The translations under genes and the position numbers were made by a program. A DNA stretch of 64,000 bases. Origin: Limonium bicolor (Eukaryota; Streptophyta; Magnoliopsida; Caryophyllales; Plumbaginaceae). The stretch spans positions 484,817,594 to 484,881,593 of the forward strand of contig CM041777.1 in NCBI GenBank assembly GCA_023374045.1, in the 5' to 3' direction. The notes beneath the pieces were generated by a model. It worked only from the letters and a program-made list of their open reading frames with translations, made no database searches and had not been told where the DNA came from. Of the stretch, positions 1-64,000 are shown piece by piece. Numbering within the stretch: the stretch's first letter is position 1; the number at the start of each line of letters is the position of its first letter.

Positions 1-538
1 CAATGTGCTAAGGCTCTCTTCTTCTCACTTCATTTTACATAGAATAATCTACTCAGATTATTGTCTTCCATAACTGCTCACAATCTTCCACAACGCTAGT
101 TTACCTAGCTTACCTTCACAATCTACTCACATAATCTCCGTTGAGAACGAGCCCTACAAATTAACCTAAGTCCCTAAACAAGAGGTGAAGACATGACCGG
201 ACTCGTCCATTGATGAGATATGTTTTGCTAGCCACGAAACAAACAAAGGAACATCTAGTCTAGTTAGCCCCTACGTATACATAAAACTAACTACCAAAAT
301 TATACTGACATGTGCAATTTAAATTTATTAATTATACGTACGTAGACCATACTAATAGTAACGATATTCTGAGTTCAACAACAAGGCTTCTCTCGTGCTG
401 AGAGTACTAAAAAGAAGATTCCGGCGCCGGAGCCGGCGCACGAACAAAATCAAACTGATTAATATCTCCTAAAGAAAACATCAAAGAAGCTAGGTAGCCA
501 ACTTAAAACAGACAAACAAAGAAACAAAACAAGATCCC
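1..538. other. 3' flank of the phytocyanin gene, no gene seen
   Basis: This stretch is AT-rich and I see no coding frame in it. It lies downstream of the minus-strand phytocyanin gene, so part of it is probably that gene's 3' UTR. A GC-rich palindromic block around 420-440 (ccggcgccggagccggcgc) stands out from the surrounding sequence but I cannot assign it. Confidence 0.5.
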
Positions 539-1498
539 TTAAAACGGAATCAATGTTATGAAAAAGGCACCCAACCTTGCGACGGTTACTGTGAGCAGTA
601 ATGCAGATGACAGACTACTAAGATGCAAAGATGAAGAAGAAGAAGAAGTGGAGAAACGACTGCCATAGGCGGCGCCTTCGTAGGGAGGAGCATAATAATA
701 AGGAAACGGAGTCGTACTCGTAGGGGAATATGAATACGATGGAGCATTTGAATACCCATCATAGGACGACGCCGGTGGTTCATATGATCCATACCCAACC
801 CCTTGACCTGGAGTAGTAGTACTTATAGGAGGAGTGGGGGTGGTGATAGTCGGCGGACAGTAGGTGTTTGTTGTGGAAGGAGATTCACCAGAAGGAGGAG
901 GTGGTGGCGCGTAGATAATGCTGCTTCTTCCACCACTGCCAGTACGAGTACCACCACCACCTCCAGTTGTACTACCAGAACTGCCACCGCCACCGGGGCT
1001 GCTGCTGCTACTACTTCCAGTGACTTTGACAGCGAGTTTCATGCCACTAACACAGTGACCAGTACCGCCACAGATGAAGTAGTGTGTTCCTGGAGATCTA
1101 AGGACTATAGTGGTAGCACCTGAGCTGTCAGTTGAAACCGCGTTCCCGTCGGTACAACTGTCATAATCTGTCTTGCTGACCATGTCCACCGTGTGGCCAA
1201 TTGGATAGTTAAAAACTGCGCTGACAGTCGAAGATAATTATAACGTGGAAGAAATGAAAAAGATTAAAGTGATTATATTGCATTTGCTGCAGGGGCAGTA
1301 AGTGGTACGTACCGAGGGAATCTCCGACCTTGAAGTTTTAGCTTGAGCCCAAGTGTTGTAATCCACGCCTAATCCCCAGCCAGCAGAATCACCCACTGTG
1401 TACACTTTACTGGTCGAGTAGCAGCTTTGCCATTGCAATGCTGCAGCTGTTATGAATGTGAGTACTACTAACATGGGGGCTGATTGAGAGCTAGCCAT
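539..1498 (-). pseudogene. Uclacyanin-like blue copper protein (phytocyanin), exon 1 frameshifted
   Basis: Phytocyanins are secreted, usually GPI-anchored, type I copper proteins of the plant cell surface. Exon 1 (1313-1498, ATG at 1498) encodes a hydrophobic signal peptide and then the mature start KVYTVGDSAGW. Exon 2 (539-1215) encodes the rest of the cupredoxin fold. The intron is 1216-1312 (GTACGT...GCAG). Copper ligands are visible: His in PIGHTVD, then Cys, His and Met in FICGGTGHCVSGMK. The Met ligand points to the uclacyanin group. After the fold come a Gly/Ser linker, a long Pro/Ser/Thr/Tyr-rich stretch and a hydrophobic C-terminal tail typical of a GPI signal. Near 1332-1335 the frame is broken: one base is missing, turning the usual KTFKVGD into KTSRSEI. 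Everything downstream and the splice phase fit the family only if that base is restored. It is either a recent pseudogene or an assembly error. Confidence 0.85.
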
Positions 1499-2234
1499 GA
1501 GTGACAATGGGAGAAGGAAAAAGGGGGTTTGTTTTGAACTTGCTGTGTATGAACACAGTCTTCTTCAATCATGGTTGAACACTCGATGGCGTATGCATTT
1601 ACTAGTATATGATATAGAGTGGTCGAGTGCGGTGCGGGCCCAGAGAAAAGTTTTGAACTTGAATAAAGACCCAGACAAATTAACAGCAAAAGTGGATTGT
1701 TTGTTTGCTACAGATGGGCGACAATTACGATATCAATTTACAAAACAATGCCTTGCTGTCTTCCTCAAAAGAAAGAGTCACGAAGAAAAAAATAAAACAC
1801 ATGCCATGCCATGCTGCAGAAAATTGTTGACTTTGAGCACTGTGATTTGTACTATCTTACAACGGATACACATCTGAGAAAGCACCACTCTAGAGCTAGC
1901 AAAACCCTACTTTCTCTTATTCGTGTGACAATATATTTGGGCCTAACCAATAACCATTCTCATATATTCACGACATCCGAGTCCTTTTAACTCCAGCAGC
2001 AGTAGCGTAAGAATATATTCACGACATCCGAATCCCTTTTACTTTAGCAGGAAAAATTCCAAGTAGCGCAAGAATATATTCACGACATTTAAGAGTACAT
2101 GGAACTGATCTGACAAACATTCAACTATTGCACACTTGAATGTAGTTACAGAGATGTGATTACTACCAAACACACAAAAATCCATGAGTAGCAAATGGCG
2201 CACTCTACAACTTGTAGCTGCAACTGTCTTCACT
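1499..2234. other. Intergenic, promoter side of phytocyanin; short spaced repeats
   Basis: No convincing gene. Three copies of a motif containing atattcacgacat occur near 1961, 2013 and 2075, spaced roughly 52 and 62 bases apart, each followed by a similar pyrimidine-rich stretch. They look like a small degenerate tandem repeat. The region lies upstream of the phytocyanin start and downstream of the coiled-coil gene's stop codon. Confidence 0.5.
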
Positions 2235-5107
2235 TCACTTCTTATGCATCCGACATTCTGGGGAGTTCTCTTTCAAAGGTGACAAAGGTTGTCTTGGTGA
2301 ATCCACTACTTCACTGAGAAGATCAAGCTTCCTCTCAATCGGACTACTAACAGCATTTGGACTGGATTTTCGTTTATTGCTCTGATGAATGACAATCCTC
2401 AAGTTAGACCAAACAAATAACATCTGGTGTCCTATTATCAAAGTGTCGTTATTATCCATCTTGCTAATGCAAAAAATCCAAACTGATATGCAAGCATGGC
2501 AATGATCAGATTTAGATGTCATGCTCTTTTATCATCTCACCTTTTTGGTAGTGCTACCACTATGTTTTCTGCCAGAACTACAGCAGTGCCTCAACTTCTT
2601 GTTTTCTTTACGCAGCACAACATTTTCATCAGACAAGACTTTGACCTGAGTGCAACGGAGCCAAACACGGCAATGTTTCAGCAATCATGCAGTTGAAAAC
2701 AGACTTTCAACACGATTAAGCCAAAAATTGTTTGTTCCTCTAACCTCTTCTTCTGCTTTAAAAAGATTAACCTTTAGATGTTCCTCACCCATCTGCAAAG
2801 CTTGCAATCGGGCTACCACTGCGATAATGTTTATTGTTGCAGGTCTCAAACTGTAAATAGATGAAGAGACGAGTTAAAAAGCATTTCGGGGAGGTGTGTG
2901 ATACCCAGAACCTGGCTAGATCAAAAACGTTTAACAGGATCTCATAAAACAAAATAAGATTAAAAAAGGACTAATACCTTTTCCATATTTTAAGCAGATT
3001 AGCACAAGTTTCACTTCGCCGGTTATTCGCCTGCAAGAAAGCAAGTGCCTTGTTTTGAGCATTTTCCCCATTAACCAAGCTTGAGATCAACCCATCAACT
3101 AAATTTTGTTGAGACGTGCCTTCCTCCATTGAAGAAACCTACAGCAGAAGCGTTGAAGTCCAAGGAAGTAAGTTTCATAGTAATACATAAAAAAAAAAAA
3201 AAAAACTACCAAGGAAAGAAAGAGATGAAACAAAGAAGATGGTGAGATCAGTTTTTGAATCAATAAACCATAAGTTACAACATTAAACTTAGCCCTCCAA
3301 ATTTGATCTTTCACACTCACAAGACTCTTCAAGCAATAATTCACTGATTGGCAGAATGATGCTAATCTCTTTACCCATCTTACTCAGATCAAGCGTTAAC
3401 CAAACCACGCAGTTGCATTCAAACATAAATAACACCAGAATAGAGCCGCCTCCCTCATGATCATTAACTGAATACACACTAAAGAACTACAGTGGAAGTC
3501 CCCGGAATATGTGTCTTACGTATTAAAAACCCCAATATATATTTCCAACTTTTACACGTGTGATTTTTTAGACATTGTCACTAGCTATTTATCTTTAAAG
3601 CTAAGCCCCATATTACAAACTCAGAGGAACTAATCAGTAATCATAAAACAGACCAGTACAGCACTATATAAACCTCAGCAAAGCCTTCTTTTATGGGCCA
3701 TGTTATTTGTGCTAAGCCCATATTAGCACAGACTCAGGAATCTGAACAACTTTCATATCCTCATTCATTAGGGTGACTAACATCTTAACTTTGATAGTAC
3801 AGCAGTCCATGCAGAGGAACTAACCAGTTCAATCATAAAGCAGACAAGTATAGCACTAAACAAACCTCAGCACAGCCATCCTTTATGGGCCATGTTATTT
3901 GTGCTAATCCCCATATTAACACAAACTCAGGAAAAACAATTTTCATATGAGCAAATTAAATCAATAATCATTAACTCATTCCTTAGGATGAAAACAGCTT
4001 AACTTTCCACTGCTTCCTTTATGGCCCATGTTACAATGGAGGTGTATATCAAGGAAATATATTTTAAGTTCAGTCGACATAGACAATTCTCAGCATTTAT
4101 AGAAACTTACTAAGTGCTTCATGTTAAATCTAAATTTGGGAAACAATGATAGAAGTTGTCTTGTTCATGTTGGCATATTGGTATCATATCTAATGGGATC
4201 GTTATTGCATATTAAGGTGGTCTCATCTGAGTTCCAAGTCAGTCTTGCGTACTCCTTCGGTAATAACGTACAATACAAAAAAACCCACAGATATATAAAA
4301 AAGAACAGAGAATACGTGTTGCAATGGAAAATAAAAGTAAAGCGATGTGCATATCATTGTGCAGTTCCCCATTTCAAGCGACAATTCAATTCAGAGTATT
4401 CTAATTCAGGTACGGAGGAATAAAACTACAATCGGAGTATCTGAATTACCAGTTAATGCAATAAAAAACACTTATATTCGAAAAAAAACAGTGAAGCAGA
4501 TTTAGGGCACATACCGAACGCTTCTCACACTGCATCTTATACAACTGAGCCTCTTCAGAAACCCGTCTCAACTCTTCCTCCAGTTCGTGAACCCTGCTCT
4601 CCGCCTCTTTCGCTTTCTCATCTGCCTCGTTCCCAAACTCCATGAGCGCTTCTCGGTCGTGATCGTAGAGAGAGCACTCACCCTCCAATCGAGCGCATTG
4701 GCTCAACAAATTCGCACACTCACTCGCCAATTTCTGGTTCTCTTCAACAAATCTCTTCAGCGCCTGAGCGTTCATACACGCCTCTGCCTGATTAAACACA
4801 AACGAATTGAAAGGCAAAGGGCATAAATACGGATTAGAGGCTGAAAAAATGGAGAATAAAAGATCCGACTTTTCGAGACACTAAATACAACATAAATTGA
4901 CCGACATTCACTAACCCTAGCGCGCTCAATTGCGTCGTCCTTTTCTTTCAACCTTGAGTGAATGGAAAGGTACTGGTGGCGAAGGTGATAATTTGACGCT
5001 TCGAGAGACTGAAGCTTCAACTGGAGGGCTTGATCGGGCACTTCAAGGCCCAGTGTGTGGTCGATTGACTGCTTGATATAGTCGTCGACTTCTTGGGGTA
5101 TGCCCAT
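2235..5107 (-). CDS. Plant coiled-coil protein of unknown function, six exons
   Basis: Six exons join in frame with canonical GT-AG junctions: 4916-5107, 4515-4787, 2978-3138, 2745-2850, 2541-2645 and 2235-2381, giving about 327 residues. The start is the ATG at 5107 (MGIPQEVDDYIK). Residues about 30-150 are charged and heptad-like (LQLKLQSLEAS, KAKEAESRVHELEEELRRVSEE), predicting a long coiled coil. A middle segment (LVDGLISSLVNGENAQNKA, then LKIWKSLRPATINI) is followed by a second coil (FKAEEEV, LSDENVVLRKENKKL). The tail has the conserved-looking SPRQPLSPLKENSPECRMHKK, cut here to its last part. The whole resembles a plant-specific coiled-coil family sometimes annotated golgin-like or as hypothetical; I do not know its function. 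Intron 2 is 1.4 kb and contains a duplicated segment. No frameshift or stop was found, so it is probably functional. Confidence 0.85.
3626..3932. repeat. Direct duplication inside intron 2 of the coiled-coil gene
   Basis: Two copies of about 110-120 bp (3626-3740 and 3811-3932) share the order gaggaacta, aaacctcagca, tttatgggccatgttatttg and a closing actcagg. A third partial piece with tttatggcccatgtta sits near 4019. The copies differ at scattered positions, so the duplication is not recent. Confidence 0.75.
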
Positions 5108-5424
5108 CGTTCTCTCTAGCACGAGAATAATGGGAAGCGTAGCGACAGGAAGCTCGGACGGGAACCCTAGAGACGGAAGGCTGACAGTTGCTAAAAGTAA
5201 GAAGAAACGGCTACAGAAGCGGAAGCGACGGGCTGCGGGTCGTCGTTCGCCTGATGCGGTCTTTTTTATTTGAAATCGACAATAGCCGTTGGGAAGTTTC
5301 GGTTTTCATACTTATGTATCGGAGAGACAGTCAGACAGAGCATGAGCGGGGAAAGGGAGCGAGTGTGCGAATACAATTAGACTTCAAATCTCACTTTTTT
5401 TCTTTTTTTTTTTTAAATTTTTTT

Positions 5425-5901
5425 GGGAAATTTCATGAAATGCCACTATATTTTTGCCTAATTCATGAAATGCCACTAAAAAAAAAGAAAGTCACGAAAT
5501 GCCACTATATTTTCCGAAAAGTTTATGAAATGCCCCTCCGCCCTAACAGACGTTAACTTTCCGTTAAATGTCAGATTTTTTTTGTAAAATGACCTTTTTA
5601 CCCCTAAAAATTTATGTCACTGTTCAACGGCTACTTTTGGGTTCCAACGGTCACTTTTCTGAAAATTTTACGAAGTACATGAAATGCCACTACCACTTTT
5701 ATGAAAGTACATGAAATGTCACTGCTACTTTTACGAAGTACATGAAATGCCACTACAGATTTTACGAAGTACATGAAATACCCTGTAACAAAAAAACGGC
5801 TATTATTCTGTTTCTAACGGCTAGTTCTTCATTAGACTCATCGTATCTTGGCATCAAAGGTTTTATAAAAAAAAAGAGGAAACTACAATTAACATGGCTT
5901 A
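5425..5901 (+). repeat. Left terminal inverted repeat of the inner MULE
   Basis: About 477 bp, inverted mate of 6851-7324. It contains several copies of the catgaaatgccact unit and ends internally near ttaacatggctt, which is matched by aagccatgttaa at 6851. Confidence 0.8.
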
Positions 5902-5984
5902 AACCGTTATAACATCAAAAATCACGATCTAATATCATCACGCAATATAATAAACAAAGTTCAGCAATCTACAGTTTTTTACAT

Positions 5985-6678
5985 ACAGTTTTTCGTAGTG
6001 AAACTTCAGGCAATCTTGGTTGATCCGGAAAACCTGGTTCAACAACAAAAAGGTAGCTACTTGTGTTGTGAGAGATCGATTAGAGAGAAGAAAGGTAGAT
6101 TGAAGGAGTACTCACCAGAATAGGTCTGGAATCGTCATCATGTCCGGTAACATAGGCTACTCCATCAGCTAACGCAGCCGAGAACTCATCCGCTATCAGA
6201 TAATCTTCTCCAACAACAGAAAGGAGTAAATGAAAACCGAAATAGTTGATTAATCCACATTAAGGGACGAATCCAGATCTTAGCAGAGAAAAAGAATAAC
6301 TTATGTTGGAATTATGTATTGTATCTACTAGTTTAGTTTAGAATAGTCTATTGCTTACCGGTGCCAGTAGCTTCTCTCCAACAGAGGCAAGCTCTGAGCT
6401 GTCTGGCTGCCTTCTTCACACTGTCTCCCTTCACCTTTAGAAACCTCTCCACGCAAGCAGTATTACAAAACTTCTCCTGCAAGCACCACAAACAGAGATA
6501 CCACCATCGTGTTAAGTCAGTATCGCAGAAATGAACAAAAAGAAGGAATAAGAATCGGAGAAGTGAGAGTATATATGTGTACTTGTTTCGGAGTAAGAGG
6601 AGATTGATTTCGAAGGAGGGAAAGAACCGACTCGATCTTCTCTCGGCTCTCTCGCTGTTGATGATCTTTCTTCCCCAT
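5985..6678 (-). pseudogene. Captured 5' portion of a Sec14-like (CRAL-TRIO) lipid-transfer protein gene
   Basis: Four exons are recognisable with GT-AG borders. Exon 1 is 6583-6678 (ATG at 6678, [18 protein letters not shown], ending SPLTPKQ). Exon 2 is 6359-6476 ([18 protein letters not shown] to LCWREATGT). Exon 3 is 6116-6208 (EDYLIADEF, then [19 protein letters not shown]). Exon 4 runs from 6033 (VFRINQDCLKFHYEKLY) and fades near 5985. This order matches the N-terminal CRAL-TRIO-N region and the start of the lipid-binding domain of plant Sec14/random-slug-like proteins. The rest of the domain is absent. Exon 3 has an extra base near 6180 that shifts the frame to a stop. The introns are retained, so the capture was of genomic DNA, not a retrocopy. 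It lies wholly between the two terminal repeats of the MULE. Confidence 0.8.
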
Positions 6679-6850
6679 TTGATCACGCCTAGACGTACAA
6701 CCGAGATCTTTCCTCTCGCTCAACAAAGAATGATCTCATAGATGGAGAGAGAGAGAGAGAAAGAATTTGGAATAAAAGACTCTGTGGAGAGGTCGAGGGG
6801 GACAGATATGTTTGCCGGTAGTAACCTAGTTGCCTTCGTTTGCATTAAAG

Positions 6851-7324
6851 CCATGTTAATTGTAGTTTCCTCTTTTTTTATAAAACCTTTGATGCCAAGA
6901 TACGATGAGTCTAATGAAGAACTGGCCCTTAGAAACAGAAAATAGCCGTTTTTTTTTGTTACAGGGGCATTTCATGTACTTCGTAAAATCTGTAGTGACA
7001 TTTCATGTACTTTGTAAAAATAGTAGTGGCATTTCATGTACTTTCATAAAAGTGGTAGTGGCATTTCATGTACTTCGTAAAATTTTCAGAAAAGTGACCG
7101 TTGGAACCCAAAAGTAGCCGTTGAACAGTGACATAAATTTTTAGGGGTAAAAAGGTCATTTTACAAAAAAAAAATCTGACATTTAACGGAAAGTTAACGT
7201 CTGTTAGGGCGGAGGGGCATTTCATGAACTTTTCAGAAAATATAGTGGCATTTTGTGACTTTCTTTTTTTTAGTGGCATTTCATGAATTAGACAAAAATA
7301 TAGTGGCATTTCATGAAATTTCCC
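6851..7324 (-). repeat. Right terminal inverted repeat of the inner MULE
   Basis: Inverted mate of 5425-5901, ending gaaatttccc at 7324. Short differences and small indels (for example in the poly-T next to acagggg) show that the two arms have diverged slightly. Confidence 0.8.
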
Positions 7325-8426
7325 AATTTTTTTTCATGAAATGCCAATATTATTGGCTAATTTATGATATGTCACTACAAAAAGTTACGAAATGTCACTA
7401 TATTTTTGTAAAAATTCATGAAATGTCACTATAGTAATTGACCAGAGGAAAAATGACAAAAATACTCTTACTAATTAACAAAGTACTTTTAAAGTTCACA
7501 ATATGCCCCTAAGTGTTAAAAAATTCACAAAAAAATCAAAATACTATAAAAATGAAATACATATATTAAAAAATCGTAAAAAATTAACAAAATACTAAAG
7601 TATATTAAAAAATGAAAAATAGTAAATATTTTTGGTTGTTTTTAAATTATTAGTACCATCAACAGAATATAGAGTTTTGAAAACATAATTTATATCAATC
7701 TTTATACTAATTTGTATCAATTAAGTACCATAATTTGTGCCATTCATTTTTAAATTATTTATTTTTTCTACCAATTTGAATTATTTATTCAAAGTAAATT
7801 AAATTATATTTTAAGCTAATATTGAGAAAATATTTTAAAAATTTATATTCTATTTTGCAGTAACTTATCACAAAAGTATTATGTCATAAAGTTATATGCA
7901 ATACAAAATATTATTTTTTCAAAAAAAATTAAAATATCTTAAAATATAAAATAATTTATTTTAAATAAATAATTTAAATTGATACAAAAAATAATTTAAA
8001 AAATGTATGGTACTCAGTTGGTATAAATTAGTAGAAAGATTGATATAAGTTATGTGTTCAAAACTCTATATTATTTTTATGATACTGAATAATTATAAAA
8101 AATCTAAGATTTTTTTTAAAATTTTATGCTATTTTAATCTTTTTGTTTCAATTTTGTTAAATTTTTATATATGTATTTTTTGATATTTTATAGTATTTTG
8201 ATTTTTTGTGAATTTTGGTGAATTTGTTAACACTTGGGGCATATTGTGAACTTTAAAAGTACTTTGTTAACTAGTAGGGGTATTTTTGTCATTTTTTCTT
8301 CTAGTCAATGGCTATAGCGGCATATCATGGACTTTTACAAAAATATAGTGGCATTTCGTGACTTTCTTTTTTTAGTGGTATTTCATGAATTAGCCAAAAA
8401 TATAGTGGCACTTCATGAAATTTCCC

Positions 8427-9075
8427 TTTTTTTATTAGTAGTTGGGTAACTAGTAAATATGCAATACTGAGACTTAATAATTTCCCGTCCTCACAGTATA
8501 ATACATAAGAAAGCAACTAAGAAATAACAAGTGGTGACCTTGCTTCCATAACTCCAAAATTTCTAGTGATGGAGAGACACTTCCAAGTTTTACCGCACTA
8601 GTGTAGGTGATTTTTCAGGTGATCTCGCCCTGTGCCTCAGCTCCTCCTTCAAAACTGAATATTCCTTTTACCTATCAAAGGGTAATAAGGTCTTATTAGG
8701 GAAGTACATGCTAGCATGGTCTATTGCCCAACGTATATCCCATCATCTCCCATCACCTCTAACCTTAATGTCTCTCTCAAGTTCTCCCTGCATGAATCGA
8801 GCCACCAAACCCACCTACCTCCAATCATATCTTCCTTTACCAGAGAAAATGTGTGTACTTTCTATTTGTCTTGCCTCTTTTAACCCTACCATTGGAGGAA
8901 GTAAGGTCAAGTCCCTCTCGTCTGATTTTCTCTGTTTCCTTGTGCTCAATTTCTTTCTTCCTTCTTCCTAGTGGGAGCAGCTATTTCTCAGTTTTTCTTC
9001 ATGTTCTTGTGCTGATCTCGTTTTCTACCTGGAGTTGGATATTGGAAACTAAAAGTTAACGAGAAGGAAACAAGG
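8427..9075. other. No gene; probable 5' leader of the LINE relic
   Basis: Short frames here show no recognisable domain. The stretch runs directly into the LINE ORF1 start at 9076 and may be its 5' UTR. Confidence 0.35.
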
Positions 9076-9929
9076 ATGGATCTCCTCACCTCTAGTTGTG
9101 AACTTCTCCAACTGGATCCAGCTGATACCGAGAAAATCGATGGCGACTCTTTACTGGAGGATAGCTCTCCAAAAGATCTGAACAAGGCACTCTTTGGGAG
9201 ATTATGGCATCCAAATCCAATCAACTATAAGGCTCTACATAAGTTTCCGGTCCATATATGGAAACCAAAATCCCACTTCAAGGTTAATGAAATAGGTAAC
9301 AATAAGTATACATTTCAGTTGATTAATGAAGCTGATACAAAGTTTGTCCTAGCAAATGGTCCATGTCACTTTCAAAATAGATTGTTGGTTGTTTCTATCA
9401 TTGACCCTTCTAGTATTATAGAAGATCATGATTCTTCTACTCTTAAGTTGTGGCCAGCAATCCAATCCTCAACCTTCCTATATCTTTTTACAACAAGACG
9501 TCTGATGTGAGCCTTGGAAACAAGATAGGAAAATTTAGCACCTGTTATGTTCGTCGTAACCCTCTAGCCTCCAAGGTGCTGAAAGTTTGTGTGGAAGTGA
9601 ATATAGATGAACCTTTGTGTAGATTGATCATCTTGTCTTTAGGAGGTAAAGATAGATGTTGTCGAGTCTCTTTTGACGATCTACCTTTTCTATGCTTTAG
9701 ATGTGGTAGACTTAATCATGTGATCTTTGAGTGTCCTATTAAAGGAAATAAGCTGGCGAAACAAGAAAAATATGGCCCTTGGATTCACTTAGAATTTGCT
9801 AGCTCTCTTGCGGTTATTAATGATGAGATTCTCATTGATCATAACATTGGCCCTTTGAGAAGGCTGGGTAATGAGATTTTGATTGAGAAAAAGAATGAAG
9901 AAGGTAATTGTAGTAGGCTCGACACTTAG
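9076..9929 (+). pseudogene. LINE (L1-type) ORF1 relic: DUF4283-like domain and zinc knuckle
   Basis: The frame starting at the ATG at 9076 has the DUF4283-like pattern of plant LINE ORF1 proteins (FGRLWHPNPINYKALHKF, ANGPCHFQNRLLVV). Near 9450 the frame shifts by one, and the second frame carries LPISFYNKTSD, VGLNKIGKF-like positions and a CCHC zinc knuckle (CFRCGRLNHVIFEC, about 9692-9733). ORF1 proteins bind LINE RNA in the retrotransposition particle. Downstream to about 10340 the sequence decays, with no adjoining endonuclease/RT, so the copy is dead. Confidence 0.75.
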
Positions 9930-10399
9930 ACCCATGATGATATTCAGTTGGTCAATGTTAGAGTGGAGAAAAAGATGTCCGGGGAGGAGATCAACATATA
10001 CTGAATCTCTAATGAGGGCCAGTCCAAGCATGTGCCAAATTGATTAAGAGAAATGCGATTGAGGTAGGGAAGAATGATATAAGTAATTAGGGTATGACTG
10101 CTCAAATGGAGAACATTGTGGTGAATAGCCAGTTCAAGTCACTGAATGTTATGCAGGTGGACTGTCCAATGACTGAGTTGCATGAGGTTTTTACAGCTAC
10201 TACCATCAACAACAAGATGGAGGAGAGTAAACAAAGACTATTAGAACTAGATTAAGAAAAGCGTCGAGTTAATATTATACAGTTACAATATTTATGTCTC
10301 TCTTTGATGGATGAAGACAGTAAATAATCCATTGGGTTTTCAAGGGTTGTAGTCTAGCTAATATAATGCCAATGATACACCATGTTGTCAAGGCAGTCA

Positions 10400-10725
10400 A
10401 GCCTCCAGAGGCATAGGCAAGAACCTAAAACCCATAACATACTTCTCTCTTCTTATGTTCTTCTCTTCTCTTGTGGAAACAAAATCTTAAAAAGTTATGG
10501 ATAAATCTGGAGTGAAGAAGTACACCCGCTTAAGAGGAAACTAGAAGATCTAACATCTAGTAAAGGTAGAAGAAATATATCAACTACCTACCATGGCTGA
10601 AGGAAAGTATAATTCTTTTGTGTGGGTCTACTGACATCAATCCTAATTAAGAAAAAAGATCTAACATACTACTCTTTGCCAGGTAAGGAAAAAAAAATCA
10701 TAAACCTGTTTGTGGAAAGGTAAAC
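10400..10725 (-). pseudogene. LINE RT relic, C-terminal tail (left part, split by LTR element)
   Basis: This continues the minus-strand LINE relic of 19753-20650 across the Tekay-type insertion. The frame is badly broken and only the position and general composition support the call. Confidence 0.35.
10721..10725 (+). repeat. Target site duplication TAAAC (left)
   Basis: taaac precedes the TG start of the left LTR and is repeated after the CA end of the right LTR (19753-19757). A 5-bp duplication is standard for Ty3/gypsy integrases. Confidence 0.9.
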
Positions 10726-12921
10726 TGTCATAACCTAAAGTTTCGCTACAATTTTATTTCGTCAGAAACTTACTTTAAGTTGGCTTATTGTGAATTCAGG
10801 ACCTGAATGTCCTTTGAATTAAAGAGGAGGACGAGTTGGTCTTTTCCACTATTCTGATTAAAGGTAAGAACCGATTTATTTAGAGATATTAATCAGTATT
10901 TCCTCCACTCCCTAACCACGTTCTTATTCACGCCTCTATTCCCAATCAGTGTGTAAACTGTCAAGACGCTCCTCTCATTTTCTCTCAACTCTCCTCACCT
11001 TCTTCGTCGACCTATTAAGCACAGTCACGGTTGGTTGGAATTCGGAGTCTACTGGTGGATTACTCCTCCTCGGCGTCGTTGTGTTCAGTCGAGGTAATTA
11101 GTGGGATGACCTCTATTAAATTCTGTTGTTTGAGAACCCTTCCTCAACCCTAATTATTTCTCTACAATCTGATTGATGATCAGTAATCCTTTCGACGTTC
11201 CTTGTCAATCTCTTCTGCTGTGGACTGGTTCTGCGTTCGTGACTGTCGGATTCAGGTATGGATTGTGGTTTTGTTTGCTGGGGTAGTTTCTGATTTGAGG
11301 GTTCAAGTTCTGATTTCAGTATGTTCTTCAATTGTGTTTTGCTCAGTGTTTTGGATTGTGTTGTTGGTCTGCATTTCGGTGACTGCACTAGTTGGGCTCT
11401 GCTGTCTTTGATTCGGGAATCGTCTGTTAATTGCTCGAGGTAGGTGGCTTTCAGATTCGGCTAGTGTGTTCAGCCTTGGGGAGTTTCAGATTCCGAGTTC
11501 TAACTAGTGATTTGGTTTTGCGTTGTGTTTGTGAATCCATCTATTTATTGCTGTTATAAGGTATACAAACCCCCAAGGTTGTTTTTCTGTAAACTGGTGT
11601 CAATTTGAATGTGTTAAACCTCTGCTCTGTGTGCAATTCGTCTCTGGAAACTGCACTTTTTGACATGTCCAAACGTCTGTCCGAGCTTAGACGTTCGGAC
11701 ATACCTTGTTTACGCTCAGTTTTCTGAGTTTTAAATCGTGTCCGAACTTCCGTCCGAGCTTTGATGTTTAGACGGGGTGCGAGGACGAGTCTGACTTACA
11801 AGTCTCGAATGGTGTCCGAACTTGTAAGTCTGGACAGAAGTTCGGACACACCCTTCTGCTTCTCTAATTTTGCTTCGACTTGTGTCCGAACTTTTTCGTT
11901 CGGACACATGTTCGGACATTACGCGTATCTGATTTCCGAAGACGTCCGAACATTCGTCTGAGCTTTAATGTTCGGACATTCGTCTGATTTTAACTTCTGA
12001 GTCTCGACTTGTGTCCGAACGTTGATGTCCGGACACAAGTTCAGACATAGCACTGTTTTGACCATAACTTGCTCGTTTGAGCTCCGTTTTGACTTCCGTC
12101 TGAGGGTTGGATTCCCACTTCTGATTTCTAAGCTTTTTATATGCTTTGTGGTGCCATTGGTGCATATATGCTTAATTGTATTTAAGCTTCTGTTTTGGGA
12201 CCTAGTTATCTCTGTATCTGAACCGTGGATGGCCGGTTTAGCTATCTCGTAGCGCGCTATGTAGGATATCCTTCTGTTTCACGGGTGATGTTCCCCGTTC
12301 TGTTCACAGGTGTTTCACATATTCTGTTTACGAGTGAGGTTTCCTCGTTCTGTTCACGGGTTGTTCCCGTTCTATTTGTATGCTGTGATCAACTAGGGTC
12401 CCCTTCCATTTCTGCTTCCGTTTGTTTTGAACTCTGATTAGTCCTTTTGTATTTGGACTTCTGCTTCTGATTTCTGTTATGGGATATGGCTTTCCTTCTG
12501 CCTACTTCTGATTTGATAACATTCTATAAATGTTTGGAGCATGCTGGTTGATGATGTTGGTCATCTACTGGGCATAGTTGTTTGCTCATTCCCCTACTTT
12601 ATCTAACGTTGTAGATTGATCAGCAAGGATCACTTTGTTCAGCTTCTGGAGTTTAGCTTTTGATATGTCTAGTTCTTTTGAGCCATTTGTAATTTTGACT
12701 TGTAGCCTTTGGGCCTCTGTTGTTAGCTCCGCTTGTGATTTCGTTGAGGATTGTATTACGTTTGGAATCTTCAACACTTTGTTTATACTTATTATATAAG
12801 TATTTCGTTTTGGGCCTTGTTTTGATTAATTGCGTGCGTTCGTTAGAGCCTTGCGTTATTAAGTAATAATACGCGGCGTGTAATACCCCTAACTCCTATG
12901 CCAGTGTTTAGGGGTGTTACA
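10726..12921 (+). repeat. 5' LTR of the first Tekay-type element
   Basis: It starts TGTCATAACC and ends GGGTGTTACA. It contains a hairpin array at 11665-12050. A TATA-like box (tattatataagta, about 12790) lies about 130 bp before the LTR end and suggests a long U3 and a short R-U5. Confidence 0.9.
11665..12050. repeat. Hairpin array in the LTR, about 72-bp period (family A arms)
   Basis: Six units start near 11665, 11738, 11812, 11882, 11942 and 12011. Most pair an arm containing TGTCCGAAC with its complement GTTCGGACA. The clearest unit (11812-11849) has 12-bp perfect arms GTGTCCGAACTT and AAGTTCGGACAC around a 14-base loop. Units are separated by unrelated-looking spacers. The same array occurs in the right LTR at about 18500-18885. 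Lying in U3, it would appear in the 3' part of the genomic RNA as well as upstream of the promoter. Confidence 0.85.
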
Positions 12922-12926
12922 TTTAG

Positions 12927-12938
12927 TGGTATCAGAGC
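12927..12938 (+). other. Primer binding site (initiator Met tRNA type)
   Basis: TGGTATCAGAGC, five bases after the LTR end, is the usual complement of the 3' end of plant initiator tRNA-Met. It primes minus-strand cDNA synthesis. Confidence 0.9.
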
Positions 12939-13040
12939 TCTGGGTTCTAATCTGGTGGGAATCTAGCTTTAGTCAGTCAGTCGTCAGTACCTGTGCTTTG
13001 GAGTTCCAAGTCTGAATTACGTGCTCTTTGGATTTTCAGA

Positions 13041-14170
13041 ATGCCGCAGCGAAGAGCTCCAGACACTCCCCAGGGCGGTGTCGCTGAGGCGGTTCAGCAG
13101 TTCATGACCCAGCTGATGCACAGTTGCAGCTGGAGGAGCCCCTGGAGGAGGACCAGTGGGAAGAGCAGCTGGTGGTGCAGCCGGAGCTGGGGCTGCTGAG
13201 GCGGGAGGACGGAATGTGAAGGCACTTCAGGAGTTCATGAAGCTGAAGCCTCCGTAATTCGATGGGGCAGGAGACCCCCAGGAGGCCAGTCATTGGTTGA
13301 CTGAGGTGGAGGATCTGCTGTGAGTCATGGGCTCCGAGGAGGAGCAAAAGGTCAACTTTGCCACCTTCCTGTTTAAGGCTGAGGGTAAGGAGTGGTGGAG
13401 GTCGGTGATGGGGAGGTTCCTACAGCCTTGGACTTGGGACCAGTTTACCAGGGAGATCAACAAGCAGTTGTACCCCGACGTCTACAAGGACCAGCGCATC
13501 CTGGAGTACAATCGGCTTTGCCAGGGCCAGGACATGAGTGTGGAGGACTATGTCAGGAAGTTTATCAGCCTGTTGAAGTTTGCACCTGAGCCCGACGAGC
13601 ATAGGAAGGCCAGGAAGTTCGAGAGCGGGCTGGGGCCCGACATCCGCTCTACTGTGACACCGCTGCGTCACAAGACCTTCAGGGACGTTGCTAATGTTGC
13701 CCTGCTGGTGGAGGCTGATCTGAGGGGTCGCCAGTCTAGTGGAAAGGACCAGAAGAGGAAGCAGATGTCCGACGAGAGCGACCGGAGGGATCAGTCTGCT
13801 TCTTAGAAGAAGCTGTCTACTGGAGACCGATTTGGAGACCGTCAGAGCTCGAGAGATAGAGGAGGTTCTTCGTCTTCATCGTCTGCTCCGAAGTGCCAGG
13901 TTTGTGGCAAGTTTCACCGAGGTCGGGACTACTACAAGAAGTTCGAAGCTTGCTTCAAGTGTGGATCCTTGGAGCACATGATAGCTGACTGCCCTCAAGC
14001 CGAGAGGAGCAGAGGTAGCTCTGGAGGTAAGACTGGAGGATCTATTTCTGAGTCCAATCGAGACCGGGCTGAGCAGAAGAAGCCCCAGGGCCAGGCCAGA
14101 GTATTTGCGATGGCTGGAGAGACCGATCTACTGACAGAGTGGTCACAGGTATTCTCCAGCTGTCATCTCG
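13041..14170 (+). pseudogene. gag of the first Tekay-type element
   Basis: Gag forms the virus-like particle. The start is the ATG at 13041 (MPQRRAPDTPQ). A frameshift near 13100-13130 moves it to the frame that continues to the end. The retrotransposon gag domain is at about 13260-13700 (ASHWLTEVEDLL, FKAEGKEWWRSVMGRF, YNRLCQGQDMSVEDYV). A CCHC knuckle (CFKCGSLEHMIADC) lies at about 13951-13992. In-frame stops are at 13255 (TAA), 13321 (TGA) and 13804 (TAG). Comparison with the family suggests each came from CAA, CGA or CAG by a C-to-T change. The protease frame follows after a further shift near 14140. Confidence 0.85.
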
Positions 14171-17100
14171 CTCTGTTTTCTGTCTGTTTGATTCTGGAGC
14201 CACTCACTCTTTTATATCTGCTGAGTTAGTGAGTGAGCTCGATCTACATATTGTGCCCTTGAGTGTGGAATTGTGTGTGCATAGCCCTTTGGTTCGGAAC
14301 TCTTCTATGTTATTAAATTTTGTTTGTAAGAATAGTCCTGTGTTAGTCGGAGATAGGACTTTGTATTCTAACCTCATCTCTATGGAGATGAGCATTTTTG
14401 ATGTGATTCTGGGTATGGATTGGCTTGCTGCCCACCATGCTCATATTGATTGTGCTGCTTCGAGGGTTACTTTTGAGGAGCCGGGTCAGCCCCGCCTGGT
14501 TGTAGCAGGGAATGGAATCTCGTGCTCACCGCCAGTCATTTCAGCCATGCAGGCGTTCCGCTATCTGAGGAAAGAATGTCAGGGATTTCTATGCTACATC
14601 CTTGCGGTTTGCAAGGATGTGAAGTTGGAGGATATCCCAGTGGTTAGAGACTTCCCCGACGTGTTTCAGGACGATGTGCTTGGGCTTCCCCCTGTCAGAG
14701 AGGTGGAGTTCTCGATCGAGATCGCACCCGAGACTCAGCCGATTTCTAAGGCCCCATGCCGAATGGCGCCTGTTGAGCTTAAGGAGCTGAAGATCCAGTT
14801 GCAGAAGCTATTGGATAAGGGCTTCATACGCCCTAGTGTGTCGCCTTGGGGTGCGCCTGTGTTGTTTGTTAAGAAGAAGGATGGTAGTATGCATTTATGC
14901 ATTGACTACAAGGAGCTCAATAAGGTTACCATTAAGAATAGGTATCCTCTCCCGCGCATTGATGACCTGTTCGACCAGTTAGTAGGCGCTAGGGTGTTTT
15001 CGAAGATCGATTTGAGGTCCAGGTATCATCAGTTGAGGATTAAGGCAGACAACGTGCCTAAGTCCGCCTTCAGGACTCGTTATGGACACTACGAGTTCCT
15101 AGTGATGCCATTCGGTCTGACGAATGCGCCTTCTGTGTTTATGGACATGATAAACCAGATCTTTAAGCCGTTCTTGGACCAGTTCGTCGTGGTGTTTATT
15201 GATGACATCTTGGTGTATTCCAAGAGTGCTGAGGAGCACAAGGAGCATTTGAGGACAGTACTTCAGACTTTGAGGGAAAAGGAGCTGTATGCGAAGCTGA
15301 AGAAGTGTGAGTTCTGGTTGGACCAGGTGGTGTTCTTAGGACATGTGGTCTTCAAGGATGGTATCTCCGTGGACCCGGAGAAGATTAGAGCTATCACTGA
15401 GTGGGCCAGGCCCACTAATGTTGGTGAGATTCGTAGCTTCCTTGGACTAGCGGGCTACTATCGTAAGTTCGTGGAGGGCTTCTTCAAGTTGGTGATTCCG
15501 CTAACCCGTCTGCTAGAGAAGGAGGTGAAGTTTGAGTGGAGCGAGGCCTGTGAGTAGTGCTTCCAAGAGTTGAAGAAGAGGTTGACGTCTGTGCCGATTT
15601 TGACTCTTCCAGAGGGGACCGAGGGTCTAGAGGTATTCTGTGATGCATCCCATAGGGGACTTGGGTGTGTTCTGATGCAGCATGGGAAGGTGGTTGCGTA
15701 TGGTTCCCGTCAGCTTAAGCCATACGAGAAGAATTATCCGACCCACGACCTGGAGTTAGCTGCAGTAGTGTTTGCTCTGAAGATTTGAAGACACTACCTC
15801 TATGGAGCTTTGTGCAAAGTGTATACGGACCACAAGAGCCTCAAGTACTTGTTCACTCAGAAGGAGTTGAACTTGAGGCAGCGGAGGAGGCTGGAGTTGT
15901 TGCACGACTACGATTTGGAGATCCTCTACCATCCTGGTAGAGCGAATGTTGTTGCTGATTCGCTCAGTAGGATGGGTCCGTCTGGAGCTGTTTGTGTTTT
16001 GTCTGGTGTGCAAAGGTCTGCTCTCGAGTTGCAGCGTATGGGTATCTGGGTCGTCCGTCCAGAGAGGTCTGAGATGTTGGTAGCGTTGAAGATTCAGCCT
16101 ACCTTGACCGACCGGATCAAGGCCAGTCAGGAGCTTGACGCCGAGTTGTGTAAGATCAGAGAGGGTTTAGCTGCTGGTCAGGAGTCTGAGTTTCGGGTTT
16201 CAGAGGACGGCTGTCTGAGATTAAGAGACTGTGTTTGTGTGCCTGCACACGACGCTCTGAGGCGAGAGATTATGCAGGAGGCTCATGGAGCCCCGTACTC
16301 GGTACACCCAGGAGGTGTGAAGATGTACCGGGACCTTCGGGAGACATTTTGGTGGAACAACATGAAGAGAGACATTTCTGATTTTATATCCAGATGTCAG
16401 ACCAGTCAGCAGGTCAAAGTCGAATATTAGAGACCAGCTGGTTTGCTTCAGCCTATACCCGTTCTAGAGTGGAAGTGGGAGAGCGTAGGCATGGACTTCG
16501 TCATGGGACTGCTAGAATAGAGGGTGTCGATGTAGTTTGGGTTATTGTAGACAAACTCACGAAGAGTGCTCATTTCTTGCCTGTCAGAAAGACCTTCAGT
16601 TTGCATCGCCTATCGCAGTTATATATGGATGAGAGTTCCAGCTTCGATTGTGTCTGACAGAGATCCGCGGTTCGTATCCAGATTCTGGCAGAGTTTGCAT
16701 CAGGCTATGGGGACGAAGTTGTCGTTCAGCTCAACATATCATCCTCAGTCAGATGGTCAGACATAGAGGACGAATCAAGTCATGGCGGACATGCTTAGAG
16801 CATGTGTGCTTGACTTTGGAGGCAGTTGGGATCAGTACGTGGCGTTGATCGAGTTTGCTTATAATAATAGCTTCCAGTCTAGCATCGGAATGACCCCGTT
16901 TGAGGCTCTGTACGGCAGAAGGTGCAGATCACCCATCTGTTGGGATGATCTGAAGGAGAGAGCAGTTGTTGGTCCGAACTTGGTTGAGGATGCTGTGGGT
17001 AAGATTCAGTCCATCAGAGAGCGCCTGCTTGTGGCTTAGAGTAGTCAGAAGAGCTACGCCGATCAGAGGAGACGACCTCTAGAGTTCGAGGTAAGAGACC

Positions 17101-17513
17101 ATGTGTATTTGAAGGTTTCTCCAGTCCGTGGAGTTGTGCGGCTTGGGAAGAGAGGCAAGCTTAGCCCTCGCTTCGTTGGCCCTTTTGAGATCCTAGAGAG
17201 GATCGGGCCGGTTGCCTACCGTCTGGCCTTGCCTCCGTCGCTAGTAGCAGTGCATAGTGTGTTTCATGTTTCTATGCTGAGGAAATACGTTCCAGACCCG
17301 TCGCATGTTATTGATTTCGGTCCGCTTCAGTTGAGAGAAGATTTCACATTTGAAGCAGCTCCTTCGAGGATCCTAGCCAGAGATGTCCCTAAACTCAGGA
17401 GCAAGACCATGCCCTTGGTGAAGGTTCAGTGGTCGGGTCAGTCAGAGGAAGAGGCGACCTGGGAAGTGGAAAGTGAAGTGCGTTCTAAGTTTCCTGCCCT
17501 CTTCGAGCAGTAG
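14139..17513 (+). pseudogene. pol of the first Tekay-type element: PR, RT, RNase H, IN, chromodomain
   Basis: The aspartic protease motif is [11 protein letters not shown] (about 14190). RT runs from about 14640 to 15500, with [14 protein letters not shown] and the catalytic [10 protein letters not shown] at about 15198. RNase H is at 15590-15970, with [11 protein letters not shown] and [10 protein letters not shown]. Integrase has a zinc-binding start near 16280, the SDRDPRF catalytic region near 16650 and YHPQSDGQT near 16737. The end carries the [10 protein letters not shown] block and a chromodomain ([19 protein letters not shown], about 17419-17475). In-frame stops are at 15555, 15786, 16428, 16764 and 17037; a displaced frame covers the integrase core at about 16480-16570. 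It would have copied RNA to DNA and integrated it; now inactive. Confidence 0.9.
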
Positions 17514-17540
17514 GTACGTTTAATTTCGAGGACGAAATTC

Positions 17541-17554
17541 TTTTAAGGGGGAGG
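17541..17554 (+). other. Polypurine tract of the first Tekay-type element
   Basis: The run ttttaagggggagg lies three bases before the TG of the 3' LTR, the place where plus-strand DNA synthesis is primed. Confidence 0.85.
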
Positions 17555-17557
17555 TGA

Positions 17558-19752
17558 TGTTATAACCCAAAGTTCCGCTACTATTTTATTTCGTCACAAA
17601 CTTACTTTAAGTTGGCTTATTGTGAATTCAGGACATGGATGTCCTTTAAATTAAAGAGGAGGACGATTTGGTCTTTTCCACTATTCTGATTAAAGGTAAG
17701 AACTGATTTATTTAGAGATATTAATCAGTATTTCATCCACTCCCTAACCACGTTCTTATTCACGCCTCTATTCCCGATCAGTGTGTAAACTGTCAAGACG
17801 CTCCTCTCATTTTCTCTCAACTCTCCTCACCTTCTTCATCGACCTGCTAAGCGCAGTCACGACTGGTTGGAATTCAGAGTCTACTGGTGGATTACTCCTC
17901 CTCGGCGTCGTTGTGTTCAGTCGAGGTAATTAGTGGGATGATCTCTGTTAAATTTTGCTGTTTGAGAACCCTTCCTCAACCCTAATTATTTCTCTGCAAT
18001 ATGATTGATGAATCGGTAATCCTTCCGACGTTCCTTGTCAATCTCTTATGCTGTGGACTGGTTCTGCGTTCGTGACTGTCGGATTCAGGTATGGATTGTG
18101 GTTTTGTTTGCTGGGGCAGTTTCTGATTTGAGGGTTCAAGTTCTGATTTCAGTCTGTTCTTCAATTGCGCTTTGCTCAGTGTTTTGGATTGTGTTGTTGG
18201 TTTGCATTTCGGTGACTGCACTGGTTGGGCTCTGCTATCCCTGATTCGGGAATCGTCTGCTAATTATTGAGGTAGGTGGCTTTCCGATTTGGCTAGTGTG
18301 TTCAGTCTTGGGGAGTTTCAGATTCCGAGTTCTAACTTGTGATTTGGTTCTGCGTTGTGTTTGTGAATCCATCTGTTTATTGCTGTTTTAAGGTCTACAA
18401 ACCCCAAGGTTGTTTTTTTGTAAACTGGTGTCAATTTGAATGTGTTAAACCTCTGCTCTGTGTGCAATTTGTTTCTAGAAACTGCACTTTTTGACATGTC
18501 CGAACGTTTGTCCGAGCTTAGACGTTCGGACAGACCCTGTTTGCGCTCTGTTTTTTGAGTTTTAAACCGTGTCCGAACTTCCGTCCGAGCTTTGATGTTC
18601 GGACGGGCTGTGAGGACGAGTCTGACTTACAAGTCTCGAATGGTGTCCGAACTTGTAAGTTTGGACAGAAGTTCGGACACACCCTTCTGCTTCTCTGATT
18701 TTGCTTCAACTTGTGTCCGAACTTTGTCGTTCGAACACATGTTCGGACATTACGCGTATCTGATTTCCGAAGGCGTCCGAACATCCGTCCGAGCTTTGAT
18801 GTTTGGACATTCGTCTGATTTTAACTTCTGAGTCTCGACTTGTGTCCGAACGTTGATGTCCGGACACAAGTTCGGACATGACACTGTTTTGACCATAACT
18901 TGCTCGTTTGAGCTCCGTTTTGACTTCCGTCTGCGGGGTTGGATTCCCCCTTCTGATTTCCAAGCTTTTTATATGCTTTGTGGTGCCATTGGTGCACATA
19001 TGCTTAATTGTATTTAAGCTTCTGTTTTGGGACCTAGTAATCTCTGTATCTGAACCGTGGATGGCTGGTTTAGCTATCTCGTAGCGCGCTATGTAGGATA
19101 TCCTTCTGTTTCACGGGTGATGTTCCCCGTTCTATTCACAGGTGTTTCACCTGTTCTGTTTACGAGTGAGGTTTCCTCGTTCTGTTCACGGGTTGTTCCC
19201 GTTCTGTCTGTATGCTGTGATCAACTAGGGTCCCCTTCTGTTTCTGCTTCCGTTTGTTTTGAACTCTGATTAGTTCTTTTGTATTTGGACTTCTGCTTCT
19301 GATTTCTGTTATGGGATATGGCTTTCCTTCTGCCTACTTCTGATTTGATAACATTCTATAAATATTTTGAGCATGCTGGTTGATGATGTTGGTCATCTAC
19401 TGGGCATAATTGTTTGATCATTCCCCTACTTTATCAAACATTGCAGATTGATCAGCGAGAATCACTTTGTTCAGCTTCTGGAGTTTAGCTTTTGATATGT
19501 CTAGTTCTTTTTAGCCATTTGTAATTTTGACTTGTAGCCTTTGGGCCTCTGTTGTTAGCTCCACTTGTGATTTCGTTGAGGATTGTATTACGTTTTGAAT
19601 CTTCGACACTTTGTTTATACTTATTATATAAGTATTTGTTTTGGGCCTTGTTTTGATTAATTGTGTGCGTTCGTTAGAGCCTTGCGTTATTAAGTAATAA
19701 TACGCGGCGTGTAATACCCCTAACTCCTAGTCTAGTGTTTGGGGGTGTTACA
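17558..19752 (+). repeat. 3' LTR of the first Tekay-type element
   Basis: It begins TGTTATAACC and ends GGGTGTTACA. It is colinear with 10726-12921, including the hairpin array at about 18500-18885. The first 115 bp differ from the 5' LTR at about nine positions by eye; most other parts are closer. Confidence 0.9.
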
Positions 19753-20650
19753 TAAACAGTCACGCCCCACCAATTCAGAATGTGATTCTAGAGTTTCCTT
19801 GAAACATGGTAATGGAAGAAGAGATGTTGTGCAATGACATCATTGCATAATGTGTAGTAGAGCTGGCTAATAGGGATGAGATTTTGAGGAAGAGCTAAAT
19901 CTTTGTACGCTTATGGAGAAAAAACCACACCATGAGTCAATACGCAGTGGGGAATGTTTTTTGCCAAATGCTCAATGCCAGGAGACTGAGAGCTTTCTAC
20001 TACTTCCCGTAGCTGTTCATAGAAAGATTTTAAAGCAAAAAATGCCATATGTTGTTGCAAGCCAGTTAAGGTTGTCTGTTTGATCAATAATCTCTAGTGT
20101 GTTTCCATCTAAATGGGTCAAAAGTTCCTCAACTTGGAGAGTCTCATAATAGAAGATTTGGCATCCCCATATGAAATTCCATAGCGGCTATTGATCTTTG
20201 CTCCATTAGCTCATCTCTGTCACTCTTGAGAACTTTTGTTCACTGACTGAAAAAAGGTGGGGAAAGCTTAACTTGAGTGGCCAAAACCGTAATTTTTTTC
20301 TGCTGCTTATGACCTCAAGTTTTCTCGCATCATTTGGTCAAAGGTTGGATTCCATGAAGCAACTGATAGGATGGATTTCCTTTAGGAGCAACTAAAGACC
20401 ATTTCTCATCAGTAACCGAGAGGCAAATATCAACTTCACAGAGGGAAAAAATTACATTTTTCTAAAGCTTGCTATCATCCTTTTGAAATTTCCACCACCA
20501 CTTGAATAGAAGCGCTGCATTTTTTGTTTCGAGATCTACACTTCCCAACCCACCCTTATTCTTGGTCTCATTAGGGCACTCCATGTAGGACTGGAAAAAA
20601 AAGAATGAAACAAATCTACAACCCAAAATACGACACGACATTAGCATGTA
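19753..20650 (-). pseudogene. LINE RT / zf-RVT relic (right part, split by LTR element)
   Basis: Minus-strand translation shows fragments typical of the C-terminal half of plant LINE ORF2: KNKGGLGSVDLETKNAALLF with a following KWWWKFQ (about 20470-20560), and near the LTR a zf-RVT-like HLFFHYHVSRKL and NHILNWWGV (about 19760-19830). Many stops and shifts separate them. It appears to continue at 10400-10725 on the other side of the retrotransposon. Confidence 0.6.
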
Positions 20651-20692
20651 TAGGTTTTCATTTTTATATACGAAATTAATTTCGTGTCATGT

Positions 20693-20829
20693 ATCGTGTA
20701 TACATGATTTATTAGCGTGATGTTTACCGTATCTAATAATATAGTATATACATATCGTGTATACATGATTTATTAGCGTGATGTTTACCGTATCTAATAA
20801 TATAGTATATACATATCGTGTATACATGA
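20693..20829. repeat. 61-bp tandem repeat, about 2.2 copies
   Basis: The unit starting tatcgtgtatacatgattta is repeated exactly after 61 bases, followed by a partial third copy ending tatcgtgtatacatga. The unit is AT-rich and contains gtatac palindromes. Confidence 0.9.
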
Positions 20830-23800
20830 AATACCTGTAAAAAACAAATCAAATAGTATATATATCACGCTACAACACCATTAAAGGAAAGTATATTCCC
20901 GTTAAGTTCTTTTGTACTTGTAATTGTAATTATCTCGCACCTTTTCATTTCTCAATACACTCATGTTAGCTATTATTACTAGGTAACGAATGATTTTCAA
21001 TGATGGGATATGTACGAACTTCTACCAACTTCCAAGGAATAAAGTGAAAACCTCGCTCTTGTCATTGTTGTTCCTTTATGTTGCTAATATGAATATTTCT
21101 TAAACAAGACAAATCACTGAAGATGGAAGCACCAGGCCACCTGCATCTCTAAGTTGGAACTGAAAGGCTGGCTATTGATTAAAGACGATGAGAAAAGAAA
21201 CCGGTATTATTCATGAACTTATCTTCTCCTCTTTAGTGATTTAACAACAACAATTTTGATTTTTCTACAACACAAACTTATCTTGTTCATCCGCAGTCAC
21301 GGTAATGTGCAACACTCATGGTAATTTTGTAACATGAACCAGTGACTTACCTTTCTCTCTCCGACTTCTCGCTAATTTCTCTAGCCTTTTTTCTACAACA
21401 CAATTTGCCGCTTTTCCCCAAGCCTTACCTTGGACCTACTCAAAGAACACGACTTCCTCATCACAAGCCTAACATCTAAGTCCCGTGGACCTCCTCAGTA
21501 GGTTTTGGGAGTCCATCCCAACATAGTCTCGAGTCATTTCTGATCCCATTTGTAACACCTCATATGGGTAACTGTCCAATTACCTAGCTTCTAAACCATT
21601 CAGGCTTGAAAACTAGCCACCTTAAGCCCATTGTCCTTACTTAGGCCCAAAAGTGGAAGACCTTGTTGTTGTAGTCCAACCATATGTATGCTTATAAACC
21701 ACTCACATTACTACTCATATCCTAATGTGGGATGAGGATATTATATACATAAGGCAAGCCCTATGCGACAGGGTGGAATGGGAAAGTTGAGATATGAGCA
21801 TGCGAACCTGAGACCAAATGATCCCCTACTCCATCCTCTACCAACTCGGATGTCTGAGTTTGGATTCGCACACACTTATGCACACTAACAATGTAGTACC
21901 ATTTCATACCCTTCATGATATCTACAAAGTAAGTTTAAATTTATTCATCCATATCGTGAATCCGCTTAACTAATGAGGCATTGAACCTTCAAATTTTTGT
22001 ATGATTATTCCTTTCTTTTAGTTTCTATCCTTCACTTGTGCTAGTGAGGAAAATTACACCAATTATATATATTGTTAAGTTAGGAAATGCCTTTATATTT
22101 AATTAGCATGGATAAAAAGACTTACAAAGTGACTCCCCTTCGTACCTTTTTGCTTTGTTAAAACCTTGTTAGGAAAAACCTAGTAGAAAAAATCCCAACA
22201 AGGAAAAAGGAGTATTGTCTAATATGAGTTCTACAGTTTTTCATACAATTTAACCCCCTTTTTGTCACTCGGTTATACAACTTATACTCATGGCACACTA
22301 CCTAATTGTTGAGTATACCGTTTGTTACTGCAGCAATTCAATTTAGCCCATGTTTCATTTCTTTTCCCCTTCACCGCTATTTTATAATTTTTACTTCCAT
22401 AAACACTTGTCTATACACCACCATTAGAGTGGACCCACCCATGTCATGGCTGATAGGCAACATTCTTCCTCTTTTATATTGCACCAGTTGATTTGTATAC
22501 GGGACCAGAACCTTATTCAAATCTCTCAATTCATGAGGGGCCTCTCTTGGGGGCTTCTAATATTATTACCTCCCCACCCATGCTTCTACTTGCCACTTAT
22601 CCATACATGTTTCCCTTTGCTGCTTCTCATTTTCCTTTACATCACTTCTATTTTTTATCTCCCGGTCATCCCCTATTACCATGATTCCCCCTTCCGATCT
22701 TCCCTGGTGTAGGACATCATTCCATCTTAATTGCTTATGACATTGACATACTTACCTAGTCAACGATGTTCAAGCGTAATGTTTATTGGTATGTTTTTTT
22801 CAAGTGATTCCTTGCTTGTCCCCTGTTGAGGGTAGGGCATCCCAACTATTCACTCATTTGTATACATTTTTTGGTCTTGTTTTCTCTTGATTTAACTGAG
22901 TTTTGTAGATAAGCTCATTTGTCACGGAACTGCCCTTTTTTCATGCTTCCCTGATTTTTCTTAGTTAACACCCTTGGTTAGTTTTGGGATGCTTTTCATC
23001 CCAATATTTGTTCCCTGGATCCGATTGGGTGGCTACTCCTAATCTGGGTAGTTTTGTGGATTGGTTTGGCTCTCCACACGAGGGGACTCTATTGCTTCCT
23101 TTTGCTCGGATGCACATTACTTTCGATAGTCTCATTGTCCTCCTATGGAGCCATTTCAAAATTTTCCAAATTTCATGACTCTTCATTATTACTTATCCCC
23201 CTTATTTTCTTCTTTCCCTCTCATATCGCCACCTTTTCTTTCTGGTCAGCATCATCCTTGTTCCCAAATGTCTCCTTATCATTAGGTTTTTTGTAGCCTT
23301 ATTGGATCCTTACTTCCTCGAGCTCTTCAATGTGTTTGTTTCTCCTGTTTGATCATTACCCTAAAGTTTTATTAATTCTTGAATCAGACAAAATCCTATA
23401 TGGGAATTAATTGCAATTCATTCGAACCTACCCAATTAAGCTATGATGTACTATTGAAGTTATTATCCCATTTCTAAAAATCCAACCTGAAATCTGATTC
23501 AACAAACATCTATTCACACTCCGATAGTAACCCTCTCTTCCCCGTAGCTGTTCTCTCTTTCTTTTCATAGTGATAAGTTATAGTTATGCTAGTTCTTGTA
23601 CAACTCCCTGAGTTTTGTTCTCACCTTAATTCTTGTTAGTCGCCCTCTCTTCACCTTCTGCGCACCTATTTTGTACCGGGAATGTCCATGATAATCAGTA
23701 TGGTTTTTTCAGGCGAGTGGGGATAACATCTTTCTAGAAAAGTCGCTCCTTTTTTCACCGTCTTGATGTTTTCGTCATCCATTCTCTCTGTTTGCATGCA

Positions 23801-23900
23801 TACTCTTTTGTTTTCCATCTTTGCTTCTAGTTTGTGCATGTGCTCTTCCGCATAGATGCATGTGCTCTTCCGCATAGAGCTTGTGCTTCCCGGTCGTTTC
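20830..23900. other. About 3 kb without a recognisable gene; possible LTR-type relic
   Basis: No frame longer than about 90 codons looks like a protein. A segment at about 22150-22215 (aaaccttgttaggaaaaacc followed by caacaaggaaaaagg) resembles blocks seen in some plant copia-like LTRs, and tgtaacacct at about 21552 could be an LTR edge. No boundaries, PBS or TSD could be fixed. A 21-bp unit containing catgtgctcttccgcata is tandemly duplicated at about 23837-23880. Confidence 0.3.
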
Positions 23901-24743
23901 CGCTCTTCCTTTTTCTCTTCTCTTCTTTCTAGGTCCTGTCTCTTGACTTTGACATCTACAATGGAGGTTAATGGTGTGTTGATCTCTTGCGACCGGAATG
24001 TTGTGGGCTGAATTTTCCCAGCGTCACCCATCTGCTTTACTGCCCTTGCTACTGCTCTTCACCCCCTATGGAGTGATTTTGTGGGCTTCTGGTTATCTAG
24101 GGTTGATTTTCCCTTCTTTGTAATAGAGTTTAAGAAGCTGGAGGCCATGCAGATTGTCCTAGCACGAGGCCCCTAGGTGGTGAATGGCTCTTTGTTTGCT
24201 CTTAAGCAACTTGAGTAGGGGAAGTCTTTTGAAACATACGAGTTCAAATGGATCCTCTACTGGATCAGGATTTATGATCTTCCTTAAGCCTCCCTCAATT
24301 ATCATCTTGTGGAGAAGGTGGCGGCCAAGGTTGGATGGTTTACATGTGTTGTTGAGGATCCCGCAACATCAGGATACTAATATTTGTGTCTGAAGGTCCT
24401 TTTTTTATCTTCATCGCCCGGTCAAGTGCAACCTCCCTCATCTCCTTGATGGTGGCTATTATGTTTTCTGAATCACAATGACAACATACAATCTCTTTAT
24501 GCAACCTGTGGGCTCTTCGTGCATGTGACTAATGCTTGCTCAGTTCTACATAATGAAGAGGAGGATGAAGTTCCCTATGGTCTGTGGCTCTGTATCAAAA
24601 CTCCCCTTGTTCAATCACTGGTGAGCGAAACAACTCCTTTCGTTGACAACTCTACAATGAGGATGGAAATTTTACAAATTGGCCAGCCGGAACCGTCACA
24701 AGGCTCGAATAAACGTTCACATTCTCGTTTGATGGATCATGCA
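23900..24743 (+). pseudogene. LINE ORF1 relic, 5' part, split by the second Tekay-type element
   Basis: Fragments in plus frames read like a plant LINE ORF1 with a DUF4283-like core: VIEFKKLEAMQIVLARGP, NGSLFALKQLE, FKWILYWIRIYDLP, then HLVEKVAAKVGWF. They are separated by stops and shifts. The copy continues after the LTR element at 39217. Confidence 0.5.
24739..24743 (+). repeat. Target site duplication ATGCA (left)
   Basis: atgca directly precedes the left LTR and is repeated directly after the right LTR (39217-39221). Confidence 0.9.
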
Positions 24744-27700
24744 TGTAACACCCCTACTAAACATTTAACCATAACTGAAATCGCAGTGGAAAAACAACTA
24801 AACAATAACTAAACGATTCGGTGCTACAACGCCGTCAACCACCCACGTGTTTGAAAAGGCAGAATAAATACAAGTGTACCGGTCTGATGATCAGACTCCC
24901 GAGCATTAGGTAACAACATCCATATATACATAACCAACATACCGAGTATTTAATACAAACCGTCACTGAAAATTGTACACATAAACTACACTGTCAACTG
25001 TAACGATCGTCACTGTAACACGGACAGTACCAAAATATAACGCCATGGGAGCACAGGCGCATCCCAGGCTCAACATCCAAAATAACCAAAAGTAATTCTG
25101 CAGCCTAGAATCTATAGCCATTCCGCTTCCTCGATCCTCATCCTGCAGTAAAAATATGGAGCCCCCGAGGGGGTCAGCAACCCTTGGTTGGTATGGTTAA
25201 CGCGTAGCCCATCGGCTACCGGGATACGCGCAATTAATTATCATGATGACATGGCATTCATTTTAACACATAACATATACATATGGCATAACAATAATAT
25301 TGCATAGCACAACATCACATACATAGTGAATACACTTTCCACAATAACAAACCAAGAAGGTTTAACAGCATAAGAAGCCTAGGGAATGGTTCACCCTCAT
25401 GTTAAGCTTGTTACACACACTCATTACCGTTCTGTTAGTCGAACGAGTAACTTAAGTCACAGATGGTTCGGATATAGTGACCCGAACACACCACACAAAC
25501 ACATGTTCCCACTAAACCGATCATAAGTCAGAATAGGTAAGCTTTGGAGGAAGCTAGCGGGAGATCGAACGCCAAATAAAGGAGAACAATCTTAACATCA
25601 TAAGAGGTGAATCTGATCCAGATATCTACTCTTAAACTTACATGCATGACCGGACAACTGGATTCCTCACTCCCCAGTTAGCACTTGTTAGAAGTTTTTC
25701 CTTTGGAACTTAACAACAATTCACAAGCAAGTGGTAAGTCATGTTGGACACACACAAGGGAAATGAATCACGTCATAACATCATAATAGTATAAACGACT
25801 GTAAACTCATTACATGGTTAAGTCTTATAACGTCATAAACACTCAGAAAAACAAACAACACACAAGCCGGTGTAAACCGGTAGGCAACAGACTGCAAGAA
25901 AACCATACCTTGGTCCTTGCTTCGATTGATTTTCACCGTAGGCCACTCCTATACATAATTAAGAATGTCGGTTAATTAACTTACTTAACTTCAAATTTAC
26001 TAAGTGTTTAACATGGTTATATGACACGTTTTAATGTCTAAACTTACCCTTGATTACCTATATTACACCCTCTAGGGTTAACTACTTAAACTACACTTTG
26101 TTTGTTTTTTTTTACAAGTTTTGGTCCGACCGACCTTACCGACCGACCTTACACAAGGTCGGTCCATTCCAGAGCACATTACCGTTAAAAATTCTACTCC
26201 GACCGACCTTGCAAGTTCGGTCGCAAGTTCGGTCTATTCCCGAAAGTTTCTTTCCTTGAAAATTCAGGCCCGACCGATCTTGGCAAGTCCGGTCGCAAGA
26301 TCGGTCGATTCCCGAGACTCACTTACGTACAAAAATTTAGGCATGACCGACCTTGTAAGTCCGGTCCCAAGGTCAGTCTATTCCAGAGACTCAATCCGTA
26401 CTAAAAATCCATGCCCGACCGACCTTGCAAGTCCGGTCCCCAAGGTCGGTCCATTCCAGAAACCATTTCTCGCAGGGTAAACTGGGCTCGACCGACCTTG
26501 CAGGTCCGGTCCCCAAGGTCGGTCTGCTCCAGACCCTTGTTTTTAATTGCCCATTTAACTCCAAACTTCCCCACATATATCCTAGTATGTTCTAACCTTA
26601 TTTGGGCACTTCAAACACACCTCAAGACCTCCATTAAACTCCTTAAATCATTCATTAAAATCCTCCTCAAGCATTACACAAACTCTTATAAAAAGGTTTA
26701 CACTTGTTATGTTTTTCACTAAGTTCCTATGTGGTGTTTCATACCTATAACTTCCACTATTCCCAAATGTTTTCTCACCACTACAACATCATCTCCCAAG
26801 CATCTTTTCTTCCTAACCAAACTCCTTGAATATCTCTACAAATTTATAGCTCCTCCATACAACAAATCACTCCTTCCTTATTCACCAACATTGCACAAGT
26901 CCTAAACACAATCTCACCATGATCTTGAAGTATCCCAAAACACTCATTTGCACTCTAAATCCTCTAAAATAATGCTTAAGTCCCTTTTACACCTTAAAAC
27001 ACCTTATTGCATGTTTCTTTCTCTAGTAGAACACTTAACCATTCTAAACACTTCCTAACTTACCAAAACTCATTTTAAACACCTAAAGCTTCTTATACAT
27101 TATCTAAATTTCGACATGGGTTCTCCTAGAACATTACCAAGCCAAAACACATTGTTTTCACCATTAAACATCCAAGAACACTAAAATCCATCAAGAACAT
27201 TCTTGTACACAAAACTTCACTCATTTAACACTACATCACAACATAGTGCATAATTTAAATTGCATGGCACTTAGGCCCTTAAATAGCATGGCTCTTAGGC
27301 CCTTAAGATGCACAAACCATAAACATTGAATTTCCACAATATATTTGCCTTTGACCTGCAAATACACTCAACAACACATATGCCCTTTTACTAGTCTCCT
27401 TGAGAACATTTTCCTAAGTCATTCACTATTGGCTCCTTAGATCATTTTAATAAGCAACATAAGCTCATTTCTCCTAAGACTTTAAACCACATTAGGTTAG
27501 CACATTTACCTCTTTTCCTCACAACTTCTTTCTTGTTTCCTTGACTAAATCAGCAAGGCTTTTAGTTGCTTGTCAACTTCTAAACATTATACAAATGATA
27601 AAATGAGTATACAAGCTTTATGCTTCATCTTATTGTAAACCCTATGTTATACATTGTTTTAAAACATTAAGATAGTTGTTTTACCTTGGATATGACAGAG

Positions 27701-28782
27701 AGTTTGGATATGTAGCAAGAGAGGACTCCACCTAGTCCATGAAAGGTTGAAATGAAGCTAGAACAAAGCAATATAAAGAACCCCATCAATGGTGATTCTC
27801 GGTCAACATCAAAGCAAGAAGGAAATGAAGTTTTTATTTGAGTTTCCTTACCTAGAAGCAAAGGAGAGCAATAATATGTGAAAAGGTGAGCTCAAGCTCC
27901 TCCCATGGAGATTCCTCTTGGCACCGAAATGGAGCTCTTGAGATTTTGAAAGGATGTAGTTGAAGAGCTTGGCAAGACAAAGAGAATGGTGGCCTTAGTT
28001 TTTGATTTGGCAAAGTGAGCTAGGAATTACAAGTGATTGAAGATGAAGAATGATGGTGGTGGTGCTGTTGCAAAAATCGGAAATGAGAGAAAGAAGGAAG
28101 GTAGAAGACGGTGGGAACAGGGGAAATGAGAGAATGAAGAAGACTTAACTAGTTTTGATACTTAAGTAGAAAGTAAATAGTGTTTACTTTATCACTTTCC
28201 TTTCTTATCAAATTAACAAGGGGATGACTCATCCCTTATAAGAAAACTGGCCCCCATTATATAAATAGGGGTATTAGTCTTTGTTGACCAATTAAATTAC
28301 TTACATTGACATATGTTATAAACTTGGTTAATTTGGTTACTATTCATAAAAACAAGGCACATAGATGTGAAATTTTTGATTTCCCATTGATATAGACTTC
28401 CAAATGTGATACTAAGTAGTACACATATTAATTAAAGAGTAATGATGGACATTTAGCCATTCAAAACTCATTTACAAGACAATTTTTCAAAAATGTGCTT
28501 TAAGACTCCTTAGAGCACATTTTGTGTGTTTTAACTTGTTTTAAGCTGGGTTTTCTTGGATTTGGTTAGTATATTAACACCTAAATGAAGTCTTGATAAG
28601 CTTATTAGGTCTTAATCAAGCTTATTCCAAGCTTAGGGCACATTTTAGCCCTAATTGACTTTAAGGTACTTATTTGTGTTTTCTATGGTTTAAATTGTTT
28701 ACTAATGTTTCGAAGACTCTTTTTAGTCTTAATATACCATATTTTAATGTTTAAACAACATACTAAGGTTTGGGTTATTTCA
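24744..28782 (-). repeat. 3' LTR of the second Tekay-type element
   Basis: 4,039 bp, reading TGTAACACCCC...GGTTATTTCA on the plus strand. It contains the hairpin array at 26128-26525. No coding region is supported; short frames over the array are by-products of its repeat. Confidence 0.9.
26128..26525. repeat. Hairpin array in the LTR, about 72-bp period (family B arms)
   Basis: Six units start at 26141, 26201, 26272, 26345, 26417 and 26490. Each pairs GACCGACCTT with AAGGTCGGTC or a close variant. The unit at 26417-26451 has 11-bp perfect arms (GACCGACCTTG / CAAGGTCGGTC) around a 13-base loop, and most units are followed by a cca/cta-ttcc-like tail. The matching array in the other LTR is at about 36557-36955. 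Confidence 0.9.
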
Positions 28783-28787
28783 ATCTA

Positions 28788-28800
28788 CCCCCCCTTAAAA
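28788..28800 (-). other. Polypurine tract of the second Tekay-type element
   Basis: On the minus strand this reads ttttaaggggggg, five bases before the 3' LTR. It is the expected plus-strand primer site. Confidence 0.85.
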
Positions 28801-29070
28801 GAACTTTGTCCCCAAAGTTCATACTTCCCACATATCCTAAATATTAGAACACGGGAATACATATAAACAATACTTCCATAACAACATTAACAACATACTT
28901 ACATAACATCGGACGCAAGGTCCAAATAACATAACATCATTCAGACATAACGGTCTGTAACATAACAACATAACATAGACGATGTATTTAAATACACGTC
29001 GTACACACATAACCGAAACGGCTCTACCCCCCTTAAAAGGGGTACGCCCCGTACCCTATACACATAAACA

Positions 29071-32000
29071 CTAAGAAGTAAACAATGACGGGTACTTCGC
29101 CTTCATCTTAGCTTCCAGCTCCCAAGTGGCCTCCTCGACGTCCTGGTTAGACCAGAGAACCTTCACCAGTCTCACAGACTTATGGCGAGTGTCTCGAGTC
29201 TTAGTATCCAGAATCCGTACCGGAGTCTCCATTGATCGCATGGTCGGCTCTAAGGTTAGCCTTTTAGGCTGAAGCACATGAGACGGATGAGACATATATT
29301 TCTTCAACTGGGACACATGAAATACATCATGCACCTTGCCCAGCTCGGCGGGTAAATCAAGTCTGTAAGCTACCGGGCCGATCCGCTCTGTCACAACTAA
29401 GGCCCCACATATTTTGGGCTCAACTTGCCTTTCTGGCCAAAACGAAATACTCCCTTCATGGGGGATACCCTAAGAAATACCTGATCGCCCACGGTGAACT
29501 CCAGGTCACGTCTGCGCACATCGGCGTATGATTTCTGCCTATCCTGAGCTGCCTTCATGTTAGCCCGGATTTGGCGTACTTCTGCTTGAACTTGTTCCAG
29601 ATACTCTGGTCCTATAATGACCGTCTCACTCGACTCATCCCAGCATAATGGCGTGCGACATGGTCTACCGTATAATGCCTGGAAGGGAGACATCTTGATC
29701 GAAGCATGGTAACTATTGTTGTAACTAAACTCGATCAGATGTAACTTATCAATCCAGCTGGTCTGAAAATCAAGTGCACATGCACGTAACATATCCTCAA
29801 GTGTCTGGATGGTGCGCTCACTCTGACCATCTGTCGTGGGTGGAACGCTGTACTTAGCTTCAGCTCGGTACAAGCGCTTCCCGTGTGGATTTCCAATACC
29901 TTGAGAAATCTGGTATCCCTGTCAGACACAATTGTTTTCGGTACCCCATGATGTCTTACAATCTCTCTGTCGAAGAGCTCTGCTAGTTTTGCTACTTTCC
30001 AGGTGTCCTTCATCGGTATGAATCGAGCCACCTTGGTCAGTCGGTCAACAACAACCCAAATCATATTCAGACCTCCCCTTGTAGGCGGAAGCCCTACTAC
30101 GAAGTCCATAGAAATGTCATGGAACTTCCACTCAGGCACTGGCATTGGCTGTACCATACCACCAGGCCGCCGGTGCTCAAACTTGACCTTCTGGCAAGTG
30201 AGACACCTCAATACATAATCATTCACATCCTTTTTCATTCCAGTTCACCAAAAATAACGTTTCATACCCTTGTACATCTTTGAAGCTCCGGGGTGAATCG
30301 AAGTCGTAGAACAATGGGATTCACTCTATATGCGCTCCTTCAGTTCAGCGCTACTCCTCGGGATACACAGTCGGCCATTGAGCCTAATCAGGTCATCATC
30401 GTGGAGTCGGAAGTCGTACTTCTAACCCTCGAATGTGCCATCAATAAGCTTCTGCCTGACTTCTAACATATACTGATCCGTCATCTGAGCACTCCGCACC
30501 TCTTCAACCAAGCCAGTATGAGAGACTAGCAAATGGAGAGAGTGTGCTCGGCGACTCAATGCGTCAGCTACCACATTTGCCTTACCCTCTTTGTACTGTA
30601 AATTGATGTCGTAGTCGTTTAAGAACTCGACCCATCTTCTTTGTCTCATGTTCAACTCCTTCTGAGTGAACAAGTATTTTAAACTTTTATGGTCAGAATA
30701 AATTGCCACACTTACCCCATACAAATAATGTCGCCACATCTTCAATGCGAAGACAATGGCACCCAGTTCTAAATCGTGGGTAGGGTAGTTCTCTTCATGC
30801 TTCTTCAGCTGTCGGGAGGCGTATGCTACGACCTTCCCGTGTTGCATCAACACACAACCCATACCTCTGCCTGATGCGTCGCAATAGACCTCAAAACCAT
30901 CTGGACCGTCTGGTATAGTCAGGACTGGTGCAGATGTCAGAGCATCCTTGAGACTCTGAAAAGAACTCTCACAGTCATCTGTCCACTCGAATGGAGCATC
31001 CTTTTTCATCAAGGAAGTCATCGGCTTCGAGACACTGGAGAAGTCCTTCACAAACCTCCTATAATAACCTGCCAGACCGAGGAAGCTCCTGATGTTGGTA
31101 ACTGTCTTCGGCCTAGGCCAGGTGCGCACTACATCAATCTTTGCCGGATCAATAGAGATCCCGACCTCAGAAATCACATGACCAAGAAAGGATACTTGGT
31201 TCAACCAAAATTCACACTTTGAAAACTTAGCATATAACTTATTCTTTCTCAATGTTTGTAACACATTTCTTAGGTGGCTTTCATGCTCACCTCTCGATTT
31301 CGAGTACACAAGAATATCGTCGATGAAGACTACCACTGACTTGTCCAACTGATCTTGGAACAAGCGGTTCATTAAGTCCATGAACTTGGCTGGTGCATTG
31401 GATAGACCAAACGGCATAACCGTAAACTCATAGTGTCCATATTTGGTTTCGAATGCCGTCTTCTCAATGTCACACTCACGGATGGCAATCTGATGGTATC
31501 CGGATCGTAGATCTATCTTGGAGAACACTGATGCTCCTCTCAACTAATCAAATAAGTCGTCGATGCGTGGCAAAGGATAACGGTTCTTCACCGTAACTGC
31601 ATTCAGCTCTCGATAGTCAATACACAGGCGGAGACTACCGTCCTTCTTCTTCACGAAGAGGACCGGCGCTCCCCATGGTGAAACGCTAGGGCGGATAAAT
31701 CCCTTGTCGAGTAGGTCTCTCAGCTGCTCCTTGAGCTCTGTCATCTCTGCTGGAGCCATACGATAGGGCGCCTTCGCAATTGGTCCGGTGCCCGGAACCA
31801 AATCAATTTCAAACTCAACTTCCCGTGCTGGCGGCATGCCCGGCAGTTCCTTAGGAAATACATCAGGAAACTCCGACACTACCGGCACATCTGGGCTAAA
31901 CTCTGGGTCTCTTTCTATGTCCTGGACATAGCAAAGGTATACATCATTCCCTCGTCGTAATTCACGATACATGGCCATGGCGGTGATGATCTGAGTCGAA

Positions 32001-32445
32001 GGCTCCCTGGGCCTCTGGCGGTAAGATATAGTAACCCCAGACGGACTCCGAAGAAGCAGACGATGCTCGGCACACAGGATTCTGCCCTTGTACCGCTCCA
32101 ACCAGTTCATCCCAACAATCACATCAAAACCAAGTCCGTCGAACTCTATCAAGTCGATCGGAAACTCTTCATCACGAATTCGTACAACAGCATCTCGGTG
32201 GTAGCGGGTACATCTGATCCGCTCTTTCGACGGGAGAGTGACTAGAAAGTCTGGCATCTCTTCACCGTCTAACCCCAGCCTCTTCGCAAAAGATAGCGAA
32301 ATAAATGTATGTGAGGCTCCAGAGTCGAACAAGATCGAAGCGTCCACGCCATTGACTGGAAAGGTATCGGTGAGGATTGTGCCGCTCTTGCCGGCTTCTG
32401 CCTCATTGCAGACACTCAGTATACCTCCCGTTCCGAGTGCACAGC
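29071..32445 (-). pseudogene. pol of the second Tekay-type element: PR, RT, RNase H, IN, chromodomain
   Basis: The protease motif [11 protein letters not shown] is at about 32300-32330. RT has [14 protein letters not shown] and the catalytic [10 protein letters not shown] (about 31300-31330). RNase H has [11 protein letters not shown] and [10 protein letters not shown]. Integrase has CLTCQ at its zinc end, IVSDRDTRF (about 29910-29935) and a final chromodomain ending near 29071. Stops lie at 31544 (TAG), 30422 (TAG), 30326 (TAG) and 30245 (TGA), with frameshifts near 29870 and 29400. The open frame reaches up to about 32460 with no ATG near its start, and a phase-compatible splice acceptor lies at 32446. 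It is therefore more likely made as part of a spliced or fused gag product than from its own start. Confidence 0.85.
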
Positions 32446-32623
32446 CTAATTCATTGGCAAACTAATAAGTATTTGGTAACAACACGGTTGATATACTTCG
32501 AACAACTCCACTTTATTGATTAACACTCCCTTCATATCACAAGTCGATTACATTGTAAACTTAGCTAGATACAGCATTCTTAATATACATCTGACCTAAC
32601 ACATTACATAATTATACAAGGCT

Positions 32624-33363
32624 TTAAAACTGTCTGAAAGTTAAATTCAAACGTTCGGGTTTCATGTGTGTGGCATTGATCACTGCCAATGGTGCGGTAT
32701 TCAGTTTGATCTTCCTGATGCCATGATATAGCATCCTTGACTGCCCACCCATGATTAACACATCTCCTGATTTCAACACTAACTTCCTTGCGAGATCAGC
32801 ACGCTTCTGCTCGCCATATATAAACACTGCGGTATCACCAATGGACCAAGACACCACGGGTACTCCCTTACTTAGAGACTCGGGTGACTCGTCCTTATCT
32901 TGGTGTAACCCTAACCGTCCACCTTTCTGGTAGAAGTTCACAATACATAAATCCGCTTTAACACTTGGTATTGAATCTGATTCAACTTGCTGAGCAATTC
33001 CCACGGCGTGGTTAACGATCGCAAGGAACTCCTCAGGTATCATTGGTACAGTTGCTCCATCTTCGGCTCGCACTCCCTGATATGTCTTGGTGTAAGGATT
33101 TCAGTCCTTACCCATGCACATCATCTTCAATTTCATTCTCGATCCACTCGGGTATTCGGGTGTGTAGAAACCTCCTGGTGCTGTTCCAAGTTCATTGCAT
33201 CGTCTGATGATGTGGATTTGTGCTTCCGGTGTCAGGTATCCATTTAAGAGTATCATACCTGGTTGGATGACCTGACATTGCTCCATAGGAAAGTCGGTGC
33301 TGTTGATGGTGGTTTCTTCAGGGTTTGGTGTGGGTGGGATTGGATAACAAATATTGAAGGTTC
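32624..33363 (-). pseudogene. AlkB-type 2OG-Fe(II) dioxygenase domain inside the retrotransposon (exon 4 of gag-AlkB)
   Basis: AlkB-family enzymes oxidatively remove methyl groups from bases in DNA or RNA using iron and 2-oxoglutarate. From 33363 the frame reads TFNICYPIPPTPNPEE, then an N-terminal block (VIQPGMILLNGYLTPE, GTAPGGFYTPEY) and the catalytic core. All key motifs are present: NFYQKGGRLGLHQDKDES (2OG and iron site, His-x-Asp), SWSIGDTAVFIYGE, GDVLIMGGQSRMLYHGI (second iron His), and RLNLTFRQF (2OG arginines). The block order and length (about 245 residues) resemble plant ALKBH1-like proteins. One stop (TGA at 33101-33103, where the family has a Trp codon) interrupts it, and the natural stop is TAA at 32624. 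It sits between gag and protease of the LTR element, in the same orientation, and splices in frame to gag. Confidence 0.88.
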
Positions 33364-33507
33364 CTAGATTTCCAAATTACCTATTTAGGTGACTTTCACA
33401 TTATACTTTAATTCTTTACTCACATGGTAGTACACTTGGACTCACTAACACACATGCATGAAATGCGATATGCAATCACTTATTTCACTCAACAGTTTAG
33501 GCGGTAC

Positions 33508-34973
33508 CTGGTCTAGTAGAGGGCCCTGGCGCCTCAGACCGGTCCACCACATTCAGGGCGGCCTTGCTAGGTCATGACCCTTTCCCCTTCTGGGAATCAG
33601 TGAGCCTCTGATCTGTGGGTGGCTGGTTAGCCGACTTCGGGCCATCGATGGTCGCTGTGGCCTTACCCTTCCACTACCCCTTGGGCTTGTTGACTCTGCT
33701 GTTGGGGTTCCGGTAACACTCATAGTCACGGTGACCCCACTTCTCGCAGTAGCGACACTGCACGTCATTTCCCTTGCAGTCTTTGCCGGGGTGGTCTCCG
33801 TTACACCACTTACAATAGTAGTGGCGCTCCAGTCCAGAACCCGCGCTAGCTGCTATCACAGTACACAATCAGTACTTACTTCATAACTTAACAACATACT
33901 CTTCAACTTGACACACATGATTAAATAATTACCCTTAGGCGGGTAAGAGCGTAGGGGTTTCGCCGCGTATGCATATGTGAGCTTCAGTGGCTCCTCAGCT
34001 GTGGTGGTTTGGGCTTGGCCCTTGTCACCCTGGTGCTGACTCTTCTGGGGCTGGGGATAAGGCTTCTTCTTCTTCTTTCCTCCCCCGTACCTCTGCGGAC
34101 TCTGGCCCTCGCTCGTGGCCTTGCGCTTGTGCGCATTCTCCTCGTCCCTTAGTCGGATGGTAATCTCAACCTTAGCAGCGGCATGATAGCACTCCTGGAT
34201 TTAGGACCTCAGTCATGCCCCGCAAAACATACTCACAAACTCACATTAATACTCACTTACGGATTACACTTATTCACATCACACTGTATTCTAATTACCT
34301 GCAAGGTAGTATACTCAGCTGGCCCCATCCCGTAGCGAAGACGGTGGCTGAGACCGTTGTAGAAACGGTTTACCAGCACCCGGTTCGAGTATCCCAGGTC
34401 CGGTAACAGGTGGATAAGGCCGGTGAAGGCAGTGTAGTAGTCATCGACCGACATCTTATCCCCCTGCCTCAGACTATCCAGCTCTAGGCGCTTGGCCTCT
34501 TGTACATGCACAGGATAATACTTGGCTTGCAGCAGAAGTGTATACTCTCTCCAACCAAACTGAGGATCCGCCATCCGGTCCTCTCTCACAAGCTTCCACC
34601 AACTTTGTGCCAATCCCTTCAGGTAGTAAGCGGCAAGACGGACCTTGACCCCAGCAGGCACATCCAAGGTCTCGTAGGCGGTCTCCAACTCGGAGATGTA
34701 CGCCTCCAGCTTACGTGGGTCGATCTCCCCATGAAACGACGGGGGTCTCAAATCTGCCAACGCCTTGACCCAATTGGTCTCTCGTGGCGGTGTTGGTGGT
34801 GGTTGAACTTCGGGCTGTTGCCCCTGCTGAATTGCAGCTACAAATTATGGGACCATCTAGGCTACGGCGGCCGCAACAGCATCGGCCATGACTTGCGCCG
34901 TAGGGTTCTCCCCCTGGTTCCCAGTATCACCAATGCCGCGCCCGCGGCCTCGACCTCGTGGTCTACCTAACAT
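33508..34973 (-). pseudogene. gag of the second Tekay-type element, three exons
   Basis: Exon 1 (34299-34973) starts MLGRPRGRGRGRG and has the gag domain (PPSFHGEIDPRKLEAYI, YYLKGLAQSWWKLVRED, LRQGDKMSVDDYYTAF). Exon 2 (33933-34194) is basic, with a KKKKK patch. Exon 3 (33508-33852) has two zinc knuckles: CKWCNGDHPGKDC with shortened spacing, and CRYCEKWGHRDYEC. Introns 34195-34298 and 33853-33932 have GT-AG ends, are about 80-105 bp and keep the frame exactly. A third predicted intron, 33364-33507, joins exon 3 in phase to the AlkB exon at 33363, so gag and AlkB would be one protein of about 673 residues. Stops at 34857 (TAG), 34845 (TAA), 33674 (TAG) and 33572 (TGA) break this copy. Confidence 0.75.
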
Positions 34974-35192
34974 CTGAATTCACACGAACACTCATTAGCA
35001 TTGTGCTTACACACTTATCGGTTCCAACGGCTGTAACGTCTTCCCGACAACAAGGTATCTCCACACTTAGTTAGTGGTTAACCTTTACATAACTGCTCAC
35101 TTAGGTATCTGTGGTTAGGTTTCCTAACTCGGTATATTCCTAAGCTCGGTATTCCAGTCATCAGAGCGATACTTCGCTCTGATACCACTTTT
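34974..35192 (-). other. Leader between 5' LTR and gag, with primer binding site
   Basis: The PBS TGGTATCAGAGC (minus strand, plus positions 35176-35187) lies five bases from the LTR and is of initiator Met tRNA type. It overlaps a perfect 10-bp inverted repeat: ATCAGAGCGA (35160-35169), a four-base loop, then TCGCTCTGAT (35174-35183). No other feature is seen. Confidence 0.85.
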
Positions 35193-38100
35193 TGTAACAC
35201 CCCTACTAAACATTTAACCATAACTGCAATCGTAGCGGAAAAACAACTAAACAATAACTAAACGATTCGGTGCTACAACGCCGTCAACCACCCATGTGGT
35301 TGACAAGGCAGAATAAATACAAGTGTACCGGTCTGATGATCAGACTCCCGAGCATTAGGTAACAACATCCATATATACATAACCAACATACCGAGTATTT
35401 AATACAAACCGTCACTGAAAACTGTACACATAAACTACACTGTCAACTGTAACGATCGTCACTGTAACACGGACAGTACCAAAATATAACGCCATGGGAG
35501 CACAGGCGCATCCCGGGCTCAACATCCAAAATAACCAAAAGTAATTCTGCACCTAGAATCTATAGCCATTCCGCTTCCTCGATCCTCATCCTGCAGTAAA
35601 AATATGGAGCCCCCGAGGGGGTCAGCAACCCTTGGCTGGTATGGTTAACGCGCAGCCCATCGGCTACCGGGATACGCGCAACTAATTGTCATGATGACAT
35701 GGCATTCATTTTAACACATAACATATACATATGGCATAGCAATAATATTGTGAGCACAACATCACATACATAGTGAATACACTTTCCACAATAACAAACC
35801 AAGAAGGTTTAACAACATAAGAAGCCTAGAGAATGGTTCACCCTCATGTTAAGCTTGTTACACACACTCATTACCGTTCTGTTAGTCGAACGAGTAACTT
35901 AAGTCACAGATGGTTCGGATATAGTGACCCGAACACACACACAAACACATGTCCACTAAATGATCATAAGTTAGAATAGGTAAGCTTTGGAGGAAGCTAG
36001 CGGGAGATCGAACGCCAAATAAAGGAGAACAATCTTAACATCATAAGAGTCGAATCTGATACAGATATCTACTCTTAAACTTACATGCATGACCGGACAA
36101 CCGGATTCCTCACTCCCAGTTAGCACTTGTTAGAAGTTCAACAGTGGAACTTAACAACAATTCACAAGCAAGTGGTAAGTCATGTTAGACACACAAGGGA
36201 AATGAGTCACGTCATAACATCACAATAGTATAAACAACTGTAAACTCATTACATGTTAAGTTATAACGTCATAAACACTCAGAAAAACAAACAACACACA
36301 AGCCGGTGTAAACCGGTAGGCAACAGACTGCAAGAAAACCATACCTTGGTCCTTGCTTCGATTGATTTTCACCGTAGGCCACTCCTATACATAATTAAGA
36401 ATGTCGGTTAATTAACTTTCTTAACTTCAAATTTACTAAGTGTTTAACATGGTTATATGACATGTTTTAATGCCCAAACTTATCCTTGATTACCTACATA
36501 CCCCCTAGGGTTAACTACTTAACACACTTTGTTTGTTTTTTTTTTACAAGTTTTGGTCCGACCGACTTACCGATCGACCTTACACAAGGTCGGTCCATTC
36601 CAGATACATTACCGTCAAAAATTCTACTCCGACCGACCTTGCAAGTTCGGTCACAAGTTCGGTCTACTCCCGAAGTTTCTTTCCTTTGAAAATTCAGGCC
36701 CGACCGATCTTGGCAAGTCCGGTCGCAAGATCGGTCGATTCCCGAGACTCACTTACGTACAAAAATTTAGGCATGACCGACCTTGTAAGTCCGGTCCCAA
36801 GGTCGGTCTATTCCAGAGACTCAATCCGTACTAAAAATCCATGCCCGACCGACCTTGCAAGTCCGGTCCCCAAGGTCGGTCCATTCCAGAAACCATTTCT
36901 CGCAGGGTAAACTGGGCTCGACCGACCTTGCAGGTCCGGTCCCCAAGGTCGGTCTGCTCCAGACCCTTGTTTTTAATTGCCCATTTAACTCCAAACTTCC
37001 CCACATATATCCTAGTATGTTCTAACCTTATTTGGGCACTTCAAACACACCTCAAGACCTCCATTAAACTCCTTAAATCATTCACTAAAATCCTCCTCAA
37101 GCATTACACAAACTCTTATAAAAAGGTTTACACTTGTAATGTTTTTCACTAAGTTCCTATGTGGTGTTTCATACCTATAACTTCCACTATTCCCAAATGT
37201 TTTCTCACCACTACAACATCATCTCCCAAGCATCTTTTCTCCCTAACCAAACTCCTTGAATATCTCTACAAGTTTATAGCTCCTCCATACAACAAATCAC
37301 TCCTTCCTTATTCACCAACATTGCACAAGTCCTAAACACAATCTCACCATGATCTTGAAGTATCCCAAAACACTCATTTGCACTCTAAATCCTCTAAAAT
37401 AATGCTTAAGTCCCTTTTACACCTTAAAACACCTTATTGCATGTTTCTTTCTCTAGTAGAACACTTAACCATTCTAAACACTTCCTAACTTACCAAAACT
37501 CATTTTAAACACCTAAAGCTTCTTATACATTATCTAAATTTCGACATGGGTTCTCCTAGAACATTACCAAGCCAAAACACATTGTTTTCACCATTAAACA
37601 TCCAAGAACACTAAAATCCATCAAGAACATTCTTGTACACAAAACTTCACTCATTTAACACTACATCACAATATAGTGCATAATTTAAATGGCACTTAGG
37701 CCCTTAAATAGCATGGCTCTTAGGCCCTTAAGATGCACAAACCATAAACATTGAATTTCCACAATATATTTGCCTTTGACCTGCAAATACACTCAACAAC
37801 ACATATGCCCTTTTACTAGTCTCCTTGAGAACATTTTCCTAAGTCATTCACTATTGGCTCCTTAGATCATTTTAATAAGCAACATAAGCTCATTTCTCCT
37901 AAGACTTTAAACCACATTAGGTTAGCACATTTACCTCTTTTCCTCACAACTTATTTCTTGTTTCCTTGACTAAATCGGCAAGGATTTTAGTTGCTTGTCA
38001 ACTTCTAAACATTATACAAATGATAAAATGAGTATACAAGCTTTATGCTTCATCTCATTGTAAACCCTAGGTTATACATTGTTTTAAAACATTAAGATAG

Positions 38101-39216
38101 TTGTTTTACCTTGGATATGAAAGAGAGTTTGGATATGTAGCAAGAGAGGACTCCACCTAGTCCATGAAAGGTTGAAATGAAGCTAGAACAAAGCAATATA
38201 AAGAACCCCATCAATGGTGATTCTCGGTCAACATCAAAGCAAGAAGGAAATGGAGTTTTTATTTGAGTTTCCTTACCTAGAAGCAAAGGAGAGCAATAAT
38301 ATGTGAAAAGGTGAGCTCAAGCTCCTCCCATGGAGATTCCTCTTGGCACCGAAATGGAGCTCTTGAGATTTTGAAAGGATGTAGTTGAAGAGCTTGGTAA
38401 GACAAAGAGAATGGTGGCCTTAGTTTTTGATTTGGCAAAGTGAGCTAGGAATTACAAGTGATTGAAGATGAAGAATGATGGTGGTGGTGCTGTTGCAAAA
38501 ATCGGAAATGAGAGAAATAAGGAAGGTAGAAGACGGTGGGAACAAGGGAAATGAGAGAATGAAGAAGACTTAACTAGTTTTGATACTTAAGTAGTAAAGT
38601 AAATAGTGTTTACTTTATCACTTTCCTTTCTTATCAAATTAACAAGGGGATGACTCATCCCTTATAAGAAAACCGGCCCCCATTATATAACTAGGGGTAT
38701 TTTAGTCTTTGTTGACCAATTAAATTACTTACATTGACATATGTTATAAACTTGGTTAATTTGGTTACTATTCATAAAAACAAGGCACATAGATGTGAAA
38801 TTTTTGATTTCCCATTGATATAGACTTCCAAATGTGATACTAAGTAGTACACATATTAATTAAAGAGTAATGATGGACATTTAGCCATTCAAAACTCATT
38901 TACAAGACAATTTTTCAAAAATGTGCTTTAAGACTCCTTAGAGCACATTTTGTGTTTTAACTTGTTTTCAAGCTTGGTTTTCTTTGGTATTTGGTTTATT
39001 ATATTCATTAACACCTAAATGAAGTCTTGATAAGCTTATTAGGTCTTAATCAAGCTTATTCCAAGCTTAGGGCACATTTTAGCCCTAATTGACTTTAAGG
39101 TACTTATTTGTGTTTTCTATGGTTTAAGTTGTTTACTAATGTTTCGAAGACTCTTTTTAGACTTAATATACCATATTTTAATGTTTAAACCACATACTAA
39201 GGTTTGGGGTATTTCA
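35193..39216 (-). repeat. 5' LTR of the second Tekay-type element
   Basis: 4,024 bp, colinear with 24744-28782 and nearly identical over most of its length, with a few small indels (for example near 37691 and 36540). It holds the second copy of the family B hairpin array at about 36557-36955. Confidence 0.9.
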
Positions 39217-40000
39217 ATGCATCATAGGAGGAATTTTAGGACCCAAGACTGGCTGAGGTAGAGCGCAAGGGCAAACACTTGATGATTGAAGCTATAAGGA
39301 TATAATGATGGGTTAAGTAGGTGGATCTGATGTTGGATCAGGGCCACTACCAGAACAAATGATCGCAGTCTTCCCTGATTGATTGAGAATAAGTAACTCT
39401 CAGGAAAATAGAAGTTTTTGGGTACCCTTTTTAGTAATTTTCACCGTTGTCCTGTTTTTGTTATGTTTTCCATAGACTCAAAGTCTTAGACTTGGGTGTG
39501 TCTTTGTTTGCCCTTTCATTCTTTAGCTTATATCTTTTTGTATTTTTTGGTCATCTTAGGGTTCTTATGCTTTCACTTTTTTCAATGCATGTTTGGTTGT
39601 TATTTTTCTGAAGGAGACCATGATGATCTCCTGGGCTTTGGTAGCTAGTTGTTGGCTGAAGTGCTAAGAGCTTCTTGGAACAATCAATGCCTCTGATTTC
39701 TTCCTTTGTCATTGCAACCACCCATAGGGCATTGGTTGCACAAAGAAATGCAGGTGTTAAGATTAGTCTTTGTTTGGACTACTTATGTTGTTAGCTTTTG
39801 TAGAATCTTTAGGTTGAAACTAGTGGTAAAGGGCAGGGACTTCAATTTCCCTGGGTCTCCTTTGTTGTTAATGTTTATGTTAATATTGTAGCTTGTTTTG
39901 ATCCTAGGTCTGTAATGAACTTCTTATCTTAATGTAGTTTTAGATATTAAAAAAACTCATTTCTCATGTAGCCTGATAGTTCTAGTCAATGAAGAACAAT
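39217..40000 (+). pseudogene. LINE relic, 3' part, continued after the LTR element
   Basis: It begins with the ATGCA duplication, continues the relic of 23900-24743, and tails off near 39950 in an A-rich stretch (attaaaaaaac) that may be the old poly(A) end. No RT domain was found, so the copy is truncated internally. Only its position and composition support the link. Confidence 0.35.
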
Positions 40001-40285
40001 TCTATATTTCGCATACATTGTTAGTTTCATTTACCGATTTAAGAGTCAATTCCTAATATTATAGGTTAATCTGAATCCGATCCTCACGGGTTGCAGGTAA
40101 CCGGGGCGGGTTAACTTGAACTCAATCCTATTGAATTAGTTTTTTTTTGTTATCCTATAAAGAAATATTACAATTAAACTATAACTAAACATAGCATAAA
40201 TTATCCTTAAGTTATGACCTAACTATTTATTTTCTCTTAAATTAATCACTAAATATTGCGTTTTAGTTATTGAATATAATATTTT

Positions 40286-40788
40286 GAGTAAATTACTCGG
40301 AACCCCCTTGAGGATTGAGCATAATACAGTTAACCCCCTTGTGTTTATCATAATTATTGGTAACCACCCTGAGGTTATGGTATCTTTGACTATGAGCCCC
40401 CGAACTATAACTCCTTTATCAAAACGTTAACCACGTGTTGACCCATCAACTTAATCACATTATTAATGACATGCTGGACAAAAAACACTGTTTAATCAGC
40501 ATTCTTATTATCCGAAAAACATCAACCCTACCTCGAAAATGCATCTGAATTGGGATGAGGGAGAGTTAAACGATGTTAATTAAGAAGTTTTGTTGTCCAG
40601 ACTGTCATTAATAATGTGATTAAGCTGATGGATCAGCATGTAGTTAACGTTTTGATAACAAAGTTATAGTTCGGGGGCTCACAGTCAGAGATACTGTAAC
40701 CTCAAGGTGGTTACCAATAATTATGATAAACACAAGGGGGTTAACTGTATTATACCCAATCCTGAAGGGGGTTCTGAGTAATTTACTC
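40286..40788. mobile_element. MITE with about 200-bp terminal inverted repeats, 9-bp TSD (Mutator type)
   Basis: The left arm (40286 to about 40491) is inverted at about 40594-40788. The ends read gagtaaattactc and gagtaatttactc, each nearly palindromic by itself. Inner landmarks such as ggttaaccaataatt-type blocks and cccccgaactataac match between the arms. A perfect 9-bp duplication, taatatttt, flanks the element (40277-40285 and 40789-40797), which fits the Mutator superfamily. The centre of about 100 bp is unique and non-coding. Confidence 0.85.
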
Positions 40789-40797
40789 TAATATTTT

Positions 40798-42697
40798 TTT
40801 ATTACGGGTTTGACCCAATCCTGAAATTAATTTCATTGACCTAACCTGACCTAAAATTCTTTTCAAATCAATAGTTTTAACTCGAACCCTACTTTTACCA
40901 GTTGGTATTGGATCGAGTTTTGGGTTTAGATCAAAATTGGTGACCTTAGTTGTAGCTGCCTGAAGTCCATGATTTTCAAATAAAAAAGGTCAAAGTTCTC
41001 GTTTTTAAACCTTAAATCTTATGTTTTCAAAGAAACGGGAGCATAAAACATCCAGACATTTATAAATGGTTCATCTTATTTACTAAGTTACTATAATAAG
41101 GGTCCATTCCGGCCCAACATTTTAGAAGCAATTTGTGCTGGCATCTTTGCACAGCATATGCTGTGTTTTCCCTTAGTTTGTTCGGATGCATTATGCTACC
41201 CGTCTCTTCTCACGTCGTTCTTCTTCGTTCTCTCTTCTTCTTTATTGATTACACCCGCAGCTACCTGGGTTACTACCTTTGTTCTCTCTTCTTCTCTATT
41301 GATTTTTGTTCTCTTTTCTCCTCTATTGATTTTTATTCTCTCTTCTCCTCTGTTGGTATACTCTCAGCTGTCAGGGTTATTACCATCTTGGTTGTCTTCG
41401 TTGGGTGTAAATTTCACACCGAGTAAGTGAAGGTGTGTACCCTTCTTCTCTAAGATCTTTCTGTTTGTGTATGGCTCCATTACACACCTGGGTTTGACAG
41501 TTTCTTCACGCCTTCTCTGAGCTCTTCCCCGTCTCCGTCACAATAACACTTCAATTTTCCTTCTATGCTTAGACAACATTTTTAAACAGTTTCATCATTA
41601 ACCAGGTCAAGAGTTTCCTTAATAATAGGACTAGTATACCTAAATATAGGGTATATAGGAGGGAGACAAGTAAGTCATTTCCTTGCTTCTTCATACACCT
41701 CCCTTATAAAATTTTAGAAAGCTAAGACTTGGCGCCTTAAAATCCATCACTCTGTACTCCCATTTGGCGTCTTTATGGGTGAAAACCAACTAGAGTCCTC
41801 CTGCTTTACCCAGTGTCAAAATTGACAACCAAAGCAGAAGGGGATGTCGAGGATGGGTTTTAGAATCAAAATCGCTCAAACTCCGAATCGAAATTGCTCA
41901 AACTGGGAAGGCAATGGCAGGGATCAAAATTGCTTAGAGAAATCAAAACAGTAAAAGAATAGAGTTAAACAATCGGGAACGATGCAGGGTAGAATTCGAG
42001 GGAAAATGAACGATTGTGGTAGGAACAAGAAGGGGAAAAATGGGTTTCACCAAAACAGTTAAAATCAGGGTAAGAAATTTAATTTAAGTTAGGGGTAAAA
42101 CGGTCATTACACGTTAACGGCACAGTCAACGTCCGTTACTGAATCGTGGAATCTTGTGAATTTTGAACATTTTCGTTGCATATGGTGAACAAGTTTCAAA
42201 ATCAGGGTATATCATGAATTATGAAACATTTTAGTGACATACTGTAAGTTTTTCCCAATAAAAAAAGCTAAGAATACTTTATTAGGAAACAAAATTGTAA
42301 CAAAAAAATAAATATAAAGAATAAAAATAAAAAGATATAAATAAAAAGTCTATAAACTGTATAGTTTGAATATCTTTTTAACTGAGAACATTTATATTTT
42401 AAATAAGAGTGAGTATTTACATTAATTTTCTGATCTATATTACATAACCTATGTGCAACAATTAATAACTATGAATACTTGCACATGTAATGTCACTACC
42501 TTTTTCGGAAAGTCTAAAACGTTAATATTTCACCGTACTTTTCCCTATGAGAAGAAATTTATTTCACCAGTACTGTGACAATTCCAATACCCATGGAGAT
42601 ATACAATGATCAATAACAAGAAGAAAAATAAATAAACTGAATTTTTTCCATCTACATACATTCGATAAGACAAATCAGTAAAAATAAAAAGTTGTTC
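40798..42697. other. Intergenic; possible orphan MULE end near 42060-42260
   Basis: No gene is supported. At 41230-41360 a pyrimidine-rich unit (ttctctcttcttctctattga) recurs about three times. At 42060-42260 a block with ggtcattacacgttaacggc and cgtccgttac, ending in gtaagtttttccc, resembles the subterminal sequence of the MULE repeats at 5425. I could not find an inverted partner. Confidence 0.4.
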
Positions 42698-44446
42698 TCA
42701 GTTGATATCCTTGGTAGTCTTCTTCTGGTTGTGGGTAGCCTCGTCAATGAATGATTCAATTTTCGCCTCCACCTCTTGCAACTGAAATAAACCACCACCT
42801 GACTTGTTAATATGAATGTTGAGAGTTCTTCAGCTAATATGTCATTGTTGATGAACGTGGTCACTTCTATCAATTGAGTATATTTTAAAAAAGTGCTAGA
42901 TTTGTGTAGAAAAATAAATAAATAAAAATGTAATGTTGGGGAAAGAAAATAAATAATCGTGTTTAGGAATCAAATTTAAAAGAATTTTTTATATTATCTC
43001 ATTCTATTCTCTTAAATCATGAATAAAGTAATTAAACTAATCACACACAGAATCTATGTAGTTTTTTTGGTGTGGCTGTTGTATATATGCTATAATATGT
43101 TATTAGAGGAGAACACAAAACTATACAATAACCACCATTTATATTGTATTTATATCATCAAATTTGTCGGATTTATGCCGAGAGAAGGTAGCCTTACTAG
43201 AACCTGCAACAAAACTGATCAAAGTAGCTAACTATCGGATTTTCAAACCTAACAGTTGTGTACAAATATTTTAAACATTCTCCCACCCCCAGAACCTTTT
43301 TAAATATTTTCTGTATGTACCGATTGCGTACATACTTGAACGCAAGTTTCATGAAGCCCATTTGACCTGGCCAATGGCGTTGCCAGCAGACTATAAGCAA
43401 TCTACGACGTTACCGTTTATATAAAATAAATGCATAGGTACAAAATAATGTGTAATATCGATTATAAAATTAAGAAGAAATGTGTAAAGTTAGGTAATGA
43501 TGAGCAGGTGATACTACCTACCTTGTCTATGGCGTTTTCAACCATCTCCGCATCTTTATCTATCACCTCCGCATAATGTTCGATCAATGTAGCAGCCTTC
43601 TTGAATCTTCCTTCAGGGAGACTATCAGCCACTGCGTGCGCCACTCTATCTACACCCTCGGCCATGTGCTCCACCGCTTCCACCACATCCTCTACGGTGT
43701 CTACCGCCGTATCCACTTCATCTGCGAAAATAATATATATAGTACTATATTATAATCTGATCATTATTGGGCATATATTGAACCGAGTATTGAGAAAGTC
43801 AATGCGAGCAGCTAGGTAATGCGATTGAGAAATTAATTACTTAAGATTCTGTAAATGGGACTCCATTTGCTCTTGAAAAGGGAGAAGACGATTGATAGTA
43901 TTGTTCCCACTAACAAGCCTTTCCTGCTAAAATTAAAGAGAGAAATCCAAATCATATCATTAATCTGGTTAAGTCAAACTATTAATCTCGTAAGAATGAA
44001 TTCTTTCAAAGTTTAATACTCACCATGAACCGGCTGGATCAGAAGGGAAAGGCACAGAAGGTGATCCATTGATTGGAGGTGGTGGAATGCTAGCGCAAGG
44101 AATAGTGTACGGCGGGATTCTGCAAAATCATTACAAGCAAGAATATAGAAACTCAGATAAATTTCCAGTACAGGGTTTCGAACTAGTTCATGTATAGTAT
44201 GTGATTTTGGATCTACTGAAGAACGTACCTTTTGGCTCGCCCTGTGAGATTCAGATGATGCTGCTGTTTGGGAAGAAGTTGAAGGCGGCGGAACCCTACA
44301 GATTGGATGCAAAGGTTATGACTTGCCGTAAACAAAGAAGTTTGATGATAATGACATCTTCTCCGATGGGTCTTGCGATCGAAGAGGGCGGCGCAGGTGG
44401 TGCTGCTGTTTGATGCAGGAGAGACGAGTAAGGTTCCACAAGACAT
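42698..44446 (-). CDS. Plastid-targeted single-pass membrane protein of unknown function, copy 1
   Basis: Five exons splice in frame with GT-AG junctions: 44229-44446, 44024-44119, 43841-43923, 43522-43721 and 42698-42781, giving 226 residues. The first about 70 residues are Ser/Thr/His/Arg-rich and acid-poor, like a chloroplast transit peptide. A short Pro-rich segment (IPPPPINGSPSVPFPSD) follows, then one hydrophobic span (GLLVGTILSIVFSLF) next to KSKWSPIYRIL. The rest is an acidic amphipathic region (VDTVEDVVEAVEHMAEGV, KDAEMVENAIDK) ending ESFIDEATHNQKK. The layout resembles a plant family of small plastid membrane proteins without known function. It is paralogous to the gene at 45521-48570, with identical exon phases, and lies about 4.1 kb from it in the same orientation. 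No break was found. Confidence 0.8.
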
Positions 44447-45454
44447 TATATGGCCTGTCTGCTGCTGATAGTTTTTTAAGCCAACTTAAAGTACGTCTTT
44501 CTCTTGACGAAGGAGAAAAAGAGACCTATGTAAGTGGTTGTAACGGGTAAAAGGAAGACAGAACAGAAGATTAATACTTACAAACTGCAATTATATCTTC
44601 TTTGGATTAGCTTGAAAAGATTCAAATCCTATATATGGAGGATGAAATCGAGACTACACGGTCATGAGAAATGAACCTTATAATATTATGAACACGTTTT
44701 CTCTTGACTGCCATCTTTGAATTAATTTGTCAAGATTAATACGTATGATTAAACAATTATCATGTACATTGAAGTTTTTTTTATGATCGCTTGTATATTG
44801 ATGTTGAATGCTAGTCTAACTAATCCGTAAAAAAATTATCTTAATCTCCATCCTTAACTATGCTTTTTGACTGGCGGTTGGACCTATATAATATGATTAA
44901 AACCTTCACTTGTATTACGCGCATCTGTTTAATTAATTACAATTACCTCATATGCTGTCCTATCGCGGAAGGAACAGAGGCTGTAATCTTGTTAATCAAA
45001 TGTTTTTAAGTAACCACCACCACACCACTTAAAAAATAAGCTTTTTTGTATTATCCGTCTGACCACCACTAGCGTTCTTTTTACATTTATGGACTTGGGC
45101 CTGGTATCTTACCCTCCCAACCCAATATTCGAAGCCCATGATGGTACAGGTTGAAACTCGATATTAGATATGGGTCAAATTAGGCCTTCTCAACTCTCAA
45201 GGCCGCCGACCTTCTGGTTAAAAACTGAACTAATTGATTTACGGACGAGCGCAACAATTCGTAACCATTGTACATACATGCATATTGTGATTAATAGCCA
45301 CTACTTTTCTCCCATATTCGTGAAAGTTGACATTCACTACACTAGTACTCTAACAATTCCAATTCACGTGCAGATAAATAATCAATGTTAAAAGGTTAAT
45401 GAATATCGACTACAACAAATATAATAATTGATTTTCTGCCACCCTCAACACTTT

Positions 45455-45485
<31 letters not shown>
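45455..45485. repeat. TA dinucleotide microsatellite
   Basis: About 15 TA units lie just downstream of the copy 2 stop codon. A shorter TA run is at 48315-48332, in the first intron of the same gene. Confidence 0.9.
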
Positions 45486-45489
<4 letters not shown>

Positions 45490-45520
45490 TTATACACATA
45501 TTTATTATATATAGCCCTCG

Positions 45521-48500
45521 TTAAGGATTGATATCTTTCGTACTCCGGTGGCGGTGATGGCGTGCCTCCTCAATGAATGATTCAGCCTTTTCCTCCATTT
45601 CTTGTACCTGCAACAGTTCAGATCGGCTGTTTATTTGAAACTACAGCTAATATGCCACAATTGATGAAAATGAATATACTTCTTCCTACATTTTTCTATT
45701 AACTTCATTTATTAATGTACTTTTAGTTAGGATTTAAAATCGTTTTAATTAGTGCCGAGTTGCTTGTAAGTTTCTTTGATTTCACAAATTACGTATTATA
45801 CACACATTTGACTGCAAGTTGGGATTCATCAACTACATTTGATGACCTGACCATCGGCCATTAACGTTCCACGAAATAGATTTTTTTTAATAGATTCGTT
45901 ATATGATGTTAAAATACAATATAACATATTTTAAGTGTAAAGGAGCAATCATTATTACATTAAAATAATAATTTATATAGAAATACTACAAATTTACACA
46001 TCTGGGATGATATGTTTTAATATTTATTTAGATCTCTTTATAAGAATTTATATATTACAAAAAATGTATTGATAATATTAAGTTCTTTTAAAAATATTTA
46101 TGTCAAGGATATAAGAGTAAAATTTGAACCTTTAATAATATCATTAAATAAGTAGAGATATCAAGTAAGCTATGTAATTCTGAATGTTGAAAATTAATAT
46201 TAGTTTCAAGTTTTAAATAATAAGTTATCTAAATGTATAATTACATGAGAAAAGTAACATAATCTTGATTTTACTCCCACTTTTATCAGTAATCTTGTGA
46301 TATACAGTACCTACCTGGTCGATGGTGTTTTCAACAATCTCAGCATCCTTATCGACCTCTGCAGCAGCATGTTTAACCGCTATGGCAGCCTTCTTGAGTA
46401 TAGACCCCTCAGGGAGAATATTGGCTATCCCACCTGCCAATGTTTGTACACCTTTCGCAGCGCCTCCCACAATTCGCACCACACCCTCTACCATGGCTAT
46501 GACCATCTTCACTTGGTCTGCATATTATATATTGGGAATGTTACATTTGCACCATTAGAAATACAAATATTATACTTTATACTACCATCTTGATTAAAGT
46601 TTAGGATTGAATCTAAAGCAATATGTCTAGGCATAAGGTAGTTAAGAGGGTTACACTTAAATTTGAGAAGAAAATAAGAGAATTAAACCGTTCTTCTTAC
46701 GTATTTACAAAAGAAACACATATGACAAACTGGAATACCATAAATGCGTACTAACTATAATTGTTGATAAAAGCAAATAAACATGTCAATTATAAATATG
46801 ATAAAACTATATTAACAAATACGTGTAGATTTACTAGTTGTAAAAATTTTGACCCAACCCGAAATCCATCCCGAACCCAACCCATTAATTTACGGGTTAG
46901 AGTCTTGATTATTGACCTATTTATTTTTTGGGTTGGATTAGAGTAATAAGCTAACTTTGTGGGTTGGGTTATGATAGAGATCCAAACACATGACCCAACC
47001 CGAAACCTGAAATATATATATATATTATTTTTAGACCAAACTATGCCTTAGCCTTAAGCAGAAAATATTCTATCAATCAATCAAAGTCTAGTTGGACTAT
47101 TCAATCTTTAAAAATATCACACACTTCATCATGTTGATCAAACAAACGGCCCAACTAGTTATGCAGATCAAACAATTATTTCAAGAGTTTTGATTTCACA
47201 TCTTATTTGTTTAGTTTGACTTAACCAGCTTTACAGTTGCCGATGTGAAGATAACTATTCCAGGATGTTATTGTTTGTGAATGATATCAGTTTTTGGCTA
47301 TTTCTAATTGATACAACATAACTGGTATGTTTAGATGATGTATCCAGATGAACAAAAGTAGGACATGTAGTATTTTATGTCTATTACGTTCTAGAAGTAG
47401 CTATTATATTTAGAAAAGTGGTTTATCAAATGTTATCAGGGGATGTGATTATATCAATTAGATATATTATGTAAAGCTATTCAGGGGTGGTGAAAATTAG
47501 CTTCTGTGAAAAGTGGTATATCAAAGTAACTATTATACTAAATGTATACAATTTCATCTCATGTAATGTGATACTATGACTATGTTAAGTAATATGGGAT
47601 ACTATTTACTTAAAAAAATAGGTTGGTGGGTTAGGGGTTAAGGATTATCAATGAATTGGGTTAGACTCATGATTTTTTGATCTTTTTATTTTTAGGTTGA
47701 GTTGAGTTGATGTTTAAATGTATTGAATTAGTGTTGATATATATCAACCCACCCAAATTGCTAGGAACCTAGGAAATACAAAATGTAATTTCCCTCACAT
47801 ATCATGATATGCGATGTTTTGGGAAATAATTCAGAAAGCGTCCGTGATGAAACTAAGCATAGACAAAGTCAACGCCGAAAACATACAGTTCTTGAGAAAT
47901 TACTTACTTAGTATTCTGTAAATGGGGCTCCACTTGCTCTTGAATAGGAACACGAAGATTGATAGTATAGTTCCCACCAACAAGCGTTTCCTGATAAGAT
48001 TAGAGAAACATATCATTCCATCAGATTAATTCAAGCTGCTGCTGTACGTATTTCACGATCAAGAATGATGAAACAACCCCAGGACCAATAACATACCCAT
48101 AATCAAAAGGAGATTCAGAAGGGTTATCAGGTGTAGAAGGTGATGGATCAGTTTCTGGTGGAATGCAAGCGCAAGATATAGTCCCACTTCATTACAAGCA
48201 GCAGCACGAATATATAAACTCAGGTGTGAGATAATTAAACACTAAGAGCAAAGTAAAAGGAGGGCTGCAAAAACTGTAGACAGCTAGGGTTTCAGATCAG
48301 ATCAGCTTGATCGTATATATATATATATATATGATTTAGAATCTCATCACTATATAAGAATAACCTTTTGTAACGCCAAAGATCAGAGGTGATCAGATGT
48401 TTCTGCTGCTTGGGAAGAAGGTGGAGACGAGAATTAAGCGGAAGAGACCGTGAAGAAGATGGGATGCTGAGATTATTAACATTTTGACAGCCAGACAAAG

Positions 48501-48570
48501 TTTGATGAAGACATCTTCTCCCACGGATGCTAATGTGATTGCCGGTTGAAGCAGGAGAGGCAAAAGACAT
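45521..48570 (-). CDS. Plastid-targeted single-pass membrane protein of unknown function, copy 2
   Basis: Five exons: 48365-48570, 48097-48186, 47908-47990, 46315-46517 and 45521-45607, giving 222 residues. The plan matches copy 1 with the same intron phases: transit peptide (MSFASPASTGNHISIRG, ending near LHLLPKQQKHL), Pro-rich linker (CIPPETDPSPSTPDNPS), one membrane span (LLVGTILSIFVFLF), then KSKWSPIYRIL, an amphipathic region (GGIANILPEGSILKKAA, KDAEIVENTIDQ) and ESFIEEARHHRHR. The middle region is less acidic than in copy 1, with a Gly/Ala-rich stretch that may have diverged in function. Intron 3 is 1.4 kb and holds acccaacccgaa-type repeats, probably a small transposon insertion. No break was found. 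Confidence 0.8.
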
Positions 48571-50303
48571 CTTGACCCGCCGGCCTGTCTACTGAGATGC
48601 TTGCTATATAAGTAATCTAAGACGGAGCTATAAGTTGGCTAGTTTTGATTTCTGATCTTGATGAAGGAGAGACGTCCTTTCTTACATTTGCATAACAGGA
48701 TGAAGAATTAGATAGGTATACAATTTCTTTCTTCGAATATGAGCTAATTGAAAATAATTCTTTTTTTTTTCTACTGCTAGATTCAAATTCTATCATTGAG
48801 GATGAAACGAGCCTGCATACGTTCTATGGACTGCCATATTTGAATTTGTTTGAAAATCTGGTTTACAATTCGCGCTTATTTTTTCTAATTAAGAAAACAA
48901 AATATTTATAAGTGAATATGTATTTTGAAACAAATAATATGCTAATATTCAATCTTAATGAGACTAATGCACGTAACATTCCCTTAATGATCTTTTTACA
49001 TTTTTTATTCAAGGGGAAGGCAATATATATCTTAAGGCTTTTTATCCTCAGCATTTTTAATCATTTACACATAAGCTCTTAACAATCTTCTTGCATAAAT
49101 TGCCTGGCAGTTGAACTGTATTATTAAAAACCTTCACGTTGCCTCTGTTTAATTAATTAGTTCTAATATTGACTTTCCTATACTTAAAAAAAGAAGTTCA
49201 AGTATTGACTTTCCGATACTAGAAAATAGTTCCAATCTTGACACCCATGGAGGGTCATATCTTATAAAGAATATATAGGACTCTATATATATATAATAAA
49301 TGAGGTTTTCTGTATTATCGTCCTGACAGCCCGTAAACTGACAACCTGGAGACTTGAAATCATGTTCACCGGTTCAATAGAAGCAACACACTTGAAGACT
49401 TTGGGCTGCTAACATTATGTGAAGTCCATGTTTGTTACACATTCAGACTCGATACTAAATATGGGCTAGATAACACATTTGGGCCGGCTCTGTAGGGGAA
49501 AACTGAACTACTCCAGTATCTTATTTTTACGACTTTAACGATAAAAATATAAATTTTGATTGAGACCAAATTCTTTTTTTTTTTGAGTTTATGGATACAT
49601 GAACTTATATTTTTTTAACTCATTGTTTCCTTTTGTATATAATACATATTAACTATTACTTTTTTACATTTTTTTCTTTCTTTCTTTAGCATACTTTGTT
49701 CTCTATATTTTCAAATTTTGTTGATAATTAACATAAGTTATAATTTCCCATCTACTAAAACTATAGGCCATAGAATAGTTTGTGACGAGATCGGCCCATG
49801 AATAGCCCTCGAGAGTTGGAGTCGGCCTGTCCCAAAGTGATGACTCTTATGACGTTGAATTATTGATCTTCTTTCATGAAAAAAACAGGATATGAACACT
49901 CATCTCTAACATTTTGAAACAAAATGTAGATTATTTTGTTTAGAAACTTACAAAATCTCGTAACTTATAGTATGAGTTATCATCTGGGACCATTAGTTAG
50001 ATATCCAAGCAATTCCATGATTCAAATTAGGTACTTGTAACTTGTAAGGAGTGACTAAAGTACGTACGTAGTAGGTATATGGAGAGCAACCAATTGCTGT
50101 TTAGCTTGCCGCTTTAGCTTTCAGTAATGCGTATAATTTCCCTTATCTAGAAACCAAACTTGTGGGTGTAATTCCAACATTGATTTGGACGGACGAACAA
50201 CCGTAATTAGGCTCTACTTTAGGAAAGAAATTCTCTCCATGGATCGAAGTTCACTTCTTTTTTTTTTTTTGAACTGCAAGAACAATCGCGTTGTTTGTCA
50301 GTA
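48571..50303. other. Intergenic, promoters of plastid copy 2 (left) and the RING-H2 gene (right)
   Basis: Blocks at 48780-49500 match, in order, blocks at 44620-45250 upstream of copy 1 (for example actgccatatttgaat, aaaaccttcac near tctgtttaattaatta, and an aaaactgaacta stretch). The promoter region was therefore duplicated with the gene. The remaining sequence is AT-rich with poly-T runs at 49574 and 50259. Confidence 0.65.
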
Positions 50304-51146
50304 ATGTATCTTCACCGGAAACTCTTCAAAACTAACGGCAGTGTCAGCTGTACCACCGCATGCGGCGCTCCATCTTGCCTATCTGGAGGTTGCTACTCCT
50401 CTTACTACTATCCCAATTCCACATCTTCTCCTTCTCACCAAACCGTCGATATCTCCGCTTTGGTAATCGTCTTCGTTGCAGTGCTTTTAACCCTTTTCCT
50501 CCTCTTATCTTACAATGCTGTGATCCTCAAATACTGCTTCTCTATTGGACAGCACCTGCCACCCGTCCGACAAAATGCCTCAACGAGACACTTTAACGAT
50601 CATGGAAATGCTTCTTCGTTTCGTATCGATGACCCTATTTGGCTGATTAATAGGGCGGGTCTCGACCAATCGATTATCGATGCAATTACGACGTTTGGGT
50701 ACAAGATGGGGGAGGGCGCCTTGATCGATGTGACAGAGTGCTCTGTCTGTCTCGTTGAGTTTATGGAGGGTGAGAATCTCAAGCTATTGCCCAAGTGTAA
50801 CCATGCTTTTCATATCACCTGTGTTGATACCTGGCTAAGATCACACACCAATTGCCCGTTATGTCGAGCTGAGATTATAGTACTGGGCCGCTTGAGTAAC
50901 GGGAGACCGTCGTTGTCATCTAGACGCCATAATAATAGTCAGAGCGTGGAAAACCCAAATGGAAATGACTTGATGACGACCCATAACACTTTGGTTGAAT
51001 GTAGGAATGATGAGGGAGTGATTGGTAGTCATTCTGGAAGAAGAGTTAATATAGTTGAAGCAGCGTTGTCAAAGGATCTTGATCAGAGTAAAAGGGTTCA
51101 AACGCCACCGACGGTGCTAAGGAGCATTGCAGGAGTGCATCTGTGA
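50304..51146 (+). CDS. RING-H2 zinc finger protein, ATL-type E3 ubiquitin ligase
   Basis: ATL proteins are membrane-anchored ubiquitin ligases. This single-exon frame encodes about 280 residues from the ATG at 50304. An N-terminal Cys/Ser-rich segment is followed by one membrane span ([17 protein letters not shown], about residues 50-70), the GLD-type box ([17 protein letters not shown]) and a RING-H2 finger (CSVCLVEF, then [14 protein letters not shown], then CPLC, about residues 145-190). The spacing of Cys and His ligands, with His at metal positions 4 and 5, is the RING-H2 pattern. The Trp after the third pair supports E2 binding. The tail is polar and low in complexity. An intronless gene is usual for this family. 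A further open frame (51143-51328) overlaps the end, but I see no evidence that it is translated. Confidence 0.9.
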
Positions 51147-51754
51147 GTCATTTAGATTTACTACTGAGAAGCATTAATCATTCTAGCGGCTGCGATGCTA
51201 TGCACAAAGTTACAGGCGTCCAGGATCGTGGAATAGTGAATTGTAGATCGGAAAGCAGCACCAGCTCTAAGCAATCCAACAACAGGAGCTGCACACAGTT
51301 GACGAGATCGTATTCTTGGGGTGCATAATATCTCATCGATATGAGACATTAATTAATTGTAGGCATCATCAGATCACTTAGTGTTTTATATAAATTAATT
51401 AGGGCATATTGTATGCTGGCTCATATAATTTATAATATTAGTGAGTTTCATGTGATCCATATCAGTCAGAATCATGTGATCACTTAGTCAAGCTTCTGTG
51501 TCTGTTATGCACTGAGTATGGAAGGTTTTGTTACATTTGTGCTCTGTTCATCCTGTTCTCCACCACTCTCTATTTGTTCATCTGGTGGTGCTGGGTGAGG
51601 CCGTGGTGAATGCTTCAAAGTGTGCACACACGTTTCCAATTCAAGGGGGGAAGAAGAAGATAGCGCTGGACAATTTCACCGGTGATTTTGTTCACTGACC
51701 ATATTATACCCGATAATGATTCATGATCTCTTGGACTTGTTTCGAGGAAGTACA
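51147..51754. other. 3' flank of the RING-H2 gene
   Basis: No gene is supported. It probably contains the 3' UTR; the tataatttataatatt stretch near 51425 could hold the polyadenylation signal. Confidence 0.45.
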
Positions 51755-51888
51755 TGTTACTAGCTAGGCCCAAGTAATGGGCATATCTTTGTTATCTAGA
51801 TATCAGCCCAATAGTCTACAACACATTCCATCGGTAGTTATTAGTACAAGCCTCTTTATAAATAAATATCGATCGATCAATAATATCC

Positions 51889-51906
51889 AATATTACTGTT
51901 CTATTC
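51889..51906 (+). repeat. Target site duplication of the LINE (left copy)
   Basis: An 18-bp sequence, aatattactgttctattc, occurs here and at 57712-57729. Its length fits target-primed reverse transcription. Confidence 0.9.
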
Positions 51907-51952
51907 TATTTTTTTTTTTTGATGAAAGGGAACTTTATTGCTCAAAATAAAA

Positions 51953-54900
51953 CTAACAGCCTACATCAGTGCTCAAAAGGTGCAAACACGAAGAAGGTGG
52001 AGTCTCTAACAGAGAGAAAGAGAGCTCACTATTTATAGCTAACTTGGCGATTGAATCAGCCACCTTATTGGCTACCCTATCTACCTTATGGAACTTACAT
52101 TGCTGAAACTTTCCTAACAATCTCTCACAAGATCGAAACAAGCTCTCTAATGGGTGAAGACTGCTTCTATGCTTACAGAGCAAGGACACAACCACCTGGG
52201 AGTCCGACTCAATGATAACCCTGGAGAAACCTTTAACTTCAGCTATCCGGAGACCATCCAAAACAGCCCAGCCTTCAGCTTCATCGACACTAGTACATCC
52301 CAAGCCATGAGTAAACCCGCCAAGCCATTGGCCCTCATGATCCCTGCAAACTCCACCAGCTGCTGCTCTTCTCTGGAAGGAGACAGCACCATCAACATTG
52401 ATTTTGACCCAACCAGAAAGAGGGGGAGACCAACCACACTGAACGCCGATATTGATCTTGTTCTGCAGATGCTTCACTTCAGGCGTGGACAGCAGCTCCT
52501 GAAACTTAGAGAAAAGCAAAGGAGTAGGCAAGTCTTTTTCTGTAACATTATTATGAAACTTAAAATTTCGCCAAAACCAAAGAACATAGCAAGTGACAGC
52601 AAACAAGCAGGGCCAATCAGAATTATAGATATTAGAAACATGCGGGTTCTTCAAATTCAAAGCAAGCCACTCCTGGATACTACAATTAGCCCAGGAATTA
52701 ATAACAGAGCTATCTCTCAAAAGATATTTCCAGACCTTAATACTCACAAGACAGTGCTTCAAAACATGGGATGAGTCTTCTCTGACCCCACACGCATCAC
52801 AGGACTGATTAGGGGTTAAACCACGTTGAAACAGAAGGCTTTGGTTTTAAGACCGTCCTGCCCAACCATCCATAGGCAGGTTTTAACTTTCTGAGGAACT
52901 TTAACCCTCCAGATCAGATTCCACAGAGGGTTATGCACACCTTTATTCCTAATGATCTCATAGGCTGAGGAGACCGTGAGATCCCCATTCTTGGCAGAAT
53001 TCCAGATAATGGAATCTTCTGCCTCAGAGTCTAGAATGGCTTTACTGGGCAGAAGGTTAAGAATATCAGGGGGTAATGTATTTTCCAAAAGCTCCCAATT
53101 CCAGCCCCTATTGGCTACCCACAGATCCTCCACAGTAGCCTCATATCTAAACCCGAGAGGGGGTTAGCAAAATTACACAAAGGAGAGTCCACTAACCACT
53201 TGTCAACCCAAAACTTAATGGTTTTCCCATTACCAAGTCTCCACTTGGCACCTTTATCAACTATTTCTCTGCAAGCAATTAAGCTCCTCCAAGTACAGGA
53301 AGCAGATCTGGTTTCAGGGTTCTTATATTTGTTAACAAGGATTCTAGCCCACAGGCCATCCAGGTTATTCAGAAGTCTCCAACTTAATCTGGCAAGGCAG
53401 GCTTTATTCATAAGATGAGACTCCCTAATTCCTAGCCCACCCTCATCCTTAGGCCTACAAATCTTCTCCCAAGCTATGGTGTGGAGTTTCCTCTCAGAGT
53501 CTTTATGTCCCCAAAGGAAGGCCCTATTAATTCTATCTAACTTATTGCAGACCGACACAGGAACTTTTTGACACATCATGTTAAATGTAGGAATAACATT
53601 AAGAACAGATTTAACCAGCACTAATCTACCCGCAAATGAAAGGGTTTTAGCCTTCCAACCAGAAACCCTTCTTCGGACTTTATCAACTAAATCCTCAAAA
53701 TGATTACTAGAGCACCTTCCATGAATTAAATTTAATCCTAAGTATTTGCCAAGATTATCAGCAACAGGTATGCCAATATGTCTACTGATATCAATCCTCT
53801 TACCCACACTAACATTCTTTGAGAAGAGGATAGTAGATTTCTGCAGGTTAATTTTTTCACCAGACATCATACAAAAGTCCTTAAGAACATCAATCATAGT
53901 GGATACATTCCTCAAAGAGGCACTGCCAAGCAAGATAAGATCATCTGCAAAAAATAGATGGGAAATAACAGGGCCCCTATTACAAAGCTTTATAGGACAC
54001 CATTCCTTACCTATAACAGCTTGATCAATAAGATGAGATAGCCTTTCCATGCAAAGAACAAACAGATAGGGGGATAGGGGGTCTCCCTGTCTAAGCCCTT
54101 TCGTGGGTTTAAAACTGACAGATTGGGAACCTTCCCAAAGCACTTTCATGCTAACAGACTCAACACATGACATGATTAGCTCAATGAAATTCAGAGGGAG
54201 ATTGAGATAAGAAAGAGTGTTTCGTATGAAATCCCAAGAAAGATTATCATAAGCCTTCTCTAAATCAATTTTCATGGCCCACCCATCCCTACTCCTAGTT
54301 TTATTCATAGAGAAGACCACTTCCTGCATAATAATCTGATTGTCCTGCATGTGTTACCAGGGACAAAGCTACTCTGAAGGAGAGAGACAACATCAGGTAA
54401 AAAAGGTTTGATTCTATTAACAATCAGTTTGGCTATAATCTTATAGGACACATTACACAGGGCGATTGGACGGAAGTGTTTCATGTTCAAGGAGGGTTGA
54501 TCTTTGGGATAAGACAGAGAAGAGTGGAATTGATGACCTCCGGAATGCTACTGCTTGAAAAGGCTTTAGAAACCAATCCAAAATACTATCCTTAACAAGG
54601 TCCCAATGGTTTTAAAAAACCAAGCCTGGAAACCATCAGGCCCAGAAGCTTTAAAACTACCCATAGCTTTTAAAGTATCCCTGACTTCGTCAACAGAAGG
54701 GGAGGAGGAACAGAATTCCTATGAGCTAGATTAATGAGGGGAAAATCATGACCTAACGGAATCTGGTAAGGTTGAGGTTGGTCCTTATATAAACTCCTAT
54801 AGAAATCCAGGGCAAGATTCTTTAAAGCCTCAAAACCCTCCACAGAATTACCCTTTAGATCATCAAGCATAAGAACTTTGGATTTAGCCCGCTTAATTTT

Positions 54901-55982
54901 GACTTTCCTATGAAAATAAGAGGAGTTCTTATCACCAAACATAATCCATTTCTCTCTAGCTTTTTGGAACCAGAAAAGTTCTTCTCTGAAGAGGATGGAT
55001 TCAAGCTCTTTCTGGAGGATACCTTCAAGATTTCTAAGAAATGAGGACTGATGTTGTTCCAGGCTTCTTTGGATACCCGCTAATCTAGCAAGAATCCTAT
55101 TCTTAGTACGAAAGATGTTGCCAAACTGATCCCTATTCCAACTCATCAGAGCAGAACTAAGGATAGACAAATTTTGGTTTAAATCCAAAGAAGGGTTCCA
55201 AGTGTCACAAATCAGATTATTATAGTTCTCATGGGTGGACCAGGCCACCTGAAAACGAAAGGGCTTATCAGACCTCCTAATATCCAAAGACCTATTAAAG
55301 TAGGACAAGATGGGGCTATGGTCAGAGGAAGTTCTAGGGAGAACTTCAACCCAACTATTGGCAAATAAATCAAACCAATTATGGGACACTAAAGTTCTAT
55401 CCAGCTTAACAAAGATGGACTTATTTGTCCAAGAAAAGTGATTACCCTTAGCTGGGAGGTCAATCAGACTCTTAGAGTGAACCCAGTCTATAAAAGCAGA
55501 ACTACCTCTATTAATAGCCCTAATGCCCCCTTTCTTATCTCTAAGGGACATATAGAGTTAAAATCCCCTGTAAGAAACCAATAATCATCTTGGCCAATGG
55601 CTAGATTAGACAGATCATTCCAAAGAGAGATTCTACTGCTATCCAAAGGGCTAGCATAGATGAAGGTAGCAAGAACAGAAATATTACCCATCACTACTCT
55701 CACATGAATAAATTGGCTGCTGCTACATAGAATATTAAGGGACACATAATTAGTCCAAAACAACCACAAGCCACCACTAAAACCAGAAGCCTCCACAATG
55801 TGTTTATTAGGAAAATCAATTCTATTGATAATATTAAGACTTCTATCCCCACTAATCCGAGGTTCACAGAGGAACAAAATATCAGGTCTAGATCTACTTA
55901 AAAGATCTTTAACAGACGGCAGAAACGCAGATTTGCCAGCTCCTCTCACATTCCACGCAAGAATTTTAAGGTTGCCACTCAT
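51953..55982 (-). pseudogene. LINE ORF2: endonuclease, reverse transcriptase, zf-RVT, RNase H
   Basis: The start is the ATG at 55982, 14 bases after the ORF1 stop. The apurinic-type endonuclease is at about 55960-55300 (LKILAWNVRGAG, TGDFNSICP, SSDHSPI). RT is at about 54450-53300, with MKIDLEKAYDNLSWDF, GLRQGDPLSPYLF and the catalytic FADD in HLFFADDLILLG. The zf-RVT region is at about 53130-52770 (WNLIWRVKVPQKVKTCLW). A C-terminal RNase H (WVKINVDGAVS, then IIESDSQVVV) ends at 51953. Frameshifts or stops interrupt it near 55550, 54660-54540, 54350, 53130 and 52800. ORF2 would nick the target and copy LINE RNA into it; this copy cannot. Confidence 0.88.
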
Positions 55983-55996
55983 TAAATAAAAGCAGG

Positions 55997-57442
55997 TCAA
56001 AACAGCACAGGGTCAGAGCCCTGCTCACTCTTACCATCAGAATTCACAAGAGAAACACTAGGAACTTGGTCAGATTTTCCAGAACTATCAACACAAATAG
56101 AAGTAGTAGGGGGAAAAGGAGACTTAGCTGATTGATTAGCAGATACAGAGCTGCTCACTCCATCCTTCTGAGCTTCCTTATTCTGAACTCCTGGGGGCTT
56201 CATTTTGGCATCAGCCTGGTTACCCTTCTTTGAAAGATCCCCTGACCCAAGCGCAACAGTTCCCTTCTGATTAGACGCTAGAGCCTCAAAGCTATTAGAG
56301 ATCACCGTCTCAGGATCATCAGAAGAAACAACATTAGGGCAGGTTTTTCTGAGACCCGGTAGAAGGATGAGCCTTAGGATCAGAGCCCCATTCAAGGTGG
56401 AAGAATTCCCTTTATTCCCGACGAGTCCCTTTTCCAGTTTGTATCTACCTTTTCTGGTAACTCGCATCCAGGGGCCAAAGTTCTCTGAGAGATGTGAGTC
56501 ATCTTCTGACGGTGGGTTTTGAACAACCTTAAATCCACCCTCATTTATCTCCGCCGTGGCATCCTCAAGCCTCGGGCAATTGATCTTCTGGTGCCCAAAA
56601 CACCCACAATGGAAGCACAGGAGATGGATGCCATCGTATTCAATCTTATGAACTTTCCCTTGCAACTTGAACTTCCCAATCAATGGCCTTGTTAAATCCA
56701 GGTTGACACAGGCTCTACCACTGACAGCACAACCCAACCGAGTTCTTGTAATATCAGTCTTGATCACCTTCCCGACCTTACTGCTGATTTCGGTTAGACA
56801 CTCCTCTGTCAAATACTCCAAATTCAAATCTGGGAACTTTATCCAGACATCTAAACTGGTCAACGCCTCTGATTTAGTGTCAAAATCCCTCTTCCATCTC
56901 CGAACTGTTAGATACCTATCAGAAATTTTCCAGGGACCTCCAAACAGCGCTAAATCCCTATCCACTTTCAGTTCAAATACAACAGTAAAGTACCCATTCC
57001 CTAAAGCCAGAACGTCAAACTTGCCCTTGGATTGCCATCTTTGGACCAGTCTGTCCGACATAATGGAAAGAGGAAAGGATTTACCTAACAACTTCACAAT
57101 AACCGCATTCCTCCAATTCTTCTTGATGTTCTGTAAAGTTTCTCTTGAAAAGGAGATACTCGGACACAAAGGATCCTCCCTATCTCCATCTTCCAGATCC
57201 TCCAATTCCTCACAGTCAGACAACTCTTCATCAGAAGGCACTTCCTCCTCCTGGGAAGTCTTCGCCTCAAGAATCTCTTTAAAGCTCGGCCTCCCTTCTA
57301 TTGACGAGAAATTCATTTCCTCGCTTGGAACATTTACTGTCAAGATATCTTTCTCAGCTTCCCAATCAGAAACCGTGCGTTTCTTTTTTACTACTTTCCT
57401 AGTCTCCCCATCCGGAGCTTTCGCATTGAAAACAAATTCCAT
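55997..57442 (-). CDS. LINE ORF1 protein: DUF4283-like domain and zinc knuckle, intact
   Basis: An open frame of about 480 residues begins at the ATG at 57442 (MEFVFNAKAPDGE). It has an acidic N-terminal part (EELSDCEELEDLEDGD), a DUF4283-like domain at about residues 105-250 (VIVKLLGKSFPLSIMSDRL, LFGGPWKISDRYLTVRRW) and a zinc knuckle (CFHCGCFGHQKINC, about residues 275-290). A Ser/Lys-rich tail follows. It would bind LINE RNA as part of the ribonucleoprotein. Being intact next to a broken ORF2, it could act only with enzymes from other copies. Confidence 0.85.
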   Translation of the reverse strand: MEFVFNAKAPDGETRKVVKKKRTVSDWEAEKDILTVNVPSEEMNFSSIEGRPSFKEILEAKTSQEEEVPSDEELSDCEELEDLEDGDREDPLCPSISFSRETLQNIKKNWRNAVIVKLLGKSFPLSIMSDRLVQRWQSKGKFDVLALGNGYFTVVFELKVDRDLALFGGPWKISDRYLTVRRWKRDFDTKSEALTSLDVWIKFPDLNLEYLTEECLTEISSKVGKVIKTDITRTRLGCAVSGRACVNLDLTRPLIGKFKLQGKVHKIEYDGIHLLCFHCGCFGHQKINCPRLEDATAEINEGGFKVVQNPPSEDDSHLSENFGPWMRVTRKGRYKLEKGLVGNKGNSSTLNGALILRLILLPGLRKTCPNVVSSDDPETVISNSFEALASNQKGTVALGSGDLSKKGNQADAKMKPPGVQNKEAQKDGVSSSVSANQSAKSPFPPTTSICVDSSGKSDQVPSVSLVNSDGKSEQGSDPVLF

Positions 57443-57745
57443 CACTTCCAACAGAGAACCTGAACACCAGCAACCGAGGCATTGGACGACCGCCCTTACT
57501 AATTACAGGTGAAACCGAGAATAGACCAAGACTAGGGGATAGATTCAGGAGAAAACTGGAAAGATTGCCCGAGGAGATTAGAGAAACAGCGTCGAAGCGG
57601 GGATTCTTCGAGAGGAAGAAAACCCTAGAGCATGGAGAGCGCCGCGCGTACCGCGCGTTCTATTTTCCTCATCTTGTGGATTTAGTTACTTATTATTCTT
57701 AATTCAAACCTAATATTACTGTTCTATTCGATTACCCTAATTACA

Positions 57746-58138
57746 GTAAGGTATCAGAGCTTATCCATGGCTGATGCCTTATCTATGGTGGCCTCACATT
57801 GTCCTTCAACACAACCATATACACATTGAAAATCCCAGGGAGTATTATCTCTATAATAACACTGACGGAGTAAGAGCTCCCTCGTATGCCATACAATAGG
57901 TGATATCAACCTATAAAGTCGTTGAATCAAATCGACTATAGAAACTATGTTGCCCAAGCAACAACAGTTTCTTGATACTAGTGCAGATATCATCATCTCA
58001 CGATAATACAAGACCATGCATTGGTCCAGTTACCATGAAAAAAAAAGTCCATACTACAATCACAGGATCTTTAGCCATGATACCATTTGTAATTAACATC
58101 CCCTACCCAATCCTGGTAGCTAGGGAAATGCTACTGAA
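57746..58138. other. Internal relic after the short LTR, no gene
   Basis: This follows the PBS-like site. A frame beginning MADALSMVASHCPSTQP is quickly interrupted. Nothing else is recognised before the hAT terminus. Confidence 0.35.
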
Positions 58139-58257
58139 CAGGGGCGGACCCACATGGGGTCCCATGGGGGCCCGGACCCCATAGTTATTATATAAAAAAA
58201 ATTTAAAAATTGAAACCTAGAATATGTATAGTAAAAATGACATAAGTAGCAAGTTCT

Positions 58258-58325
58258 GAAAATAGCTCAGTGGTTAAAGTTATGTGTTACCTAAAGATCA
58301 GGAGTTCAAGTCCTGCTACTACCAC
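58258..58325 (+). other. tRNA-like sequence with pol III A and B boxes near the hAT end
   Basis: tagctcagtgg matches an internal pol III A box. About 40 bases later gttcaagtcc matches a B box, inside a perfect T-arm: stem CAGGA/TCCTG with a seven-base loop GTTCAAG. No matching acceptor stem was found, so it is not an intact tRNA gene. It may be a tRNA-derived (SINE-like) piece or a feature of the hAT end. Confidence 0.6.
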
Positions 58326-58470
58326 TTTATTTTCTGTTTTAGAAACTAACTCCAGTTGTACGCCTGTACGTTACACTTTGAAGCGAAGTAGCCCAGCCCA
58401 TCCAAGTCCAACTTGTTCAGCCTAATTTGGTATTTTCGTTTAAAGAATACCGGTCCAATTTGACTTTATA

Positions 58471-61400
58471 TGTAACACCCCAACCGTTAATCCTATGCTT
58501 ACCTCTAAATCGTCCTGTTAATTCAATGAGTTTCGCAGCGGAATATTACTACCTACTACGGCGGGTGAAACAATGCCGCTAACCGCCCATACGGCTAACT
58601 AGGCTACTCATGCTTACAGTCACGGTCTGATGAACATATGTACCGAGCTACTAAAACAACTTACCATTTACAATACATTCACTACCAAGGATTACCGAGT
58701 ATTCAAAATGTAGTCATTACAACTTTCCAAGTTTACCCAAAAGAATGAGCTCCTATCCTATGCTCATCTATACCAATGCTCCATTCTATCAATATCCAAA
58801 AAGGTGTACCACATGGTACACCGGCTAATCAAAAGTTACAGCCATGTACTACTTAGTACAACCCATCATATTTCAATGTTTACATCCAAAAGAAGATAAA
58901 GAAATGGAAGTAGATCTTCACATCTTCATCAATCTCGAGTGCCTGCGTGTAGTAAAAATGGTCCCCCGAGGGGTCAGCTTACGCTGCGCATGAACTCCGC
59001 ATATACCGATTGCTAGCAAGGGTACGCCGACTATTGGCGACCACTAAACATGCTTGTTCATTACTCATGCATACATGCTTTACATACCATCATACCTACA
59101 TTACAATACTCATTCACTTCAAGGCAACAATACAATAGAGTTCACAATACTTACCTTCACAAGGTTAGCCAAATTGTGCATCCGGGTTAACATCGGAATG
59201 CATATTACTCTTTTACTCATTACTTACTTCTTCTACTTACAATTACTACTTCTCTTTTACTTTACTTACTCATTCTTACTTACTTACTTATACTCAAGTC
59301 AAGTCGTCGGGACCTCTCCGGCCTTGGGGACTACTCCGTCCCACATCCGGGATTTACTTACTCACTAATCCGGGATGCTACCCCTTAAGGGATTTGGGCG
59401 CGACCATTTTAAGAGCAGGAATTGGAGCCAACCCTCGTGACTCCGCATCCTCACGCGTGGCCGAAACTATATCGGACTTCTACTCATTCCAATTTAATTA
59501 CCATTTTAAGTAGGATGGTTAGATTGTTAGGAACAGTTAGAAGTCCAGCTCATCACAATCGGTCACAGTGCAATACATCTTACATACACACATTCATCAT
59601 CCATACATTTCATGAAGTATACAAACTAAGCTTTAAAGAAAATTACAACATCATACACACTACCTATTCACAAGTAGGCATATTAACTCCGATTCGTGCA
59701 TTTATCTTTATTGGTGATCAATTAGCACACAACACACAACAGAGTAGCCATGATAGCATTCGGGCATAGGATTCATACCGTTTCAACCGTCGTACGTGAT
59801 TCCAAACGTTCTTCTCGATGTCACAAATCAGTCCTAAGATATACATACAAATGATGATTAACTAACTACAATTACTTTACTTGTACTCTTACTATGTTCC
59901 CTAACTCATACTCACTAAGTCCCTACATTTCCTATACTTATTTTTCATTTACTTACTCTTATTTACTTACAATGGTTCACTTCCTTATATATACATACAT
60001 ATGTATTGGTGGTATACATATATATACACATATATACGTTATAATCATTTAGTTTTTTTTTTTTTTTTTTTGTAAGTTATGGGTCGACCGACCCACCGAC
60101 CGACCCAAAGCCCTGGTCGGTCCATTCCAGTAAGTTTCGTTCTCTGAAATTTCTCCCGACCGCCCAGACCCATTCCGACCGACCCATACATTTCTGGGTC
60201 GGTCCATTGCCGAGAGTTTCTGTCTGTTTGTCCAAGCTCCGACCGCCCACCGCCGACCCAGCTCTGGGTCGGTCGAAGTCAGAAACTTCGACGACAGAAA
60301 TTTTTGGTCCGACCGACCCACGACCGACTCACGGCTGCCTGGGTCGGTCCATTCCAGAAGGGTTTATTCTCGTTTCTTAAGCTCCGACCGACCCACGGTC
60401 CGACCCGGCTCTGGGTCGGTCGGTAGCAGAATTTGCTACAGACATTATTTTCAATTCCAATTTCCCCCATTGTTTCCCCCAATCTTCCTACATACATCCT
60501 AACATGTTTTTACACAATTTGAACACTCTAAATCATGCTAATTCATTTCCTAATTCATCACACAACTCTTTACTAACTTATACACATAATTCTCCTAGTT
60601 TCACTTCAACACTTACACAGTTTTCTTCCCTTACCCTATTATGCTACAGATTTTGATACCAACACTCCTCTTCTACATCTCCCTCTTCTAATGTCATTTC
60701 CAACTCCTCTAACACATTATAACTACATTACCTATCTCTCCCAATTCACTCTCTAACTAACCAAACTAAAATCTGTTACAACACTCACATTAGTCACCTA
60801 GTTTTTAATTCTCTAAGTGTTCTAATTCTAGACAAATTTTGCCATAACCTCTCTTGTAATTTCATACACTCACCACATGGTTTTACTCACATTTCAATAC
60901 TTATCTCACCTGTTACAATAAACATCAAAACACAAGCTCCCATACACAACTACTAATACCAAAATACTCATAAAAATTCCTGCACTCAACTCCTCATTTC
61001 CCAATCTGTTTTACAAGTTTTAAAAATGTTCTTTAAGGTTTGAAACCTTGTTTTCTCTATACACATTACACTACTATCACATTGTCATTTTCACTACTTA
61101 ATTCAAACTTATAAAAATCTGTTACATACATATACTCAAGCTACACAATGAGAGTTCTCACCTTGTTTTCCCTTCTAGATTCTTTCTTCTTCTTTCCCCT
61201 TCCTTCTCTCTCTCGGTTTTAGCAATTCAACTTCTAATGCTACAACCCACCAACATACACATTTTTAATACCACAACTAAAATCAAACATTACTCAAGTT
61301 CTAATGTACATTCTAGGGTTTAGAATCTTTATTACCTTCCAAGGGCTCAAGAGTTGTTTGGGTTAGCTCAAGAACAAGATTTCTCACACCACCACAATGC

Positions 61401-62311
61401 CAAAATCGGCTGGAGCAAGAGAGACCAAACAAGGGTTTAGTCACCAAATTCGTTTTGGCCTTTTTAAGCTAGAAAAAGATGGAGTTTTAAAGAGATCTTT
61501 ACCTCAAAAGAACAAGGAGACCAAGGTGGCTCTAATGTGGTGCTGAAACTTCAAATGGGGTATACCCTCAAAATCGAAAATGCTCGTTTTTAGATTTTGG
61601 AAAGATAGAATTGTAGCTCTTGAGGAGAGGAACACAATGGTGGTGTTTTTATAATTTTTGGAGAATGTATGAGGGAGTTACAAGGGAGAGAAGTGGTGGT
61701 TTGTGTTGTTTTCCTTAAGCAGCCATGAAATCGCTGGGGAAGGAGAAGGAAGAAGAAAAGAGAGTGAGGGTGCTGGGGTTACGTGAGTGAGAGAGGAAAT
61801 GGAGGAGAGAGAATAAAGTGAGAGTAATAAAGTGAGGTTTATTATTTGTTTTTAGTTTAATAAGAGTGTGTGTGAGTGTGTGAGAGAGTGTAAGAGAGGG
61901 GGGGGGGAATATTAGAGCCCATCGGCTACACCCCACACCACACCATTTTTACTTTTTATTTCAAAATGGACACATAAGTTTGGTCTATTTATATTTTTAC
62001 CCCACAACTTCCTGTTTTTTGACAGTTTTTACTAATCTCTCGTTTTATTGATTTTATTGGTCCTAAGGCTTCACTAATATTTATTAATGAATATTTAGTT
62101 GACCAAACTGTTACGAGTCTATTTGACCCCTTAAAGGCACGTTTTCCCGGTTACCTCGAAAAACGCGCTTTAAGGTTCGGTAATGTTTTTAAACCGTTTT
62201 AAAGGTCCGTTTTCTTCGGGATTTGTTCCCTTATGATTATTTATACTTAATTAAGCTTCTAAATTACTTATTAGCCTAATTAATCGCTATTTTTAAATAC
62301 GGGGTATTTCA
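58471..62311 (-). mobile_element. Solo LTR of a Tekay-related family
   Basis: The sequence starts TGTAACACCCC and ends GGGGTATTTCA, the same ends as the LTRs of the element at 24744-39216. It is flanked by a perfect TTATA duplication (58466-58470 and 62312-62316). It is 3,841 bp with no internal region, so it is the product of recombination between the two LTRs of a former complete element. A shared block (gtccccgaggggtcagc, near 58963) and the mid-LTR hairpin array support kinship, but overall the sequence has diverged. Confidence 0.9.
60086..60425. repeat. Hairpin array in the solo LTR, about 72-bp period (family C arms)
   Basis: Units begin near 60086, 60158, 60241, 60311 and 60385. They pair GACCGACCCA with TGGGTCGGTC or close variants. 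The unit at 60177-60204 has 10-bp perfect arms around an eight-base loop. The spacing matches the arrays of the other two LTR families while the arm sequence differs. Confidence 0.85.
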
Positions 62312-62316
62312 TTATA

Positions 62317-63013
62317 AGAAATAAAAAAAATGAGTCCACCCTATAAATATTTAAGTCTCATCTAGTTAGGGTTTTCAAAAGTAAAACAGGCAAAGTCGAG
62401 AGAGGAGCTGAGTTTGCCAGTGCAACTTGCACGACAACAACAAGTATGTAAAATTTGCTTTGTCTATTTGTGTTCTCCCTTTTTTTTATTGATAAATGTA
62501 AAGTTAACGTTTCAATTAAATATTGATGCAATGTTAGTGGATTCTTCCTGATTGGTTTAATAAAAAATCGTTGGACATAGAAGTGGATATCTGATTCAAT
62601 TTTGTAGCAACAGTGTGCACTCGTAGCAGCAGCTTGCACTAGTGGATATCTGCTTCTTCTTCTTTTTTTTAATTCAACAAGCTGGTTGTTCAATTGATTG
62701 GTCCTCCCTCCTTGATTTTCCAACTGAATGATTAGTATAACATAGAGAATTTGAAGGGAATCAATTTACGGTGACAATTGTCATCAACCAGAGAGGAATC
62801 AATTTAATTCTTTGTCATGTCATAAATTATTTGAAGGGAATCAATTTAAATATGAATTAACCACTAGCTTGCCGGAAACAAGATAATTAGGAGAATATTA
62901 TAGTTAAACTAATTTTGTTAGAGAATTAAAATATTATTGAATTCTATTTTAATTAAAATATTATTGAATCAATTTACATTCTATGCTAACTATCTTCATT
63001 TTACAGATTTACA
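62317..63013 (+). other. hAT 5' region after the solo LTR
   Basis: AT-rich leader of the hAT element. A pyrimidine-rich stretch ending in ttttacag at 63001-63006 could be a splice acceptor just before the transposase ATG. No other gene is seen. Confidence 0.45.
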
Positions 63014-64000
63014 ATGGAAAAATATTTTAAGAGGTCATCATGTTTGGCACAAAGGTCACCCTTAAATCAAGAGACGTTGGTTCAAGTTGAAGTTGGATCC
63101 CCAAATCTTGGTACAGAGATTCCAAATCATGTGTTAACCACTCCTGTCGAAGAAAACACCCAACATACACTTTCTTTAGAAGTTGATGTCTCTTCTTTAC
63201 CGGCTGACCCTGCTGATAGAAAACCGATTGTGCTTTATCACCCAAATGTGCGAGATCAAGTGAGACGACATTATATTCAAAAAGGTCTGTATCAACCTCG
63301 AAATCTTAATTTCCCCGCGAGTTCCTTTACAGATAGAACATGTCAGTTTAGTGATTCATGGTTTGCTAAATATCCAAACTGGTTAAAGTACAGTATTAAG
63401 AAGGATGCTGTGTTTTGTCTACCTTGTTATTTGTTTCACAATGAGAAAATTGGACATCGTGGAGGGGAAACATTTTCAACTACAGGTTTTAGGGCTTGGA
63501 ATAAAAGTGAGAGATATTCAGCCCATGTTGGTGGACCATCTAGTGTTCATAATCAATGTTCACACATGTGTGTTGATTTATTAAATCAGAAGCAATCCAT
63601 CCAGACAGCTTTAACAAAGCAAACAAAGCAAGTTTAGACAGATTATAGAACTCGTTTGATTAGATCAATTGATGTTGCAAGATTGCTTTTGACATGTGGA
63701 TTTCCTTTTCGAGGTCATGATGAAAGTGAGTCTTCTTCCAGAAAGGGTAATTTTTTGTCTGTGCTTGATTGGTATGCTGATCGTGTTGAATCAGTAGGAG
63801 ATGTTGCTTTGAAGAATGCTCCTAAAAATCTACAATTAACTTCTCCAAAGATTCAGAGGGATATTGTGAAGGCATGTGCTAATGAAACAGTCAAGGCTAT
63901 CATAGACATTGGAGATGATTACTTTGCAATCTTAGTTGATGAATCTCGGGATGTGTCTCACAAGGAACAAATGGCTCTTGTTGTGAGGTACGTTGACAAA
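63014..64000 (+). pseudogene. hAT-like transposase: TTF-type zinc finger and DUF4371, partial
   Basis: The frame starts at the ATG at 63014 (MEKYFKRSS). It contains a TTF-type zinc finger (TCQFSDSWFAKYPNWLKYS, then AVFCLPCYLF, about residues 110-145). After a stop codon (TAG at 63635) the same frame continues with DUF4371 features: YRTRLIRSIDVARLL, FPFRGHDES, LKNAPKNLQLTSPKIQRDI and AILVDESRDVSHKEQMAL. The last includes the conserved Asp region of the hAT catalytic core. The C-terminal dimerisation domain lies beyond the window. It would excise and insert hAT elements; the stop suggests an inactive copy, though the remaining part was not seen. Confidence 0.8.

Follow-up and report, generated by a model that had tools for sequence, protein, structure and literature searches.

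Structure of the AlkB-bearing element

The window, namely the whole 64-kb stretch of Limonium bicolor DNA analysed here, harbors an LTR retrotransposon of the Ty3 type on the minus strand (24744..39216; 14,473 bp), as delimited by its LTR pair, a 5-bp target-site duplication and Pfam domain matches. The 5′ LTR (35193..39216, minus strand) and the 3′ LTR (24744..28782, minus strand) are each approximately 4 kb in size, display TG...CA termini and share 97.3% nucleotide identity over 4054 BLAST alignment columns (K2P: 0.0208), while identical copies of the target-site duplication ATGCA are located at 24739..24743 and 39217..39221. With substitution rates per site and year of 1.3e-8 and 7e-9, this divergence would place the insertion at about 0.8 to 1.5 million years ago. 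The primer binding site TGGTATCAGAGC (35176..35187, minus strand), taken from the sequence, is presumably of the initiator tRNA-Met type, and a polypurine tract, named by eye, is found at 28783..28796 (minus strand). Several diverged internal repeats, at steps of ~70 bp, can furthermore be observed in both LTRs (26100-26533 and 36585-36963).

The Pfam domains of the element follow the order gag-PR-RT-RNase H-IN, with clear matches for gag, protease, RT and RNase H. The stretch extending from the protease through RT, RNase H and integrase to the chromodomain (29071..32445, minus strand) has its frame broken at several points, and in this decayed copy the Integrase_H2C2 (24.9 bits; cut-off: 25.5) and rve (18.4 bits; cut-off: 32.6) matches fall below threshold, while the SH3_Tf2-1 integrase end scores 58.4 bits (cut-off: 30). 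A Chromo domain match (PF00385; 22.6 bits) occurs in the expected place below the curated cut-off of 25.1, and matches of 20.3-23.8 bits, all slightly below this cut-off as well, recur at the equivalent place in all four other copies scanned, so that the element is likely of the chromovirus type. Membership of the Tekay (Del) lineage is plausible, as judged by described traits rather than by reference elements: the gag-PR-RT-RH-IN order, the size, the weak chromodomain match and the long LTRs are shared, the last of these being a Tekay trait, whereas the AlkB exon and the gag introns described below distinguish the Limonium element.

Between the Gag zinc knuckles and the protease, on the same strand and inside both LTRs, the element carries an AlkB domain, which is encoded by a terminal exon at 32624..33363 (minus strand; stop codon at 32626-32624). 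The region 32624-33376 matches PF13532 over its full length (profile positions 1-194 of 194; Bitscore: 163, cut-off: 31.2; e-value: 9.8e-48), one in-frame TGA having been read as a residue in this search. The HxD iron ligands are located at 32897..32905 (His codon 32905-32903, Asp codon 32899-32897), the second iron-ligand His at 32723..32725 and the RxxxxxR 2-oxoglutarate motif at 32633..32653, all on the minus strand. These motifs and the placement of the domain within the element had been proposed in an earlier note, made from the letters of this DNA alone, and both agree with the Pfam matches and the LTR pair, while the limits proposed for the domain coincide with the exon model, which runs from 33363 to the stop at 32624. 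Two features went unrecorded there, namely the exon and intron layout, in which AlkB resembles an alternative last exon, and the decay of this copy, with in-frame stops in gag and a TGA disrupting AlkB (33101..33103, minus strand). The AlkB motif pattern (up to three mismatches) occurs once in the window. A chance motif was rejected on the basis of the Pfam e-value, of the order of 1e-47, and of reversed-pattern controls without a match.

Copy number and association with one reverse transcriptase lineage

The genome searched comprises 2.92 Gb in total and includes eight large contigs (540 to 136 Mb). A degenerate pattern coding for GLHQDKDE, with F also admitted for L, has 16,627 exact matches genome-wide, and 18,817 when I and M are also admitted at the second residue, while the reversed control of each pattern has none. 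Were every motif match a full-length copy, the family would occupy ~272 Mb or 9.3% of the genome, a figure that gives the scale only, as copies may be truncated and the motif is also present in host genes.

Two samples, both chosen independently of AlkB, were used to relate the motif to the element. The first comprises the 20 matches to a zinc-knuckle pattern (4775 matches genome-wide) in the first 11.4 Mb of contig C1. The exact AlkB motif occurs 904-912 bp downstream on the same strand in 15 of these, while the remaining five, in each of which 421 bp were read, comprise one AlkB with an altered motif, two decayed AlkB copies and two cases of other DNA. AlkB is thus present in 18/20 matches, decayed copies included. 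The second sample consists of the first 100 matches listed for an RT pattern, from 26,714 genome-wide, 48 of which are preceded by the exact AlkB motif in the same orientation (at a distance of 1.44-1.53 kb in 47 cases and of 2.8 kb in one). With the looser motif this rises to 55/100, 54 of them at 1.44-1.53 kb. When divided by RT residue, the motif accompanies 49/62 LSNAP-type matches, 1/27 LTNAP-type matches, 0/1 of another type and 5/10 of which the type was unread. The 13 LSNAP-type matches without it were typed by motif alone, and AlkB may be absent or mutated there. Given the difference between LSNAP- and LTNAP-type matches, AlkB goes with one RT lineage, which makes up about half of the sampled Ty3 matches. 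The counter-case that the earlier note had named, a single copy with AlkB or a domain in neutral decay, is at odds with the thousands of motif copies and with the purifying selection described below. Copy number, position and selection together rule out a one-off passenger.

Comparison of the flanks of ten copies identified a match of >300 bp in the LTR position for eight, one of which (L009) extends over only 541 bp, while no such match was found between the flanks of the other two (L013 and L027). The two LTRs within a copy differ by a K2P of 0.009-0.018 in the four copies measured (window: 0.0208), yet the main LTR matches of other copies are ~78-96% identical to the window LTR, suggesting that the subfamilies are old and the measured insertions young. 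In three regions of contig C1 of the assembly (1430340-1461717, 4328130-4348957 and 7387134-7418970), AlkB motifs are arranged at near-even steps of ~10.4-10.65 kb, which suggests tandem LTR-internal arrays with shared LTRs.

Selection on the AlkB domain

Variation was analysed in 50 copies, consisting of 30 loci, with the window copy among them, and a further 20 from the best 150 AlkB matches. The latter represent the scored part of 44,303 first-look candidates, and the set is as such not random. Codon variants present in at least three copies were counted as shared and those in a single copy as singletons, with variants in exactly two copies excluded. The nonsynonymous/synonymous ratio of shared variants is 0.13 for AlkB, 0.144 for the gag exon 1 part and 0.138 for the start of PR-RT. 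Among singletons, gag (1.0) and PR-RT (0.81) show the ratios that post-insertion decay would produce, while the AlkB value of 0.31 is biased low by the choice of copies on AlkB similarity. The His, Asp, His, Arg and Arg residues of the Fe/2-oxoglutarate site are kept in 50/50 copies, a count that the AlkB-based choice may flatter. AlkB is 70-73% identical between three subfamilies, represented by the window copy and loci L071 and L072, and dN/dS between them is 0.07-0.15, with dS saturated at 1.3-2.4.

From these codon comparisons, AlkB is under purifying selection about as strict as that on gag and pol. The earlier note had held that a dN/dS well below 1 with catalytic residues kept would support function, and this is the pattern found. 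It could still be proposed that AlkB was captured once and carried neutrally by a successful family, as the domain is broken in the window copy, decayed in two and replaced by other DNA in two of the 20 zinc-knuckle copies. The low shared-variant ratio, the low dN/dS between subfamilies (with the saturation noted) and the intact active-site residues in all 50 copies make such neutral carriage highly improbable.

Exon layout and a candidate alternative last exon

The gag region is open in frame only when two short introns are removed. In the exon model, in which all features are on the minus strand, gag exon 1 (34299..34973; PF03732 on 34257-34844, e-value: 4e-17), the start of which was set by eye at the first ATG, is followed by intron 1 (34195..34298; 104 nt), exon 2 (33933..34194), intron 2 (33850..33932; 83 nt) and exon 3 (33508..33849). 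The reading frame supports the placement of intron 1, and each intron has its GT in 48/50 and its AG in 46/50 copies. Two in-frame stops, read by eye, occur in exon 1 and another two are present in exon 3. The latter exon encodes two CCHC-type zinc knuckles, which were read as a motif from the sequence, no Pfam match to them having been returned in the window scan. Downstream of exon 3, a 5′ splice donor (GT; 33506..33507; 50/50 copies) can be paired with either of two 3′ splice sites, one in front of the AlkB exon (AG; 33364..33365; 50/50 copies) and one in front of the protease-pol exon (AG; 32446..32447; 48/50 copies, reading TG in two loci), and both acceptors are in phase 1 with this last gag donor. 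An AATAAA hexamer resembling a poly(A) signal (32512..32517) is located past the AlkB stop, and the spacer between this stop and the protease acceptor contains AATAAA in 50/50 copies, against 10.1 expected from shuffles. On average, 77.5% of copies retain the other GT and AG dinucleotides of the introns and spacer, and as 24 of these 97 are kept in at least 96% of copies, conservation of the dinucleotides alone is modest evidence. On the basis of the conserved splice sites together with the matching phases, we infer that the AlkB unit is an alternative last exon sharing the last gag donor with the protease exon, and AlkB is probably spliced onto Gag.

The layout and the AATAAA hexamer are also found in L071 and L072, the DNA of which is 68-72% identical to the window over the main aligned stretches. 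In L071 (AlkB identity: 71-72%), both predicted products have open frames, gag-AlkB as far as the AlkB stop and gag-PR-RT across the full 594 codons read. L072 likewise keeps gag-AlkB open up to this stop, but has AA in place of the AlkB acceptor AG and a stop in gag-PR at codon 426. In the initial set of 30 loci, L008 and L013 retain an open gag-AlkB frame up to its natural end, and gag-PR is stop-free in L005 and L013, the protease acceptor of L013 reading TG. The remaining loci have stops or shifts, and stops in the gag part occur in 24/30.

Three other arrangements were rejected. Unspliced read-through from gag into AlkB is incompatible with the upstream frame in 21 of the 30 loci (the nine minus-strand loci were left out), where no long open frame was present. 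A fusion of AlkB to pol is precluded by the AlkB stop, which precedes the protease exon. Use of TTATTAG as the protease exon acceptor gives an in-phase stop, as worked out by hand, while GAATTAG is in phase.

Alternatively, AlkB may be selected but produced unfused to Gag, as a protein in its own right with an internal start or promoter, as in orchids, where the related domain forms a separate ORF (PMC9289625). A Met located 27 residues into the AlkB exon in 7/11 aligned copies could provide such a start. However, the residues ahead of this Met are conserved in other subfamilies, with an F[NS]ICYPIP stretch kept in L071 and L072, and the first 87 codons of the exon have a shared-variant ratio of 0.2. 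The AlkB acceptor is furthermore in gag phase in addition to being kept in every copy, and the AlkB frame opens 4-12 codons ahead of the exon or within the domain in the 21 loci examined. We consider a separate AlkB protein unlikely.

Enzyme class and origin of the AlkB sequence

Among solved structures, rice 5xeg/5xoi is the best relative of the element AlkB (229 bits with the window protein; 239 bits with a profile of 11 copies), followed by E. coli AlkB (84 and 76 bits) and human ALKBH1 (46 and 45 bits). No ALKBH2, 3, 5 or 8 chain is present among the 24 solved-structure matches of the 11-copy profile at E<10. Six full-length element copies share 49-54% amino acid identity with rice 5xeg/5xoi over 215-216 columns; 5xeg may be the product of the rice gene LOC_Os03g60190. 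As the rice structure scores far above all others and none of the other chain types was matched, the element AlkB is, by solved structures alone, of the plant ALKBH1-like kind. An origin from the ALKBH5/9/10 type, as in orchids, was rejected, no such solved chain being among the matches at E<10. A structure prediction for the AlkB exon was set aside, as it reached a mean pLDDT of 31 from 11 rows that are 93-97% alike.

For rice ALKBH1, the product of LOC_Os03g60190, a nuclear location, activity on 6mA in ssDNA and antagonism towards PRC2 marks have been described (PMC10469495). As a member of the AlkB family, the element protein may oxidise N-methyl groups of nucleic acid, perhaps ssDNA 6mA or RNA m6A. 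A repair role has also been considered, in which AlkB would reverse 1-methyladenine and 3-methylcytosine damage in element RNA or cDNA rather than act on a regulatory mark. This would agree with the position of E. coli AlkB as second-best solved relative, above human ALKBH1, but the match to the rice structure is much stronger, and 6mA demethylase activity has been reported for rice ALKBH1 (PMC10469495), so that a repair role appears rather improbable.

A host-like CLGKNWDP pattern has 19 matches genome-wide, five of which (L078-L082) were read. In L078 the exon is of host type, with a 3′ splice site ahead of it, while L079-L082 are AlkB stretches that continue beyond the point where the host exon starts; these four were labelled as transposable elements in the tree from the AlkB stretches alone. 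L079 and L082 are 62-84% identical to the element AlkB of the window, L071 and L072. L080 and L081 (C3:867010-867330 and C4:281488000-281488320 of assembly G000) share only 41-57% identity with the remaining AlkBs in the comparison, from plants and elements alike (77-105 columns), and as such the AlkB set of this genome is, from the stretches compared, more diverse than the window family. Since the element copies read through the 3′ splice point of the host exon, the absence of introns fits capture of AlkB from a spliced message.

The relationship to the present host gene is less direct. The element-type rows share 43-53% identity with L078, the host piece (77-80 columns), and 41-54% with rice, and the element AlkB is thus not clearly nearer the host gene, suggesting that the capture is old or that evolution within the element has been fast. 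With regard to a possible single capture, the phylogenetic tree splits element rows from host plus rice with support of 93/84, the rooting with E. coli not being reliable, and a topology in which the element rows are held together is 3.7 log units worse (p-AU: 0.032) in a test that includes the long E. coli branch. When the rice protein was used as query, nearly all of the 150 scored matches listed span residues 2-225 without introns at ≤59% identity, and a host ALKBH1-like gene was not evident among their top rows. The proposal of the earlier note that the element captured a host ALKBH1-like sequence accordingly holds as to the plant ALKBH1-like kind and the integration of the domain into the element, while a closest relationship to the present host gene is not clear.

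Comparison with known AlkB-bearing replicons

The 2-ODD Ty3 elements of Phalaenopsis (Gypsy_Pa_2799) contain a PF13532 domain and make up 8.6% of the P. aphrodite assembly (PMC9289625). The orchid element is Tat/Ogre-like, 25.5 kb in size, with a primer binding site to tRNA-Arg and gag-pol in a single ORF, while its AlkB is of ALKBH5/9/10 type, occupies an ORF of its own (565 aa) and demethylates m6A in vitro (PMC9289625). In both cases an abundant plant Ty3 element has retained an AlkB domain of the PF13532 family. The Limonium family, in contrast, is found in a eudicot, is likely of chromovirus type with a chromodomain-like end of the integrase, measures 14.5 kb, and has an ALKBH1-like AlkB exon between gag and protease; compared by description, the window element is neither Tat/Ogre-like nor equipped with a separate ALKBH5-type ORF. 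Its primer binding site, putatively of the tRNA-Met type, also contrasts with the tRNA-Arg site of the orchid element. From these features, the Limonium family arose separately from the orchid one as regards enzyme class and architecture, and very probably also as regards element lineage. The rice 5xeg/5xoi protein differs from the Limonium AlkB copies in not being within an element.

No report of a Limonium AlkB retrotransposon family and no Tekay element with AlkB were found among the papers listed in searches of the open-licence PMC literature. The earlier note had known of no described Tekay element with this domain, which agrees with this search, although AlkB in a plant Ty3 element as such is known from orchids (PMC9289625). 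In the parts of the literature consulted, the orchid study reports the domain in no other plant among 121 angiosperm genomes screened (PMC9289625), a 2025 review mentions the orchid case only (PMC12786077), and the terms AlkB, Limonium and Plumbagin- do not occur in a Retand survey (PMC11963269). Splicing also has a precedent in the Ogre elements of pea and Medicago, where partial splicing yields the full polyprotein (PMC6317226), but there the intron divides GAG-PROT from RT-RH-INT, whereas the Limonium layout has two alternative 3′ exons, one of them AlkB. Both the Limonium element and certain plant RNA viruses are replicons with their own AlkB. In the viruses the domain sits in the replicase. 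Members of the Alpha- and Betaflexiviridae and the Closteroviridae are among those that carry it (PMC9289625).

Proposed role of AlkB in the element

We consider it probable that an ALKBH1-like sequence was captured long ago and has been kept as a working part of the element, with AlkB as an alternative last exon yielding Gag-AlkB or Gag-Pol. Its retention as a working part is argued for by the copy number, the purifying selection and the conserved active site. Under this scenario, a Ty3 lineage would have taken up an intronless plant ALKBH1-like coding sequence and retained it across many rounds of amplification. Splicing from the last gag donor to the AlkB exon, with its own stop and poly(A)-like signal, would give a Gag-AlkB fusion, while splicing from the same donor to the protease exon would give Gag-Pol, and the choice between the two would also set the Gag:Pol ratio. 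The fusion would bring a demethylase of nucleic acids into proximity of the nucleocapsid, with packaged RNA or single-stranded cDNA as possible substrates for the removal of N6-methyl or other alkyl groups.

Action of Gag-AlkB inside the particle is speculative, and protection or de-repression of the RNA or cDNA of the element, as suggested in the earlier note, is a possible role. A fuller scenario is possible but on balance doubtful: the retrovirus-like splice switch between Gag-AlkB and Gag-Pol would place a demethylase of the ssDNA-6mA type in the capsid to clear element RNA or nascent cDNA of host methyl marks, and this trait would have arisen separately from the orchid one and have contributed to the ~19,000 AlkB motif copies of the family. 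AlkB might instead act mainly on host chromatin or RNA, for example on 6mA or R-loops at silenced loci, and so de-repress the element, as could be envisaged from the nuclear, ssDNA 6mA-active rice ALKBH1 that opposes PRC2 marks (PMC10469495). However, the in-phase junction with Gag, being conserved, argues for the particle as the site of action. The host-directed reading furthermore leans on LOC_Os03g60190, and the solved relative 5xeg may be another protein; we regard it as rather unlikely.

If AlkB is kept as a working alternative last exon, as we favor, the arrangement would offer a straightforward means of adjusting the Gag:Pol ratio and of bringing an enzyme into the particle. Two Ty3 lineages, the orchid Ogre-like and the Limonium one, have acquired different AlkB enzymes and have both reached great abundance. 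This suggests that the methylation of adenine in the RNA or DNA of elements constitutes a genuine host barrier, which elements evolve to remove. As the Limonium AlkB resembles the ALKBH1 group, associated with ssDNA 6mA, and not the m6A-RNA group, the debated role of 6mA in plant DNA could be tested on an element that seemingly carries its own eraser.

Neighboring features in the window

A second Ty3 element is located at 10726-19753 (plus strand), with LTRs at 10726-12922 and 17558-19753 sharing 94.8% identity. It encodes PR and RT at 14073-15557, with an LTNAP-type RT motif at 15102, and no AlkB motif was found in it in the pattern search of the 64-kb window. A LINE-like stretch on the minus strand (51953-57502) includes RVT_1 (53115-54353), RVT_3 RNase H-like (51953-52846) and DUF4283 (55997-57502) domains. 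The region 5423-8420 is rich in inverted repeats, with arms at 5423-5903 and 6845-7326 (95.5% identity) and a part, 7332-8420, which matches its own reverse complement at 77%, and is perhaps a foldback element. Two host-gene-like ORFs can furthermore be observed, which code for a protein with a plastocyanin-like (Cu_bind_like) domain (539-1237, minus strand) and a RING-H2 finger protein (50223-51146, plus strand).
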